From Gammaproteobacteria bacterium (GTDB taxonomy: Bacteria; Pseudomonadota; Gammaproteobacteria; Ga0077536): 46,024 nt of DNA. The notes beneath the pieces are model-generated. The model was not told the DNA's origin, ran no database searches, and saw only the letters and a program-made list of their open reading frames with translations. The stretch's first letter is position 1. Each line of letters opens with the position of its first letter. Of the stretch, positions 1-46,024 are shown piece after piece. The stretch lies in contig JAIEQK010000027.1 in assembly GCA_019747795.1 (NCBI GenBank), forward strand, positions 1 through 46,024. Direction: 5' to 3'. A program made the translations under genes and the position numbers.

Positions 1-1205
1 TCGCGCGCGAGCCCGGCCACCACCTTGTCCGCTTCCGGCGCCTGGGTCACGGGATTGGTGTTCCAGCACAGGATGGCTTCGATGGGCGGGTCCAGCGGGA
101 TCTCACCGGTCAGCAGACGCCCGAGATGCAGGTTGCTGACGACCCGCGTGCCGGGCGGGATCCAGTCGGCGCGGCACATCTGGTCGAAGCGATAGGGATG
201 CTCCCACACCGAGAGCGCGAGCATGCCGCCGCCGACCTCGCGCCACGCGCCCACCAGCGCCGGCAGACAGCTCACCGCGCGGATGGTCTGCCCGCCGCCG
301 CGATGCCGCTCGAGGGCGACGCCGATGCGGATCGCGCTCGGCCGCGTGCCAGCGTATTCCCGCGCGAGGCGCCGAATGTCCTCGGCCGGAATGCCGGTGA
401 TGTCGGATGCCCACTCGGGGCTGCGCGTGGCCGCGCGCGCCGCGAGTTCGGTAAAGCCTTCGGTATGCGCGGCGACGTACTCGTGGTCGATGAGGTCTTC
501 TTCGATCAGCACGTGGATCAGCGCCATGGCCAGCGCACCGTCGGTGCCGGGCCGCGGCGCGAGGTGCCAGTCGGCGGCCTGCGCGGTGCGCGAGCGATAG
601 GCGTCGATCACCACCACCTTGGCGCCCGCCTTCTGCGCCTCGCGGATCACGTGCCAGTGATGCAGATGGGTACTGACCGCGTTGCAGGCCCAGACCAGGA
701 TGAACTTCGCGTGGCGGAAGGATTCGGGATCGAGTCCGCTGCTCGGCCCGCAGGTCATGAGCCAGGCGGTGGCCGAGCCTTCGCCGCAGAAGGTGCGCTC
801 GGTGACGGTCGCGCCGAGGCGATTGAAGAACGCGTCGCCGCTGGTCAGCCCGTTGATGAGGCCCTGGTGACCGAGATAGCTGTAGGGCGCGATGGCCTGC
901 GGCCCGTGGGTCGCGATGATCTTCTGCCAGCGCGCGTGGATCTCGTCCAGCGCCGCGTCCCAGCCGATGCGCTCGAAGCGCGCCTCGCCCTTCGCGCCCA
1001 CGCGCTTCAGCGGGTATAGCACGCGTTCGGGATGATGGTGCCGCTGCTCGTAGTCGCGCAGCTTCACGCACAGCCCGCCGCGCGTGTAGGGATGTTCCGG
1101 GTTGCCGCGCACGCCGGTCAGGCGCCCGTCCTCGACGGTGAAGATCATCGCGCAGGTGTCGGGGCAGTCGTGCGGGCAGCCGCCCGGATGGTGGGTGACG
1201 GTCAT
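1..1205 (-). CDS. Molybdopterin oxidoreductase (BisC/MopB family), 3' end cut by window
   Basis: The first 401 codons are present and the frame runs off the window edge. The N-terminus carries a four-cysteine [4Fe-4S] motif, CPHDCPDTC at residues 10-18 plus C46 in GGLCVK, which is typical of the Mo-bis-MGD oxidoreductase superfamily. Cys140 in TFCGEGS sits where this superfamily usually holds the molybdenum ligand, so it is the likely metal ligand. No Tat signal precedes the cluster, so a cytoplasmic enzyme is expected. The ATG overlaps the TGA of the upstream acyl-CoA dehydrogenase (ATGA), so the two are probably one operon. The substrate is unknown; formate dehydrogenase-like and other MopB subfamilies fit equally well. 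The enzyme fits the molybdenum theme of the next 20 kb. Confidence 0.88.
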   Translation of the reverse strand, partial: MTVTHHPGGCPHDCPDTCAMIFTVEDGRLTGVRGNPEHPYTRGGLCVKLRDYEQRHHHPERVLYPLKRVGAKGEARFERIGWDAALDEIHARWQKIIATHGPQAIAPYSYLGHQGLINGLTSGDAFFNRLGATVTERTFCGEGSATAWLMTCGPSSGLDPESFRHAKFILVWACNAVSTHLHHWHVIREAQKAGAKVVVIDAYRSRTAQAADWHLAPRPGTDGALAMALIHVLIEEDLIDHEYVAAHTEGFTELAARAATRSPEWASDITGIPAEDIRRLAREYAGTRPSAIRIGVALERHRGGGQTIRAVSCLPALVGAWREVGGGMLALSVWEHPYRFDQMCRADWIPPGTRVVSNLHLGRLLTGEIPLDPPIEAILCWNTNPVTQAPEADKVVAGLAR

Positions 1206-2428
1206 GCAGGCGCTCCTGGGGCTCTGAACAGATCGTGCAGCTGGCGTCGACGCACGCCCATGTTGCCGCCGTCGAACAGGGGCAGCGCGAGCGCGTCCTG
1301 GAGGAGACCCGCCAGCGGCAGCGTGTGGTCGTAGCTGTCGATGCCGACCACGCGCATCAGCTCGGTGATGACGCGCACCGCGGTCTCGGAGCCGAAGATC
1401 TTCGAATGCAGCGCGAGCTCGTAGGCGTCCTGTGTCTGCGCGTCCATCGCCCAACAGGCGCGCCAGGCGAGACTGCGAATCGCCTCGATGGCGGACTTGG
1501 CATCCGCCAGCGCGTAGCCGACCGCCTGGTGTTCGATGATCGGCTGCGCGCCGCCGCGCGTCTCGCGGCGCGCGAAATCCAGCGCGAAATCGAAGGCCGC
1601 TTGCGCGAGCGCCGCGCCCATCACGCCGACCAGCGCGGCGGTGCCGGTGAAGCTGGCGTCGACCAGCGCCTTGCCGCCGCCGAGCTCGCCGATCACGTGA
1701 TCGGCCGGCACGCGCGCGCCCTGGATGCGGAAGCGTGGCACGAGATGCGCGCGATGCCCGAGCGTGTCGAAGGCGCGCTCCAGCACCACGCTGCCCGGCT
1801 GACGCGGCAACGCGAACACGCTCAGAGCGCGCTCGGGTGGCGCGTCGTCATCACTGCGGCACACCACGCACAGGAGGTCCGCGCCCTGCCCGTCCCAGCC
1901 GGTCGCGCTGGACACCCATTGCTTGGCGCCGTCGATCACCCATTCATCCCCATCGCGGCGCGCCACGGTGCGCGTGCCGCCGCCCGCCACGCCGGAGGCG
2001 TAGTTCGCGCTGCCGCCGGGCTCGCTGTTGGCGAGCGCCGCGAGCGGCGCACCGGTGCGCGCGAGAAAGGGCGCGAGCCAGCGTGCGCGTTGGGCATCGC
2101 TGCCGGCCAGGAACAGCGGCATCAGACCGAGCAGGTTGGCGAACAGCGTGAGGGAGACGTTGACGTCGGCGGCGTAGAACACTTCCGCGACGACCGCCAT
2201 GTCGACGAGTCCGTTGCCGCCACCGCCGCAGTGCGCCGGTATCAGGCGTTGGAGGAAGCCGGCGGCGATGGCCTGTTCGTAGAACGGTCGCGTGGCGGCG
2301 AAGCGCGCCTCGGGTGTGGCGAGATGCGCCGTCGCGTCGCGCACGCGGCTCAACACGTCGCGCGCGAAGTCGCGCGCGTCCGCAGCGAGCCGCGCCTGGT
2401 CCTGAGTCAGGGTGAAATCCATCGCCAT
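1202..2428 (-). CDS. Acyl-CoA dehydrogenase family protein
   Basis: This is a 408-residue flavoprotein of the acyl-CoA dehydrogenase superfamily: helical N-domain (about 1-110), beta domain with an SEPGGSANY substrate-loop motif, and C-terminal four-helix domain. The start MAMDFTLTQ was chosen because it matches the usual family N-terminus and a GAGG lies 8 nt upstream; an in-frame ATG at 2458 is less likely. Where medium-chain enzymes carry the catalytic Glu (YEG), this protein reads FDGGNMG, placing Asp386 at the base position. Nitroalkane oxidase, a member of the superfamily, also uses Asp there. The stop overlaps the molybdopterin oxidoreductase start, so the two are translationally coupled. 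The substrate is unknown. Confidence 0.88.
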   Translation of the reverse strand: MAMDFTLTQDQARLAADARDFARDVLSRVRDATAHLATPEARFAATRPFYEQAIAAGFLQRLIPAHCGGGGNGLVDMAVVAEVFYAADVNVSLTLFANLLGLMPLFLAGSDAQRARWLAPFLARTGAPLAALANSEPGGSANYASGVAGGGTRTVARRDGDEWVIDGAKQWVSSATGWDGQGADLLCVVCRSDDDAPPERALSVFALPRQPGSVVLERAFDTLGHRAHLVPRFRIQGARVPADHVIGELGGGKALVDASFTGTAALVGVMGAALAQAAFDFALDFARRETRGGAQPIIEHQAVGYALADAKSAIEAIRSLAWRACWAMDAQTQDAYELALHSKIFGSETAVRVITELMRVVGIDSYDHTLPLAGLLQDALALPLFDGGNMGVRRRQLHDLFRAPGAPA

Positions 2429-2749
2429 CGAAGTCGCCTCGCTGCGCCGCGAACGCATCGAGCGTGGCGGCCGTGCGTCGATGATAGGCGCAAGGGCGCG
2501 ACGCCGGAATCCTCACGGCTACCCTTCCGGACGTGTGGCATCTCGCTCCACGACGTGTTATCAAAGTACCCGAGGGGAGCGTCAGACGCCGCCGGCCGAG
2601 GGCCCGCGGCCGGCCCACTTCATGAGCGCGTTTCACGCGAGGGCCACCAAGGCACTGCTGATTCACATCGAACACACACGACCTTCGTCGCGGGCATGCG
2701 ACGGCCAGGAAGGCCACGCCGCGACCGGTCGCGACTGCCAGATCGATCC
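2429..2749. other. Intergenic region between divergent genes
   Basis: About 320 bases separate the acyl-CoA dehydrogenase (minus) from the antiporter (plus). It must hold both promoters, but no convincing -35/-10 pair stands out. A relatively AT-rich patch (TTATCAAAGTA, around 2558) is the only promoter-like stretch. Reading frames through this region are extensions of neighbouring frames in GC-rich DNA and have no recognisable protein features. No repeat, hairpin with a T-run, or RNA gene was seen. Confidence 0.5.
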
Positions 2750-4018
2750 ATGACCTTGTCCAGCCTGTTGAACCCGCAGTCCGTCGCCACCGCGATCTTC
2801 GCCGTGGCCGTGCTGCACACCTTCTCCACCAAGTTCTTCGCCCACCTGGGCCACCTGCAGCCGAATCACGCGGGGCTGTGGCACCTGCTCGCCGAAGTCG
2901 AAGTGGTGTTCGGCTTCTGGGCCTTCATCCTGGTGGGCTACCTGTTCCTCAGCACCGGCAAGCACGAGACCGTGGCCTATATCGAGGGCCGCGACTACAC
3001 CGAGCCGATGTTCGTGTTCGTGATCATGGTGATCGCGGCGGGTCGGCCGATCCTGTCGAGCGTGATGGCCGGCGTGCAGCTGGTGGCCGCGATGGTGCCG
3101 GTGAAGCGCCCGCTCGCCATCTATTTCCTGAGCCTCTCGGTGGTTCCGCTGTTCGGTTCCTTCATCACCGAGCCGGCGGCCATGACGCTCGCGGCGCTGA
3201 TGCTGCGCGAGGGATTCTTCCGCTACAACCTGAGCACGCGCCTGAAATACGCGACGCTTGGCCTGTTGTTCGTGAACGTCTCCATCGGCGGCACGCTCAC
3301 CAGCTTCGCCGCCCCGCCGGTCCTGATGGTGGCGGCCAAATGGCAGTGGGACTCGGTCTACATGCTCACCCACTTCGGCTGGAAATCGGCGGTCGCGGTC
3401 TGCCTGAATGCCTTGGTGGTGACCTGGCTGTTCCGCCAGGAGATCGGTTCGAAGGGTCGCTCCGACGACGCTGGCGCGCGCCTGCGCGTGCCGCTCGTGG
3501 TGGCGCTGATCCACTTCGCCTTCCTGGTCGGCGTGGTGATGTTCGCCCACCACGCCTCACTGTTCATGGGCCTGTTCCTGTTCTTCCTCGGCTACTCCGA
3601 GGCCTACAGCGAGTACCAGGACAAGCTCATCCTGCGCGAAGGCCTGATGGTCGCGTTCTTCCTGGGCGGCCTGGTGGTACTCGGCGGCTTTCAACAGTGG
3701 TGGCTGCAGGACACACTGACCGCGGTCTCGCCGACCGTGCTGTACTACCTGGCCACCGCGCTCACCGCCATCACCGACAACGCCGCGTTGACCTACCTGG
3801 CGTCACTGGTGGAGGGCGTGTCCCCCGAGTTCCAGTACTCGGTTCTGGCGGGCGCCGTGACCGGCGGCGGCCTGACCGTGATCGCCAACGCGCCCAACCC
3901 GGCCGGCGTCGCGATTCTGAAGGGCAGCTTCACCGACGAGACCATCAGCCCTGCGGCGCTGTTCATCGCTGCGCTTCCGCCGACAGCGGTGGCGATCCTC
4001 GCGTTCCAGGCGCTGTAG
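2750..4018 (+). CDS. Putative Na+/H+ antiporter, inner membrane
   Basis: This is a 422-residue polytopic membrane protein with roughly ten to twelve hydrophobic segments. It resembles the putative Na+/H+ antiporter family (Pfam Na_H_antiport_3 type). Conserved-looking polar patches inside membrane stretches include SFITEPAAMTLAALMLREG, GGTLTSFAAPP, ALTAITDNAALTYL and VIANAPNPAG. Acidic and Asn residues of this kind commonly carry ions in such exchangers. The ATG at 2750 gives a normal N-terminus (MTLSSLLNPQ) but lacks a clear Shine-Dalgarno; the frame is open far upstream with no protein-like sequence. The gene stands alone, so its physiological partner ion is inference. Confidence 0.8.
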   Translation: MTLSSLLNPQSVATAIFAVAVLHTFSTKFFAHLGHLQPNHAGLWHLLAEVEVVFGFWAFILVGYLFLSTGKHETVAYIEGRDYTEPMFVFVIMVIAAGRPILSSVMAGVQLVAAMVPVKRPLAIYFLSLSVVPLFGSFITEPAAMTLAALMLREGFFRYNLSTRLKYATLGLLFVNVSIGGTLTSFAAPPVLMVAAKWQWDSVYMLTHFGWKSAVAVCLNALVVTWLFRQEIGSKGRSDDAGARLRVPLVVALIHFAFLVGVVMFAHHASLFMGLFLFFLGYSEAYSEYQDKLILREGLMVAFFLGGLVVLGGFQQWWLQDTLTAVSPTVLYYLATALTAITDNAALTYLASLVEGVSPEFQYSVLAGAVTGGGLTVIANAPNPAGVAILKGSFTDETISPAALFIAALPPTAVAILAFQAL

Positions 4019-4135
4019 GTGCTATGGGTGGGCCGCAGGCGTCGCGTCCCGTGACAGACTCGCCTACAGGAGCCCTCGCGTCGGACGCTATACTGAGATG
4101 CAATTTGCTTCCGAGTGAACGGGATGCGGAGACGA

Positions 4136-5182
4136 ATGTTCGCCATCGCGCTGGCCGCGCTTCGCCGGTGTGGCGCCTTCAGCGTGGCACGCTGGCTGAC
4201 GCGCGATCGACTGCGCATCCTTTGCTACCACGGCGTCTCGCTGGCCGACGAGCACGAATTTCGCTCCCGCCTGTTCATGCGTCCGGAGACTTTCCGCCGA
4301 CGCCTGGCACTGCTGCGCCGGGCACGCTACCCGGTGTTACCGCTGGGCGAGGCGCTTGCCGCCCTCGAGCTGGGTCGCCTGCCGCCGGCCGCCACCGTAA
4401 TCACCATCGATGATGGCTGGACCGGCACCGCGCTCAGCATGGGGCCGGCGCTACGCGAATACGGCTTTCCGGCCACTCTCTACGTCGCATCCTATTACAT
4501 GGACCGACAGACACAGGTGTTCAACGTCGCCTGCGATTACCTGCTGTGGCGGAGCGGCTCCCGCCGCCTCGATCTCGCTCGCGTGGACCCGGCGCTCGCG
4601 GGCGTGTTCGAGCTTGGCAACGCCGACGCGCGCGAGAACGCAGCACTCGCGCTGGTGCGGTATGCCGAGACCCTGGCTGACGCCGCTCAGCGCCAGGCTC
4701 TGCTCGAACGTCTGTGTCTCGCGCTGGACATGGATCCCGAAGCGTTTCGGCGCTCGCGAGTCATGAGCTTCATGTCGCGGGAAGAGGCCCGCATGCTACA
4801 GGCCTGGGGTATCGACCTGCAGTTGCACACCCATCGCCACCGGCTGCCGCTGGAACGCTTTGAGGACGTGCAACGGGAATTCTGCGACAACCGCGCCTCG
4901 CTGGCCGGGATCGCCGGACCGTCGCTGGTGCATTTCTGTTATCCCAGCGGCGAGTATCGCCCGCACCAGCTGCCGTGGCTGGAGCGCTGCGGTATTGCCT
5001 CGGCCACCACCACGCGCGGAGGCTTCAACCGTCGCGGTGCACCGCGGTACGAGCTGAAGCGATTCCTCGATGCCGAGGACATAGACGAACTGGAGTTCGA
5101 GGCAGAAATGAGTGGCCTGCTGGAACTGCTGCGCGAAGGGCGTGACCGCCTGCGCGGTCACCCCACGGGCGCCGCGGCATGA
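4136..5182 (+). CDS. Polysaccharide deacetylase (NodB/CE4 family)
   Basis: This is a carbohydrate esterase family 4 protein of about 348 residues. The first metal/catalytic motif reads TIDDGW (usually TFDDG), and HTHRH provides the His-x3-His metal pair; FCYPSGEYR corresponds to the later CE4 motif. Such enzymes remove N-acetyl groups from cell-surface polysaccharides. About 130 residues lie between the TIDDGW and HTHRH motifs, longer than in minimal NodB domains and as seen in exopolysaccharide-locus members. The ATG at 4136 was preferred because GGAG lies 4 nt upstream; GTG 4115 and ATG 4124 are in-frame alternatives. A TATACT -10-like hexamer is at 4089-4094. The gene is followed by an unknown protein and an O-acyltransferase, which suggests joint polysaccharide tailoring. 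Confidence 0.85.
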   Translation: MFAIALAALRRCGAFSVARWLTRDRLRILCYHGVSLADEHEFRSRLFMRPETFRRRLALLRRARYPVLPLGEALAALELGRLPPAATVITIDDGWTGTALSMGPALREYGFPATLYVASYYMDRQTQVFNVACDYLLWRSGSRRLDLARVDPALAGVFELGNADARENAALALVRYAETLADAAQRQALLERLCLALDMDPEAFRRSRVMSFMSREEARMLQAWGIDLQLHTHRHRLPLERFEDVQREFCDNRASLAGIAGPSLVHFCYPSGEYRPHQLPWLERCGIASATTTRGGFNRRGAPRYELKRFLDAEDIDELEFEAEMSGLLELLREGRDRLRGHPTGAAA

Positions 5183-5225
5183 GCCACTACACCCTACCCC
5201 AGCGCCGCACATCTGGAGAAGGTCC

Positions 5226-6134
5226 ATGACGCCGTTCGTGGCCAGGGCCGTGGCCATGCTCGCCGAATTCGAGGCGGCGCATGCCGAAGCCTTCACCACG
5301 TTCCACCCGGCGCAGGCCGTCGCCATGCTCGACGCCCAGGGTGAGCACGGCGCGTATTACGATTTCCCTGAGTCGCTGCGCGTGGCGTGGCAGGCAGTCG
5401 GGACGCGTCACGGCGTGCGCGGTTTCCGTGCCCTGCAGGGCGCGACCATGCTGCGGCTGATCGGCGACTTCGAGCGCCGCGCCGCCGGCCGCGACTACAC
5501 GCCGGCGATCCTCGAGCGCTTCGCGTTTTCCTTCAATCGCATCATGACCGCGCTCGAAAACCCGAGCTTCACCGCCTACGACATCGGCGGTGACCTGCTG
5601 TACAAGGATCTCGCGCTCTGTGCGCAGAAGATGTACCCGGCCGGCGCGCAGGTGGTCGAGCCGGCCAGCGCCTTTCACCGCGCGCTCCTGTATCGCGGCG
5701 GCCCACGGCAGTTCTTCGCGTGCGCGCTGTTCCTGCTGCGCACAGGCGGCAATTTTCCCTGGTACCAGATCCATACCCACCTGCTCGAACGCGAGGAATT
5801 CACCCCCGAACGCTGGGACGACTGCTACGCGCGTATCGCCGGCATGCTGGTGCGTCATCCGCACGTTCGCGGCATGTGGGGCGGCAGTTGGTTCTACGAT
5901 CCGGCGCTGGAGACGGTCAGTCCGCGGCTCGCCTACCTGCGCACCCGCCCCGAACAGAACGGCGCACGGGTGTTCTATTCCAACCCGGATCCCCACGGCG
6001 GCGCGCTCGCCACGTCCGAGACCCGGCGCGCGATGTACGAGCGCGGCGAATACCTGCCCAAGGCCTATGCGCTGCTATGGCCGCGCGCGGCGCTGATCGA
6101 CTGGGCGCGACGCGAGGGCCGCCTGACGACATGA
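5226..6134 (+). CDS. Protein of unknown function in polysaccharide-modification group
   Basis: This is a 302-residue protein whose family I do not recognise. It is probably soluble, has no signal peptide or transmembrane segment, and is rich in aromatic residues (GNFPWYQIHTHLLERE, RGMWGGSWFYDP, VFYSNPDPHGG). Conserved-looking His, Tyr and Trp residues cluster in the C-terminal half, which suggests an enzyme or sugar-binding protein rather than a structural one. The start at 5226 is supported by GGAGAAGG just upstream. It begins 43 nt after the deacetylase gene and precedes an acyltransferase, so an envelope-polysaccharide role is inferred from context only. Confidence 0.7.
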   Translation: MTPFVARAVAMLAEFEAAHAEAFTTFHPAQAVAMLDAQGEHGAYYDFPESLRVAWQAVGTRHGVRGFRALQGATMLRLIGDFERRAAGRDYTPAILERFAFSFNRIMTALENPSFTAYDIGGDLLYKDLALCAQKMYPAGAQVVEPASAFHRALLYRGGPRQFFACALFLLRTGGNFPWYQIHTHLLEREEFTPERWDDCYARIAGMLVRHPHVRGMWGGSWFYDPALETVSPRLAYLRTRPEQNGARVFYSNPDPHGGALATSETRRAMYERGEYLPKAYALLWPRAALIDWARREGRLTT

Positions 6135-6207
6135 GCATGGCTGTGTCGCGGCCCGCGAACCGTCCCTGCCGCCCGCATGTCGTCCAGCCCTGAACCGTCG
6201 TCTCGCC

Positions 6208-7323
6208 ATGGATCGCCATTTCTCCATTTATCTCGACCTCGTACGCTTCGTCATGGCGTTCGCGGTGTTTTTCTATCACTCGGCGTTTCCGCCTTTCCTG
6301 CCGTGGTTGCCGTGGCTCAACGTCGGTCACCACGCGGTGATCACCTTCTTCGTATTGTCCGGCATGGTCATCGCGTGGGTCAGGGAACACGGCGACTCGA
6401 CCTTCCGCGCCTACGCCATCTCGCGCGTGGTACGGATCTACTCGGTGCTGCTGCCGACGCTGGCGCTCAGCATTCCGGCGGCCTACCTCGGCGCACGGCT
6501 CTCGCCGGGCCTCTACGCCGACTACGCCCTGCCGCGCGAGCCGCTCGAATTCGGCCTCGCGCTGCTGTCCAACCTGCTGCTGACCAATGCCAATACCGGC
6601 GTGCGGGTGAGCAATTTCGCCAACACGCCGATCTGGTCGCTGTGCTACGAGTTCTGGTACTACGTGTTCTTCGCGGCGGTGAGTTTTCCACGTCGCCGCG
6701 CCACCCGACTGCTGCTCGGCCTGGGGCTCGGGCTGCTGCTCGGCGCCAAGGTGCTGTTGCTCATGCCGCTGTGGTTCCTGGGCGTGGTCGTGCAGCGCCA
6801 CTGGCTGCGCCGCGAACCGACCGGCGCCCTTGCCTGGGCGCTGTTCCTGCTGCCACCCGCGCTCTACCTGCTGGCCTATTTCCTCGCCTGGCCGCAGCGC
6901 GTGCATGAGTTCAGTCTGGCGCTCGTCGGGCCGCGCCTGCGCACGCTCGGCTACTCTCAGCACGTGCTGTTCGACAGCCTGCTGGCGCTCGGCATCGCCG
7001 CGCATTTCGTCGGCGCGAACCGCCTGGCGCCGCGTTTCGGCGCACTGCTGGAGCGATTCGAGCGACCGATACGCGCGGTCGCCGCCTACACCTTCAGCCT
7101 CTACCTGCTGCACTACCCGTTGCTGCATTTCTTCGCCGCGGTGTTGCAGCATGACCCGCGCAGCGTCGCGAGTGGCCTGCTCCTGTGGGGACTGACGTTG
7201 GGCTCGGCGATCGCCATCGGCGCGTTCACCGAAGGTAAGCGCCAGGCCCTCAAGGCGCTGGTCACGCGACTGCTGTCCCGGCCCGCCGGTCCGCCCGTCG
7301 TCGAGATGCGTTCCCGGGCCTGA
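6208..7323 (+). CDS. Acyltransferase-3 family membrane O-acyltransferase
   Basis: This is a 371-residue integral membrane protein with about ten hydrophobic segments. Its N-terminus, LDLVRFVMAFAVFFYH, has the Arg-x10-His spacing typical of the acyltransferase-3 (OafA/NodX) family. FFVLSGMVIAW and the late FSLYLLHYPLLHFF are further family landmarks. Members transfer acetyl or other acyl groups to sugars of O-antigen, exopolysaccharide or glycolipids. It is the third gene of the run after a deacetylase and an unknown protein. No strong ribosome-binding site precedes the ATG. Confidence 0.88.
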   Translation: MDRHFSIYLDLVRFVMAFAVFFYHSAFPPFLPWLPWLNVGHHAVITFFVLSGMVIAWVREHGDSTFRAYAISRVVRIYSVLLPTLALSIPAAYLGARLSPGLYADYALPREPLEFGLALLSNLLLTNANTGVRVSNFANTPIWSLCYEFWYYVFFAAVSFPRRRATRLLLGLGLGLLLGAKVLLLMPLWFLGVVVQRHWLRREPTGALAWALFLLPPALYLLAYFLAWPQRVHEFSLALVGPRLRTLGYSQHVLFDSLLALGIAAHFVGANRLAPRFGALLERFERPIRAVAAYTFSLYLLHYPLLHFFAAVLQHDPRSVASGLLLWGLTLGSAIAIGAFTEGKRQALKALVTRLLSRPAGPPVVEMRSRA

Positions 7324-7340
7324 GCGCCTGCCGCCTGCGC

Positions 7341-7354
7341 GGGGCTTCAGCCCC
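7341..7354 (+). other. Small GC hairpin before the modA operator
   Basis: GGGGC-TTCA-GCCCC forms a perfect 5-bp stem with a 4-nt loop, 18 nt after the acyltransferase stop. No T-run follows, so it is at best a weak terminator. It directly abuts the ModE-type palindrome. Confidence 0.4.
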
Positions 7355-7377
7355 GTTATGTAGCAGGCTATATTGCG
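7354..7377 (+). promoter_or_regulatory. ModE-type operator upstream of modA
   Basis: This AT-rich 24-bp imperfect palindrome has half-sites CGTTATGTA and TATATTGCG around a 6-bp core. Read on the minus strand its end is TACATAACG, which from memory equals one half of the E. coli modA ModE operator. It ends 3 nt before the modA ATG, leaving no room for a Shine-Dalgarno, so modA translation may be leaderless or nearly so. The modE gene lies three genes downstream, which suggests molybdate-dependent autoregulation of the operon. Confidence 0.8.
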
Positions 7378-7380
7378 AGC

Positions 7381-8154
7381 ATGCATGCCGCCCCACGACT
7401 GTCGTTCGCCCGCCGACTCGCGCTGTCCGCGGGCCTGTGGTTCACGGTCGCCCTCACCGCCGACGCGGCAGACCTGACTGTCTCGGCGGCCGCGAGCCTC
7501 GCCAATGCGCTCACCGAGCTCGCGCCGAGCTTCGAAGCCGCCCATCCCGGCGCGCGCCTGCATCACAATTTCGCCGCGTCGGACGTGCTCGTACAACAAC
7601 TCGAGGCCGGCGCGCCGGTCGACGTGCTGGCGACCGCTGACGGCGCAGCCATGGACCGCGCCGCGGCCGATCGACTCATCGTGCCCGCCTCGCGGCGCGA
7701 CTTCGTGCGCAACCGCCTGGTGGTCGTGGTGCCGCGAAACAGCACGCTGAATCTGACCACGCTGCGTGACCTGGCCGCGCCGGCGATCGAGCGCGTGGCC
7801 CTCGGCGCGCCGGCCAGCGTGCCGGCGGGTCGCTACGCGCGCGCGGCGCTGGAAGCCGCCGGCCTGTGGCCGCTGCCGGCCGACAAGGTGGTGTTCGGCC
7901 AGTCGGTGCGCCAGGCGCTCGATTACGTCGCGCGCGGCGAGGCCGCCGCCGGGCTGGTCTATGCCACCGACGCGGCGGCGCGGGCCGACACGGTGCGCAC
8001 CGTCTTCGAGGTGCCGCTCGGCAACCCAATCCTCTATCCCGTTGCGGTCGTCGCCCAAGCGCCGCAACCGGCGCTCGCGTCCGCCTACGTCGCCTGGCTG
8101 CTGTCGCCGGACACCCAGGCGGGTCTCGCCAAGTTCGGCTTCGGAGCGCCGTGA
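7381..8154 (+). CDS. modA: Molybdate ABC transporter, periplasmic binding protein ModA
   Basis: This is a 257-residue periplasmic binding protein, the usual family length. Residues 1-29 form a signal peptide with Arg-rich n-region and ADA|AD cleavage. The mature protein opens with LTVSAAASLANAL, the classic ModA oxyanion-binding start, and includes NFAASDVLVQQLEAGAPVDV and GAPASVPAGRYA. It captures molybdate (or tungstate) and hands it to ModB. Its stop overlaps the modB start (TGATG), and a ModE-type operator lies immediately upstream. No ribosome-binding site is visible before the ATG. Confidence 0.95.
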   Translation: MHAAPRLSFARRLALSAGLWFTVALTADAADLTVSAAASLANALTELAPSFEAAHPGARLHHNFAASDVLVQQLEAGAPVDVLATADGAAMDRAAADRLIVPASRRDFVRNRLVVVVPRNSTLNLTTLRDLAAPAIERVALGAPASVPAGRYARAALEAAGLWPLPADKVVFGQSVRQALDYVARGEAAAGLVYATDAAARADTVRTVFEVPLGNPILYPVAVVAQAPQPALASAYVAWLLSPDTQAGLAKFGFGAP

Positions 8155-8840
8155 TGCTGAGCCTGGACCCGGCCTGGCCGGCGCTCGCGCTGTCTCTCAA
8201 GGTCGCCACCTGGGCGACCTTGCTGAATGCCGTACTCGGCGTGGCGGCGGGCTATGCGCTCGCCCGCGCGCGCTTTCCGGGCCGTGAACTCTGCGACGCT
8301 CTTCTGACCCTGCCCCTGGTGCTGCCGCCGACCGTGCTCGGCTACTACCTGCTGGTGCTGGTCGGCCGTCAGGGCCCGCTCGGCGCGTGGCTCAAGGACA
8401 GCTTCGGCGTGAGCCTCATCTTCACCTGGCAGGGCGCGGTGCTGGCAGCCACCGTGGTGGCCTTTCCGCTGGTGCTGAAATCGGCGCGCGCGGCCTTCGA
8501 GAGCGTCGAACCACAGTTCGAACAGGCCGCGCGGGTGCTGGGTCTCGGCGAATGGGGCGTGTTCTTCCGCGTCACCCTGCCGCTCGCCTGGCGCGGCATC
8601 CTGGCCGGGCTGCTGCTGACCTTCGCCCGCGCGCTCGGCGAGTTCGGCGCGACGCTGATGGTGGCCGGCAGCATTCCAGGCCGCACCCAGACGCTGTCGG
8701 TCGCGGTCTACGAGGCGGTGCAGGCGGGCCAGGACGCGACCGCCAACCTGCTGGTCGCCATCACCTCGGTGACCTGCGTCGCGGTGCTCCTCACCGTCGG
8801 CCGGCTGGCGCCCGGACGGGTCGCGCCCAAGGCGGTGTGA
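8154..8840 (+). CDS. modB: Molybdate ABC transporter permease ModB
   Basis: This is a 228-residue inner-membrane permease with about five transmembrane segments, the normal ModB size. The EAA loop that contacts the ATPase is visible as EQAARVLGLGEWGVFFRVTL, followed by FARALGEFGATLMVAGSIPG, a signature of ModB/CysT permeases. The start at 8154 overlaps the modA stop, and modC follows after 2 nt, so the three subunits are translationally coupled. Confidence 0.95.
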   Translation: MLSLDPAWPALALSLKVATWATLLNAVLGVAAGYALARARFPGRELCDALLTLPLVLPPTVLGYYLLVLVGRQGPLGAWLKDSFGVSLIFTWQGAVLAATVVAFPLVLKSARAAFESVEPQFEQAARVLGLGEWGVFFRVTLPLAWRGILAGLLLTFARALGEFGATLMVAGSIPGRTQTLSVAVYEAVQAGQDATANLLVAITSVTCVAVLLTVGRLAPGRVAPKAV

Positions 8841-8842
8841 CG

Positions 8843-9559
8843 ATGCAGTTCGAAGTCGACATCAGCAAGACCGTCGGCGACAGCCGGCGACGCTTCACGC
8901 TCGCGGTGCGCTTCGCGACGCGCGGGCCGCGCACCATCGTCTACGGCCCCTCGGGCGCGGGCAAATCCATGCTGCTGCAGGTGCTGGCCGGCCTGAAACG
9001 GCCGGATCGCGGCCAGCTGCGCTTCGGCGACGAGACGCTGTTCGACGCGGCGCGCGGCATCGAGGTGCCGGCGCGCGCGCGGCGCTTCGGCTACGTGTTC
9101 CAGGACTACGCGCTGTTTCCGCAGCTCTCCGTGCGCCAGAACATCGCCTTCGGCCTGTCCGACGGCCTGCGCAATCCCACCGCCCACGTCGATCACAAGG
9201 CGGTGAACCGCTGGCTGGCAGCCTTCGAACTCGACGGCGTGGCAGCGCAGAAGCCCCACGAACTCTCCGGCGGCCAGCGCCAGCGCACGGCGCTCGCCCG
9301 CGCGCTGGTCAATGCGCCGCGCGCGCTGCTGCTGGACGAACCGTTCGCCGCGCTGGACCCGGAACTGCGCGCGCGCATGCGCCACGAGATGGAACGCCTG
9401 CTGGACGAAGTGAACATCCCGATGGTGATGATCACCCACGATCCCGAGGACCTGCGCTGGTTCGGCGCCGACGCCATCCACCTGCGGGACGGCGCGCTGG
9501 AAACACCCCCGCCGCGGCCGAGCGTGGTCGTGACGCCCTTCGAGCGCGCGCGCGGATGA
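8843..9559 (+). CDS. modC: Molybdate ABC transporter ATPase ModC, short form without TOBE domain
   Basis: This 238-residue ATPase energises molybdate import. Walker A is GPSGAGKS at residues 35-42, the ABC signature is LSGGQRQR, Walker B is ALLLDEP, and the switch His lies in MITHDPEDL. Typical ModC is about 350 residues with a C-terminal TOBE/Mop regulatory domain; here the protein ends about 80 residues after Walker B, so that domain is missing. The frame shows no sign of a frameshift because the TGA overlaps the modE ATG. Regulation by Mop domains is instead present in the adjacent ModE. Confidence 0.94.
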   Translation: MQFEVDISKTVGDSRRRFTLAVRFATRGPRTIVYGPSGAGKSMLLQVLAGLKRPDRGQLRFGDETLFDAARGIEVPARARRFGYVFQDYALFPQLSVRQNIAFGLSDGLRNPTAHVDHKAVNRWLAAFELDGVAAQKPHELSGGQRQRTALARALVNAPRALLLDEPFAALDPELRARMRHEMERLLDEVNIPMVMITHDPEDLRWFGADAIHLRDGALETPPPRPSVVVTPFERARG

Positions 9560-10371
9560 GCGCGGCCGACGAACAGCCGCTCGAGGTCATGGCGCACCTG
9601 TGGCTGTCGGTCGACGGCCACAACGTCGCCGGGCCGAAGCGCCTGCTGCTGCTGGCCGCGATCGCCGAGCACGGCTCGCTGACCGCCGCGGCCAAGGCCG
9701 CCGGGCTGTCCTACAAGGGCGCCTGGGACGCCATCGAACAGATGAGCAACCTGGCAGGCGAAGCGCTGGTGGTGCGCGTGGTCGGCGGCAAGGGCGGTGG
9801 CCATACCCGGCTCACGCCACGCGGAGAACGCCTGCTGCGCAACTTCGATGCGATCCAGCAGGAGCACGCCCATTTCCTCGCGCGCCTGAACCAGCGCGCC
9901 CGCGGCCTCATCGCCGACTACGCCCTGCTGGAGAACGTCGCCATGAAGACCAGCGCCCGCAACCAGTTCGCCGGCACCGTGCTCACGGTGCGCGCCGGCG
10001 CGGTCAACGATGAAGTCGAACTGGAGGTGATCGGCGGTCAGCGCATCGTCGCCACCATCACCAGCGACAGCCGCCAGACCCTGGGACTCGAGGCCGGCAG
10101 CCGCGCCATCGCGCTGATCAAGTCGTCGTCGGTGATCCTCATGCTGCCGGATGGCGGCGCGCGTCTCTCGGCGCGCAACCAGCTGCGCGGCACGATCAGC
10201 CGACTGGTACCCGGCGCGGTCAACACCGAGGTGGTACTAGACCTCGCCGGTGGCGGCAGTCTGGCCGCCATCGTCACCAACGAAGGCGCCACCGACCTTG
10301 CGCTCGCGCCGGGCGTCGAAGCGGTGGCGGTGTTCAAGGCCTCGAGCGTGATCCTGGGCGTGGCGGCCTAG
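9556..10371 (+). CDS. modE: Molybdate-responsive transcriptional regulator ModE
   Basis: This is a 271-residue regulator. The N-terminal winged helix-turn-helix contains AEHGSLTAAAKAAGLSYKGAW, shaped like the ModE DNA-binding helix. Two Mop (TOBE) domains follow: about 130-195, starting TSARNQFAGTV, and about 203-270, starting LSARNQLRGTI. These bind molybdate at the dimer interface. With molybdate bound, ModE represses mod genes and activates some Mo-enzyme genes. It overlaps modC by four bases. Two matching palindromes in this window (7354 and 10439) are its likely targets. Confidence 0.93.
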   Translation: MSAADEQPLEVMAHLWLSVDGHNVAGPKRLLLLAAIAEHGSLTAAAKAAGLSYKGAWDAIEQMSNLAGEALVVRVVGGKGGGHTRLTPRGERLLRNFDAIQQEHAHFLARLNQRARGLIADYALLENVAMKTSARNQFAGTVLTVRAGAVNDEVELEVIGGQRIVATITSDSRQTLGLEAGSRAIALIKSSSVILMLPDGGARLSARNQLRGTISRLVPGAVNTEVVLDLAGGGSLAAIVTNEGATDLALAPGVEAVAVFKASSVILGVAA

Positions 10372-10419
10372 CCGCTCCACGCCGACTCGCGTCCCACCCT
10401 ATTGAGACGAAGCAGCCCC

Positions 10420-12759
10420 ATGGAGCTTCTACGTCTGTCGTTATGTAGCCTGCTTTATAGCGCCCTGCTCCTGGTGCCCGACCCTGCATCGGCGGCGGCC
10501 CCCGAGGGCGTGGATGCGGTCGTGGTCACCGCGCGGCTGCGGGAAGAAGACGCCCAGCAGGTGCCCATCGCCATGTCGGTGCTGGACGGCGACAGCCTCG
10601 ATCTCGGCAACACCACCAACCTGGGCCAGCTCACCCAGCTCGCGCCCTCCACCAACTTCGTCTCACCGAACCCGCGCAATACCGCCCTCACCATTCGCGG
10701 CCTGGGCAGCAGCGTGGTGGCGGTGGCGCAGGCCAACGATGGCCTCGAGCCCGGCGTCGGCTACTACGTCGACGGCGTCTATCACGCGCGCCCCGCCACC
10801 ACCGCCTTCGACCTGCTCGACCTCGAGCGGGTCGAGATCCTGCGCGGTCCGCAGGGCACGCTGTTCGGCAAGAACACCACCGCCGGCGCGCTCAACATCG
10901 TCACCCGCGCGCCGTCCTTCGAGCGTGAGCTGCGCGCCGAACTGAGTGCGGGCAACTACGGCTTCGTGCAGAGCAAGTTTTCCGCCACCGGCGCGCTGCT
11001 CGGCGACCAGCTCGCCGGCCGCCTGTCTTCCATCACCACGCGGCGCGACGGCGTGCTGCGCAACGTCCTGCGCGAGCGCGATCAGAACGACATCGACAAC
11101 GCCGCTGTGCGCGGGCAGCTGCTCTACCAGCCGCGCGAGGATTTCCGGCTGCGCCTGAGCGGCGATTACCAGACCATCGATACCGAATGCTGCACCCAGG
11201 TGTTCTACCGCGTGGGCCGCACGCTGAAAGCGCCCGCGCCCCAGTACCCGGCGCTGGCCGCCGGCCAGGATTACGCACCGCCGAGTTTCGATCCGTACGA
11301 TCGTCTCACCGACATCGACGCCGAACTCGCGGTCATGAGCCACGAGGGCGGCGCGGCGGCCACCGCCGACTGGTGGCTCGGCAAACTGCAGCTCACTTCG
11401 ATCACGGCCTGGCGCTTCTGGGACTGGGACGCGGCGAACGATCGCGACTATACCGGCCTGCCGATACAGCTCCGCCAGGGCATCCCCTCGCGCCAGGACC
11501 AGTACAGCCAGGAGCTCAGGGTCAGCGCGCCGCTCGGCCAGCGCGCGCAGGGGACCGCCGGCTTCTATGCCTTCCACCAGCGCATCGACGCCGCGCCCGG
11601 CACGGGCTACGGACCGCTCGCCGCCTATTGGCTGCTCGGTCCGCCGCCCGCCGTGCCGGCCGAGCTGCTGGACGGCTATACGAGCGAGGGACGCTCGCGC
11701 TTCGCGGCCACGAGCTACGCTGTGTTCGGCGAGGCGAGCCGGCGCGTGCTGGAACGGCTCGATCTCACCGGCGGCGTGCGCTGGACGGAAGAGGACAAGC
11801 ACGGCCGCTTCAACACGCGCGTGTTCGGCGGACTCGCGACGCGCGACCCCGCGCTCGTCGCGCTTCAGCGTTCGATCCTGCGTCCACAGTCCTATCGCGC
11901 TGCGCTCACCGACGGCAGCGCCTCGGGACGCGTGGCGGCGGCCTGGCATTGGCGGCAGGACTTCATGACCTATGCGAGCTGGGCGCGCGGCTTCAAGTCG
12001 GGCGGCATCAACATGTCGGGTCTGCCGCTCGATGCGAACGGGCTGCCGGCGGTGGCCTTCGCCAAGGTCAGGCCGGAAGAGGTGACGACCTACGAACTTG
12101 GCCTCAAGAGTCATTGGCTGGACGAGCGCCTGACGCTGAACCTCGCGCTGTTCCACACCGAAGTTCGGGACTTCCAGGCCAATGTGGTGGACAGCAGTCC
12201 CGGCGCGCTGCGCGGCTACCTCGCCAACATCGACAAGGTTCGGGTGAAGGGCGCGGAGTTGGACGGCGCGTTCAACGTGAGCCCGCGCTGGCGTCTGCAC
12301 TTCGCCGCGGCCTGGACCGACGCCGAGTACGCGCGCTACCCCAACAGCCCCTGCCCGCTGGAGGCGCTCCTGTCGGCGACGTCGGTATGCGACCTGAGCG
12401 GGCGGCCACTGCCGGCCACGCCGCGCTGGGCCGGCAGCGGCGCGAGCGAATACTTTCGACCGGTGCGCCTGGCCGGGCTCGCCGGCGAAGCCTACGCACG
12501 CCTCGAAGTCAGCGCGCGCAGCCAGGTCTATGGCGAGCCGACCGACAGTCGCTTCGGCATCATCAAAGGCTATGGCCTGGTCAACGTGGTGGTGGGCCTG
12601 CGCCAACAGGGGCCCTGGGATCTCTCCTTCTGGGTAAGAAACCTGTTCGCCGACGACTACATGCAGAACATCACCGTGCAGGCCGGCAACTCCGGCCTGG
12701 TGGTCGGCACACCCAGCGATCCACGCACCTATGGCATGACGCTCAGGCTGCGTCTGTAA
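10420..12759 (+). CDS. TonB-dependent outer-membrane receptor, probable Mo/W uptake receptor
   Basis: This is a 779-residue TonB-dependent receptor. The ATG at 10420 (not the upstream TTG at 10402) gives a clean signal peptide, MELLRLSLCSLLYSALLLV, ending near ASAAA. A TonB-box-like stretch, DAVVVTA, and the plug domain follow. Plug landmarks are LTIRGLG, YYVDGVY, LERVEILRGPQGTLFGKN and AGALNIVT. The rest is a 22-strand barrel pattern ending in YGMTLRLRL. It starts 48 nt after modE, and a 24-bp ModE-type box lies over its signal-peptide codons. This suggests that it imports molybdate, tungstate or a metal-chelate across the outer membrane; the ligand is inferred. Confidence 0.9.
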   Translation: MELLRLSLCSLLYSALLLVPDPASAAAPEGVDAVVVTARLREEDAQQVPIAMSVLDGDSLDLGNTTNLGQLTQLAPSTNFVSPNPRNTALTIRGLGSSVVAVAQANDGLEPGVGYYVDGVYHARPATTAFDLLDLERVEILRGPQGTLFGKNTTAGALNIVTRAPSFERELRAELSAGNYGFVQSKFSATGALLGDQLAGRLSSITTRRDGVLRNVLRERDQNDIDNAAVRGQLLYQPREDFRLRLSGDYQTIDTECCTQVFYRVGRTLKAPAPQYPALAAGQDYAPPSFDPYDRLTDIDAELAVMSHEGGAAATADWWLGKLQLTSITAWRFWDWDAANDRDYTGLPIQLRQGIPSRQDQYSQELRVSAPLGQRAQGTAGFYAFHQRIDAAPGTGYGPLAAYWLLGPPPAVPAELLDGYTSEGRSRFAATSYAVFGEASRRVLERLDLTGGVRWTEEDKHGRFNTRVFGGLATRDPALVALQRSILRPQSYRAALTDGSASGRVAAAWHWRQDFMTYASWARGFKSGGINMSGLPLDANGLPAVAFAKVRPEEVTTYELGLKSHWLDERLTLNLALFHTEVRDFQANVVDSSPGALRGYLANIDKVRVKGAELDGAFNVSPRWRLHFAAAWTDAEYARYPNSPCPLEALLSATSVCDLSGRPLPATPRWAGSGASEYFRPVRLAGLAGEAYARLEVSARSQVYGEPTDSRFGIIKGYGLVNVVVGLRQQGPWDLSFWVRNLFADDYMQNITVQAGNSGLVVGTPSDPRTYGMTLRLRL
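10439..10462 (+). promoter_or_regulatory. Second ModE-type palindrome, inside the receptor 5' coding region
   Basis: The half-sites CGTTATGTA and TTTATAGCG flank GCCTGC. The element matches the modA box at 20 of 24 positions, including the first 11. Such AT-rich sequence is rare in this GC-rich DNA. It begins 19 nt after the receptor ATG, over codons for the signal peptide, so it would act as a downstream operator or roadblock unless the transcription start is unusual. Confidence 0.65.
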
Positions 12760-12844
12760 CGCGCGGCGCCGCTGACACATCGACTCGGTGCGCGGCAGGA
12801 TTCAGTACACTGTCGGCGAATCCTGTCTGCGCGCGGAACGCTCG

Positions 12845-14335
12845 ATGAAGCACATCACCCATTGGATCGACGGTCGTCCCTGGCCGGGTCGCACCTATCG
12901 TCAGGGCGACGTCACCAACCCCGCCACCGGGCTCGTCACCGCCCAGGTGGATTTCGCCGATGAACCGGTGGTCGACGCAGCCGTGGCGGCGGCCGAGGCC
13001 GCGTTCGACAAGTGGCGCCACAGCTCGCTCGCGCAGCGCAGCCAGGTGCTGTTCGCGTTTCGCGAACTGGTCAACGCGCGCCGCGAGGAGCTCGCCGCGC
13101 TCATTACCGCCGAACACGGCAAGGTGCTGGCCGACGCGCTCGGCGAAGTCACGCGCGGGCTGGAAGTCGTCGAGTTCGCCTGCGGCATTCCGCATCTCAT
13201 GAAGGGCAGCTACTCCGAGGCAGTGTCCTCGGGTGTCGACGTCTATTCCATCCGTCAGCCGCTCGGCGTGTGCGCGATCATCTCGCCGTTCAATTTTCCG
13301 GCGATGGTGCCCATGTGGTTCTTTCCCATCGCCATCGCCGCCGGCAATTGCGTGGTGCTGAAGCCGAGCGAGAAAGATCCGTCGGTGAGCATTCGGCTCG
13401 CCGAACTGTGGCACGAGGCCGGACTGCCCAAGGGCGTGTTCAATGTCGTGCACGGCGACAAGCCGGCGGTCGATCGGCTGCTGGCCCATCCGCGCGTCAA
13501 GGCGGTGTCCTTCGTCGGCTCGACGCCCATCGCGAAATACGTCTACGAGACCGGCGCGCGCCATGGCAAGCGCGTGCAGGCGCTCGGCGGCGCGAAGAAC
13601 CACATGGTGGTGCTGCCGGACGCCGATATCGATCTCGCCGCCGACGCCGCCATCAACGCCGCCTTCGGCTCGGCCGGCGAACGCTGCATGGCGATCTCGG
13701 TGGTGGTGGCGGTGGAGCCGGTGGGCGATGCCCTGGTCGCTGCCATCGCCGAGCGCATGCACAAGCTCAAGACCGGCGACGGCACGCGCAAGGTCGACAT
13801 GGGACCGCTCGTGACCTGCGCGCACCGCGACAAGGTGGCCGGCTACATCGAGGCCGGGGTGCGCGAGGGCGCGACGCTCGCGGTCGACGGACGCGAAGTG
13901 GTGATCGACGGCGAGCCGGGCGGTTTCTGGCTCGGACCGACGCTGTTCGATCACGTGGATCCGAGCATGAGCATCTATGCCGACGAGATCTTCGGGCCGG
14001 TGTTGTGCGTGGCGCGCGTCGATTCCTACCCGGAGGCGCTCGCCATGGTGAACCAGCATCCCTTCGGCAACGGCACGGCCATCTTCACCCGCGACGGCGG
14101 CGCCGCGCGGCGCTTCCAGCACGAAGTGGAAGTGGGCATGGTGGGCATCAACGTGCCGATACCGGTGCCGGTCGCCTACTTCTCCTTCGGCGGCTGGAAA
14201 GCCTCGCTGTTCGGCGACACCCATGCCCACGGCACCGAAGGCGTGCAGTTCTTCACCCGTGGCAAGGTGGTGACGAGCCGCTGGCCGGATCCGAGCCAGG
14301 GGGGGATAAACCTGGGGTTTCCGCAGAATCGCTGA
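12845..14335 (+). CDS. mmsA: CoA-acylating methylmalonate-semialdehyde dehydrogenase
   Basis: This is a 496-residue aldehyde dehydrogenase of the MmsA type, which oxidises methylmalonate semialdehyde (or malonate semialdehyde) to propionyl-CoA or acetyl-CoA with NAD+ and CoA. The catalytic Cys281 lies in GERCMAIS. Position 252 reads Asn in LGGAKNHMVV instead of the general-base Glu of ordinary aldehyde dehydrogenases, a hallmark of the CoA-dependent group. ISPFNFPAMVPMWFFP is the cofactor-binding stretch. It acts in valine or beta-alanine breakdown. The start ATG at 12845 was chosen over an upstream frame extension. A REP-like element follows the stop. Confidence 0.93.
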   Translation: MKHITHWIDGRPWPGRTYRQGDVTNPATGLVTAQVDFADEPVVDAAVAAAEAAFDKWRHSSLAQRSQVLFAFRELVNARREELAALITAEHGKVLADALGEVTRGLEVVEFACGIPHLMKGSYSEAVSSGVDVYSIRQPLGVCAIISPFNFPAMVPMWFFPIAIAAGNCVVLKPSEKDPSVSIRLAELWHEAGLPKGVFNVVHGDKPAVDRLLAHPRVKAVSFVGSTPIAKYVYETGARHGKRVQALGGAKNHMVVLPDADIDLAADAAINAAFGSAGERCMAISVVVAVEPVGDALVAAIAERMHKLKTGDGTRKVDMGPLVTCAHRDKVAGYIEAGVREGATLAVDGREVVIDGEPGGFWLGPTLFDHVDPSMSIYADEIFGPVLCVARVDSYPEALAMVNQHPFGNGTAIFTRDGGAARRFQHEVEVGMVGINVPIPVPVAYFSFGGWKASLFGDTHAHGTEGVQFFTRGKVVTSRWPDPSQGGINLGFPQNR

Positions 14336-14339
14336 GCCC

Positions 14340-14411
14340 GTAGGGCGGGTTTCAACCCGCCATGCACGGCCTCGAATAACGCATCGGATGGCGGGTTGAA
14401 ACCCGCCCTAC
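14340..14411. repeat. REP-like element 1: perfect 24-bp inverted pair
   Basis: Arms at 14340-14363 and 14388-14411 are perfect reverse complements with a 24-nt spacer. Each arm starts GTAGG and contains its own small palindrome (GGCGGGTT-TC-AACCCGCC). It lies between the convergent mmsA and fdsD genes and overlaps the last codons of fdsD, whose TAG stop comes from the element. It may also terminate transcription from both sides. Confidence 0.85.
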
Positions 14412-14608
14412 AGGCGCTTCACCGCTTCCTTCGCCGCGTCGCACAGGCCTTCGCCACCGGCGGCGAGGTGGGCGCTGATCTGGGCGCGCATGCGCGGGTC
14501 CCAGAAGCGCTTGAGGTGCTGGGCGATCGCCGCCACCGCGTTGTCCGGATCGGCCGCCTGGTTGGCGGCGATGTCGTTCAGCATTTCGACCAGGCGTTCG
14601 ATGTGCAT
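14408..14608 (-). CDS. fdsD: NAD-dependent formate dehydrogenase delta subunit FdsD
   Basis: This is a 66-residue small helical protein of the FdsD family. Typical features are the N-terminal RLVEMLNDIAANQA stretch, the AVAAIAQHLKRFWDPRMR core and an Ala-rich C-terminal helix. FdsD accompanies the FdsGBA complex and is thought to help assembly or cofactor handling. It is the last gene of the operon, 7 nt after fdhD. The stop codon TAG is contributed by the REP-like element at 14340-14411. Confidence 0.9.
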   Translation of the reverse strand: MHIERLVEMLNDIAANQAADPDNAVAAIAQHLKRFWDPRMRAQISAHLAAGGEGLCDAAKEAVKRL

Positions 14609-14615
14609 GTGGGGC

Positions 14616-15464
14616 TCAAGCGATGTCGTCGACCAAGGTCGACGGGTGGGCGTAGAGCACCAGGTCCGCGCCGCGCACGAAGGCGGCGAGGGTCACCTGG
14701 CAGTGTTCGGCGAGGCGCACCGCGCGAGCCGTGGGTGCCGAGAACGCGGCGAGCAAACCAATGCCGGCGACGGCGGCCTTCATCACGACTTCATAGCTCG
14801 CGCGACAGGTGAGCAGCACGAAGCCGGGTGGGAAGTGGCCGCGCAGGCGCGCGCCGATGAGCTTGTCGAGCGCGTTGTGGCGGCCGATGTCCTCGCGCAC
14901 AGCGATGATCGCGCCGTCCAGTCCCACCCAGGCCGCGGCGTGCACGCCGCCCGTCTCGCGGTTCAGAGGCTGACGCGCATTGAGCGCCTGGGCCGCGCGC
15001 GCGATGGCTGCACGGCCAATCGTCGCCCCCTGGGGCACCGGCGGCGGCACGCGCAGCGCGTCCTCGATCATGGCCTTGCCGCAGATGCCGCAGCCGGCGC
15101 GGCCGGGCAGGCTGCGGACTGGCGCGTCCGCCCGGCGCGGCGCGCGCAGCGGCAGGCAGAGATCGAGCTCGATGCCGTCGTCCAGCGCACGGGTCTCGAC
15201 CAGCAAGAGATCCTGGGGCCGTTCGATCAGGCCCTCGGTGAACGCGAAGCCCAGCGCGAAGTCTTCGAGATCGCAGGGCGACATCAGCATCACCGCGTGC
15301 GGCTCGCCATTCACCTGCACCGCGACCGGCGTCTCCTCCGCCACGCGATCGACCAGCGCCTCGCGGCGACCGCCGCGCCAGCGCGTGACCTCGACGTCCG
15401 CCACCGGCGCCGGCAGTGCCACCGCCGGCGGCTCGGGATCAGCGGGCGAGGGTTTCGCGCTCAT
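14616..15464 (-). CDS. fdhD: Formate dehydrogenase accessory sulfurtransferase FdhD (FdsC)
   Basis: This is a 282-residue FdhD family protein that transfers sulfur from the IscS desulfurase to the bis-MGD cofactor before it is inserted into formate dehydrogenase. The essential CxxC pair is Cys125 and Cys128 in GRAGCGICG. The conserved REDIGRHNALDKLIG block, which binds the cofactor, is intact. The start ATG at 15464 lies inside the end of fdsA (26-nt overlap); a longer in-frame start at 15500 looks less likely. Position between fdsA and fdsD matches the fdsGBACD order of other Proteobacteria. Confidence 0.95.
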   Translation of the reverse strand: MSAKPSPADPEPPAVALPAPVADVEVTRWRGGRREALVDRVAEETPVAVQVNGEPHAVMLMSPCDLEDFALGFAFTEGLIERPQDLLLVETRALDDGIELDLCLPLRAPRRADAPVRSLPGRAGCGICGKAMIEDALRVPPPVPQGATIGRAAIARAAQALNARQPLNRETGGVHAAAWVGLDGAIIAVREDIGRHNALDKLIGARLRGHFPPGFVLLTCRASYEVVMKAAVAGIGLLAAFSAPTARAVRLAEHCQVTLAAFVRGADLVLYAHPSTLVDDIA

Positions 15465-18288
15465 CGAGGAGCTTCTGCTGCTCGGCGCTGAAGCGCGCAT
15501 AGCGTTCCTGCCAGGCGGACGGATGCGAGACCTTGATCACCTGCACCGCGGTCACCTTGTACTCGGGGCAGTTGGTCGCCCAGTCGGAATGCTCGGTGGT
15601 GATCACGTTCGCGCCCGACTCGGGGAAATGGAAGGTGGTGTAGACCACGCCAGGCTGCACCGCCTCGCTGACCCGCGCGCGCAGCACGGTCTCACCACTG
15701 CGGCTCTTGATGCCACACCAGTCGCCATCCTCGATGCCGCGCGTCTCCGCGTCGTGCGGATGGATTTCCAGGCGATCCTCGGCATGCCACAGCGAGTTCT
15801 GCGTGCGCCGGGTTTGCGCGCCGACGTTGTACTGCGAGAGGATGCGCCCGGTGGTCAGGATCAGCGGGAACTTGTCGTTGGCGCGCTCGTGGCTCGGCAC
15901 GAAGGGCGTCAGCATGAAGCGGCCGAGGCCGCGCGTGAATTCCACCTCGTGCATGGTCGGCGTGCCAGCGGGCGCCTCGTCGTTGCACGGCCACTGGATG
16001 CTCCCGAGCTGGTCGAGCCGGGTATAGCTGACGCCGGTGAAGCTCGGGGTCAGCCGCGCGATCTCGTCCATGATCTGCGACGGGTGGGTGTAGTGCATGG
16101 GGAAGCCGAGCGCGTTGGAGAGTTCCACCGTCACTTCCCAGTCGGCCTTGCCGCCCAAGGGCGGCATCACCCTGCGCACGCGCGAGATGCGCCGCTCGGC
16201 GTTGGTGAAGGTGCCATCCTTCTCCAGGAACGACGAGCCTGGGAAGAAGATGTGCGCGAACTTGGCGGTCTCGTTCAGAAACAGATCCTGCACGATCACG
16301 CACTCCATCGCCTCCAGCGCGGCGGTCACGTGCTGGGTATCGGGATCGGACTGCGCGATGTCTTCGCCCTGCACGTAGAGCGCCTTGAAGCTGCCGTCCA
16401 GCGCCGCCTCGAACATGTTCGGAATGCGCAGGCCCGGCTCGGCGTCGAGCGGCACGCCCCAGGCGGCCTCGAACAGGATGCGCGTGGCGTCGTCGCTGAC
16501 GTGCCGGTAGCCGGGAAACTCGTGCGGGAAGGAGCCCATGTCGCAGGAGCCCTGCACGTTGTTCTGGCCGCGCAGCGGGTTCACGCCCACGCCTTCGCGT
16601 CCCAGGTTGCCGGTCGCCAGCGCGAGGTTGGCGATGCCCATCACCGTGGTCGAGCCCTGGCTGTGCTCGGTGACGCCGAGGCCGTAGTAGATGGCGGCAT
16701 TGCCGCCGGTCGCGTAGAGCCGCGCGCAGGCTCGCACCTCGGCCGCCGGCACGCCGGTGAGCGCTTCGCTCGCTTCCGGCGAGTGCTGGGGCTCGGCGAT
16801 GAACTTCCGCCACTTCTCGAACGCCGGCTGCTCGCAGCGCGCGGCGACGAAGGCGTGATCGATCAGATCCTCGGTGACGATCACGTGCGCGATGGCGTTG
16901 ACCAGCGCGACGTTGGTGCCTGGCTTGAGCTTCAGGTGATGGGTGGCGGCCACGTGCGGCATGCGCACGAGATCGATGCCGCGCGGGTCGATGACGATGA
17001 GCTTGGCGCCCTGGCGCAGTCGCTGGATCATGCGCGAGGCGAACACCGGGTGGCCGTCGGTGGGATTGGCGCCGATCACCACGATCACGTCCGCGTACTT
17101 CACGGAGTCGAAGGCCTGCGTGCCGGCCGATTCGCCGAGCGTCTGCTTGAGACCGTAGCCGGTCGGCGAGTGGCAGACCCGCGCGCAGGTGTCGACGTTG
17201 TTGTTGCCGAAGCCCGCGCGCACCAGTTTCTGCACGAGATAGGTCTCTTCGTTCGTGCAACGCGACGAGGTGATGCCGCCGACCGAATCCTTGCCGTACT
17301 TCGCTTGAATGCGCTTGAGCTCGCTCGCGGCATGGGCGATGGCTTCGTCCCAGGACACTTCCCGCCACGGCTCGTGAATCGAGGCGCGCACCATGGGCGA
17401 GGTGATGCGATCCGGGTGCGTCGCATAGCCGAAGGCGAAGCGCCCCTTCACGCAGGAATGGCCGCGGTTCGCCTGACCGTCCTGGGCCGGCACCATGCGG
17501 ATGACCTCGGAACCCTTCATCTCCGCGCGGAACGAGCAGCCGACGCCGCAGTAGGCGCAGGTGGTGATCACGCTGTGTTCGGGCTGGCCGCGGTTGATGA
17601 TGGCCTTCTCGCTCAGGGTCGCGGTCGGACAGGCCTGCACGCAGGCGCCGCAGGACACGCAGTCGGACTCGAGGAAGCTCTGCTCGACGCCGGCGCTCAC
17701 GTGGGAATCGAAGCCGCGGCCGCCGATGGTGAGCGCGAAGGTGCCCTGCACGTCGGCGCAGGCGCGCACGCAGCGCGAGCAGACGATGCACTTCGAGGCA
17801 TCGAAGGTGAAATAGGGATTGCTCTCGTCCTTCGGCTTGTCGCAATGGTTCTCGCCCGCGTAGCCGTAGCGCACCTCGCGCAGTCCCACCGCGCCCGCCA
17901 TGTCCTGCAGTTCACAGTGGCCGTTGGCCGGGCAGGTCAGGCAGTCGAGCGGATGATCGGAGATGTAGAGTTCCATGACGTTGCGCCGCAGACCGGCCAG
18001 GCGGTCGTTCTGCGTCGTCACTTTCATGCCCGCCGCGACCGGCGTGGTGCAGGAGGCCGGCGTGCCGCGCATGCCTTCGACCTGTACCAGGCACAGGCGA
18101 CAGGAGCCGAAGGGGTCGAGACTATCGGTCGCGCACAGCTTGGGGATCGCGATGCCAGCTTCGGCCGCCGCGCGCATCACCGACGTGCCGGCCGGCACCG
18201 TGACGCTGTGGCCGTCGATGGTCAGCGTGACCCGTTCCGCCGAGGCGGACGCCGGGGTGCCCAGATCGCATTCTTGCTTGGATCGCAT
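15439..18288 (-). CDS. fdsA: NAD-dependent formate dehydrogenase alpha (catalytic) subunit FdsA
   Basis: This 949-residue cytoplasmic enzyme oxidises formate to CO2. The N-terminal ferredoxin domain has [2Fe-2S] ligands C52, C63, C66 and C80. The His-ligated [4Fe-4S] site is H112, C116, C119 and C125, followed by two 4Fe-4S motifs (C167-C177 and C210-C220). The MopB cluster is C244, C247, C251 and C279. The molybdenum ligand is Cys372 in ARVCHSPTG, so it is a cysteine and not a selenocysteine enzyme. The C-terminal molydopterin-binding domain is complete. GGAG lies 8 nt before the ATG. It starts 21 nt downstream of fdsB. Confidence 0.97.
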   Translation of the reverse strand: MRSKQECDLGTPASASAERVTLTIDGHSVTVPAGTSVMRAAAEAGIAIPKLCATDSLDPFGSCRLCLVQVEGMRGTPASCTTPVAAGMKVTTQNDRLAGLRRNVMELYISDHPLDCLTCPANGHCELQDMAGAVGLREVRYGYAGENHCDKPKDESNPYFTFDASKCIVCSRCVRACADVQGTFALTIGGRGFDSHVSAGVEQSFLESDCVSCGACVQACPTATLSEKAIINRGQPEHSVITTCAYCGVGCSFRAEMKGSEVIRMVPAQDGQANRGHSCVKGRFAFGYATHPDRITSPMVRASIHEPWREVSWDEAIAHAASELKRIQAKYGKDSVGGITSSRCTNEETYLVQKLVRAGFGNNNVDTCARVCHSPTGYGLKQTLGESAGTQAFDSVKYADVIVVIGANPTDGHPVFASRMIQRLRQGAKLIVIDPRGIDLVRMPHVAATHHLKLKPGTNVALVNAIAHVIVTEDLIDHAFVAARCEQPAFEKWRKFIAEPQHSPEASEALTGVPAAEVRACARLYATGGNAAIYYGLGVTEHSQGSTTVMGIANLALATGNLGREGVGVNPLRGQNNVQGSCDMGSFPHEFPGYRHVSDDATRILFEAAWGVPLDAEPGLRIPNMFEAALDGSFKALYVQGEDIAQSDPDTQHVTAALEAMECVIVQDLFLNETAKFAHIFFPGSSFLEKDGTFTNAERRISRVRRVMPPLGGKADWEVTVELSNALGFPMHYTHPSQIMDEIARLTPSFTGVSYTRLDQLGSIQWPCNDEAPAGTPTMHEVEFTRGLGRFMLTPFVPSHERANDKFPLILTTGRILSQYNVGAQTRRTQNSLWHAEDRLEIHPHDAETRGIEDGDWCGIKSRSGETVLRARVSEAVQPGVVYTTFHFPESGANVITTEHSDWATNCPEYKVTAVQVIKVSHPSAWQERYARFSAEQQKLLDERETLAR

Positions 18289-18309
18289 GGCTTCGAGCTC
18301 CGTCTACGT

Positions 18310-19863
18310 TCAGGCCGCGTCGCGGCTCGCGCGCAGGAAATCGTCGGGGAAATGTTCGAGGGCGGACAGCACCGGAAAGGGCGCCATGCCGCCCAGCGCG
18401 CACAGCGACGCGCTGATCATGGTGTCGCACAGTTCGCGCAGCGTGGCGAGATTGCGCGCCACGTTTTCTCCGGCAACGATGCGTTCGATGAGTTCCCGGC
18501 CGCGCACCGCGCCGATGCGGCAGGGCGTGCACTTGCCGCAGGACTCGTGCGCGCAGAATTCCATGGCGAATCTCGCCATCGCCGCCATGTCGACCGTGTC
18601 GTCGAACACCACCACGCCGCCGTGGCCGAGCATGGCCTGGCGCGCGGCGAAGGCCTCGTAGTCGAGCGGCGTGTCGAAGTGCGCGAGTGGCAGGTAGGCG
18701 CCGAGCGGCCCGCCGACCTGCGCGGTGCGCACCGGCCGGTCACTGGCCGTGCCGCCGCCGAAGTCGAAGATGAGCTCACCCAAGGTGAGGCCGAAGGCCT
18801 TCTCCACCAGCCCGCCGCGCTTGATGTTGCCGGCGAGTTGGAAGGGTTGGGTGCCGCGGGAGCGGCCCCGCCCGAACTCGGAGTAGTACTGCGCGCCCTT
18901 GTCCAGGATTAGCGGCACCGCGCCGAGCGACAGCACGTTGTTGATCACCGTCGGCAGCCCGAACAGCCCCTTGTGGGCCGGCAGCGGCGGCTTGTAGCGC
19001 ACCTGGCCACGCTTGCCTTCGAGGCTCTCGAGCAGCGAGGTCTCCTCGCCGCAGATGTAGGCGCCGGCCCCGCGCCGCACTTCCAGGTGGAAGCGCCGTC
19101 CGCTGCCGAGGATGTCGTCGCCGAGATAACCGGCGGCGGTCGCGGCGGCAATGGCGGCATTGAGCGCACGCTCTGCGTGCGGGTACTCGCTGCGCAGGTA
19201 GATGTAGCCGCGGGTCGCGCCGACCGCGAGACCGGCGATGGCCATGCCTTCCGCGAGCAGCAGCGGATCGCCCTCCATCAGCATGCGGTCGGCGAAGGTG
19301 CCCGAGTCGCCCTCGTCGGCGTTGCACACGATGTATTTCTGCGTGGCCTCAGTGTCGGCCACGGTCTTCCACTTGATGCCGGTCGGGAAGGCCGCGCCGC
19401 CGCGCCCGCGCAGGCCGCTGTCGGTGACCTCCTTGACGATGGCGGCGGGGTCGAGATCGAGCGCGCGCTTCAGTCCCGCAAACCCGTCGTGAGCCACGAA
19501 GTCCGCGACCGACAGCGGGTCGATCACGCCCACGCGGGCGAAGGTGAGTCGCTCCTGGCTACGGAGATACTCGATGTCCTCGGTCGGACCGAGCGCGCGC
19601 GGGTGCGCGCCGCCCGTGAGCAGGCCCGCGTCGAACAAGGACGCCACGTCGCGTGCCTGCACCGGTCCATAGGCGAGGCGGCGATCGCCGACCTCGACCT
19701 CCACCAGCGGTTCCAGCCAGTACAGCCCGCGCGAACCATTACGGATGAGTTGCACGTCGAGACCGCGACGCGCGGCCTCGGCGCGCACCGCGTCGGCCAC
19801 GCGTTCGGCGCCGACGGCGAGCGCCAGCGCATCGGCGGGCACGAAGACCTTGACCGCGCTCAT
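18310..19863 (-). CDS. fdsB: NAD-dependent formate dehydrogenase beta subunit FdsB (NuoF-like)
   Basis: This is a 517-residue diaphorase subunit that passes electrons from the alpha subunit to NAD+. An N-terminal thioredoxin-like region (about 1-90) precedes the NuoF-like core. GLRGRGGAAFPTGIKW is the NADH-binding glycine-rich motif, NADEGDSGTF and GAYICGEETSLLESLEG line the FMN site, and ESCGKCTPCRIG holds three of the [4Fe-4S] ligands. The ATG overlaps the fdsG stop by four bases, so the two are coupled. Confidence 0.96.
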   Translation of the reverse strand: MSAVKVFVPADALALAVGAERVADAVRAEAARRGLDVQLIRNGSRGLYWLEPLVEVEVGDRRLAYGPVQARDVASLFDAGLLTGGAHPRALGPTEDIEYLRSQERLTFARVGVIDPLSVADFVAHDGFAGLKRALDLDPAAIVKEVTDSGLRGRGGAAFPTGIKWKTVADTEATQKYIVCNADEGDSGTFADRMLMEGDPLLLAEGMAIAGLAVGATRGYIYLRSEYPHAERALNAAIAAATAAGYLGDDILGSGRRFHLEVRRGAGAYICGEETSLLESLEGKRGQVRYKPPLPAHKGLFGLPTVINNVLSLGAVPLILDKGAQYYSEFGRGRSRGTQPFQLAGNIKRGGLVEKAFGLTLGELIFDFGGGTASDRPVRTAQVGGPLGAYLPLAHFDTPLDYEAFAARQAMLGHGGVVVFDDTVDMAAMARFAMEFCAHESCGKCTPCRIGAVRGRELIERIVAGENVARNLATLRELCDTMISASLCALGGMAPFPVLSALEHFPDDFLRASRDAA

Positions 19864-20339
19864 GAGTGTGCCTCGAGTTCGCCGAGCAGTTCATTGAGGC
19901 GCGCCACGTCGAGGCGCGCGTGCAGTTCGCCGTCCAGCATCGCCGCAGGGGCGCAGGCGCAGGCGCCGAAGCAGTAGGCGGGCTCGAGCATGAGATCGCG
20001 CGCGCGGTCGCGATCATCGGCGTCGAGATTCAGCCGGCGCCGTAGCGCGGCCTCCAGCGCCGCGCCGCCCATGGCCTGGCAGGCCTCGGCGCGACACAGT
20101 CGCAGCACATGGCGCGCGCGCGGCTCGGTGTGAAAGTCGTGGTAGAAGCTCACCACGCCGTGAACGTCGGCGCGGGACAGGTTCAGACGTGCCGCGATGA
20201 GATCGATGGACTCGGGGGGCACGTAGCCCAGCGCGTCCTGTATCGCGTGCAGTATCGGCAGCAGGGCACCGGGCGCGTCAGCATGTTCGGCTAGTGCGCG
20301 GGTGATGGCCTGACGCCGTTCCGGTTCGGAAACGGTCAT
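19860..20339 (-). CDS. fdsG: NAD-dependent formate dehydrogenase gamma subunit FdsG (NuoE-like)
   Basis: This is a 159-residue NuoE-like protein that carries a [2Fe-2S] cluster with ligands in CRAEACQ and CFGACACAP. Upstream come the helical HAIQDALGYVPPESI and DVHGVVSFYHDFH stretches typical of the family. The start at 20339 is supported by an AGGAG sequence about 7 nt upstream; a longer open frame upstream has no protein character. It is the first gene of fdsG-fdsB-fdsA-fdhD-fdsD. The 228-nt gap upstream should hold the promoter. No ModE-type box was found there. Confidence 0.94.
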   Translation of the reverse strand: MTVSEPERRQAITRALAEHADAPGALLPILHAIQDALGYVPPESIDLIAARLNLSRADVHGVVSFYHDFHTEPRARHVLRLCRAEACQAMGGAALEAALRRRLNLDADDRDRARDLMLEPAYCFGACACAPAAMLDGELHARLDVARLNELLGELEAHS

Positions 20340-20567
20340 GCAGTTCTCCTGGCCTCGTCGACGCCCGCGCCGTCCGACGAAGTGAGACTCGTGGTCTCGC
20401 TCGATGAAATCGGGGATGACCCGTACGCGATGCGCAGTGCGCGGCGCGCGAGGACTCCCCTTACTTAGCGGCAAGCATAGCACGCGACTCCAGTGGCGAT
20501 GGAGAAATGCGGAATCCCACATGTCCCCTTTTTCTGCATGCCATACGGCCGCGCATGTCGCGCTGCG

Positions 20568-21764
20568 TCACGGCCGTTCGAAGATCGCCGCCAAGCCCTG
20601 GCCGCCGCCGACGCACATGGTCTCCAGGCCATAGCGCCCCTTGCGGCGCGCGAGCTCGTGCAGCAGCGTCGTGAGGATGCGCACGCCGGTCGCGCCTATC
20701 GGATGGCCAAGCGAGATGCCCGATCCATTGACGTTGAGCCGCGACGCGTCGTGCCAGTCCCAGCCCTTCAGCACCGCCAGCACCTGCATGGCGAAGGCCT
20801 CGTTCAGTTCCACCAGGTCGAAGTCGTCGAAGCCCAGGCCCGTGCGCGCTTTCAGCTTGGCCACCGCCGGCACGGGGCCGATGCCCATGCAGCCGGGTTC
20901 GCAGCCCGCCGAGGCCCAGCTGTGGAGGTAGGCCAGCGGTTCGAGGCCGAGTTCGGCGAGCTTGTCCTCCGCCACCACCAGGCAGGCGGCGGCCGCATCG
21001 TTCTGCTGGCTCGCGTTGCCTGCGGTCACGGTGCCGTTCTTCAGCACCGGCTTCAGCTTCGCCAGCGATTCGAGCGTGGTGTCAGGGCGTATGCCCTCGT
21101 CCTTCGCGAAGGTCACGGTCGCGCCCTTGGCGGCCGGCACCTCGAGCGGGATCACCTCGTCAGCGAAGCGGCCATCGGCCCAGGCCGCGGCGGCCTTGCG
21201 ATGGCTTTCCACGGCGAAGGCGTCGGCCTCCTCGCGCGTGATGCCGTACTGCTTGCCGAGATTCTCCGCGGTCTCCGGCATGCCGGAGATGTAGCCGAAG
21301 CGCTCTTCGGGTTGTGAACGCTCGCGGCCGCGCTGCAGTCGGTCGTGCATGGTCACCGAGCCCGCGCGCGATCCCCAGCGCAGGTCGGTGGTGTAGTACT
21401 CGATGTTGCTCATGCTCTCGACGCCGCCGGCAAGGACCACGTCGGCGGCGCCGGTCTGCACGATCATCGCCGCGTCGATCACCGCCTGCAGGCCGGAGCC
21501 ACAGCGCCTGTCGACCGTGTAGCCGGCGATCTCTATCGGCAGGCCCGCGGCGAGCAGCGCGTAGCGCGCGATGCAGGGCGCTTCGCTGGAGGCGTAGGAC
21601 TGCGCGACCACTACTTCATCGATGCGCGCGGGATCGATGCCGCTGCGCTTAACCACCGCCTGGATGACGGCGGCCGCGAGCTTGTCGGCGGTGAGCGGAC
21701 GCAAGCTTCCACCGAATCCACCGACGCCGGTACGGAGCGGGCTGACTATGGCTGCACGACGCAT
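20568..21764 (-). CDS. Thiolase (acetyl-CoA C-acyltransferase)
   Basis: This is a 398-residue thiolase of the degradative or acetoacetyl type. The nucleophile Cys88 is in RRCGSGLQA, the second Cys (about 384) in CVGGGQG, and the active-site His residues are in NEAFA-associated and SLGHPIGATG motifs. It cleaves 3-ketoacyl-CoA to acetyl-CoA and a shortened acyl-CoA. GAGGA precedes the ATG. It lies on the same strand as the fds operon but 228 nt away. It could serve the alicyclic or aromatic catabolic genes nearby; the chain-length preference cannot be read. Confidence 0.93.
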   Translation of the reverse strand: MRRAAIVSPLRTGVGGFGGSLRPLTADKLAAAVIQAVVKRSGIDPARIDEVVVAQSYASSEAPCIARYALLAAGLPIEIAGYTVDRRCGSGLQAVIDAAMIVQTGAADVVLAGGVESMSNIEYYTTDLRWGSRAGSVTMHDRLQRGRERSQPEERFGYISGMPETAENLGKQYGITREEADAFAVESHRKAAAAWADGRFADEVIPLEVPAAKGATVTFAKDEGIRPDTTLESLAKLKPVLKNGTVTAGNASQQNDAAAACLVVAEDKLAELGLEPLAYLHSWASAGCEPGCMGIGPVPAVAKLKARTGLGFDDFDLVELNEAFAMQVLAVLKGWDWHDASRLNVNGSGISLGHPIGATGVRILTTLLHELARRKGRYGLETMCVGGGQGLAAIFERP

Positions 21765-21818
21765 GGGAAGAAGTCCTCTGGCTGATGTTTCGAAGGGCGC
21801 AAACCGTCGCCGCGCGGC

Positions 21819-22178
21819 TCAGGTGCGGAGATCGTCCTCGGCCCGCCACGGTGGGCTGACCACGGCGATGAAGCGCAGGCGCTCGTCGCCCACGTTGTCT
21901 ATCCACTGCTCGGCCTCGGCCGGGATCACCACCGCGTCGCCCGGGCCGAGATCGCGGGTCTCGTCGTCGACGTGCATGCGGCCCCGTCCCGCGAGAATGA
22001 AATAGATCTCGGTCTGGCGCAGGCGATGGCGATAGCTCGACTCGCCCGGCTCGACTTCGGCGATGGCGAAAGAGTAAGGCAGGTCGAGCGGATCGTTGCT
22101 CGGATGCAGCAGCTCGAAAATCCGACAGCCGTCGTTGGCCGTGAGCGCGGGGCAGTCGGCGAGCGATTTGACGAACAT
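21819..22178 (-). CDS. Cupin domain protein
   Basis: This is a 119-residue single-domain cupin. Motif 1 is seen as YRHRLRQTEIYFILAGRGRM and motif 2 as GPGDAVVIPAEAEQWIDNVG. His and Glu residues (RHR, TEIYF, E in AEAEQW) may bind a metal, but the canonical motif-2 His is replaced by Glu-Gln. Such small cupins act as isomerases, dioxygenases or sensor domains, so a precise role cannot be given. It lies between the thiolase and aminotransferase genes on the same strand. Confidence 0.82.
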   Translation of the reverse strand: MFVKSLADCPALTANDGCRIFELLHPSNDPLDLPYSFAIAEVEPGESSYRHRLRQTEIYFILAGRGRMHVDDETRDLGPGDAVVIPAEAEQWIDNVGDERLRFIAVVSPPWRAEDDLRT

Positions 22179-22250
22179 GGTGAGGTCCCGGCGTGGATGC
22201 CGGGCATTCTAACGCCGGGGACGCAGGCGAACCTGCGTCCCCGACGCCAC

Positions 22251-23450
22251 CTAAGCGCAGGCCGGGAGCTCGCGCAGCACTCGATCCAGGCAATCCACCG
22301 CCCGATCGATCTCCTCACGGGTCACGGTCAGGGCCGGCATGAAGCGCAGCAGGTGCGGCCGCGGCGCGTTCAGAAGCAGGCCCGCCTCGCGCGCCCGCGT
22401 CACCACCTCGGGCCCGATGTCGCGCTGGAGATCGAGCGCGAGCAACAACCCGCGGCCGCGCACCTCGCCCAGCCCATGGGTCGCCGCGAGCCGCTCGAGA
22501 CGCGCGCGCAGGTAGACCGACTGCATGCGCACCGCGACCAGGAAGGCCGGCGTATCGATGCGCTCCAGCACCGCCATGCCGACCGCCGCCATCAGCGGAT
22601 TGCCGTTGAAGGTGCCGCCCTGCTCGCCCGGCGCGAAGCAGCTCGCCTCGCGCGTGGCGAGCAGCGCGGCCAGCGGCACGCCGCCGCCCAGCCCCTTGCC
22701 GAGCGTCATCACGTCCGGCTTGACGCCGGCATGCTCGCAGGCGAACAGTCGCCCGGTGCGCCCCATGCCGGTCTGGATCTCGTCGGCGATCAAGAGCAGC
22801 CCGTGCTCGCGGGTCAGCGCGCGCAGCTTGCGCAGGAAGTCGTCCGTGGCCGGCACCACGCCTGCCTCGCCCTGCACCGGCTCGATCATCACCGCCGCGG
22901 TGCGCGGCGAGATCAGCGCCGCGACCGATTTCAGGTCGTTCAGCCGCGCCTTGGGAAAACCCGCCACCTTGGGCTCGAACATGGGTTCGAATTCCGGCTT
23001 GCCGGAGGCCGACATGGTCGCGAGCGTCCGCCCGTGGAACGCTCCCTGGAAGGTGATGATCTCGTGCGCGCCGTCGCGATTGAGCGCGCCCCACTTGCGC
23101 GCGAGCTTGATCGCGCCCTCGTTGGCCTCGGCGCCACTGTTGGCGAAGAACACGTGATCCATGCCCGCCGCGCGGGTCAGCGCGTGGGCATAGAGCACCG
23201 CCGGCAGGCTGTGGAACGCCGGGCTGCAGTTCACGAGGGTGCGGCTCTGGGTCTCCAGGGCGCGCGCGATCTCCTCCGGGCAGTGGCCGAGCGCGTTCAC
23301 CGCCCAGCCCTGCACGAAGTCGAGGTAGGCGCGGTCCTCGTGGTCCCATACCCAGCTGCCGCGGCCGCGCACGAAAGCCAGCGCCGGACGCGTCGCGACC
23401 GGCATGACGGACTGCATGGCGGTGAACATCTCGGTGACTGCTGCTTGCAT
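22251..23450 (-). CDS. argD: Class III aminotransferase, acetylornithine aminotransferase-like
   Basis: This is a 399-residue PLP enzyme. Lys252 in [12 protein letters not shown] binds PLP, Asp223 in [13 protein letters not shown] contacts the pyridine nitrogen, and [15 protein letters not shown] and FHGRT bind the phosphate. The overall pattern fits ArgD/acetylornithine or succinylornithine transaminases; other omega-aminotransferases are possible. The start at 23450 was chosen for its GGAGG. The frame is open 86 codons further up, but that part crosses a hairpin and lacks protein character. An Arg-rich short reading frame and a terminator-like hairpin upstream suggest arginine-responsive attenuation. 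Confidence 0.87.
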
Positions 23451-23497
23451 CTCGACCTCCTCGTGCTCGGCACTCGTAAGTTTTTCGGGCCCCAAAA

Positions 23498-23532
23498 CGA
23501 CGAAGGCCGCAGGGTTGCTGCGGCCTTCGTCG
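23498..23532 (-). terminator. Terminator-like hairpin in the argD leader
   Basis: Two perfect 15-bp arms (23518-23532 and 23498-23512) flank a 5-nt loop. On the minus strand the stem is followed by TTTT, as in an intrinsic terminator. It lies in the 5' leader of the aminotransferase gene, about 47 nt before its ATG and 22 nt after the stop of an Arg-rich short frame. This is the layout of a transcription attenuator. Confidence 0.8.
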
Positions 23533-23554
23533 GTGAAATCAGTGTTGCTGATGG

Positions 23555-23626
23555 TCAACAGACGCGCGCAGCCCTCGCTCGCGGGGCGTGCATACGACGA
23601 CGGACTTTCAGCGTGTTGGCGATCAT
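23555..23626 (-). CDS. Candidate arginine-rich leader peptide of the aminotransferase gene
   Basis: This 23-codon reading frame encodes [15 protein letters not shown] followed by RARAARVC. It has six Arg codons, including three consecutive CGT, plus one Lys. It sits just upstream of the terminator-like hairpin before an argD-like gene. Ribosome stalling at Arg codons would fit attenuation control. GCTGCG in the Arg-rich part (within 23567-23574) can pair with CGCAGC of the terminator's first arm and loop as a possible antiterminator. No Shine-Dalgarno is visible before the ATG, so translation is unproven. Confidence 0.5.
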
Positions 23627-23635
23627 GGGGCGCGG

Positions 23636-23665
23636 ATGGTGCCTGCGAAGGGCAGTTGATGTCAA
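23636..23665 (-). promoter_or_regulatory. Candidate promoter of argD leader transcript
   Basis: On the minus strand a perfect -35 TTGACA (23660-23665) is followed after 18 nt by CACCAT (23636-23641), a weak -10. Transcription would start only a few bases before the leader ATG, implying a leaderless or very short 5' end. Confidence 0.4.
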
Positions 23666-23679
23666 CGATCGATTGCCCT

Positions 23680-23757
23680 GTAGGTCGGACTTCAGTCCGA
23701 CATTGCATTCCAGGGTCCCAAGCCCCGGCACGAATGTCGGACTGAAGTCCGACCTAC
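23680..23757. repeat. REP-like element 2: perfect 24-bp inverted pair
   Basis: Arms at 23680-23703 and 23734-23757 are exact reverse complements with a 30-nt spacer. Each arm starts GTAGGTCGGACT and has an internal palindrome. The sequence differs from element 1 but keeps the GTAGG..CCTAC design and arm length. It overlaps the end of the amidohydrolase gene, supplying its TAG stop, and sits just before the argD leader promoter. Confidence 0.85.
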
Positions 23758-24725
23758 AGGCCCAGGAATCTCCTCGCCGCGTCTTCGGTCGCGTCGCCCG
23801 CGCAGGTCTTGCTCGCGGCGAGGAAGCCGGCCAGGTTCTCCTGCTGGATGGCGTAGGGATAGTCGGTGCCGGCGAACACCTGGCCGGGCGCGAAGCTGCC
23901 GGCCAGGTAGTCGAGCCAGCCGGCGTCGTAGACCAGGCTGTCGTAGTAGCAGCGCCTCGCATAGGCGTGGGGCGCTTCGGGCAAGGCGCCACCGAAGCCG
24001 CCGCTGGTCAACCAGCCCTGGTGCAGGCGATGGGTGAGCGGAATGATCGCGCCGCCGCCGTGGCTGAAGCCGATGCGCAAGGTCGGGTGGCGGGCCAAGA
24101 GCCCCGAGCGAATCAGGGTGACAGCGGCGAGCCCGGTATCGAGTGGGAAGGCCGCGAAGGGCACGAGGTCAGGAAAACTCTGCAGCCGCTCCGCGCCGAT
24201 GGGATGCAGCGCGTGCACGAATACCGCGAGCGAGAGTCGCGCGCATTCGGCGAAGAAGGGCTCGAAGCGCGCCTCGCCGGGAAAGGCGCCGTTGATGTTG
24301 CTGCCGATCTGCACGCCGGCAAAGCCGTCGGCCGCGAGACGTTCGAGCTCGCGGGTTGCGAGTTCGACATCCTGCAGCGGCGCCATGCCGAGTCCGTGGA
24401 AACGCCCGGGCCGCGCGACCACCATCTCGGCAATGACGTGATTCACGTAGCGCGCGAGCGAGAGGCCTTCGGCGGCGTCGAACCAGTAGGACAGGAGTTC
24501 CGGCATGGGCGACAGCGCCTGCGCCGCGATGCCGTCGCGGTCCATGTCCTCTATGCGCCGCGCGACGTTCCAGGAGCGCGCGTCCAGTTCGCGAAAGGCC
24601 TTGCCGGCGAATTCGATGACGCCGTGATCGGCGTCGCGCAGGCACATGCAGGGCCAGCGCGGCTGGATCGTCGGTGCGGGCGGAAAGCTCGCCGGCACGA
24701 CATGGGCATGGACGTCTAGCAGCAT
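23754..24725 (-). CDS. Amidohydrolase-2 family protein (ACMSD/decarboxylase-like)
   Basis: This is a 323-residue TIM-barrel amidohydrolase. His6 and His8 in DVHAHVVP form the HxH metal site, with further ligands likely in HALHP, GFSHGGG and the late GTDYPYA Asp. The family includes aminocarboxymuconate-semialdehyde decarboxylase and gamma-resorcylate decarboxylase. Next to a ring-cleaving dioxygenase, a decarboxylase or hydrolase acting on a carboxylated ring-fission product is the likely role, but this is inferred. It ends inside a REP-like element that provides the TAG stop. It lies 10 nt after the dehydrogenase gene, probably in the same operon. Confidence 0.85.
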   Translation of the reverse strand: MLLDVHAHVVPASFPPAPTIQPRWPCMCLRDADHGVIEFAGKAFRELDARSWNVARRIEDMDRDGIAAQALSPMPELLSYWFDAAEGLSLARYVNHVIAEMVVARPGRFHGLGMAPLQDVELATRELERLAADGFAGVQIGSNINGAFPGEARFEPFFAECARLSLAVFVHALHPIGAERLQSFPDLVPFAAFPLDTGLAAVTLIRSGLLARHPTLRIGFSHGGGAIIPLTHRLHQGWLTSGGFGGALPEAPHAYARRCYYDSLVYDAGWLDYLAGSFAPGQVFAGTDYPYAIQQENLAGFLAASKTCAGDATEDAARRFLGL

Positions 24726-24735
24726 AGCGTCGGCG

Positions 24736-25479
24736 TCACAGCATGGTGCTGCCGCCGTTCACGCTGATCACCTGGCCGGTGACGAAGCTCGCCTCGTCGC
24801 CGGCGAGGTAGGCGACCATCGAAGCCACCTCCTCCATGCGGCCCGGGCGCCCCATCGGGATCACCGCGTTGAACTGCATCACCCACGGGTCGTTCTTCGC
24901 CATCAGCTGCTCGACCATGGGCGTCGCCACCATGCAGGGCGCGACGGTATTGACCGTGATGTTGTTGCGCGCGAACTCGCGCGCGAGCCCGGTGGTGAGC
25001 CCGTGCATACCGCCCTTGGCCGCGTTGTAGGCCGCGTGCTCCGGCAGGCCGTTGCGCACCGAGTCCGCGCCGATGTTGATGACCCGGCCGCCGCCCTGCG
25101 CGAGCATCACCGGCAGCACGGCGTGGCAGCACCACAGCACGGTCCACAGGTTGCGGTCGATGGTCTGTTTGAGCGTCTCGGCCGTGTGCTGCAGGAACGG
25201 TCGAATGACGCCGCCGCCCGCGTTGTTGACCAGGATGTCGATGCGCCCGAAGGCCGCCTGCGTTTCGGTGACCAGGCGCTGCACGGTCGCCTGCTCGCTC
25301 AGGTCACCGGTGAAGCCGATCGCCTGCCCGGGCAGCCCTGCGGCGACGGTGGCACAGTTGTCGGCCAGATCGGCGATGCACACCCGTGCGCCGTCGGCGG
25401 CCAGGCGTTCGGCGATGACGAGACCGATGCCGCCCGCGGCGCCGGTGACGATGGCGGTCTTGCCAGCAAGATCAGGCAT
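24736..25479 (-). CDS. Short-chain dehydrogenase, probable cis-dihydrodiol dehydrogenase
   Basis: This is a 247-residue SDR. TGAAGGIG near the N-terminus is the NAD(P)-binding glycine motif, NNAG follows, and the catalytic residues are Ser in GADS and Tyr-x3-Lys in YNAAKGG. The C-terminal ITVNTVAPCMVATPM and SVNGGSTML stretches are standard. It lies directly downstream of dioxygenase and extradiol-dioxygenase genes on the same strand, 9 nt from the latter. The natural role there is re-aromatising a cis-dihydrodiol to a catechol, inferred from context. Confidence 0.87.
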   Translation of the reverse strand: MPDLAGKTAIVTGAAGGIGLVIAERLAADGARVCIADLADNCATVAAGLPGQAIGFTGDLSEQATVQRLVTETQAAFGRIDILVNNAGGGVIRPFLQHTAETLKQTIDRNLWTVLWCCHAVLPVMLAQGGGRVINIGADSVRNGLPEHAAYNAAKGGMHGLTTGLAREFARNNITVNTVAPCMVATPMVEQLMAKNDPWVMQFNAVIPMGRPGRMEEVASMVAYLAGDEASFVTGQVISVNGGSTML

Positions 25480-25488
25480 GCAGGGTCC

Positions 25489-26391
25489 TCACGGGGTGGC
25501 CACTTCGATGGGGCCGCCGTGACCGAACTCGGCCGTCGGCTTCGCGCCCCAGTAATCGATCGACTCCAGGGTCATGGGCAGACGGCGCGGCGCGCGCGGC
25601 CCGTCCTCTGGAAAGAGTTCCATGCCGAAGCTGTATTCCAGCGTGAGGCCGTCCGGGTCGAGGAAGTACAGGAAGATAGACTCCGACGGCGGATGGCGCC
25701 CCGGCCCGAACACCACCGGCACATTCATCGCCTTGGCGCGGTACAGCGCGCGACCGATGTCGTCGATGTCGGTCACCATGAAATTCACGTGGTGGAGGCG
25801 GTTGGCGTCGGCATTGCTGAGGCCGAGAGAATGGTGCAAGGGATTCGGAAAGCAGCGCATGAAGGTCACTGCGCCGTCGATGCGATCCGACACGCGGTAG
25901 TTCAGTGCTTCAATGAAGAATCTCTCGGTCTCGGCGTGGGTGCGGGTGCCGAGCACCACGTGGCCGAGCCGTACGATCTGGGTGACCGTGGGCGTGAAAG
26001 GCGTGGCGGCGGTGGCGAACGCGTCCAGGTACTCGAAGGTCGCGCCGGTGTTGGGCTCGGTGATGCGGAACGCGCGTCCCATGCCGCGCGCCGCGCAGTA
26101 CTCGCCGTCCATGTCGCGCACCGCGAGGCCGAGGCCGCGCAGGTGATGACGCAGCCGGTCGAGATCCTCCGGCGAGGCCATCTGCCAGCCGACGCGCTTG
26201 AGTCCCGCCTGCGGCGCCTCGCACAGCACCAGGTCATGATGGCGTGCGCTGCAGCGGTAGAGGTGCTCGCCTGCCAGCTCGCCGGCAGGCATGAGCCCGA
26301 GCATGCCGGTGTAGAAGGGCTGCGAGCGCGCGTGGTCGGTGACGTTCAGCGCGACATAGGCGAGCCGTCGGTAGCGGAAGTCCAGGGCCAT
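25489..26391 (-). CDS. Extradiol ring-cleavage dioxygenase (BphC-like, VOC fold)
   Basis: This is a 300-residue type I extradiol dioxygenase of two vicinal-oxygen-chelate domains. The Fe(II) ligands appear to be His144 (RLGHVVLG), His201 (LHHVNF) and Glu252 (LTLEYS). A His in PLHHSLGL (186 or 187) matches the catalytic acid-base His of BphC. It cleaves a catechol-type ring next to one hydroxyl. The gene follows the Rieske dioxygenase beta subunit after 9 nt and precedes a dehydrogenase, so ring hydroxylation and cleavage are encoded together. Substrate specificity cannot be read. Confidence 0.92.
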   Translation of the reverse strand: MALDFRYRRLAYVALNVTDHARSQPFYTGMLGLMPAGELAGEHLYRCSARHHDLVLCEAPQAGLKRVGWQMASPEDLDRLRHHLRGLGLAVRDMDGEYCAARGMGRAFRITEPNTGATFEYLDAFATAATPFTPTVTQIVRLGHVVLGTRTHAETERFFIEALNYRVSDRIDGAVTFMRCFPNPLHHSLGLSNADANRLHHVNFMVTDIDDIGRALYRAKAMNVPVVFGPGRHPPSESIFLYFLDPDGLTLEYSFGMELFPEDGPRAPRRLPMTLESIDYWGAKPTAEFGHGGPIEVATP

Positions 26392-26400
26392 GGTGACGCC

Positions 26401-26898
26401 TCAGGGAATGATGCTGACCTTACCCTGATCGCGGATGTCGTCCTGATCGAGGAAGGTCTTCTTGCTCAAGATGCGCAGCGCGCCGTCGACCCGCGTCATC
26501 TCGTAGAGATGGTGGCCGAAGAAGGTGTCGGTCACACCGAGCTTGCTGCGCCACGTGACGAAATTGGAAGTGAGCGTGAAGCGCGCCGCATCGCCTTCGA
26601 CCACCCGCACGTTGCTGACCAGGCGCCGGCAGCGCGAACGCGGAAACTCGGCGTGCGCGGTGCGCTTCTTGAGGCGCTTCACCCGCTCGCACAGGCGATG
26701 GTAGTCGTCGGCCACGTAGAACAGGCTCGTGCTCGGGTCGGCATCGTCTTCGGCGCCGGCCGGCGGAATGAAGTAGCGCGCGCCCTCCACGAACAGAGCC
26801 AGCCACTCGTCCAGCCGCCAGGCATCGAGCAGCGCCGCCTCGGCGTAGAGAAAGTCCTCCAGTTCGTCACGGGTCGCGCCCACGCTCGCCGCGTTCAT
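26401..26898 (-). CDS. Aromatic-ring-hydroxylating dioxygenase beta subunit
   Basis: This is a 165-residue NTF2/SnoaL-fold beta subunit of a Rieske dioxygenase, the normal length. DELEDFLYAEAALLDAWRLDEWLALF is split across the conserved first helices, and RSRCRRLVSNVRV and TSNFVTWRSK match the family core. It stabilises the alpha3beta3 complex. The ATG at 26898 overlaps the alpha-subunit TGA (ATGA), indicating coupled synthesis; an in-frame ATG at 26928 is less likely. Confidence 0.9.
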   Translation of the reverse strand: MNAASVGATRDELEDFLYAEAALLDAWRLDEWLALFVEGARYFIPPAGAEDDADPSTSLFYVADDYHRLCERVKRLKKRTAHAEFPRSRCRRLVSNVRVVEGDAARFTLTSNFVTWRSKLGVTDTFFGHHLYEMTRVDGALRILSKKTFLDQDDIRDQGKVSIIP

Positions 26899-28163
26899 GG
26901 CGTCGCCCTCGTCACGCGCCGATGCCACTCGCGCCAGAAGGCGCGCATCTGCGCCTCGTCGTCGACCTGCGGCTCATCGCTCAGGTAGCCCTTGGAGATG
27001 TCGTTCCAGCCCTCGCCGCCCACGCTGCCGTAGCCGCGCTGGCAGAGCGCCAGCGCCTCGCAATCGTCCGGCGTGGCGAAGCCGCCGGGGCCCAGGAACT
27101 CGAGGAAGTTGAACAGGCGCAGTTCGCGCATGCGCGCCGACTCGCCGCGCGGCGCCAGCGCCCAGGCATTCACCACCTGCCGGTCCGGCGCGGTCGGATA
27201 GAAGGTGCGCAGGGTCACGGCCATGATGTCGTTCACGACCAGGTTGGGAAAGATGAGCAGGTTGCGATTGGTGGTGGCCATGCGCTCGGCGCGCTCGGGC
27301 CCGAAGCGTTCCACCAGCCGCGCCTTGGTGGCCGCCACCTCGCGCACGGCGTCTTCGCCCCAGGCCGGCACGCTCTGCGCGATGGGTCGACCCCAGGGCG
27401 CGGTGTACTGCACCACCGCGTGGCCATTGCCAAGATCGAAGGCCTGGCCCCTGATCGCGATTTCCACCAGCGCGCCGGGCTTGGACTTCACGTAGTCGAA
27501 GTAGCTGACGTGGGTCGGCAGACCGTGATAGCCGTCGAAGCTGTTCTCGCAGAGCAGCTTCCAGTTCGCCTCGAAACCGTACTCCTGGGTGCCGCCGACG
27601 ATCTCCATGCCGGCCTCACCCTGGTCCAGCACCAGGTCCAGGTACTCGCGCGCGCCGCCGAGGTAGGTGGGCAGGTCCACGCCCTGGCCCTTGAAGTGCA
27701 CGAACCACAGGCCGCGGTACTGCGCGAGGCGCGGCACCGGCACGAGGTCGTGCAGGCCGCCGGCGCGCGTGCCCGCGCCATAGGCTTCGTCGCCCGGGCG
27801 GTTGACCAGGCGACCTTCCAGATCGAAGGCCCAGGAATGGTAGAAGCAGCGGAACATCGCGCCATTGCCGGCGCGCTCGCGACACACCAGCGCGCCGCGA
27901 TGCGGGCAGGTGTTGAAGAAACAGCGCGCCTGCCCGTCCTTGCCGCGCACGAACAAAAGATCGCGGCCCGCGACCCGGCGTGCGAGGAAATCACCGTTGG
28001 CCTCGAGTTCGGATTCGTGGGCGAGGTACAGCCAGGCGTCGTCGAAGATGGCCTGCCGCTCGCGGGTGAGCACTTCGTCGCTGGTGAAGGCGCGGCGCGC
28101 GACGCGGAACAGGCCGCGTTCGCGATCGTCCTCGAGCAGGGGCGGCGCTGGGCTGACGGACAT
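26895..28163 (-). CDS. Aromatic-ring-hydroxylating dioxygenase alpha subunit (Rieske)
   Basis: This is a 422-residue catalytic subunit that adds dioxygen to an aromatic ring. The Rieske [2Fe-2S] ligands are Cys86, His88, Cys106 and His109 (CPHRG ... CFYHSW). The catalytic iron site is the ENSFDGYHGLPTH block with His213 and His218, and Asp210 bridges electron transfer to the Rieske centre. By eye the Rieske region resembles p-cumate-type enzymes, hinting at a carboxylated aromatic substrate. ATG 28163 is chosen because of GAGGG upstream; ATG 28178 is an alternative. It is the first gene of a five-gene operon and is divergent from a TetR regulator. Confidence 0.93.
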   Translation of the reverse strand: MSVSPAPPLLEDDRERGLFRVARRAFTSDEVLTRERQAIFDDAWLYLAHESELEANGDFLARRVAGRDLLFVRGKDGQARCFFNTCPHRGALVCRERAGNGAMFRCFYHSWAFDLEGRLVNRPGDEAYGAGTRAGGLHDLVPVPRLAQYRGLWFVHFKGQGVDLPTYLGGAREYLDLVLDQGEAGMEIVGGTQEYGFEANWKLLCENSFDGYHGLPTHVSYFDYVKSKPGALVEIAIRGQAFDLGNGHAVVQYTAPWGRPIAQSVPAWGEDAVREVAATKARLVERFGPERAERMATTNRNLLIFPNLVVNDIMAVTLRTFYPTAPDRQVVNAWALAPRGESARMRELRLFNFLEFLGPGGFATPDDCEALALCQRGYGSVGGEGWNDISKGYLSDEPQVDDEAQMRAFWREWHRRVTRATP

Positions 28164-28326
28164 GGTGGCTGCCCTCATGGCGGATTCAGAAACCGTGTGG
28201 TTGGTTTGTTTTTGAAAGCTACAGGGCGAGAAGGGCAAAGTAAACCCTCATTAATCCCAGATATCCGAGCGATGACCGGAGCATCACCGACCGGTTACAC
28301 TGTTTTTGAATCTAAGCCAACAAGCC
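28164..28326. promoter_or_regulatory. Divergent control region of the dioxygenase operon and tetR gene
   Basis: For the minus operon, TTTACT and TAGCTT spaced 17 nt form a plausible sigma70 promoter (around 28219-28247). For tetR, ATGACC (28272) and TACACT (28296) are spaced 18 nt. The decamer TGTTTTTGAA occurs twice in the same orientation, at 28207-28216 and 28301-28310. A short inverted repeat ACCGG/CCGGT flanks 28280-28290 inside the tetR promoter. These are candidate operator sites for the TetR protein. Confidence 0.5.
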
Positions 28327-28986
28327 ATGTCGACCACCGCCAACCCCGTCCGCATTCCCCAGGCCGAGCGCTCGGCACGCATGCAGCGCCGCCTCGCGCA
28401 GGCCGCCTTCGAGGTGATCCGGGACGGCGGCTACGTGCATTTCCGCACCGCCGCGGTGGCGCGTGCGGCCGGCGTGTCGCAGGGCGCGCAGCTCCACCAC
28501 TATCCGACCAAGAACGCGCTGGCCGAGGCCGCCATCGACTACGCCTGGTCGCGCGCGACGGAAGAATCGCTGGCGCGCATCGCGCGCTTTCGCCCGGGCG
28601 AGGACGCCGTCGCCGCGCTGGTGGCCGACAGCGAGGCCTTCTTCTTCTCGGACTACTTCCGCGTCGCGCTCGACATCCTGATGGCGGGTGGCGGCGACGC
28701 ACACCTGCGCGATGCGCTGGTGGGGAGCACGCTCGAACATCGCAATCGCGTGGAGCGGCTGTGGCTGGAGAAACTGGTCGAGGAAGGCTGGGCGCTCGGC
28801 GACGCCGAGGACGTGCTGGCGCTGACCATGAGCCTGGCCCGCGGCTTCGCCGTGCGCGCGCTGGTCGAGCCCAGGCGCGAGCGCTTTCGCCGCCTGTGCG
28901 CGCGCTGGGTCGACATAGTCGCAGCCGCGGGCCTCGGTCCGCGACGTGCGGCGCGCAAGCCGCCTCGCGCGCGCCGCGGCGCCTGA
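28327..28986 (+). CDS. TetR family transcriptional regulator
   Basis: This is a 219-residue TetR repressor. The N-terminal helix-turn-helix is visible as FRTAAVARAAGVSQGAQLHHYPTKNALAE (about residues 38-68 in total), a typical TetR recognition segment. The remaining helical domain binds an unknown ligand. The C-terminus ends in an Arg-rich tail. The ATG at 28327 is preferred to the upstream TTG at 28306. It is transcribed divergently from the Rieske dioxygenase operon and precedes a kinase-like gene, so it probably controls one or both. Confidence 0.9.
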   Translation: MSTTANPVRIPQAERSARMQRRLAQAAFEVIRDGGYVHFRTAAVARAAGVSQGAQLHHYPTKNALAEAAIDYAWSRATEESLARIARFRPGEDAVAALVADSEAFFFSDYFRVALDILMAGGGDAHLRDALVGSTLEHRNRVERLWLEKLVEEGWALGDAEDVLALTMSLARGFAVRALVEPRRERFRRLCARWVDIVAAAGLGPRRAARKPPRARRGA

Positions 28987-29054
28987 ACCAGACAAATGCG
29001 GCGTCGCGCCGCCATTCATCACAGGACGCGGCCGATGCCGCTTGGGGAGACGAG

Positions 29055-30227
29055 ATGGGACTCAGCTTCGCGGAGATCAAGGCGGCCTACGAGCGCGAAC
29101 AGGCGCAGGCGGGCAAGGTGTGGCACAAGGAGCAGATTCCGCTCGCCTGGGATTTCATCACCCCTGAATGGCTGAGCGACGCGCTGATCGGCGCGGGCAA
29201 GGCCGAGAAGATTGTCGGCTACCGGCTCGATGAGCGCGACGAAGGCACCGCCAGCCGGCGCCGCATCTTCCTGGAGTACAACGCCGCTGGTCAGGCCGCG
29301 GGACTGCCGGCCACGGTATTCGGCAAGTCCACCCAGCACCTCGAGAACCGCTTCATCATCGGCATGAACGGCGGCATCGAGGCCGAGGTCACGTTCTACC
29401 AGGCGGTACGTCCGAAGCTCGACATCGAGGCGCCGCGCGCGCTCTTCGCCCGCTTCGACGCGAGTTCGCTGAACTCCATCATCCTGCTGCACGACATGCG
29501 CGATGAAGTGACGTTCTGTCCCTACGACCAGCCCATGACGCTCGAGCTCGCGAAGAGCCAGATGCGCGTACTGGCGACGCTGCACGCGGCCTACTACCAG
29601 AGCCCCGAACTCACCACCACGCTCGCCCCCTGGAACACCTGGGAAGACTACTTCGCCATCACCGCCAAGGAGGCCGGCTTCGAACAGGCCTGCCAGCGCG
29701 GCTTCGCCGAGGCGCGCGACGTGGTGCCGCCGGCGCTGTTCGCCCACGAGGCCGAGATCTGGCCGGCGACGGTCGAGGCCATCGCGCTGCATTCGCGGCT
29801 GCCGCGCATGCTGGTGCACTCCGACGTGCATCTGAAGAACTGGTACGTGGCGGCGCCGGATCGCATGGGGCTGACTGACTGGCAGTGCTCGTGCAAGGGC
29901 CACTGGAGTCGCGATCTGTCCTACTGCATCTCCACCGCGCTGACCGTCGAACAGCGGCGCGCCTGGGAGAAGGAACTGCTCACCTATTACCTCGAGTTGA
30001 TGCACGCCAAGGGCGTGCCGGCCATCGCCTTCGACGACGCCTGGCTCGCCTACCGCGCGCAGATGTTCCCCGCGCTCGCCTGGTGGACCGGCACGCTCGG
30101 CCAACCGCCGGAGGCACCGGCCATGCAGCCGCGCGCCGCGAGCCTGACCTTCATCGAGCGCATGGCCAACGCCGTGCACGACCTGGACTCGCTGCGCGCG
30201 GTGCGCGAAGCCCAGGCGCGCTTCTGA
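29055..30227 (+). CDS. Aminoglycoside-phosphotransferase/EcKinase-like kinase
   Basis: This is a 390-residue protein kinase-like small-molecule kinase. The catalytic loop is HSDVHLKNWY (His255, Asp257, Asn262) and the metal-binding Asp is Asp275 in LTDWQ, replacing the usual DFG/DWE. The middle region LLHDMRD resembles the hinge. The layout is closer to the ecdysteroid-kinase-like branch than to the two other kinases in this window. GGGGAG precedes the ATG. It starts 68 nt after tetR and 7 nt before the next kinase gene, so the three are probably one transcript. The substrate is unknown. Confidence 0.85.
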   Translation: MGLSFAEIKAAYEREQAQAGKVWHKEQIPLAWDFITPEWLSDALIGAGKAEKIVGYRLDERDEGTASRRRIFLEYNAAGQAAGLPATVFGKSTQHLENRFIIGMNGGIEAEVTFYQAVRPKLDIEAPRALFARFDASSLNSIILLHDMRDEVTFCPYDQPMTLELAKSQMRVLATLHAAYYQSPELTTTLAPWNTWEDYFAITAKEAGFEQACQRGFAEARDVVPPALFAHEAEIWPATVEAIALHSRLPRMLVHSDVHLKNWYVAAPDRMGLTDWQCSCKGHWSRDLSYCISTALTVEQRRAWEKELLTYYLELMHAKGVPAIAFDDAWLAYRAQMFPALAWWTGTLGQPPEAPAMQPRAASLTFIERMANAVHDLDSLRAVREAQARF

Positions 30228-30234
30228 GCTGGCC

Positions 30235-31428
30235 ATGCCCGGGTTCGACAAGGACAGGCCGTCGGCGGACGCCATCGCGTGGCTCCGCGCGCGCTTCAGC
30301 TGCGAGCCGGAGATCGACCGCATCCTGACGCGCAAGCTCGAGCAGCGCGCCGGGCCGGGTTATCGACGCTCGAACCTCGCCGAGCTGGTCGGCGCCACGG
30401 AAGCACTGATCCGCGCGCGTCACGGCGCCGACTGCCACATCAGCGATGCGCGCTGGCTGACCGGGGGCGTCTCCAAGCTCCAGTTCGCCTTCACCCTCAC
30501 CTGGACCCCGCCGGCGGGCGTCGTCGCGCGCTCGCCCATGGTGCTGCGCATGGAGTCGGCGGAATCGCTGGTGGAGACCAGCCGCGTGCGCGAGTTCGAG
30601 ATCCTGCATGCACTCCAAGGTGTCGTGCCCGTCCCGCCGGTCTACTGGCTGGACGCGCGCGGGGAATTCCTGCCCTACCCCGCCATCGTGTGCGGCTTCA
30701 TGCCCGGCGTGACCAAGCCGCGCGATGCCACCAGCCAGGCGAGCGGCATGGGTACGCGCCTCGCCGCGCGCTGGCGCGACGCGCTCGGGCCGCAGTTCCT
30801 GACCGCGCTCGCGCGCATCCACGGCCACGCGCCGGCGCTGAACGCATTGCCGAGCTTCGTCCGCCCGCCGCCAGGCACGACGGCGCTCGATCTCGATCTC
30901 GACCACTGGGAACGCGTGTGGGAGGAAGACGCCGACGAGGACGTGCCGCTGATGCGCTTCGCCATGGCCTGGCTGCGCGCGCATCGGCCTGTGTGCGAGC
31001 GGCCCGTGCTGCTGCACGGCGACTATCGCATGGGCAATTTCCTCTTCACCGAAGAGGACGCGCGCATCACCGCGATCCTCGACTGGGAGATGGCGCGCTT
31101 CGGCGATCACCATTTCGATCTCGCCTGGGTCAGTCACCCGGCCTACGGCGCGCTGGCCGAGGACGGCCGCACGCGCCTGGTGGCGGGACTGATGGAGGAA
31201 GCCGAGTTCTTCGCGCGCTACGAGGCCGAGACCGGCCTCGCGGTCGACGCGCGACGGCTGCACTACTACCGCGTGCTGGCCGGCTACGTGCAGGGCACGC
31301 TCGCGCTCGCCTGCGCGTGGCGCGCGGCGCGCAACGGCAAGACCCACCAGGACGCGCTGGCCGCCTGGATCGTCGGCATCGGCCCGCGCCTGCTCGGCGA
31401 ACTGCGCGACCTGCTGGACGCCGCCTGA
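30235..31428 (+). CDS. Aminoglycoside-phosphotransferase-like kinase (ACAD10/LvaA-type)
   Basis: This is a 397-residue kinase of the APH family. The glycine-rich N-lobe loop is LTGGVSKLQF, the catalytic motif is HGDYRMGNF (His261, Asp263, Asn268) and the metal-binding Asp283 is in ILDWEMA. It resembles the kinase domains of ACAD10/ACAD11 and the LvaA kinase of Pseudomonas, which phosphorylate 4-hydroxyacyl-CoA. Length and motifs match the product of 33948-35138, a paralogue. The next gene, 10 nt away, encodes a small helical protein related to the one near that paralogue, suggesting a kinase-partner pair. Confidence 0.85.
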   Translation: MPGFDKDRPSADAIAWLRARFSCEPEIDRILTRKLEQRAGPGYRRSNLAELVGATEALIRARHGADCHISDARWLTGGVSKLQFAFTLTWTPPAGVVARSPMVLRMESAESLVETSRVREFEILHALQGVVPVPPVYWLDARGEFLPYPAIVCGFMPGVTKPRDATSQASGMGTRLAARWRDALGPQFLTALARIHGHAPALNALPSFVRPPPGTTALDLDLDHWERVWEEDADEDVPLMRFAMAWLRAHRPVCERPVLLHGDYRMGNFLFTEEDARITAILDWEMARFGDHHFDLAWVSHPAYGALAEDGRTRLVAGLMEEAEFFARYEAETGLAVDARRLHYYRVLAGYVQGTLALACAWRAARNGKTHQDALAAWIVGIGPRLLGELRDLLDAA

Positions 31429-31438
31429 GGAGCACACC

Positions 31439-31957
31439 ATGCAACTGCGTGACGATTTGTGCCTGGACAGCGCCGTGCGCACGCTGGCCGACATCGTGCG
31501 GCCGGCGGTCGACGCCGCCGACGTGCATGCGCGCGAACAGCTGGAGGTGGTCATCGGCCTCCTGTCGCTGATGCGCGAACGGCAGGCGCTCGCCTGGCGC
31601 TACGACCTCGACGAGCTTTCGCGCCTGCTGGACTTCGGCGGCGCGCTCGCCGCGCTCGACGCGCGCGGCGCGGAGGGTCCGCTGCGGACGCTCGCGGCGC
31701 TGGGCGACGATGTCCTGCGCCGCGCGCAGGCAGGCCCCGATGAAGTGCGGCAGGCGTCGCGCGCGCTGCGCGAGGCGAGCGGCGCGCTGGCGGCGGCGCT
31801 CTACGCGGACGGCGAGCCTGAACTACGCGCGCGCGTGCAGCGCCTGGTGCTGGACCACGCCGCCGAACAGCTCACCCGCGAACGTGCCTGGTTCGCACCG
31901 CAGGGCTGGGAACTCGATCCCGCCGCCCTGCCGCCCATCGACGAACTGCTGAAATGA
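31439..31957 (+). CDS. Small helical protein paired with kinase (family A)
   Basis: This is a 172-residue, mostly helical, probably cytoplasmic protein with no signal peptide and no known catalytic motif. It shows similarity by eye to the 170-residue product of 32771-33283 along the first 70 residues (AVRTLADIVRP against VMKALAEVILP; then WRYDLDELSRLLDF against LRYELESLDECLEL). It follows an APH-like kinase by 10 nt. In Pseudomonas the LvaA kinase needs a small partner, LvaB; this protein may have the same job. Homology to LvaB is not shown here. Confidence 0.75.
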   Translation: MQLRDDLCLDSAVRTLADIVRPAVDAADVHAREQLEVVIGLLSLMRERQALAWRYDLDELSRLLDFGGALAALDARGAEGPLRTLAALGDDVLRRAQAGPDEVRQASRALREASGALAAALYADGEPELRARVQRLVLDHAAEQLTRERAWFAPQGWELDPAALPPIDELLK

Positions 31958-31963
31958 GCGCGC

Positions 31964-32731
31964 TCAGAAGCCGATGTGCGCGCCGCCGTCGATGGAGAGA
32001 TGCTGCCCGGTGATGTAGCTCGCGCCGTCGGACAGCAGGAAGCAGCACGGCGTCGCCACTTCGTCCGGCTGCGCGATGCGTGCCATCGGAATGCCGGCCA
32101 TGGTGCGCTCGATGAACTTGGGGCTGCGGATGACTTCGGTCATGGGCGTCTCCACCGCGCCGAAGCACACGCTGTTCACGCAGATGCCGAGGCGCGCCCA
32201 CTCGCGCGCCGCGCTCATGGTGATGCCGAGCACGCCGGCCTTGGCCGCGCCATAGTTGATCTGCCCGATGGTCCCGCGCCGCCCGGCGATGGACGACACG
32301 TTGACGATGCGCCGCGGCGCCGTGTCGCCCGCCTCGCAGCGTTCCAGCATGTGCCGCCCCACCGCCTGAAGGCAGTTGAACACGCCTGACAGATTCACAT
32401 CGATCACCGCCTGCCAGTCGGCCAGCGACATCTTGTGGATCATCGCCGTGCGGATGATGCCGGCGTTGTTGAACAGGCCGTTGACGTCGCCGTGGCGCGC
32501 AACCACGTCCGCCACCATCTGCTGCACGAAGCCCGGATCGGCCACGCTGCCGACGTGCACGCTGTGCGGTCCGCCCAGTTCGGCGGCGGTCGCCTTCACG
32601 CCGTCGCCGTTGAGATCGACCAGCGCGAGCGTCGCGCCGAGCGCCGCGGCCTTGCGCGCCACGCCCTGGCCGATGCCCTGGGCCGCGCCGGTGATGATGA
32701 TGACGCGGCCGTTCAGATTCATGGGGTTCAT
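31964..32731 (-). CDS. Short-chain dehydrogenase/reductase
   Basis: This is a 255-residue classical SDR. TGAAQGIGQG is the cofactor-binding motif, LFNNAG follows, and the active site is Ser in NVSSIAG plus YGAAK. The C-terminus SIDGGAHIGF is typical. It oxidises or reduces a hydroxyl or keto group with NAD(P). It lies between two small-protein genes and two APH-like kinases. By analogy with the Lva pathway, where an SDR-type reductase supplies a 4-hydroxyacyl-CoA, it may make or use the kinase substrate; that is inference. AGGAG precedes the first ATG. Confidence 0.87.
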   Translation of the reverse strand: MNPMNLNGRVIIITGAAQGIGQGVARKAAALGATLALVDLNGDGVKATAAELGGPHSVHVGSVADPGFVQQMVADVVARHGDVNGLFNNAGIIRTAMIHKMSLADWQAVIDVNLSGVFNCLQAVGRHMLERCEAGDTAPRRIVNVSSIAGRRGTIGQINYGAAKAGVLGITMSAAREWARLGICVNSVCFGAVETPMTEVIRSPKFIERTMAGIPMARIAQPDEVATPCCFLLSDGASYITGQHLSIDGGAHIGF

Positions 32732-32770
32732 CTTGGCTCTTCTCCTGCTCGAGTGTTCGGATCGCGACCG

Positions 32771-33283
32771 TCAGCCGCGGTCGAAGAAATCCTGGAAGCG
32801 CGGCAGGCGCGGCCCGTCCGGGTCGAGCCCGCTGGCGCGATGCCAGCTGCGCTCACGCGGCGCGCGGCGCGCGTTGTAGCGCAGCACGGCACCGAGCACG
32901 GCTGCGGAGAGCGGCGTCTCGCCCTCGCCATCGGCGAGCGCGTGGTCGATGGCCGCCTTCACCGCGTGCAGCGCGGCGCCGACCGCGGCGTAGTCGTCGC
33001 GCATGAGACGCTTCGCCCGCGCGACGCTGTCGATCAGCGCCGCGGCCAGGGATGGATCGCGCACCTGGGGCGCCAGCGCGCTCGCGAGTTCCAGGCATTC
33101 GTCGAGACTCTCGAGTTCGTAGCGCAGCGCGTAGGGCCACTGCTCGGCGAGCAGGGCGAGATGGCCGAGCGCGAGGTGCGTCTGGTCGCGCGCCATGCGC
33201 TGCTCGGGCGGCAGCGCCGGCAGGATGACCTCGGCCAGCGCCTTCATCACGGACTTCAGACGGAGATCCAGGTCGGGGTTCAT
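32771..33283 (-). CDS. Small helical protein paired with kinase (family A, second copy)
   Basis: This is a 170-residue protein related to the product of 31439-31957. It is helical, has no signal peptide, and its only Cys is in DECLEL. The C-terminus is RSWHRASGLDPDGPRLPRF, aligning with the RAWFAPQGWELDPAALPPI end of the other copy. It lies 39 nt after the SDR start on the same strand and upstream of it in transcription. An OsmC gene separates it from the third kinase gene. The repeat pairing with kinases supports a partner role; there is no direct evidence of function. Confidence 0.75.
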   Translation of the reverse strand: MNPDLDLRLKSVMKALAEVILPALPPEQRMARDQTHLALGHLALLAEQWPYALRYELESLDECLELASALAPQVRDPSLAAALIDSVARAKRLMRDDYAAVGAALHAVKAAIDHALADGEGETPLSAAVLGAVLRYNARRAPRERSWHRASGLDPDGPRLPRFQDFFDRG

Positions 33284-33316
33284 AGGGAGACCTCTCTCTC
33301 CTGCCCGTGCTGCGCG

Positions 33317-33820
33317 CTACACGCGGCGGACGTCGATGGTCGTCGGTACGGGGGTCGAGAGCATGTCCAGCACCGGGCAATGACCGTTGACCACGGCGAC
33401 CAGGCGGTCGACGTCCGCCTGGCTCGCCGTCGAGCCAAGCGCGACCTGCACGCGCAGGCGCTGGAAGCCCGGGCGGATGGTCTCGTCGATCGCGAAGAAG
33501 CCACGGAAGTCGATGTCGCCCTCGACGGTCACCGCGACGCTGTCGAGCGGTATGCCGAGCGCGGTGGCGAAGGCCCGGTAGGTGATCTCCTGGCAGGTGC
33601 CGAGTGCGGCAAGGACCAGTTCCACCGGCGTCGGGCCGGCGTCGCTGCCGCCGATGCCGTGCGGCTCGTCGACCGTCAACGCGTGGTCGCGAATGCTCAC
33701 CGCCGAGCGGAAACCGTCTCCGAGCCGCGAGGCGGAGACGAAGGTGCGCTGCGCGGACTTTGCTTCACTGCGGAATGACTCTGCTGTGGCCGCGATGGTC
33801 GCGGCGAGACTCTCGCTCAT
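33317..33820 (-). CDS. OsmC family protein
   Basis: This is a 167-residue OsmC/Ohr-fold protein. Two cysteines in GTCQEITY and NGHCPVLDML occupy the positions of the peroxidatic and resolving cysteines of the OsmC family, which reduces organic hydroperoxides or protects against stress. It lies between the second small protein and the third kinase on the same strand. Its role may be to remove peroxides produced during ring oxygenation, an inference from context. Confidence 0.85.
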   Translation of the reverse strand: MSESLAATIAATAESFRSEAKSAQRTFVSASRLGDGFRSAVSIRDHALTVDEPHGIGGSDAGPTPVELVLAALGTCQEITYRAFATALGIPLDSVAVTVEGDIDFRGFFAIDETIRPGFQRLRVQVALGSTASQADVDRLVAVVNGHCPVLDMLSTPVPTTIDVRRV

Positions 33821-33947
33821 GTGCGTGGTCCCTCGAAGACTGGGGTGGGCATGGTCTTGCGCGCTGCCGCTCTGCGCAAGACCCGCGCGGTATTGAGTCC
33901 GAGGCCCTGGGGCAAGGGGCCCTCCACCTGGTGCGCACGGACGGATT

Positions 33948-35138
33948 TCATCGTCCCACCTCGCGCAACAGTTCGCCGAGCTGGTCCATGAACACCGCCG
34001 AGCCGAATGGCATCCAGGTCAGCACCAGGTCCTGGTGGCTCTGCCCGCGCAGCGCGGCGCGGCTCGCCGTGGCGTTGTTGATGATGATGCACTTCCAGGC
34101 GTTCAGGATCTCGTAGTAGCGGATGATGTCGAGATCGACGGTCACGCCGGCGGCCTCGGCATAGGCGGCGAAGAACTCGTCGCGCGGCAAGAGCCCTGAG
34201 ATCAGCAGTTCACCGTCCTCGCGCGGCACGCCGAACAGGCGCTGCACGCTCCAGGCGAGGTCCTCATGGAAATCGCCCAGGTGCGCGAGTTCCCAGTCCA
34301 GCACCGCACTGAATGCGCCGTCCGGCTCGGTGAACATGAAGTTGCCGATGCGGTAGTCGCCGTGCACCACCACCGGGTCCGCGCAGACCGGCGCGTTCTC
34401 CCGCAGCCAGCGCTCGACCAGCGTGACCAGCGGCTCGCGTTCGACCACGTCGTCGCGCCATACCCGCGACCACCAGTTCACCTGGCGCAGTGCCGCCTGT
34501 GTAGTGCCCGGCGCGGGGGCATCGAAATAGGACAGGTCGCAGCAGCGCCAGTCGAGCGCGTGGATGCGCGCGAGATTGGCGACGAACTGCGGCGCGAGCT
34601 TCGCCGTCCAGTGCTCGAAGCGGATGCCGACGCCGGTGACCGCCTTGGCCGCGACGTCGCTGGGCGCGGTGACGCCGGCAACGAAGCGCGTGACGAGCCC
34701 TGGCTGACCGAGATGTTCGCCGTCGGCGTCGACCGCGTGCAGCGGCGGCACCGGCACCACGCCGGCATAGGCCGCGAGCAGCTGCGCTTCACGTCCGCGG
34801 CAGGTCTCGACGATGCCCATCCAGGGATCCATGCGCAGCACCAGGCGCTCCGGCGCGGCGCTCGCGGCGTGCTCGAGGGTGAAGACGAACTGTTCCTTGG
34901 AGGCGCCACCGGTCATGCGCGCCAGCGCGCTGATGCGCACCTCGCGACAGCCGCGCACGCTGTACAGGCGCGCGAGCTGTGACGCGACCTGCTCGTTGCT
35001 GCGCGCGGCGTAGGGCCCGAGGTCGCGGCGCGCGAGCTTGCGCGCCAGTACGTGGGCGATGCGCGGCTCCAGGTCGTCGCGATCCCAGGGGTCGACGCGC
35101 GGTGGCGCCCCCGAAGCGTCAGAGCTTGCCGGCGGCAC
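33948..35138 (-). CDS. Aminoglycoside-phosphotransferase-like kinase (ACAD10/LvaA-type), second copy
   Basis: This is a 396-residue kinase paralogous to the product of 30235-31428: N-lobe loop MTGGASKEQF, catalytic HGDYRIGNF (His259, Asp261, Asn266) and Asp281 in LDWELAHLGD. It starts with GTG at 35138, 20 bases inside the end of the upstream gene, so the two are translationally coupled. It is followed by OsmC and small-protein genes. Expected substrate: a hydroxyacyl-CoA or related alcohol, by analogy with ACAD11 and LvaA; not proven. Confidence 0.85.
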   Translation of the reverse strand: MPPASSDASGAPPRVDPWDRDDLEPRIAHVLARKLARRDLGPYAARSNEQVASQLARLYSVRGCREVRISALARMTGGASKEQFVFTLEHAASAAPERLVLRMDPWMGIVETCRGREAQLLAAYAGVVPVPPLHAVDADGEHLGQPGLVTRFVAGVTAPSDVAAKAVTGVGIRFEHWTAKLAPQFVANLARIHALDWRCCDLSYFDAPAPGTTQAALRQVNWWSRVWRDDVVEREPLVTLVERWLRENAPVCADPVVVHGDYRIGNFMFTEPDGAFSAVLDWELAHLGDFHEDLAWSVQRLFGVPREDGELLISGLLPRDEFFAAYAEAAGVTVDLDIIRYYEILNAWKCIIINNATASRAALRGQSHQDLVLTWMPFGSAVFMDQLGELLREVGR

Positions 35139-36123
35139 GCAGGCGCAGCACCGTGTCCCAGAACCACCCTTCCTGCACTTCGCCGTAGCCGACGCGGCCG
35201 CTGTCGCTCACGTAGCGATTGAGCACGTTCGGCACGCCGCAGCAGCCGTAGGGTTCCCACAGGCCCGAGGCAACGGGCGTGCCCGTCGCCTGGTGCGTCA
35301 CGCCGCGCTCGTCGGTCAGGCTGACGTCGTAGCGCGTCCCCCACATACCGTCGCGCTGCACGGTGACCTTGCCGCCGGTGCAGCCATGCACCTGTCCATC
35401 CTGCAGCACGAAGCCGTGGGCGAAGGTGTGCTGGGCGTCGTCGGCGGCGGTGTAGTCCATCGACCAGATCGCGTGCATACCGTAGTCCTCGCCGAAGATC
35501 GCGTGCTGCCAGGCCATGGGCGCGAGGCCGCGCTCTGGCCGCACGCCCCAGGAGCGATCCATGCAATCCACGTAGTCGATGGCGAAGCGCTCGCCGCGCA
35601 GCACGAGCTCGCCGCGGATCCGCACCAGCTGGTCGTAGTGTCCCCCATAGGCTGCCCCGAAGCCGGAGTGCGCGGTGCTCGCCGCCTGGCTCTTGCGCGT
35701 CACCGGATCCATGCTCGCGTCGTGGATGTCGTAGGCCGGCATGATCGCCCGCGCATCGAGTTCGAAACGCGTGTCATCGACGCCGACGTAGCTCAGGCGG
35801 TAGCGGTCCGGGCCTTCCTCGAGATCCGCCGACAGGCCGCTCGGGAGACTGAACTTGCGGAAGTCCACGGGCGCCGGCAGTTGATGCTGGCTGTCGGAAT
35901 AGAGCGCGTCGAAGCGCGCGCGGCCGAGACCGCGGTAGATCTTGATGTCGCAGGTGACAACGCCGAGCCCGGGTCGCGCGAGCAGGTAGGCGCTGCCGAA
36001 CAGGCCGAGATCCGGCACCGCGAAGGGCATGTAGAAGGTCTCGGCCCAGCTGTGGCGATTGCTGGCGTCGGTCAGCGCCGCCATCGCCTCGGGGTGATAG
36101 CGCATGTCCTGGTTGGTGATCAT
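35119..36123 (-). CDS. Uncharacterised protein, probably beta-rich
   Basis: This is a 334-residue soluble protein whose family I cannot name with confidence. Segments rich in Trp and Gly, such as YVDCMDRSWGVRPERG, AIWSMDYTAADD and WEPYGCCGVPN, alternate with beta-like stretches, suggestive of a lipocalin/CrtC-like fold. No signal peptide is seen. GGAG lies 9 nt before the ATG; a start at 36174 is less likely. It overlaps the kinase gene by 20 bases and follows the reductase gene after 22 nt, so the three are probably one operon. It may bind or modify the pathway substrate. Confidence 0.7.
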   Translation of the reverse strand: MITNQDMRYHPEAMAALTDASNRHSWAETFYMPFAVPDLGLFGSAYLLARPGLGVVTCDIKIYRGLGRARFDALYSDSQHQLPAPVDFRKFSLPSGLSADLEEGPDRYRLSYVGVDDTRFELDARAIMPAYDIHDASMDPVTRKSQAASTAHSGFGAAYGGHYDQLVRIRGELVLRGERFAIDYVDCMDRSWGVRPERGLAPMAWQHAIFGEDYGMHAIWSMDYTAADDAQHTFAHGFVLQDGQVHGCTGGKVTVQRDGMWGTRYDVSLTDERGVTHQATGTPVASGLWEPYGCCGVPNVLNRYVSDSGRVGYGEVQEGWFWDTVLRLRAAGKL

Positions 36124-36145
36124 CGCAAGGGTCTCCGGTGGCGGC

Positions 36146-37222
36146 TCAGCCGAGTTCCTGGCGCGAGAGCCCATGGCTCGCGTCGAGGAACTTGTCGAAG
36201 TGGATGTTGTTCGGCGCGACGCCGAGTTCAGTCAGCACCGGCAGGGCGGCATCGATCATCGGCGGCGGACCGCAGAGATAGGCTTCGGTGTCGTGGGTCA
36301 TGAGCGCCGCGGCGGCGGCAGCGACCTGCGCGGTGACGAGGCCGCGCGCGCCCTGCCACTCGGCGTCGTCCTCGGCGGCGGACAGCACGGGCACGTAGCT
36401 GAAACCGCCGTTCCAGCGTGCGGCGAGGGCGGTGATCCGTTCCTGCGCGTAGAGATCGGCCTGCGTGCGCGCGCCGAACAGCAGCACGCAGTTGCGCCCG
36501 ACGTTGCGCGCGGCGGCGGCGTCCAGCATCGACAGGAGCGGCGCGAGTCCACTGCCGCCGGCGATGCAGATCATGGGCGCGCGGCTCTCGCGCAGCCAGA
36601 AGTTGCCGGCCGGGCCGTGGGCGTGCAGTGTCACGTTGTCCAGGTGACCGGCGAACAGCAGTTCGGTGAGTTGGCCCTCCGGCACGCGGCGCACGTAGAG
36701 CTCGACCTGCCGCGCGCCCTCGGGCGGCGGCGGGGATGCGAAAGAATAGGCCCGCGCGCCGAACACCGCGTCGGTGGCGAGCTGCACGTACTGGCCGCCG
36801 TCGAAGGCCATGGGGCGGTCGAACTCGAGCGTCACCTGCTGGATGTCGTGGGTGAGCGCGACGCGCTTCACGATGCGCGCGGTGTAGTCGCCCGCCGGAT
36901 GCAGACGCTTGCTCTCGAAGCCCGGCACCTCGAGCACCACGTCGGTCTTGGCCGCGGCCTGACAGGCGAGGACGACGTTGGAACGCAGCTCCTCGGCCGA
37001 GAGCACGTAGGCGAAATTGGTGATCTCGCGAATCTTGCCGCTCTTCAACCGACACTTGCACGAGCCGCAGGTACCGACCGTGCAGCTGTGCGGAAAGGCG
37101 ATGCCCTGGGCGAGCGCCGCTTCCAGGATCGACTGTCCGCGTTCCACCGCGAAGCTGACGCCCGCCGGTTCGACGCTCACCTGTGCGACGCGCTGACCGA
37201 AGAGCGCGGTCCAGATCCCCAT
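36146..37222 (-). CDS. Ferredoxin-NAD(P)H reductase component of an oxygenase
   Basis: This is a 358-residue reductase with an N-terminal plant-type [2Fe-2S] domain (Cys47, Cys52 and Cys55 in SCTVGTCGSCKC; Cys87 in VVLACQ), then an FAD-binding domain (ARAYSFASPP) and an NAD-binding domain (ICIAGGSGLAPLLSML, AYLCGPPPMI). It moves electrons from NAD(P)H to an oxygenase. No other reductase is visible here, so it is a candidate partner for the Rieske dioxygenase 9 kb away. GGGGAGGG precedes the ATG at 37222. An ATAGTA-type operator overlaps its promoter. Confidence 0.92.
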   Translation of the reverse strand: MGIWTALFGQRVAQVSVEPAGVSFAVERGQSILEAALAQGIAFPHSCTVGTCGSCKCRLKSGKIREITNFAYVLSAEELRSNVVLACQAAAKTDVVLEVPGFESKRLHPAGDYTARIVKRVALTHDIQQVTLEFDRPMAFDGGQYVQLATDAVFGARAYSFASPPPPEGARQVELYVRRVPEGQLTELLFAGHLDNVTLHAHGPAGNFWLRESRAPMICIAGGSGLAPLLSMLDAAAARNVGRNCVLLFGARTQADLYAQERITALAARWNGGFSYVPVLSAAEDDAEWQGARGLVTAQVAAAAAALMTHDTEAYLCGPPPMIDAALPVLTELGVAPNNIHFDKFLDASHGLSRQELG

Positions 37223-37245
37223 GCCTGCCCTCCCCGCGGGCCGCC

Positions 37246-37298
37246 TTGTTCGATTTCCAGAAGCTACCATATAGTACGCATGATTACGATTTAGCCAA
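37246..37298. promoter_or_regulatory. Divergent promoters with MarR-type operator (site 2)
   Basis: The 20-bp imperfect palindrome at 37271-37290 begins ATAGTACGCA and resembles the site at 44445-44464. Minus promoter for the reductase: TTGGCT (37293-37298), 16-nt spacer, TACTAT (37271-37276). Plus promoter for the CoA ligase: TTGTTC (37246-37251), 18-nt spacer, TATAGT (37270-37275). The palindrome overlaps both -10 elements, as expected for repression of both genes. Confidence 0.6.
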
Positions 37299-37349
37299 CC
37301 CGCCGGCACGCATGGGTGCCCGGCGTTCGCGCGAGGTGGATTGAGGCAC

Positions 37350-38906
37350 ATGTGGGTCTATCGCGAAATTCGCACCTTGGGCGACTACGTGGACTACCAC
37401 GCCGCGCGCCGCGGCAGCGGCACCGCGCTGGTGTTCGGTGAGCACGTCACCACCTACGCCGAACTGGCGGGCGAGACTTGGCGGGTCGCGCGCGGGCTCG
37501 AGGCCGCCGGCGTGCCGCGCGGCGCGCGGGTGGTGTATCTCGGCAAGAACTCCGACGACTTCTTCGTCGCGCTGTTCGGCACGGCCAAGCACGGCGGTTG
37601 CTTCTGCCCACTCAACTGGCGCCTGTCGACGCCGGAACTCGCGCGCGTGCTGGCTGACGCGGCGCCGGCCTTCGCCTTCGTCGAAGCGGAGTACGCGGCG
37701 GAGTGGGAAACGCTCGGCGCGCAGGTGCCGACCGTGCTGGTGGACCGCGCACGCGGCGAGGATGACCCTTTTCGTCGCTGGCTCAGCCTGCAGGACGACG
37801 CGCCGCTGCCGCCGGTCGCGATGGAAGCCGGCGCAATCCAGCTCTACACCTCGGGCACCACGGGCGATCCCAAGGGCGTGGTCATCAGCCACGACAACTT
37901 CAACCACATGCGGCTCTGCGAGCATTTCGAGCCGGCCTACGAATGGCTGCCGGACGATCGCTTCCTGGTCGCGCTGCCGAACTTTCACCTGCTCGCCATC
38001 GGTATCTCGCTGCAGGCCGTGTACAACGGCATGGCAGTCTTGATCGAGCGCCTGTTCGAGCCCGGCGCGGTGCTGCATTCGATCGCGACCCGCCGGCCGA
38101 CACTCACGGTGTTCGCGCCCGCCATGCTGCAGATGCTGCTCGATCACGCCGACGCGGCGCGGACCGATTTCAGCTCGCTGCGCCTCACCATGTACGCGGG
38201 CTCGCCCATCTCGCTCGGGCTCATCAAGCGCTGCATCGCCGCCATGCCCTGCCAGTTCATGCAGTTCTACGGGGCGACGGAGACCTCGGGCGCGGTCACG
38301 CTGCTGCGTCCCGCCGAGCACGATCTCGAGCACGAGGACAAGCTCAAGTCCTGCGGGCGTCCGCTGCCGCTCATCGATCTCCGCATCGTCGACGAGCAGG
38401 GCCGCGACGTACAGGACGGCCAGCCGGGCGAACTGTGGATCCGCTCACCGGCGCTCGCAAGCGGCTACTGGAACAAGCCTGAAGTCACCGCCCAGGCATT
38501 CACACAAGGCTGGTACAGGAGCGGTGACATCGCGATCCGCGACGCCGAAGGCCTGTACTACATCCACGATCGCCTGAAGGACATGATCGTCTCGGGGGGC
38601 GAGAACATCTACTCCACCGAAATAGAGTCGGTGCTCTCGACCCATCCCGCGGTCGCCGCGGTGGCCGTGATCGGCGTGCCCGACCCGCGCTGGGGCGAAG
38701 CGGTCAAGGCCTGCGTGGTGCTGAAGCCGGGCGCGAGCGCCGACGCCGACGAGCTGCTCGAGTACTGTCGCCCGCGTCTCGCCGGCTACAAGCTGCCGAA
38801 GAGCATCGATTTTCACACCGCCTTCCCCATGACGGGGTCCGGCAAGATCGCCAAGCGGGCGTTGCGGGCGCCCTTCTGGAGCGGCGAGGATCGGTCGGTC
38901 GCCTGA
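37350..38906 (+). CDS. Acyl-CoA synthetase (AMP-forming ligase)
   Basis: This is a 518-residue ANL-superfamily ligase that activates a carboxylic acid to its CoA thioester via an acyl-adenylate. The P-loop is YTSGTTGDPKG, the A5 motif YGATETSG, the A7 motif YRSGDIA, the hinge/A8 segment KDMIVSGGENIYSTEIE, and the catalytic Lys is in GSGKIAKRALR. It is likely the entry step of the alicyclic or aromatic acid pathway. The ATG at 37350 is supported by a GAGG stretch upstream. The gene shares an operator with the MarR-controlled acyl-CoA dehydrogenase operon. Confidence 0.92.
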   Translation: MWVYREIRTLGDYVDYHAARRGSGTALVFGEHVTTYAELAGETWRVARGLEAAGVPRGARVVYLGKNSDDFFVALFGTAKHGGCFCPLNWRLSTPELARVLADAAPAFAFVEAEYAAEWETLGAQVPTVLVDRARGEDDPFRRWLSLQDDAPLPPVAMEAGAIQLYTSGTTGDPKGVVISHDNFNHMRLCEHFEPAYEWLPDDRFLVALPNFHLLAIGISLQAVYNGMAVLIERLFEPGAVLHSIATRRPTLTVFAPAMLQMLLDHADAARTDFSSLRLTMYAGSPISLGLIKRCIAAMPCQFMQFYGATETSGAVTLLRPAEHDLEHEDKLKSCGRPLPLIDLRIVDEQGRDVQDGQPGELWIRSPALASGYWNKPEVTAQAFTQGWYRSGDIAIRDAEGLYYIHDRLKDMIVSGGENIYSTEIESVLSTHPAVAAVAVIGVPDPRWGEAVKACVVLKPGASADADELLEYCRPRLAGYKLPKSIDFHTAFPMTGSGKIAKRALRAPFWSGEDRSVA

Positions 38907-38931
38907 ACGGCATTCCGTGGAGGAGTCCCCC

Positions 38932-39303
38932 ATGTCCGACAACAACGCCGTGCTCGCCCTGGTCTCGCGCTGGGCCGAGTACTACAACGACGACGTCAAG
39001 CGCATGGTGGATGAATGCTACGCGCCCGACTGCCAGGTGGAGGCCATGGGCGTCGCGAAGATCGACGGCCAGCGCGCGCTGCAGAAGGTCGAGGACGCGG
39101 TGCTGGCCAAGGCGCCGAAACGGCGTCTCGAGATCAGGCAGGTACACGTGGCCGGCGCGGTCGCGACCGTCGAGTGCGACCTGCTGAATCCCGACAGCGG
39201 CGCCGACTGGCGCCTGCCCTTCGTCGCGGTGCTCACCGTGCGCGGCGGGCGCGTGGTGAGCGACCACACCTACGCCGACTGGAGCCGCTGGCCAGGTTGG
39301 TGA
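38932..39303 (+). CDS. SnoaL-like/NTF2-fold small protein
   Basis: This is a 123-residue NTF2-like protein: helical start VSRWAEYYNDDVKRMVDECYAPD, then a curved sheet ending in TYADWSRWPGW. The fold is used by ketosteroid isomerase-like and limonene-epoxide-hydrolase-like enzymes and by many ligand binders. No catalytic Asp/Tyr set is certain. GGAGGAG precedes the ATG. It lies 25 nt after the CoA ligase, so the two are co-transcribed. Confidence 0.78.
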   Translation: MSDNNAVLALVSRWAEYYNDDVKRMVDECYAPDCQVEAMGVAKIDGQRALQKVEDAVLAKAPKRRLEIRQVHVAGAVATVECDLLNPDSGADWRLPFVAVLTVRGGRVVSDHTYADWSRWPGW

Positions 39304-39310
39304 CGGTGCG

Positions 39311-40153
39311 CTAGAACACCACCGGCAGCACCAGGTGCTGCTGGTAGATGTAGTCGCGGTGCGCCGCGAGCCGCGGCGTCATGGCCTGCTCGATGTCCGG
39401 GTCGGCATTGCGGTAGGCGGGCCGGTAGCTGGTCGCCATCGGGCAGAGCTCCGCCGGCATGGGCTCCAACAGCGCGTAGAAGCACGCCGAGTAGATGTCG
39501 AGCGCGGTGAGCGCGTCCCCCAGGTAATAGCGGCTGGCGCGCGCTGCCTGGCGCGCGAGCTGGCTGTCCAGATTGTGCAGGATCTCGATCATGCGCGCCT
39601 TGGCACTCGCCGCCGCCGTGGGCGAATAGCCGTACTTGCCGCCGAGCGTCTGCCAGAAGGCGCGTTCGGGGCTGCCCTCGGGCGCGTTGGCGAGCGCCTG
39701 GTCGGTCAGCATCAGGCGCTTGCTCCAGGCGAGTCCGTTCTCGCCCGCCAGTTCGTTGATGAGCCCGAACATGCGCACGCGCTGCTCGAAATCTGCCGGC
39801 ACCAGGCGTGGCTCGGGGTTGAGACGCTCGGCGAGGTTCAATTGGTCGATCCACGACGAACGCGGCCGTTCGTCCTCCCACACCGCGACCGGCGCGCTCG
39901 ACTGCGCGGTCCAGGCGATGAGTTCGCTGTGGCCGCCATTCGCGCCGAAGTCGGTCTCGACGGCGTCTTCGTTCGAGCAGCGCACGCAGGTGTAGGGAAT
40001 GCCCTTGACGTCGAACAGGCTCTTACAGGATTCGCGCCAGGGCCCGGGAATGGCGTAGGCGCCGAGGATCAGCCGCAGCCCGCCACGGCGGCGGGCCTCG
40101 GCCAGGGTGATGTAGTCCTGCGTGATGTCGTTGAAGCCGATCTCGCGAGTCAT
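39311..40153 (-). CDS. Glutathione S-transferase-like protein
   Basis: This is a 280-residue protein with an N-terminal thioredoxin-like domain after an extension of about 25 residues (LRLILGAYAIPGPWRESCKSLFDVKGIPY) and an all-helical C-terminal domain with YLGDALTALDIYSACF, the GST N-capping/hydrophobic staple region. The Ser/Cys in WRESC may act as the glutathione-activating residue. It may detoxify pathway intermediates. It is convergent with the SnoaL-like gene and lies downstream of a REP cluster and the badI-like gene. Confidence 0.83.
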   Translation of the reverse strand: MTREIGFNDITQDYITLAEARRRGGLRLILGAYAIPGPWRESCKSLFDVKGIPYTCVRCSNEDAVETDFGANGGHSELIAWTAQSSAPVAVWEDERPRSSWIDQLNLAERLNPEPRLVPADFEQRVRMFGLINELAGENGLAWSKRLMLTDQALANAPEGSPERAFWQTLGGKYGYSPTAAASAKARMIEILHNLDSQLARQAARASRYYLGDALTALDIYSACFYALLEPMPAELCPMATSYRPAYRNADPDIEQAMTPRLAAHRDYIYQQHLVLPVVF

Positions 40154-40183
40154 GACAGGATCTCGCCGATGGACGAAGAGATT

Positions 40184-40294
40184 GTAGGGCGGATTTCAAT
40201 CCGCCTGCGCGGCGGCGGAAATGGGCGCCGTGCACGGCCGGTTGAAACCGGCCCTACACGGAGACGCCCTGGAGGGCGGGTTTCAACCCGCCAT
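40184..40294. repeat. REP-like cluster 3: three related palindromes
   Basis: Three 22-24-bp palindromic units lie within about 110 bp, at 40184-40205, 40236-40257 and 40271-40294. They share the GTAGGGC..GGTTTCAACC..GCCCTAC design of element 1 in differing order and orientation; the third has GGAGGGCGG in place of GTAGGGCGG. They lie between the badI-like gene stop and the GST gene start and may form mRNA stem-loops. Confidence 0.82.
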
Positions 40295-40326
40295 TCATTT
40301 CCAGAGCACTCGTCGAAGCCGGGACC

Positions 40327-41124
40327 TCAGCGATAGAACTTCATGAAGTCCGGCTCGCGCTTCTCGTTCAGCGCCTTCACGCCTTCCTGCGACTCCTCGG
40401 TGTAGTAGTAGAGCCTCAACGCCTGCATGGCGAGCTGGCCCATGCCGCGGATGGACTCGGTGTCGGCGTTGAAGCTCTTCTTGGCGAGCGCGATGGCGGT
40501 CGGACTGCGCTTGTTGATTTCGTCGCACCAGCTCTGCACCGCCTCGTCGAGTTCGGCGTCCGGGTACACAGCGTTGATGAGGCCCATGTCCAGCGCTTCC
40601 TTGGCGCTGTAGCGCTTGCACATGTACCAGATTTCGCGCGCCTTCTTCTCGCCCACCACGCGGGCCAGGTAGGCGGTGCCGAAGCCCGGGTCCACCGAGC
40701 CCATCTTCGGGCCAACCTGGCCGAAGATCGCGTTGTCCGAGGCAATGGTCATGTCGCACAGCGTGGCGAACACGTTGCCGCCGCCGATGGCGTAGCCGCG
40801 CACCTTGGCGATCACCGGCTTCGGGATGTCGCGCAGCACGGAATGGAATTCCTCCACCGGCATGCCGACCGCGCCGCGCGCGTCGTTGTTGCCGTACTGG
40901 CCGCCCTGGTGATCGGACTGGTCACCGCCGGTGCAGAAGGCCTTGCCGCCCGCGCCGGTGAAGATGATCGAGCCGATGTCCTTGTCCCAGCCGGCGAGCT
41001 GGAAGGCGTCCAGCAGCTCGACGATGGTGCGCGGGCGAAACGCGTTGTACTTGGCCGGGCGGTTGATGGTGATGGTCGCGGTGCGGCCATTACGTTCGAA
41101 GATGATGTCCTGGTAGTCGCTCAT
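40327..41124 (-). CDS. badI: BadI-like 2-ketocyclohexanecarboxyl-CoA hydrolase
   Basis: This is a 265-residue crotonase-fold hydrolase closely resembling BadI of Rhodopseudomonas, which opens the ring of 2-ketocyclohexanecarboxyl-CoA to pimelyl-CoA. Shared blocks include AFCTGGDQS, YAIGGGNV, FGQVGPKMGSVDPG, VVGEKKAREIWYMCKRYS and SREGVKAL-type EESQEGVKALNEKR. The ATG at 41124 lies within a longer open frame that overlaps the next gene; the shorter start fits the family. It follows badH-like, as in the known operon. Confidence 0.88.
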   Translation of the reverse strand: MSDYQDIIFERNGRTATITINRPAKYNAFRPRTIVELLDAFQLAGWDKDIGSIIFTGAGGKAFCTGGDQSDHQGGQYGNNDARGAVGMPVEEFHSVLRDIPKPVIAKVRGYAIGGGNVFATLCDMTIASDNAIFGQVGPKMGSVDPGFGTAYLARVVGEKKAREIWYMCKRYSAKEALDMGLINAVYPDAELDEAVQSWCDEINKRSPTAIALAKKSFNADTESIRGMGQLAMQALRLYYYTEESQEGVKALNEKREPDFMKFYR

Positions 41125-41156
41125 GGCTTGCTCTTCACCTGTGTCGAATTCTTGAA

Positions 41157-41951
41157 TCAGCCGATCATCGAGTAGCCGCCGGAGACCGACAGCACTTGGC
41201 CGGTGACGTGGCCGGCGGCCTCGGAAGCGAGGAACACCACCGCGCCGGCGACGTCCTCCGGGCGCCCGACCTTCTTCAAGGGCAGGCTCTTGGCGATCTG
41301 CGCGAGCTGCTCGGGCGTGAACATGCTGTCCTTGTTGACCCACATGCTGTTCGCGCCGACCTCCGCGGTCTGTTCGGGGATGGTCACGCCCGGGCAGACC
41401 ACGTTGCAGCGGATGCCGTTGCGGCCGTTCTCCTTGGCGATGGTCTTCATGAAGCTGTTGACCGCGGCCTTCATGCCGCCGTAGACCGCCTCGCGCGGCT
41501 CGCCCTGGCGGCTCGCGTCCGAGCTGATGGAGACGATGGCGCCCTTGTTGTTCGGCGCCATGATCTTGAGCGCGGTGTAGGTGCAGTTCAGCATGCCGAC
41601 GAAGTTGACGCGAATGATCTTCTCCCACAGGTCCGGCGTGGTCTGGGTGAAGAACATGAGCTTGTCCCAGCCGACGTTGTTGACCAGCACGTCGACCGTG
41701 CCGTAGGCGTCGACCGTCTGCTTGAACATCGCCTCGACCTGCGCCATGTCCGTGACGTCGCAGGTCGCGACCTGCACCGCCGCGGCGCCGGCCTGGCGCG
41801 CCTCCTCGGCAACCACGGCGGCCTGCGCGGCGTCGATATCGCCGAGGGTGATCTTCGCGCCCTCGCGGGCAAAGGCGAGCACGATGGCGCGCCCGATGTT
41901 GGAACCGCCACCGGTGACGATGACGGCCTTGTTCTTGAGTCCCAATTCCAT
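41157..41951 (-). CDS. badH: BadH-like 2-hydroxycyclohexanecarboxyl-CoA dehydrogenase (SDR)
   Basis: This is a 264-residue SDR with TGGGSNIG as cofactor motif, VNNVGWD, catalytic Ser in SISSDASR and Tyr-x3-Lys in YGGMKAAV. It resembles BadH, which oxidises 2-hydroxycyclohexanecarboxyl-CoA to the 2-keto form for BadI. The closing stretch GQVLSVSGGYSM matches BadH. It lies 32 nt upstream of badI-like and downstream of two acyl-CoA dehydrogenases on the same strand. Confidence 0.85.
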   Translation of the reverse strand: MELGLKNKAVIVTGGGSNIGRAIVLAFAREGAKITLGDIDAAQAAVVAEEARQAGAAAVQVATCDVTDMAQVEAMFKQTVDAYGTVDVLVNNVGWDKLMFFTQTTPDLWEKIIRVNFVGMLNCTYTALKIMAPNNKGAIVSISSDASRQGEPREAVYGGMKAAVNSFMKTIAKENGRNGIRCNVVCPGVTIPEQTAEVGANSMWVNKDSMFTPEQLAQIAKSLPLKKVGRPEDVAGAVVFLASEAAGHVTGQVLSVSGGYSMIG

Positions 41952-42046
41952 GCTCTATCCCCTTGTCGATGCGCGCCCGGCGCGTCCGTGGGCGGCCGCC
42001 GGGCTTCAATGTAGGTCAGTTTCGAGCGTGCCGCGAGCGGGCCGGC

Positions 42047-43183
42047 TCAGATGGCGCGGCTGATCAGCTCCTTCATGATCTCGGAGGAGCCGCCGTAGAT
42101 GCGCTGGATGCGCGTGTCCTTCCACAGCCGCGCGATCTCGTACTCGTTCATGTAGCCGTAGCCGCCGAAGAGCTGCACGCAGGCGTCGGTCACCTCGGAG
42201 CGGAGCTCGGTGTGGAACAGCTTGGCGGACGCCGCCTGGTCGGTGGTGAGCTTGCCCTGCAAGAGCGCCGCGATGCAGGCGTCGAGGTGCGTCCAGCCGA
42301 CCTGCAGCTTGGTGCGGAGATCGGCCAGCACGAAGCGCGTGTTCTGGAATTCCAGCAGCGTGTGACCGAAAGCCTGGCGCTGCTTCACGTAGTCGACGGT
42401 CAGATCGTAGGCGCGCTGCGCGGCGGAGTGGGCCGTGACGGCGATGGACATGCGCTCCTGCGGCAGCTCCTGCATCATCAGCACGAAACCCTGGTTCTCC
42501 GCGCCGAGCAGGTAGTCGGCGGGCACGCGCAGGTCGTCGAAGAAGATCTCGGCCACGTCCGAAGAATGCTGCCCGACCTTGTCGAGCTTGCGTCCGACCT
42601 TGTAGCCCGGCCGGTCGGTCTCGCAGAAGAAGAGCGAGATGCCCTTGGCGCCGGGCTCGGCGCCGGTGCGCGCGGCGATGACCGCGATGTCGGCCGTGAC
42701 GCCGTTGGTGATGAAGGTCTTGGCGCCGTTGATGCGCCAGCCATCGCCCTCGCGGACGGCTGTCGTGCGGATGGCCTTGAGATCCGATCCCCCGCCCGGC
42801 TCGGTCATGCAGATGCAGGCGATGGCCGAGCCGTCGACCATGCGGGGAATCCAGGTGCGACGCAGGTCTTCCTGGGCGTACTTCAGAAGGTAGTGCGCGA
42901 CGATGTCGGAATGCACGCCGAAGGCCGGCGTCGCCGAACCGGTGTAGGAGGTCTCCTCCAGCACGATGGCATTGGCGCGGAAATCGAGGCCCGCGCCGCC
43001 GTAGGCCTCGGGCATGTCCGGGCACAGGATGCCCTGCGCGCCGCAGGCCCGCCAGAAGTCCTTGTCGACCTGGCCTTGAGCCTCCCAGCGCGGAATGTTC
43101 GGCGTGAGTTCCTGGGCGAAGAAGCGCCGCACGGCCTCGCGGAACTGCTGGTGCTCGGACTCGAACAGGGTGCGAGGCAGCAT
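42047..43183 (-). CDS. Acyl-CoA dehydrogenase (second of the pair)
   Basis: This is a 378-residue FAD-dependent acyl-CoA dehydrogenase. CMTEPGGGSD is the substrate-loop motif and QLFGGYGYMNEYEIAR the late FAD-binding segment. At the medium-chain Glu position it has YGG, but LPQERMSIAV carries a Glu at the alternative catalytic site used by isovaleryl- and long-chain-type enzymes. In the cyclohexanecarboxylate pathway such an enzyme (AliB) introduces the first double bond. The gap to the upstream gene is only 10 nt. Confidence 0.9.
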   Translation of the reverse strand: MLPRTLFESEHQQFREAVRRFFAQELTPNIPRWEAQGQVDKDFWRACGAQGILCPDMPEAYGGAGLDFRANAIVLEETSYTGSATPAFGVHSDIVAHYLLKYAQEDLRRTWIPRMVDGSAIACICMTEPGGGSDLKAIRTTAVREGDGWRINGAKTFITNGVTADIAVIAARTGAEPGAKGISLFFCETDRPGYKVGRKLDKVGQHSSDVAEIFFDDLRVPADYLLGAENQGFVLMMQELPQERMSIAVTAHSAAQRAYDLTVDYVKQRQAFGHTLLEFQNTRFVLADLRTKLQVGWTHLDACIAALLQGKLTTDQAASAKLFHTELRSEVTDACVQLFGGYGYMNEYEIARLWKDTRIQRIYGGSSEIMKELISRAI

Positions 43184-43193
43184 GGCGGCGCGC

Positions 43194-44360
43194 TCAGTAG
43201 CTCTTCGGCAGGTCGAGCACCTTCTCGGCGATGAAGGACTTGATCAGTTGCTCGGTGATCGGCGCGATGCGGGTGATGGTGACTTCCCGCAGCAGGCGCT
43301 CGACGTGGTACTCCTTGGCATAGCCGAAGCCGCCGTGGGTGAGCACCGCCTGCAGCGCCGCGTCGTGGCCCGCCTTGGCGCCGAGATACTTGGCCGCGTT
43401 GGCCTCCGCGCCGCAGGGACGGCCGTTGTCGTAGAGCCAGGCAGCCTTCATGGCGATGGTGTAGGCGGCCTCGAGATGCATCCAGTTCTCGGCCAGGGGA
43501 TGCTGGATGCCCTGGTTCATGCCGATGGGCCGGTCGAACACCACGCGTTCGCGCGCGTACTGCGAAGCGCGGCGCAGCGCGTCCTGGCCGACGCCGATGG
43601 CCTCGACCGCGATCAGGATGCGCTCCGGGTTCAGGCTGTGCAGGATGTAGTGGAAGCCCTTGCCCTCCTCGCCGATCAGGTCCTCGTCGGGGATGAACAG
43701 CCCGTCGATGAACACCGCGTTGGAGTCCACCGCCTTGCGCCCCATCTTCGGGATGCGCTTGATCTCCATCTTCGTGCGATCGACGTCGGTGTAGAAGACG
43801 CTGATGCCGTCGGTCGGCCGCTTGCAGTCCTCGAAGCGCGTGGTGCGCGCGAGCAGCATGATCTTGGTCGCCACCTGGCCGGTCGAGGTCCAGACCTTCT
43901 GACCGTTGACCAGGTAGCCGCCGTCGACCTTCTTCGCGAAGGTCTTGATGCGGGTGGTGTTGAGTCCCGCGTCGGGCTCGGTGACGCCGAAGCAGCACTT
44001 GTCCTGGCCGGCGACCAGGCGCGGCACCCAGCGGGATTTCTGCTCATCGGTGCCGAACACCACGATGGGATGGGGCCCGAAGAGATTGATGTGCACGGTC
44101 GAGGCGGCGGCGATGCCACCGCCGTGGCTCGCCACCTCGTGCATCATGATGGCCGCCTCGGTGACGCCGAGGCCGGCGCCGCCGTATTCCTCGGGCATGG
44201 TGATGCCGAGCCAGCCCGCCTCGGCCATCGCGCCATGGAAGGCATGGGGAAACTCGCCATCGTCGTCCCGCGCGAGCCAGTAATCGGCGTCGAAGCGCGA
44301 GACCACGGCGCGCACCGCTTCGCGTATGGCGCGCTGCTGTTCGGTCAGATCGAAATCCAC
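43194..44360 (-). CDS. Acyl-CoA dehydrogenase (first of the pair)
   Basis: This is a 388-residue acyl-CoA dehydrogenase. CFGVTEPDAGLNTTRI is the substrate-loop region and THGGFGYAKEYHVERL the late FAD segment. The putative base Glu lies in LNPERILIAV (alternative position), while the medium-chain site reads APITEQLIK. It is the first gene of the minus-strand operon that includes the second dehydrogenase, badH-like and badI-like. A strong promoter (TTGACA, 17 nt, TACTAT) overlapped by the MarR-type palindrome lies upstream. Confidence 0.9.
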   Translation of the reverse strand: MDFDLTEQQRAIREAVRAVVSRFDADYWLARDDDGEFPHAFHGAMAEAGWLGITMPEEYGGAGLGVTEAAIMMHEVASHGGGIAAASTVHINLFGPHPIVVFGTDEQKSRWVPRLVAGQDKCCFGVTEPDAGLNTTRIKTFAKKVDGGYLVNGQKVWTSTGQVATKIMLLARTTRFEDCKRPTDGISVFYTDVDRTKMEIKRIPKMGRKAVDSNAVFIDGLFIPDEDLIGEEGKGFHYILHSLNPERILIAVEAIGVGQDALRRASQYARERVVFDRPIGMNQGIQHPLAENWMHLEAAYTIAMKAAWLYDNGRPCGAEANAAKYLGAKAGHDAALQAVLTHGGFGYAKEYHVERLLREVTITRIAPITEQLIKSFIAEKVLDLPKSY

Positions 44361-44421
44361 GTGTCGAACCCTCGGACTTGAATCGCCGCCGGCTGGCGGG
44401 CGGGGCCCGGCGCCTCGCGGC

Positions 44422-44473
44422 TTGACGGAGTGGAAAGCGGCCGTATAGTAAGTATGCGTACTATCCCTGTCAA
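44422..44473. promoter_or_regulatory. Divergent promoters with MarR-type operator (site 1)
   Basis: The 20-bp palindrome at 44445-44464 starts ATAGTA and ends TACTAT, with 8 of 10 half-site bases matching. Minus promoter: TTGACA (44468-44473), 17-nt spacer, TACTAT (44445-44450). Plus promoter for marR: TTGACG (44422-44427), 16-nt spacer, TATAGT (44444-44449). The palindrome overlaps both -10 boxes, so one bound dimer would block both directions. Confidence 0.75.
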
Positions 44474-44491
44474 AGGCAGTCCGGCCGCACC

Positions 44492-45070
44492 ATGTCCAGC
44501 GTCGATATACTTGCGCGCGTCAGCCGCGCACCCGCCACCGGCGACGCCGACGCGGAGACTCGCATGGCACGCAGCAAGTCGAACATCGCCACGGACCGGG
44601 CCGACGATACCAGCGAGGAAGACTGGGGCATACGCCTGGGCTTCTCCATTCACGACACGTCCCGTCTGCGCCGCATCATCTACAACCAGGCGCTGAAGCC
44701 GGCCGGGGTGACGCGCTCTCAGGCCTGGGTGCTGGCCTATCTCAGCCGCCAGGACGGCATGGCGCAGTCCGAACTGGCCGCCGAACTCGATCTCGGCAAG
44801 GTCGCGCTGGGCGGCCTGGTCGACCGGCTCGAGGCCGCCGGCATGGTCGAACGACGGGGCGACGCGCGCGACCGGCGCATGAAGCGCATCTTCCTCACCG
44901 CGGTGGGCCGCAAGGTCATCAACAAGATGCGCGAGATCTCCGCGGTGACCAACACGCGCATCCTGGAGGGCGTCGATCCAGCCGAAGTGCGGGCCACGGT
45001 GCGTACCCTGCAGCGGATCAAGGCCAACCTGCTGCGCATGGCGGCGGCCGCGCGCAACGGCGAGGCCTGA
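44492..45070 (+). CDS. MarR family transcriptional regulator (BadR-like)
   Basis: This is a 192-residue MarR protein: about 45 extra N-terminal residues, then the winged helix-turn-helix SQAWVLAYLSRQDG, QSELAAELDLGKVALGGLVDRLEAAG and the wing RRGDARDRRMKRI, with helical dimerisation ends. ATG 44492 is used; ATG 44564 would remove part of the extension. In Rhodopseudomonas the MarR protein BadR controls badHI and ali genes, so this divergent regulator is probably an equivalent. Its likely operators are at 44445 and 37271. Confidence 0.9.
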   Translation: MSSVDILARVSRAPATGDADAETRMARSKSNIATDRADDTSEEDWGIRLGFSIHDTSRLRRIIYNQALKPAGVTRSQAWVLAYLSRQDGMAQSELAAELDLGKVALGGLVDRLEAAGMVERRGDARDRRMKRIFLTAVGRKVINKMREISAVTNTRILEGVDPAEVRATVRTLQRIKANLLRMAAAARNGEA

Positions 45071-45074
45071 GCCC

Positions 45075-46024
45075 GTGAGCCAGGCGCCGGCCTTTCGCAA
45101 CCTGCGCCTCGCCCACGAGCCGGGTGGCATCGTGGTCGCGACGCTCGACATGCCGGGCCGGCCGTTCAACGTGTTCTCGGACGACATGATCGACGAGCTC
45201 GCGACGCTCATCGACCACGTCGCCGCCGCGCCCGGCGTGCGCGGCCTGGTGCTCGCGTCAGGCAAGGACGCGTTCATGGCCGGCGCGGATCTCACCATGG
45301 TGCAGGGCTTCACCCGGCTGCGCTTCGAGCGCGGCGCGACCGAGATTCGCAAGGTCTTCTCGCGCCTCACCTACCTCCTGCGACGGCTCGAACGCCTGCC
45401 GCTCACCACCGTCGCGGCGGTCAACGGGCTCGCGCTCGGCGGCGGCCTGGAACTCGCCATGGCCTGCCACTATCGCATCGCGGCGCGTGGCGCCGCGCCG
45501 GTGCTCGGCCTGCCGGAAGTCCTGCTCGGCCTGCTGCCCGGTGCCGGCGGCACGCAGCGCCTGCCGCGGCTCACCACGCCGGAATTCGCCGCGCGCCTGC
45601 TCCTGGGTGGCCAGCCCGTGACACCCGACGCCGCGCTCGAGGCGGGCCTGGTCGACGCGCTCGCCGACGGCGCGGCGCTGCGCGCGAGCGCGGTGGAGAT
45701 GGCACGCCATGCGCTGCCCGGCGCGCGCTGGGATCAGCCCGGCTGGCACGCGCCGGCCGACCCTAGCGGGCTCATCGACGGCGGTGAAGGCGCCGCGCGC
45801 CTCACGGCGCTGGCCTGGACCGGCGCCGAAGTCGCCCATCTCTATCCCGCGGTAAGCGCCATCGTGCGCTGTCTGCGCGACGGCTATCCGCGCGACATCG
45901 ACAGCGGCATCGAAACGGAGATCGACTGCTTCCTGCCGCTGATGCTGGACCCGACGGCCGGCAACATGATCGGCACGAGCTTTCTCGCCAAGACCGCCTC
46001 CGCCCGGCGCGCGGCCGCGCTACC
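45075..46024 (+). CDS. FadJ/FadB-like multifunctional enoyl-CoA hydratase/3-hydroxyacyl-CoA dehydrogenase, partial
   Basis: The gene starts with GTG at 45075, 4 nt after the marR stop, and runs off the window edge after 316 codons. The N-terminal crotonase domain shows GKDAFMAGADL, NGLALGGGLELAMACHYRIA and PEVLLGLLPGAGGTQRLPRL; the catalytic Glu pair lies in LELAMACH and PEV. The sequence then continues into the linker typical of FadJ/FadB-type fusion enzymes (IETEIDCFLPL and later). It would hydrate and then oxidise enoyl-CoA. The bad-type hydratase (BadK) is not seen elsewhere in the window, so this protein may replace it. Confidence 0.85.
   Translation, partial: MSQAPAFRNLRLAHEPGGIVVATLDMPGRPFNVFSDDMIDELATLIDHVAAAPGVRGLVLASGKDAFMAGADLTMVQGFTRLRFERGATEIRKVFSRLTYLLRRLERLPLTTVAAVNGLALGGGLELAMACHYRIAARGAAPVLGLPEVLLGLLPGAGGTQRLPRLTTPEFAARLLLGGQPVTPDAALEAGLVDALADGAALRASAVEMARHALPGARWDQPGWHAPADPSGLIDGGEGAARLTALAWTGAEVAHLYPAVSAIVRCLRDGYPRDIDSGIETEIDCFLPLMLDPTAGNMIGTSFLAKTASARRAAAL

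Follow-up and report, generated by a model that had tools for sequence, protein, structure and literature searches.

We found two pairs of an APH-fold kinase (KIN1 and KIN2) and a small helical protein (SP1 and SP2), adjoined by a gene for a DUF7064 protein, in a 46,024-nucleotide stretch of a gammaproteobacterial contig (JAIEQK010000027.1; here called the window). This looks like an undescribed kinase-partner-lyase module that recurs in many bacteria. The interpretation we favor, and consider probable though well short of certain, is that the kinase-SP complex and the DUF7064 protein together would carry out an ATP-dependent dehydration of a hydroxylated ring-derived intermediate.

An earlier note on this DNA had described the two kinases, the small proteins and a short-chain dehydrogenase (SDR) between them, and all five open reading frames were confirmed: KIN1 (30235..31428, + strand; Pfam APH, E = 2.5e-26) with its partner SP1 (31439..31957, +; 172 amino acids); SDR1, between the two pairs (31964..32731, -; Pfam PF13561, E = 2.2e-59); and SP2 (32771..33283, -; 170 amino acids), the partner of KIN2 (33948..35138, -; Pfam APH, E = 2.2e-23). 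SP1 and SP2 are related to each other (34% identity, E = 5.9e-13), and orthologues of SP1 adjoin those of KIN1 in three further loci (L031, L032, and L034). The coding-sequence GC pattern is seen in all five frames except SP1, which that filter did not list. The DUF7064 gene (35119..36174, -; Pfam PF23212, E = 5.8e-9) overlaps KIN2 by 20 bases; the earlier note does not mention it. Also absent from that note is KIN3 (about 29019..30227, +), a third kinase of the APH/EcKL type (Pfam APH, E = 1.7e-10; EcKL, E = 1.1e-8) distinct from KIN1 and KIN2, which has no SP partner of its own, found no match in a PDB sequence search, and adjoins KIN1 in L031 and L032 as well.

The block DUF7064, KIN2, SP2, SDR1, SP1, KIN1, KIN3 is conserved in L031 and L032, which belong to the same genus, and SDR1 is kept in both (85% and 83%, respectively). 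An OsmC-like gene lies between KIN2 and SP2 in the window (33317..33820, -; Pfam OsmC, E = 1.2e-21); it is absent from this gap in L031, L032, and L034 and is probably outside the module. In L031 the KIN2 and SP2 orthologues overlap (7245-8429 and 8420-8935). The kinase-SP-DUF7064 module is embedded in a conserved gene cluster for the breakdown of aromatic and alicyclic ring compounds. Its aromatic-ring part, syntenic in L031 and L032, comprises genes for the alpha and beta subunits of a Rieske oxygenase and for an extradiol dioxygenase (25489..28238, -; Pfam Rieske, Ring_hydroxyl_A/B, and Glyoxalase). The surrounding pathway also includes a CoA ligase (37341..38906, +; Pfam AMP-binding, E = 2.1e-80) and a BadI/MenB-like enzyme of the enoyl-CoA hydratase family (40327..41100, -; NCBIfam badI, E = 1.5e-122). 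The badI match scores 407.9 bits, under the cut-off of 467.6; judged by sequence, the product is likely an alicyclic ring hydrolase.

Pairing of the kinase with SP is general and extends beyond this window. When only the kinase served as bait, 70 loci were retrieved, and in 66 of them an SP gene adjoins the kinase; each of the 83 SP matches has a kinase on the same strand no more than 300 bp away. The co-occurrence analysis suggested at the outset thus ties the small protein to the kinase, and the pairs are real; together with the conservation of the block within the genus, this indicates that the kinase-SP layout is more than chance. In a Gemmatimonadota contig the two are fused in one reading frame (L107:261-2006). 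KIN distances correlate with SP distances (r = 0.90, 71 pairs), a correlation that shared inheritance would also give. Modules were found in Pseudomonadota, Actinomycetota, Gemmatimonadota, and Myxococcota; some are plasmid-borne, two of the three annotated plasmids being conjugative.

Since an alignment of the L107 fusion with single-domain rows misplaced kinase N-termini onto SP, we instead modeled an orthologous KIN1-SP1 pair, joined by reading through the TGA stop with a linker of ~8 residues. The AF2 model of this chain, a cognate pair with a short artificial linker, has a pLDDT of 85.7 and a pTM of 0.85, and its SP part is all helical. From the pairing, the natural fusion, and the joined-chain model, we infer that KIN and SP form a complex. 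Because the kinase dominates the joined model, no fold match for SP alone emerges from it, and the SP fold therefore cannot be called new.

The catalytic HGDYRxGN and LDWE motifs are intact in both KIN1 and KIN2, which share 39% identity. The best PDB sequence match of KIN1, and thus its nearest solved sequence, is Rv3168 of Mycobacterium tuberculosis (3ats; E = 8.7e-21); the second is 25-hydroxysteroid kinase (25-HSK; 9fsg; E = 2.6e-16), which acts in anaerobic cholesterol side-chain degradation in Sterolibacterium denitrificans. Homology to 25-HSK is evident in a profile match (4.2e-25) as well as in the catalytic motifs, and the kinase fold in the model is nearest 25-HSK (VIA Z = 26.1, rmsd 3.4, 321 aligned positions), with Rv3168 tied (VIA Z = 25.8, rmsd 3.9, 312 aligned). 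ACAD11 (8v3v) also matches KIN1 (E = 2.4e-9), which bears out the proposed kinship with the kinase domains of ACAD10/ACAD11 of animals. In those proteins the kinase is fused to a dehydrogenase with a characteristic signature, whereas in the window kinases and dehydrogenases are separate reading frames and the signature is lacking. That the kinases are antibiotic-resistance phosphotransferases, present here by chance, is extremely improbable. They do match APH and Mph resistance models weakly, but their scores fall far under the curated cut-offs (45.3 bits for KIN1 and 40.5 for KIN2, vs. 205 for APH(3')), Rv3168, 25-HSK, and ACAD11 are their nearest solved relatives, and they are conserved inside catabolic clusters.

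SP1 and SP2 match no family in Pfam or NCBIfam; Pfam matches of SP2 with LAMB1 (E = 0.018) and of another SP with DUF1484 (E = 0.35) were weak and were dismissed. The SP profile finds chance-level matches only among PDB sequences (best E = 0.039). The locus had been likened to the LvaA/LvaB/LvaC system of levulinate catabolism in Pseudomonas putida, and the likeness holds in kind: in both, an APH-fold kinase has an adjacent small partner (an LvaA-LvaB pull-down is reported in PMC6692424), an SDR and a CoA ligase are nearby, and in the route proposed here the hydroxyl would likewise leave via a phosphate ester. The likeness does not extend to the families themselves. We take LvaB to belong to DUF6285 (PF19802), an assignment supported by Pseudomonas loci ordered kinase, DUF6285, LvaC-type acyl-CoA dehydrogenase, SDR; in practically all loci that were examined, a DUF6285 protein is encoded beside an APH kinase or fused to one. 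The suggested profile comparison of SP with LvaB, however, gave no match to PF19802 at E up to 10, and direct hhalign comparison gave a probability of 1-2%, with six of 200 shuffles scoring as high. SP-linked kinases also form a group separate from DUF6285-linked kinases. A third kinase-linked family, TP, bridges SP and DUF6285 weakly, with no block shuffle out of 200 scoring as high for either link, and SP is thus plausibly a distant relative of the LvaB family, as far as sequence comparison can tell.

The LvaC/ACAD11 signature consists of R-x7-HCMR and a catalytic Asp (PMC12440821). A scan for it, with the Pseudomonas loci as positive control, found neither HCMR nor the catalytic Asp in the two ordinary acyl-CoA dehydrogenases of the window, ACAD1 (42047..43183, -; nearest PDB 2pg0) and ACAD2 (43194..44360, -; nearest PDB 5lnx). 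The kinases, SDR, and CoA ligase of the Lva system have counterparts in the window, and the small partners are alike in kind, but the LvaC step that had been ascribed to an acyl-CoA dehydrogenase is unsupported here. These results bear on whether the locus is a true Lva-type branch, in which a gamma-hydroxyacyl-CoA would be phosphorylated by the kinase with an LvaB-like partner and would then lose its phosphate through an acyl-CoA dehydrogenase of the LvaC/ACAD11 type. The bridge through TP and the CoA ligase and SDR of the window fit such a branch, and in four Nevskia-like loci (L090, L093, L094, and L096) a dehydrogenase bearing the LvaC signature directly follows the KIN-SP pair. We nevertheless regard it as rather unlikely for the window, given the dehydrogenases that lack the signature, the separate kinase groups, and the direct SP-DUF6285 comparison.

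The second enzyme after the kinase is instead likely to be the DUF7064 protein, a putative phospho-lyase of the type of 25-phosphosteroid lyase (25-PSL), as judged from its model. The AF2 model (pLDDT 90.4) has 25-PSL as its top Foldseek match (E = 3.3e-12; VIA Z = 24.2, rmsd 2.9, 270 aligned, 19% identity), and the motif DRSWGxR is common to both proteins. The DUF7064 protein thus combines the predicted fold and the motif of a 25-PSL-type lyase, although AttH (2ich; Z = 23.4) comes second within tie range and 25-PSL, the sole PDB match by sequence, is weak (E = 0.42). Three DUF7064 clusters have D(R/H)SWxxR in 54 of their 58 proteins, as against none of 927 other open reading frames; a further DUF7064 cluster (13 proteins) is without it. 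Of the 55 loci with enough flanking sequence, 37 have a gene of the DUF7064 type no more than 1.5 kb from the kinase, and about a third have none at that distance.

Could SP and the kinase cooperate, but with the DUF7064 protein, as a member of the CrtC/AttH fold, serving as a hydratase, isomerase, or cyclase and not as a phospho-lyase? The fold is common to AttH, kievitone hydratase, and pericyclases (Z = 20.9-23.4), and the sequence similarity to 25-PSL is weak. However, 25-PSL is the best match both by Foldseek E-value and by identity (vs. 9-13% for the others) and has the motif in common, and we consider the alternative improbable. Slightly less probable still is that phosphorylation by the kinase serves to protect or trap a hydroxylated intermediate that is toxic or volatile, with a phosphatase reversing the step and no elimination taking place. 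A tyrosine-phosphatase-family gene is found in 11 of the 70 KIN-SP loci, and one lies beside the triad on plasmids of Sphingomonas MM-1 and Sphingopyxis; none was identified in the window, however, and DUF7064 neighbors the kinase far more often than the phosphatase does.

The precedent for phosphate elimination is 25-HSK, which phosphorylates the tertiary C25 hydroxyl, after which a lyase removes the phosphate to give an alkene (PMC8449060). The window resembles 25-HSK/25-PSL in kinase family and fold, and likewise in the putative lyase. In contrast to that system, in which 25-HSK needs no partner for activity and its gene has no lyase candidate beside it (PMC8449060), the window has adjacent kinase and lyase-like genes, small partners, and two pairs, all set in a Rieske/extradiol/BadI-like ring pathway. 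The suggestion of a kinase-dependent hydroxyl removal in the earlier note is supported. The dehydration that we favor would proceed as follows. KIN1-SP1 and KIN2-SP2 would be two-subunit small-molecule kinases, each with an APH-fold catalytic chain and an all-helical partner that probably stabilizes the kinase or shapes the substrate site. Each pair would phosphorylate a hydroxyl of a ring-derived, hydrophobic intermediate, either as the free compound or as its CoA ester, and the 25-PSL-type DUF7064 protein would then eliminate the phosphate to leave an alkene, which SDR, hydratase, and acyl-CoA dehydrogenase steps could use. The net reaction would be an ATP-dependent dehydration.

A broader reading, which we hold tentatively and rate a little below an even chance, is that SP, TP, and DUF6285 form three branches of a single superfamily, whose members are dedicated partner subunits of APH-fold metabolite kinases, and that SP-kinase-DUF7064 is a general mobile module. 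Such a module would dehydrate unactivated alcohols in ring or terpenoid-like catabolism of aerobic bacteria, by phosphorylation followed by phosphate elimination, a route demonstrated to date only in the anaerobic breakdown of sterol side chains. Among the papers searched, none names DUF6285, DUF7064, or DUF7065, and none was pertinent to kinases of this type within catabolic clusters. If the proposal is true, enzymes that carry no label beyond "phosphotransferase family protein" or "hypothetical protein" would be assigned a shared and testable role, the removal of hydroxyl groups through phosphorylation and phosphate elimination, and the SP-kinase pairs would offer a handle on the role of LvaB-type partners. 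For Rv3168 and Rv3169, a Mycobacterium pair still unexplained, the model also makes a specific prediction; the window DUF7064 protein weakly matches the Rv3169 family of M. tuberculosis (7.4e-7, under the cut-off). Given its presence in four phyla and on plasmids, the module may be behind a step that is widely shared in the degradation of hydrophobic pollutants and natural products.

We found two kinases with Pfam APH matches, KIN1 (30235-31428, forward strand) and KIN2 (33948-35138, reverse strand), and two small helical proteins, SP1 (31439-31957, forward) and SP2 (32771-33283, reverse), at the coordinates of the earlier note; the window is one entire contig (C309) of a 5.9 Mb, 331-contig genome. 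SP1 and SP2 are homologous (34%, E = 5.9e-13), as had been claimed, and neither matches a family in Pfam or NCBIfam. The catalytic motifs HGDYRxGN and LDWE are kept in both kinases and, save for single substitutions, are also intact in 17 aligned SP-associated kinases. The earlier inventory nevertheless overlooked two genes: KIN3 (~29019-30227, forward), a third, APH/EcKL-type kinase that shares its operon with KIN1, and a DUF7064 gene (35119-36174, reverse) that overlaps KIN2 by 20 bases. KIN3 has no small partner, and a PDB sequence search gave no relatives; a Rhodococcus aetherivorans plasmid carries a distant relative next to the DUF7064-kinase-SP triad (L190:15784-16869). In this genome an OsmC-like gene (33317-33820) is inserted between KIN2 and SP2; it is missing from this place in relatives, whose KIN2 and SP2 overlap.

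The proposed link between kinase and small protein is borne out by co-occurrence. With the kinase alignment as bait in a scan of 84,980 species, each represented by one genome, we obtained 75 loci, of which 70 were scored after dropping overlaps with relatives already collected. In 66 of these 70 the bait kinase has an SP gene beside it, in either gene order; double pairs are present in 12 of the 70, and none of 83 SP matches lacks a same-strand kinase within 300 bp. In a single metagenome-assembled contig from Gemmatimonadota (L107:261-2006), SP and kinase form one open reading frame, the kinase portion having no start codon at the usual place. Kinase and SP distances are correlated (r = 0.90 over 71 pairs), which co-inheritance would also yield. 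SP genes are present in 11 of 58 relatives and, across 369 evenly sampled genomes of the class, are confined to the window's own family. Profile-confirmed DUF7064, kinase, and SP genes are consecutive on plasmids of Sphingomonas sp. MM-1, R. aetherivorans, and Sphingopyxis macrogoltabida, annotated there as "hypothetical protein," "phosphotransferase family protein," and "hypothetical protein," respectively.

Several other genes accompany these modules. The conjugative plasmid pSA1 of Novosphingobium resinovorum carries four SP genes, four strong kinase matches, several DUF7064 genes, and a phosphatase, all in 33 kb. Tyrosine-phosphatase-family (PF13350) genes lie repeatedly beside the modules (L122:9271-10053, L189:12029-12784, and L191:17741-18493), in 11 of 70 loci, and perhaps dephosphorylate a stalled intermediate. 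A family of ~289 aa (L130:6222-7091 and homologs), which has no significant Pfam match and is often accompanied by a COX3-like protein, occurs nearby in 16 loci.

Whether the small proteins resemble LvaB, the small partner of the levulinate kinase, is less straightforward. DUF6285 (PF19802) is the LvaB family, since in Pseudomonas genomes it is flanked on one side by an APH kinase and on the other by a dehydrogenase bearing RLAPARLTHCMR and YDGPSEVH, after which comes an SDR. Within the family to which the window belongs, DUF6285 proteins adjoin an APH kinase or are fused to one; the fusion, a single ORF of ~475 aa (L048:9605-11041 and similar loci, L051-L067), is conserved across that family. 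The suggested LvaB likeness finds no direct support: SP has no match to PF19802, and profile comparison of SP with DUF6285 gives 1-2% probability and a score of 18.2, a level attained by 6 of 200 block shuffles. A third small kinase-linked family, TP (L050:6136-6549, reverse; kinase adjacent in 19 of 19 loci), however, aligns to both in one N-terminal register, scoring 30.4 against SP and 30.9 against DUF6285, each above all 200 block-shuffled alignments. A distant, unproven kinship of SP with DUF6285 is therefore likely from these profiles. In a tree of 128 kinases, SP-linked members fall apart from DUF6285-linked ones, with modest support (80) on the SP-side branch and some long branches flagged.

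The acyl-CoA dehydrogenases of the window, ACAD1 (42047-43183, reverse) and ACAD2 (43194-44360, reverse), had been taken to include an equivalent of LvaC. Two features unite mouse ACAD11 with LvaC, an HCMR helix and a catalytic Asp (PMC12440821); neither is present in ACAD1 or ACAD2, whose nearest solved relatives are ordinary dehydrogenases, so this part of the proposal is not supported. The candidate for the eliminating enzyme is instead the DUF7064 protein. Its model (pLDDT 90.4) has 25-phosphosteroid lyase (25-PSL) as nearest Foldseek match (E = 3.3e-12; the next relatives of this fold reach 7e-9). By VIA Z score, 25-PSL (Z 24.2, rmsd 2.9, 270 aligned, 19% identity) is tied with AttH (Z 23.4, rmsd 3.4, 283 aligned, 13%). 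The sole PDB sequence match of the DUF7064 profile is also 25-PSL, weak overall (E = 0.42) and centered on DRSWGVR. Three DUF7064 clusters carry the motif D(R/H)SWxxR in 54 of their 58 members; a fourth, with 13 members, lacks it, as do 927 other ORFs. Among the 55 loci whose flanks are long enough, 37 have a DUF7064-type gene no more than 1.5 kb from the kinase. Directly after the order KIN-SP, DUF7064, KIN-SP, four Nevskia-like loci (L090, L093, L094, and L096) have a full-signature LvaC-type dehydrogenase; SP-kinases may therefore feed either type of eliminating enzyme.

The solved structures nearest to the kinase are 25-hydroxysteroid kinase (25-HSK; VIA Z 26.1, rmsd 3.4, 321 aligned) and Rv3168 (Z 25.8, rmsd 3.9, 312 aligned), which tie. 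25-HSK, active alone, phosphorylates tertiary C25 alcohols, and a separate lyase removes the phosphate to give an alkene; as of 2021 that lyase's gene was unidentified, with no candidate nearby (PMC8449060). We modeled a joined KIN1-SP1 from the L088 ortholog, with the stop codon read as W and ~8 linker residues. Its pTM of 0.85, against ~0.7 for an unplaced SP (our own estimate, the cognate pair alone having been modeled), favors a defined arrangement.

The surrounding cluster contains a Rieske oxygenase (alpha and beta), an extradiol dioxygenase, SDRs, an amidohydrolase, a CoA ligase, a BenC-like reductase, a BadI-like ring hydrolase (407.9 bits, against a cut-off of 467.6), and the two acyl-CoA dehydrogenases; judged by gene families, it looks like a pathway opening an aromatic plus an alicyclic ring. 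The order DUF7064, KIN2, SP2, SDR1 (the intervening short-chain dehydrogenase), SP1, KIN1, KIN3, Rieske oxygenase, extradiol genes is the same in two same-genus genomes. An NAD-dependent formate dehydrogenase-like gene set (15439-20522) adjoins the aromatic cluster.

The folds of these parts are familiar, and there is precedent for the chemistry. In open-licence literature, where we found no paper naming DUF6285, DUF7064, or DUF7065 (not proof of absence), the SP family appears undescribed, as does the SP-kinase-DUF7064 module with its wide, partly plasmid-borne distribution. The pairing and the likenesses of fold and motif are observed; the complex, its reaction, and its substrate are inferred. 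KIN and SP together would phosphorylate a hydroxyl, DUF7064 would then eliminate the phosphate to leave an alkene, and the alkene would pass on to hydration or beta-oxidation.
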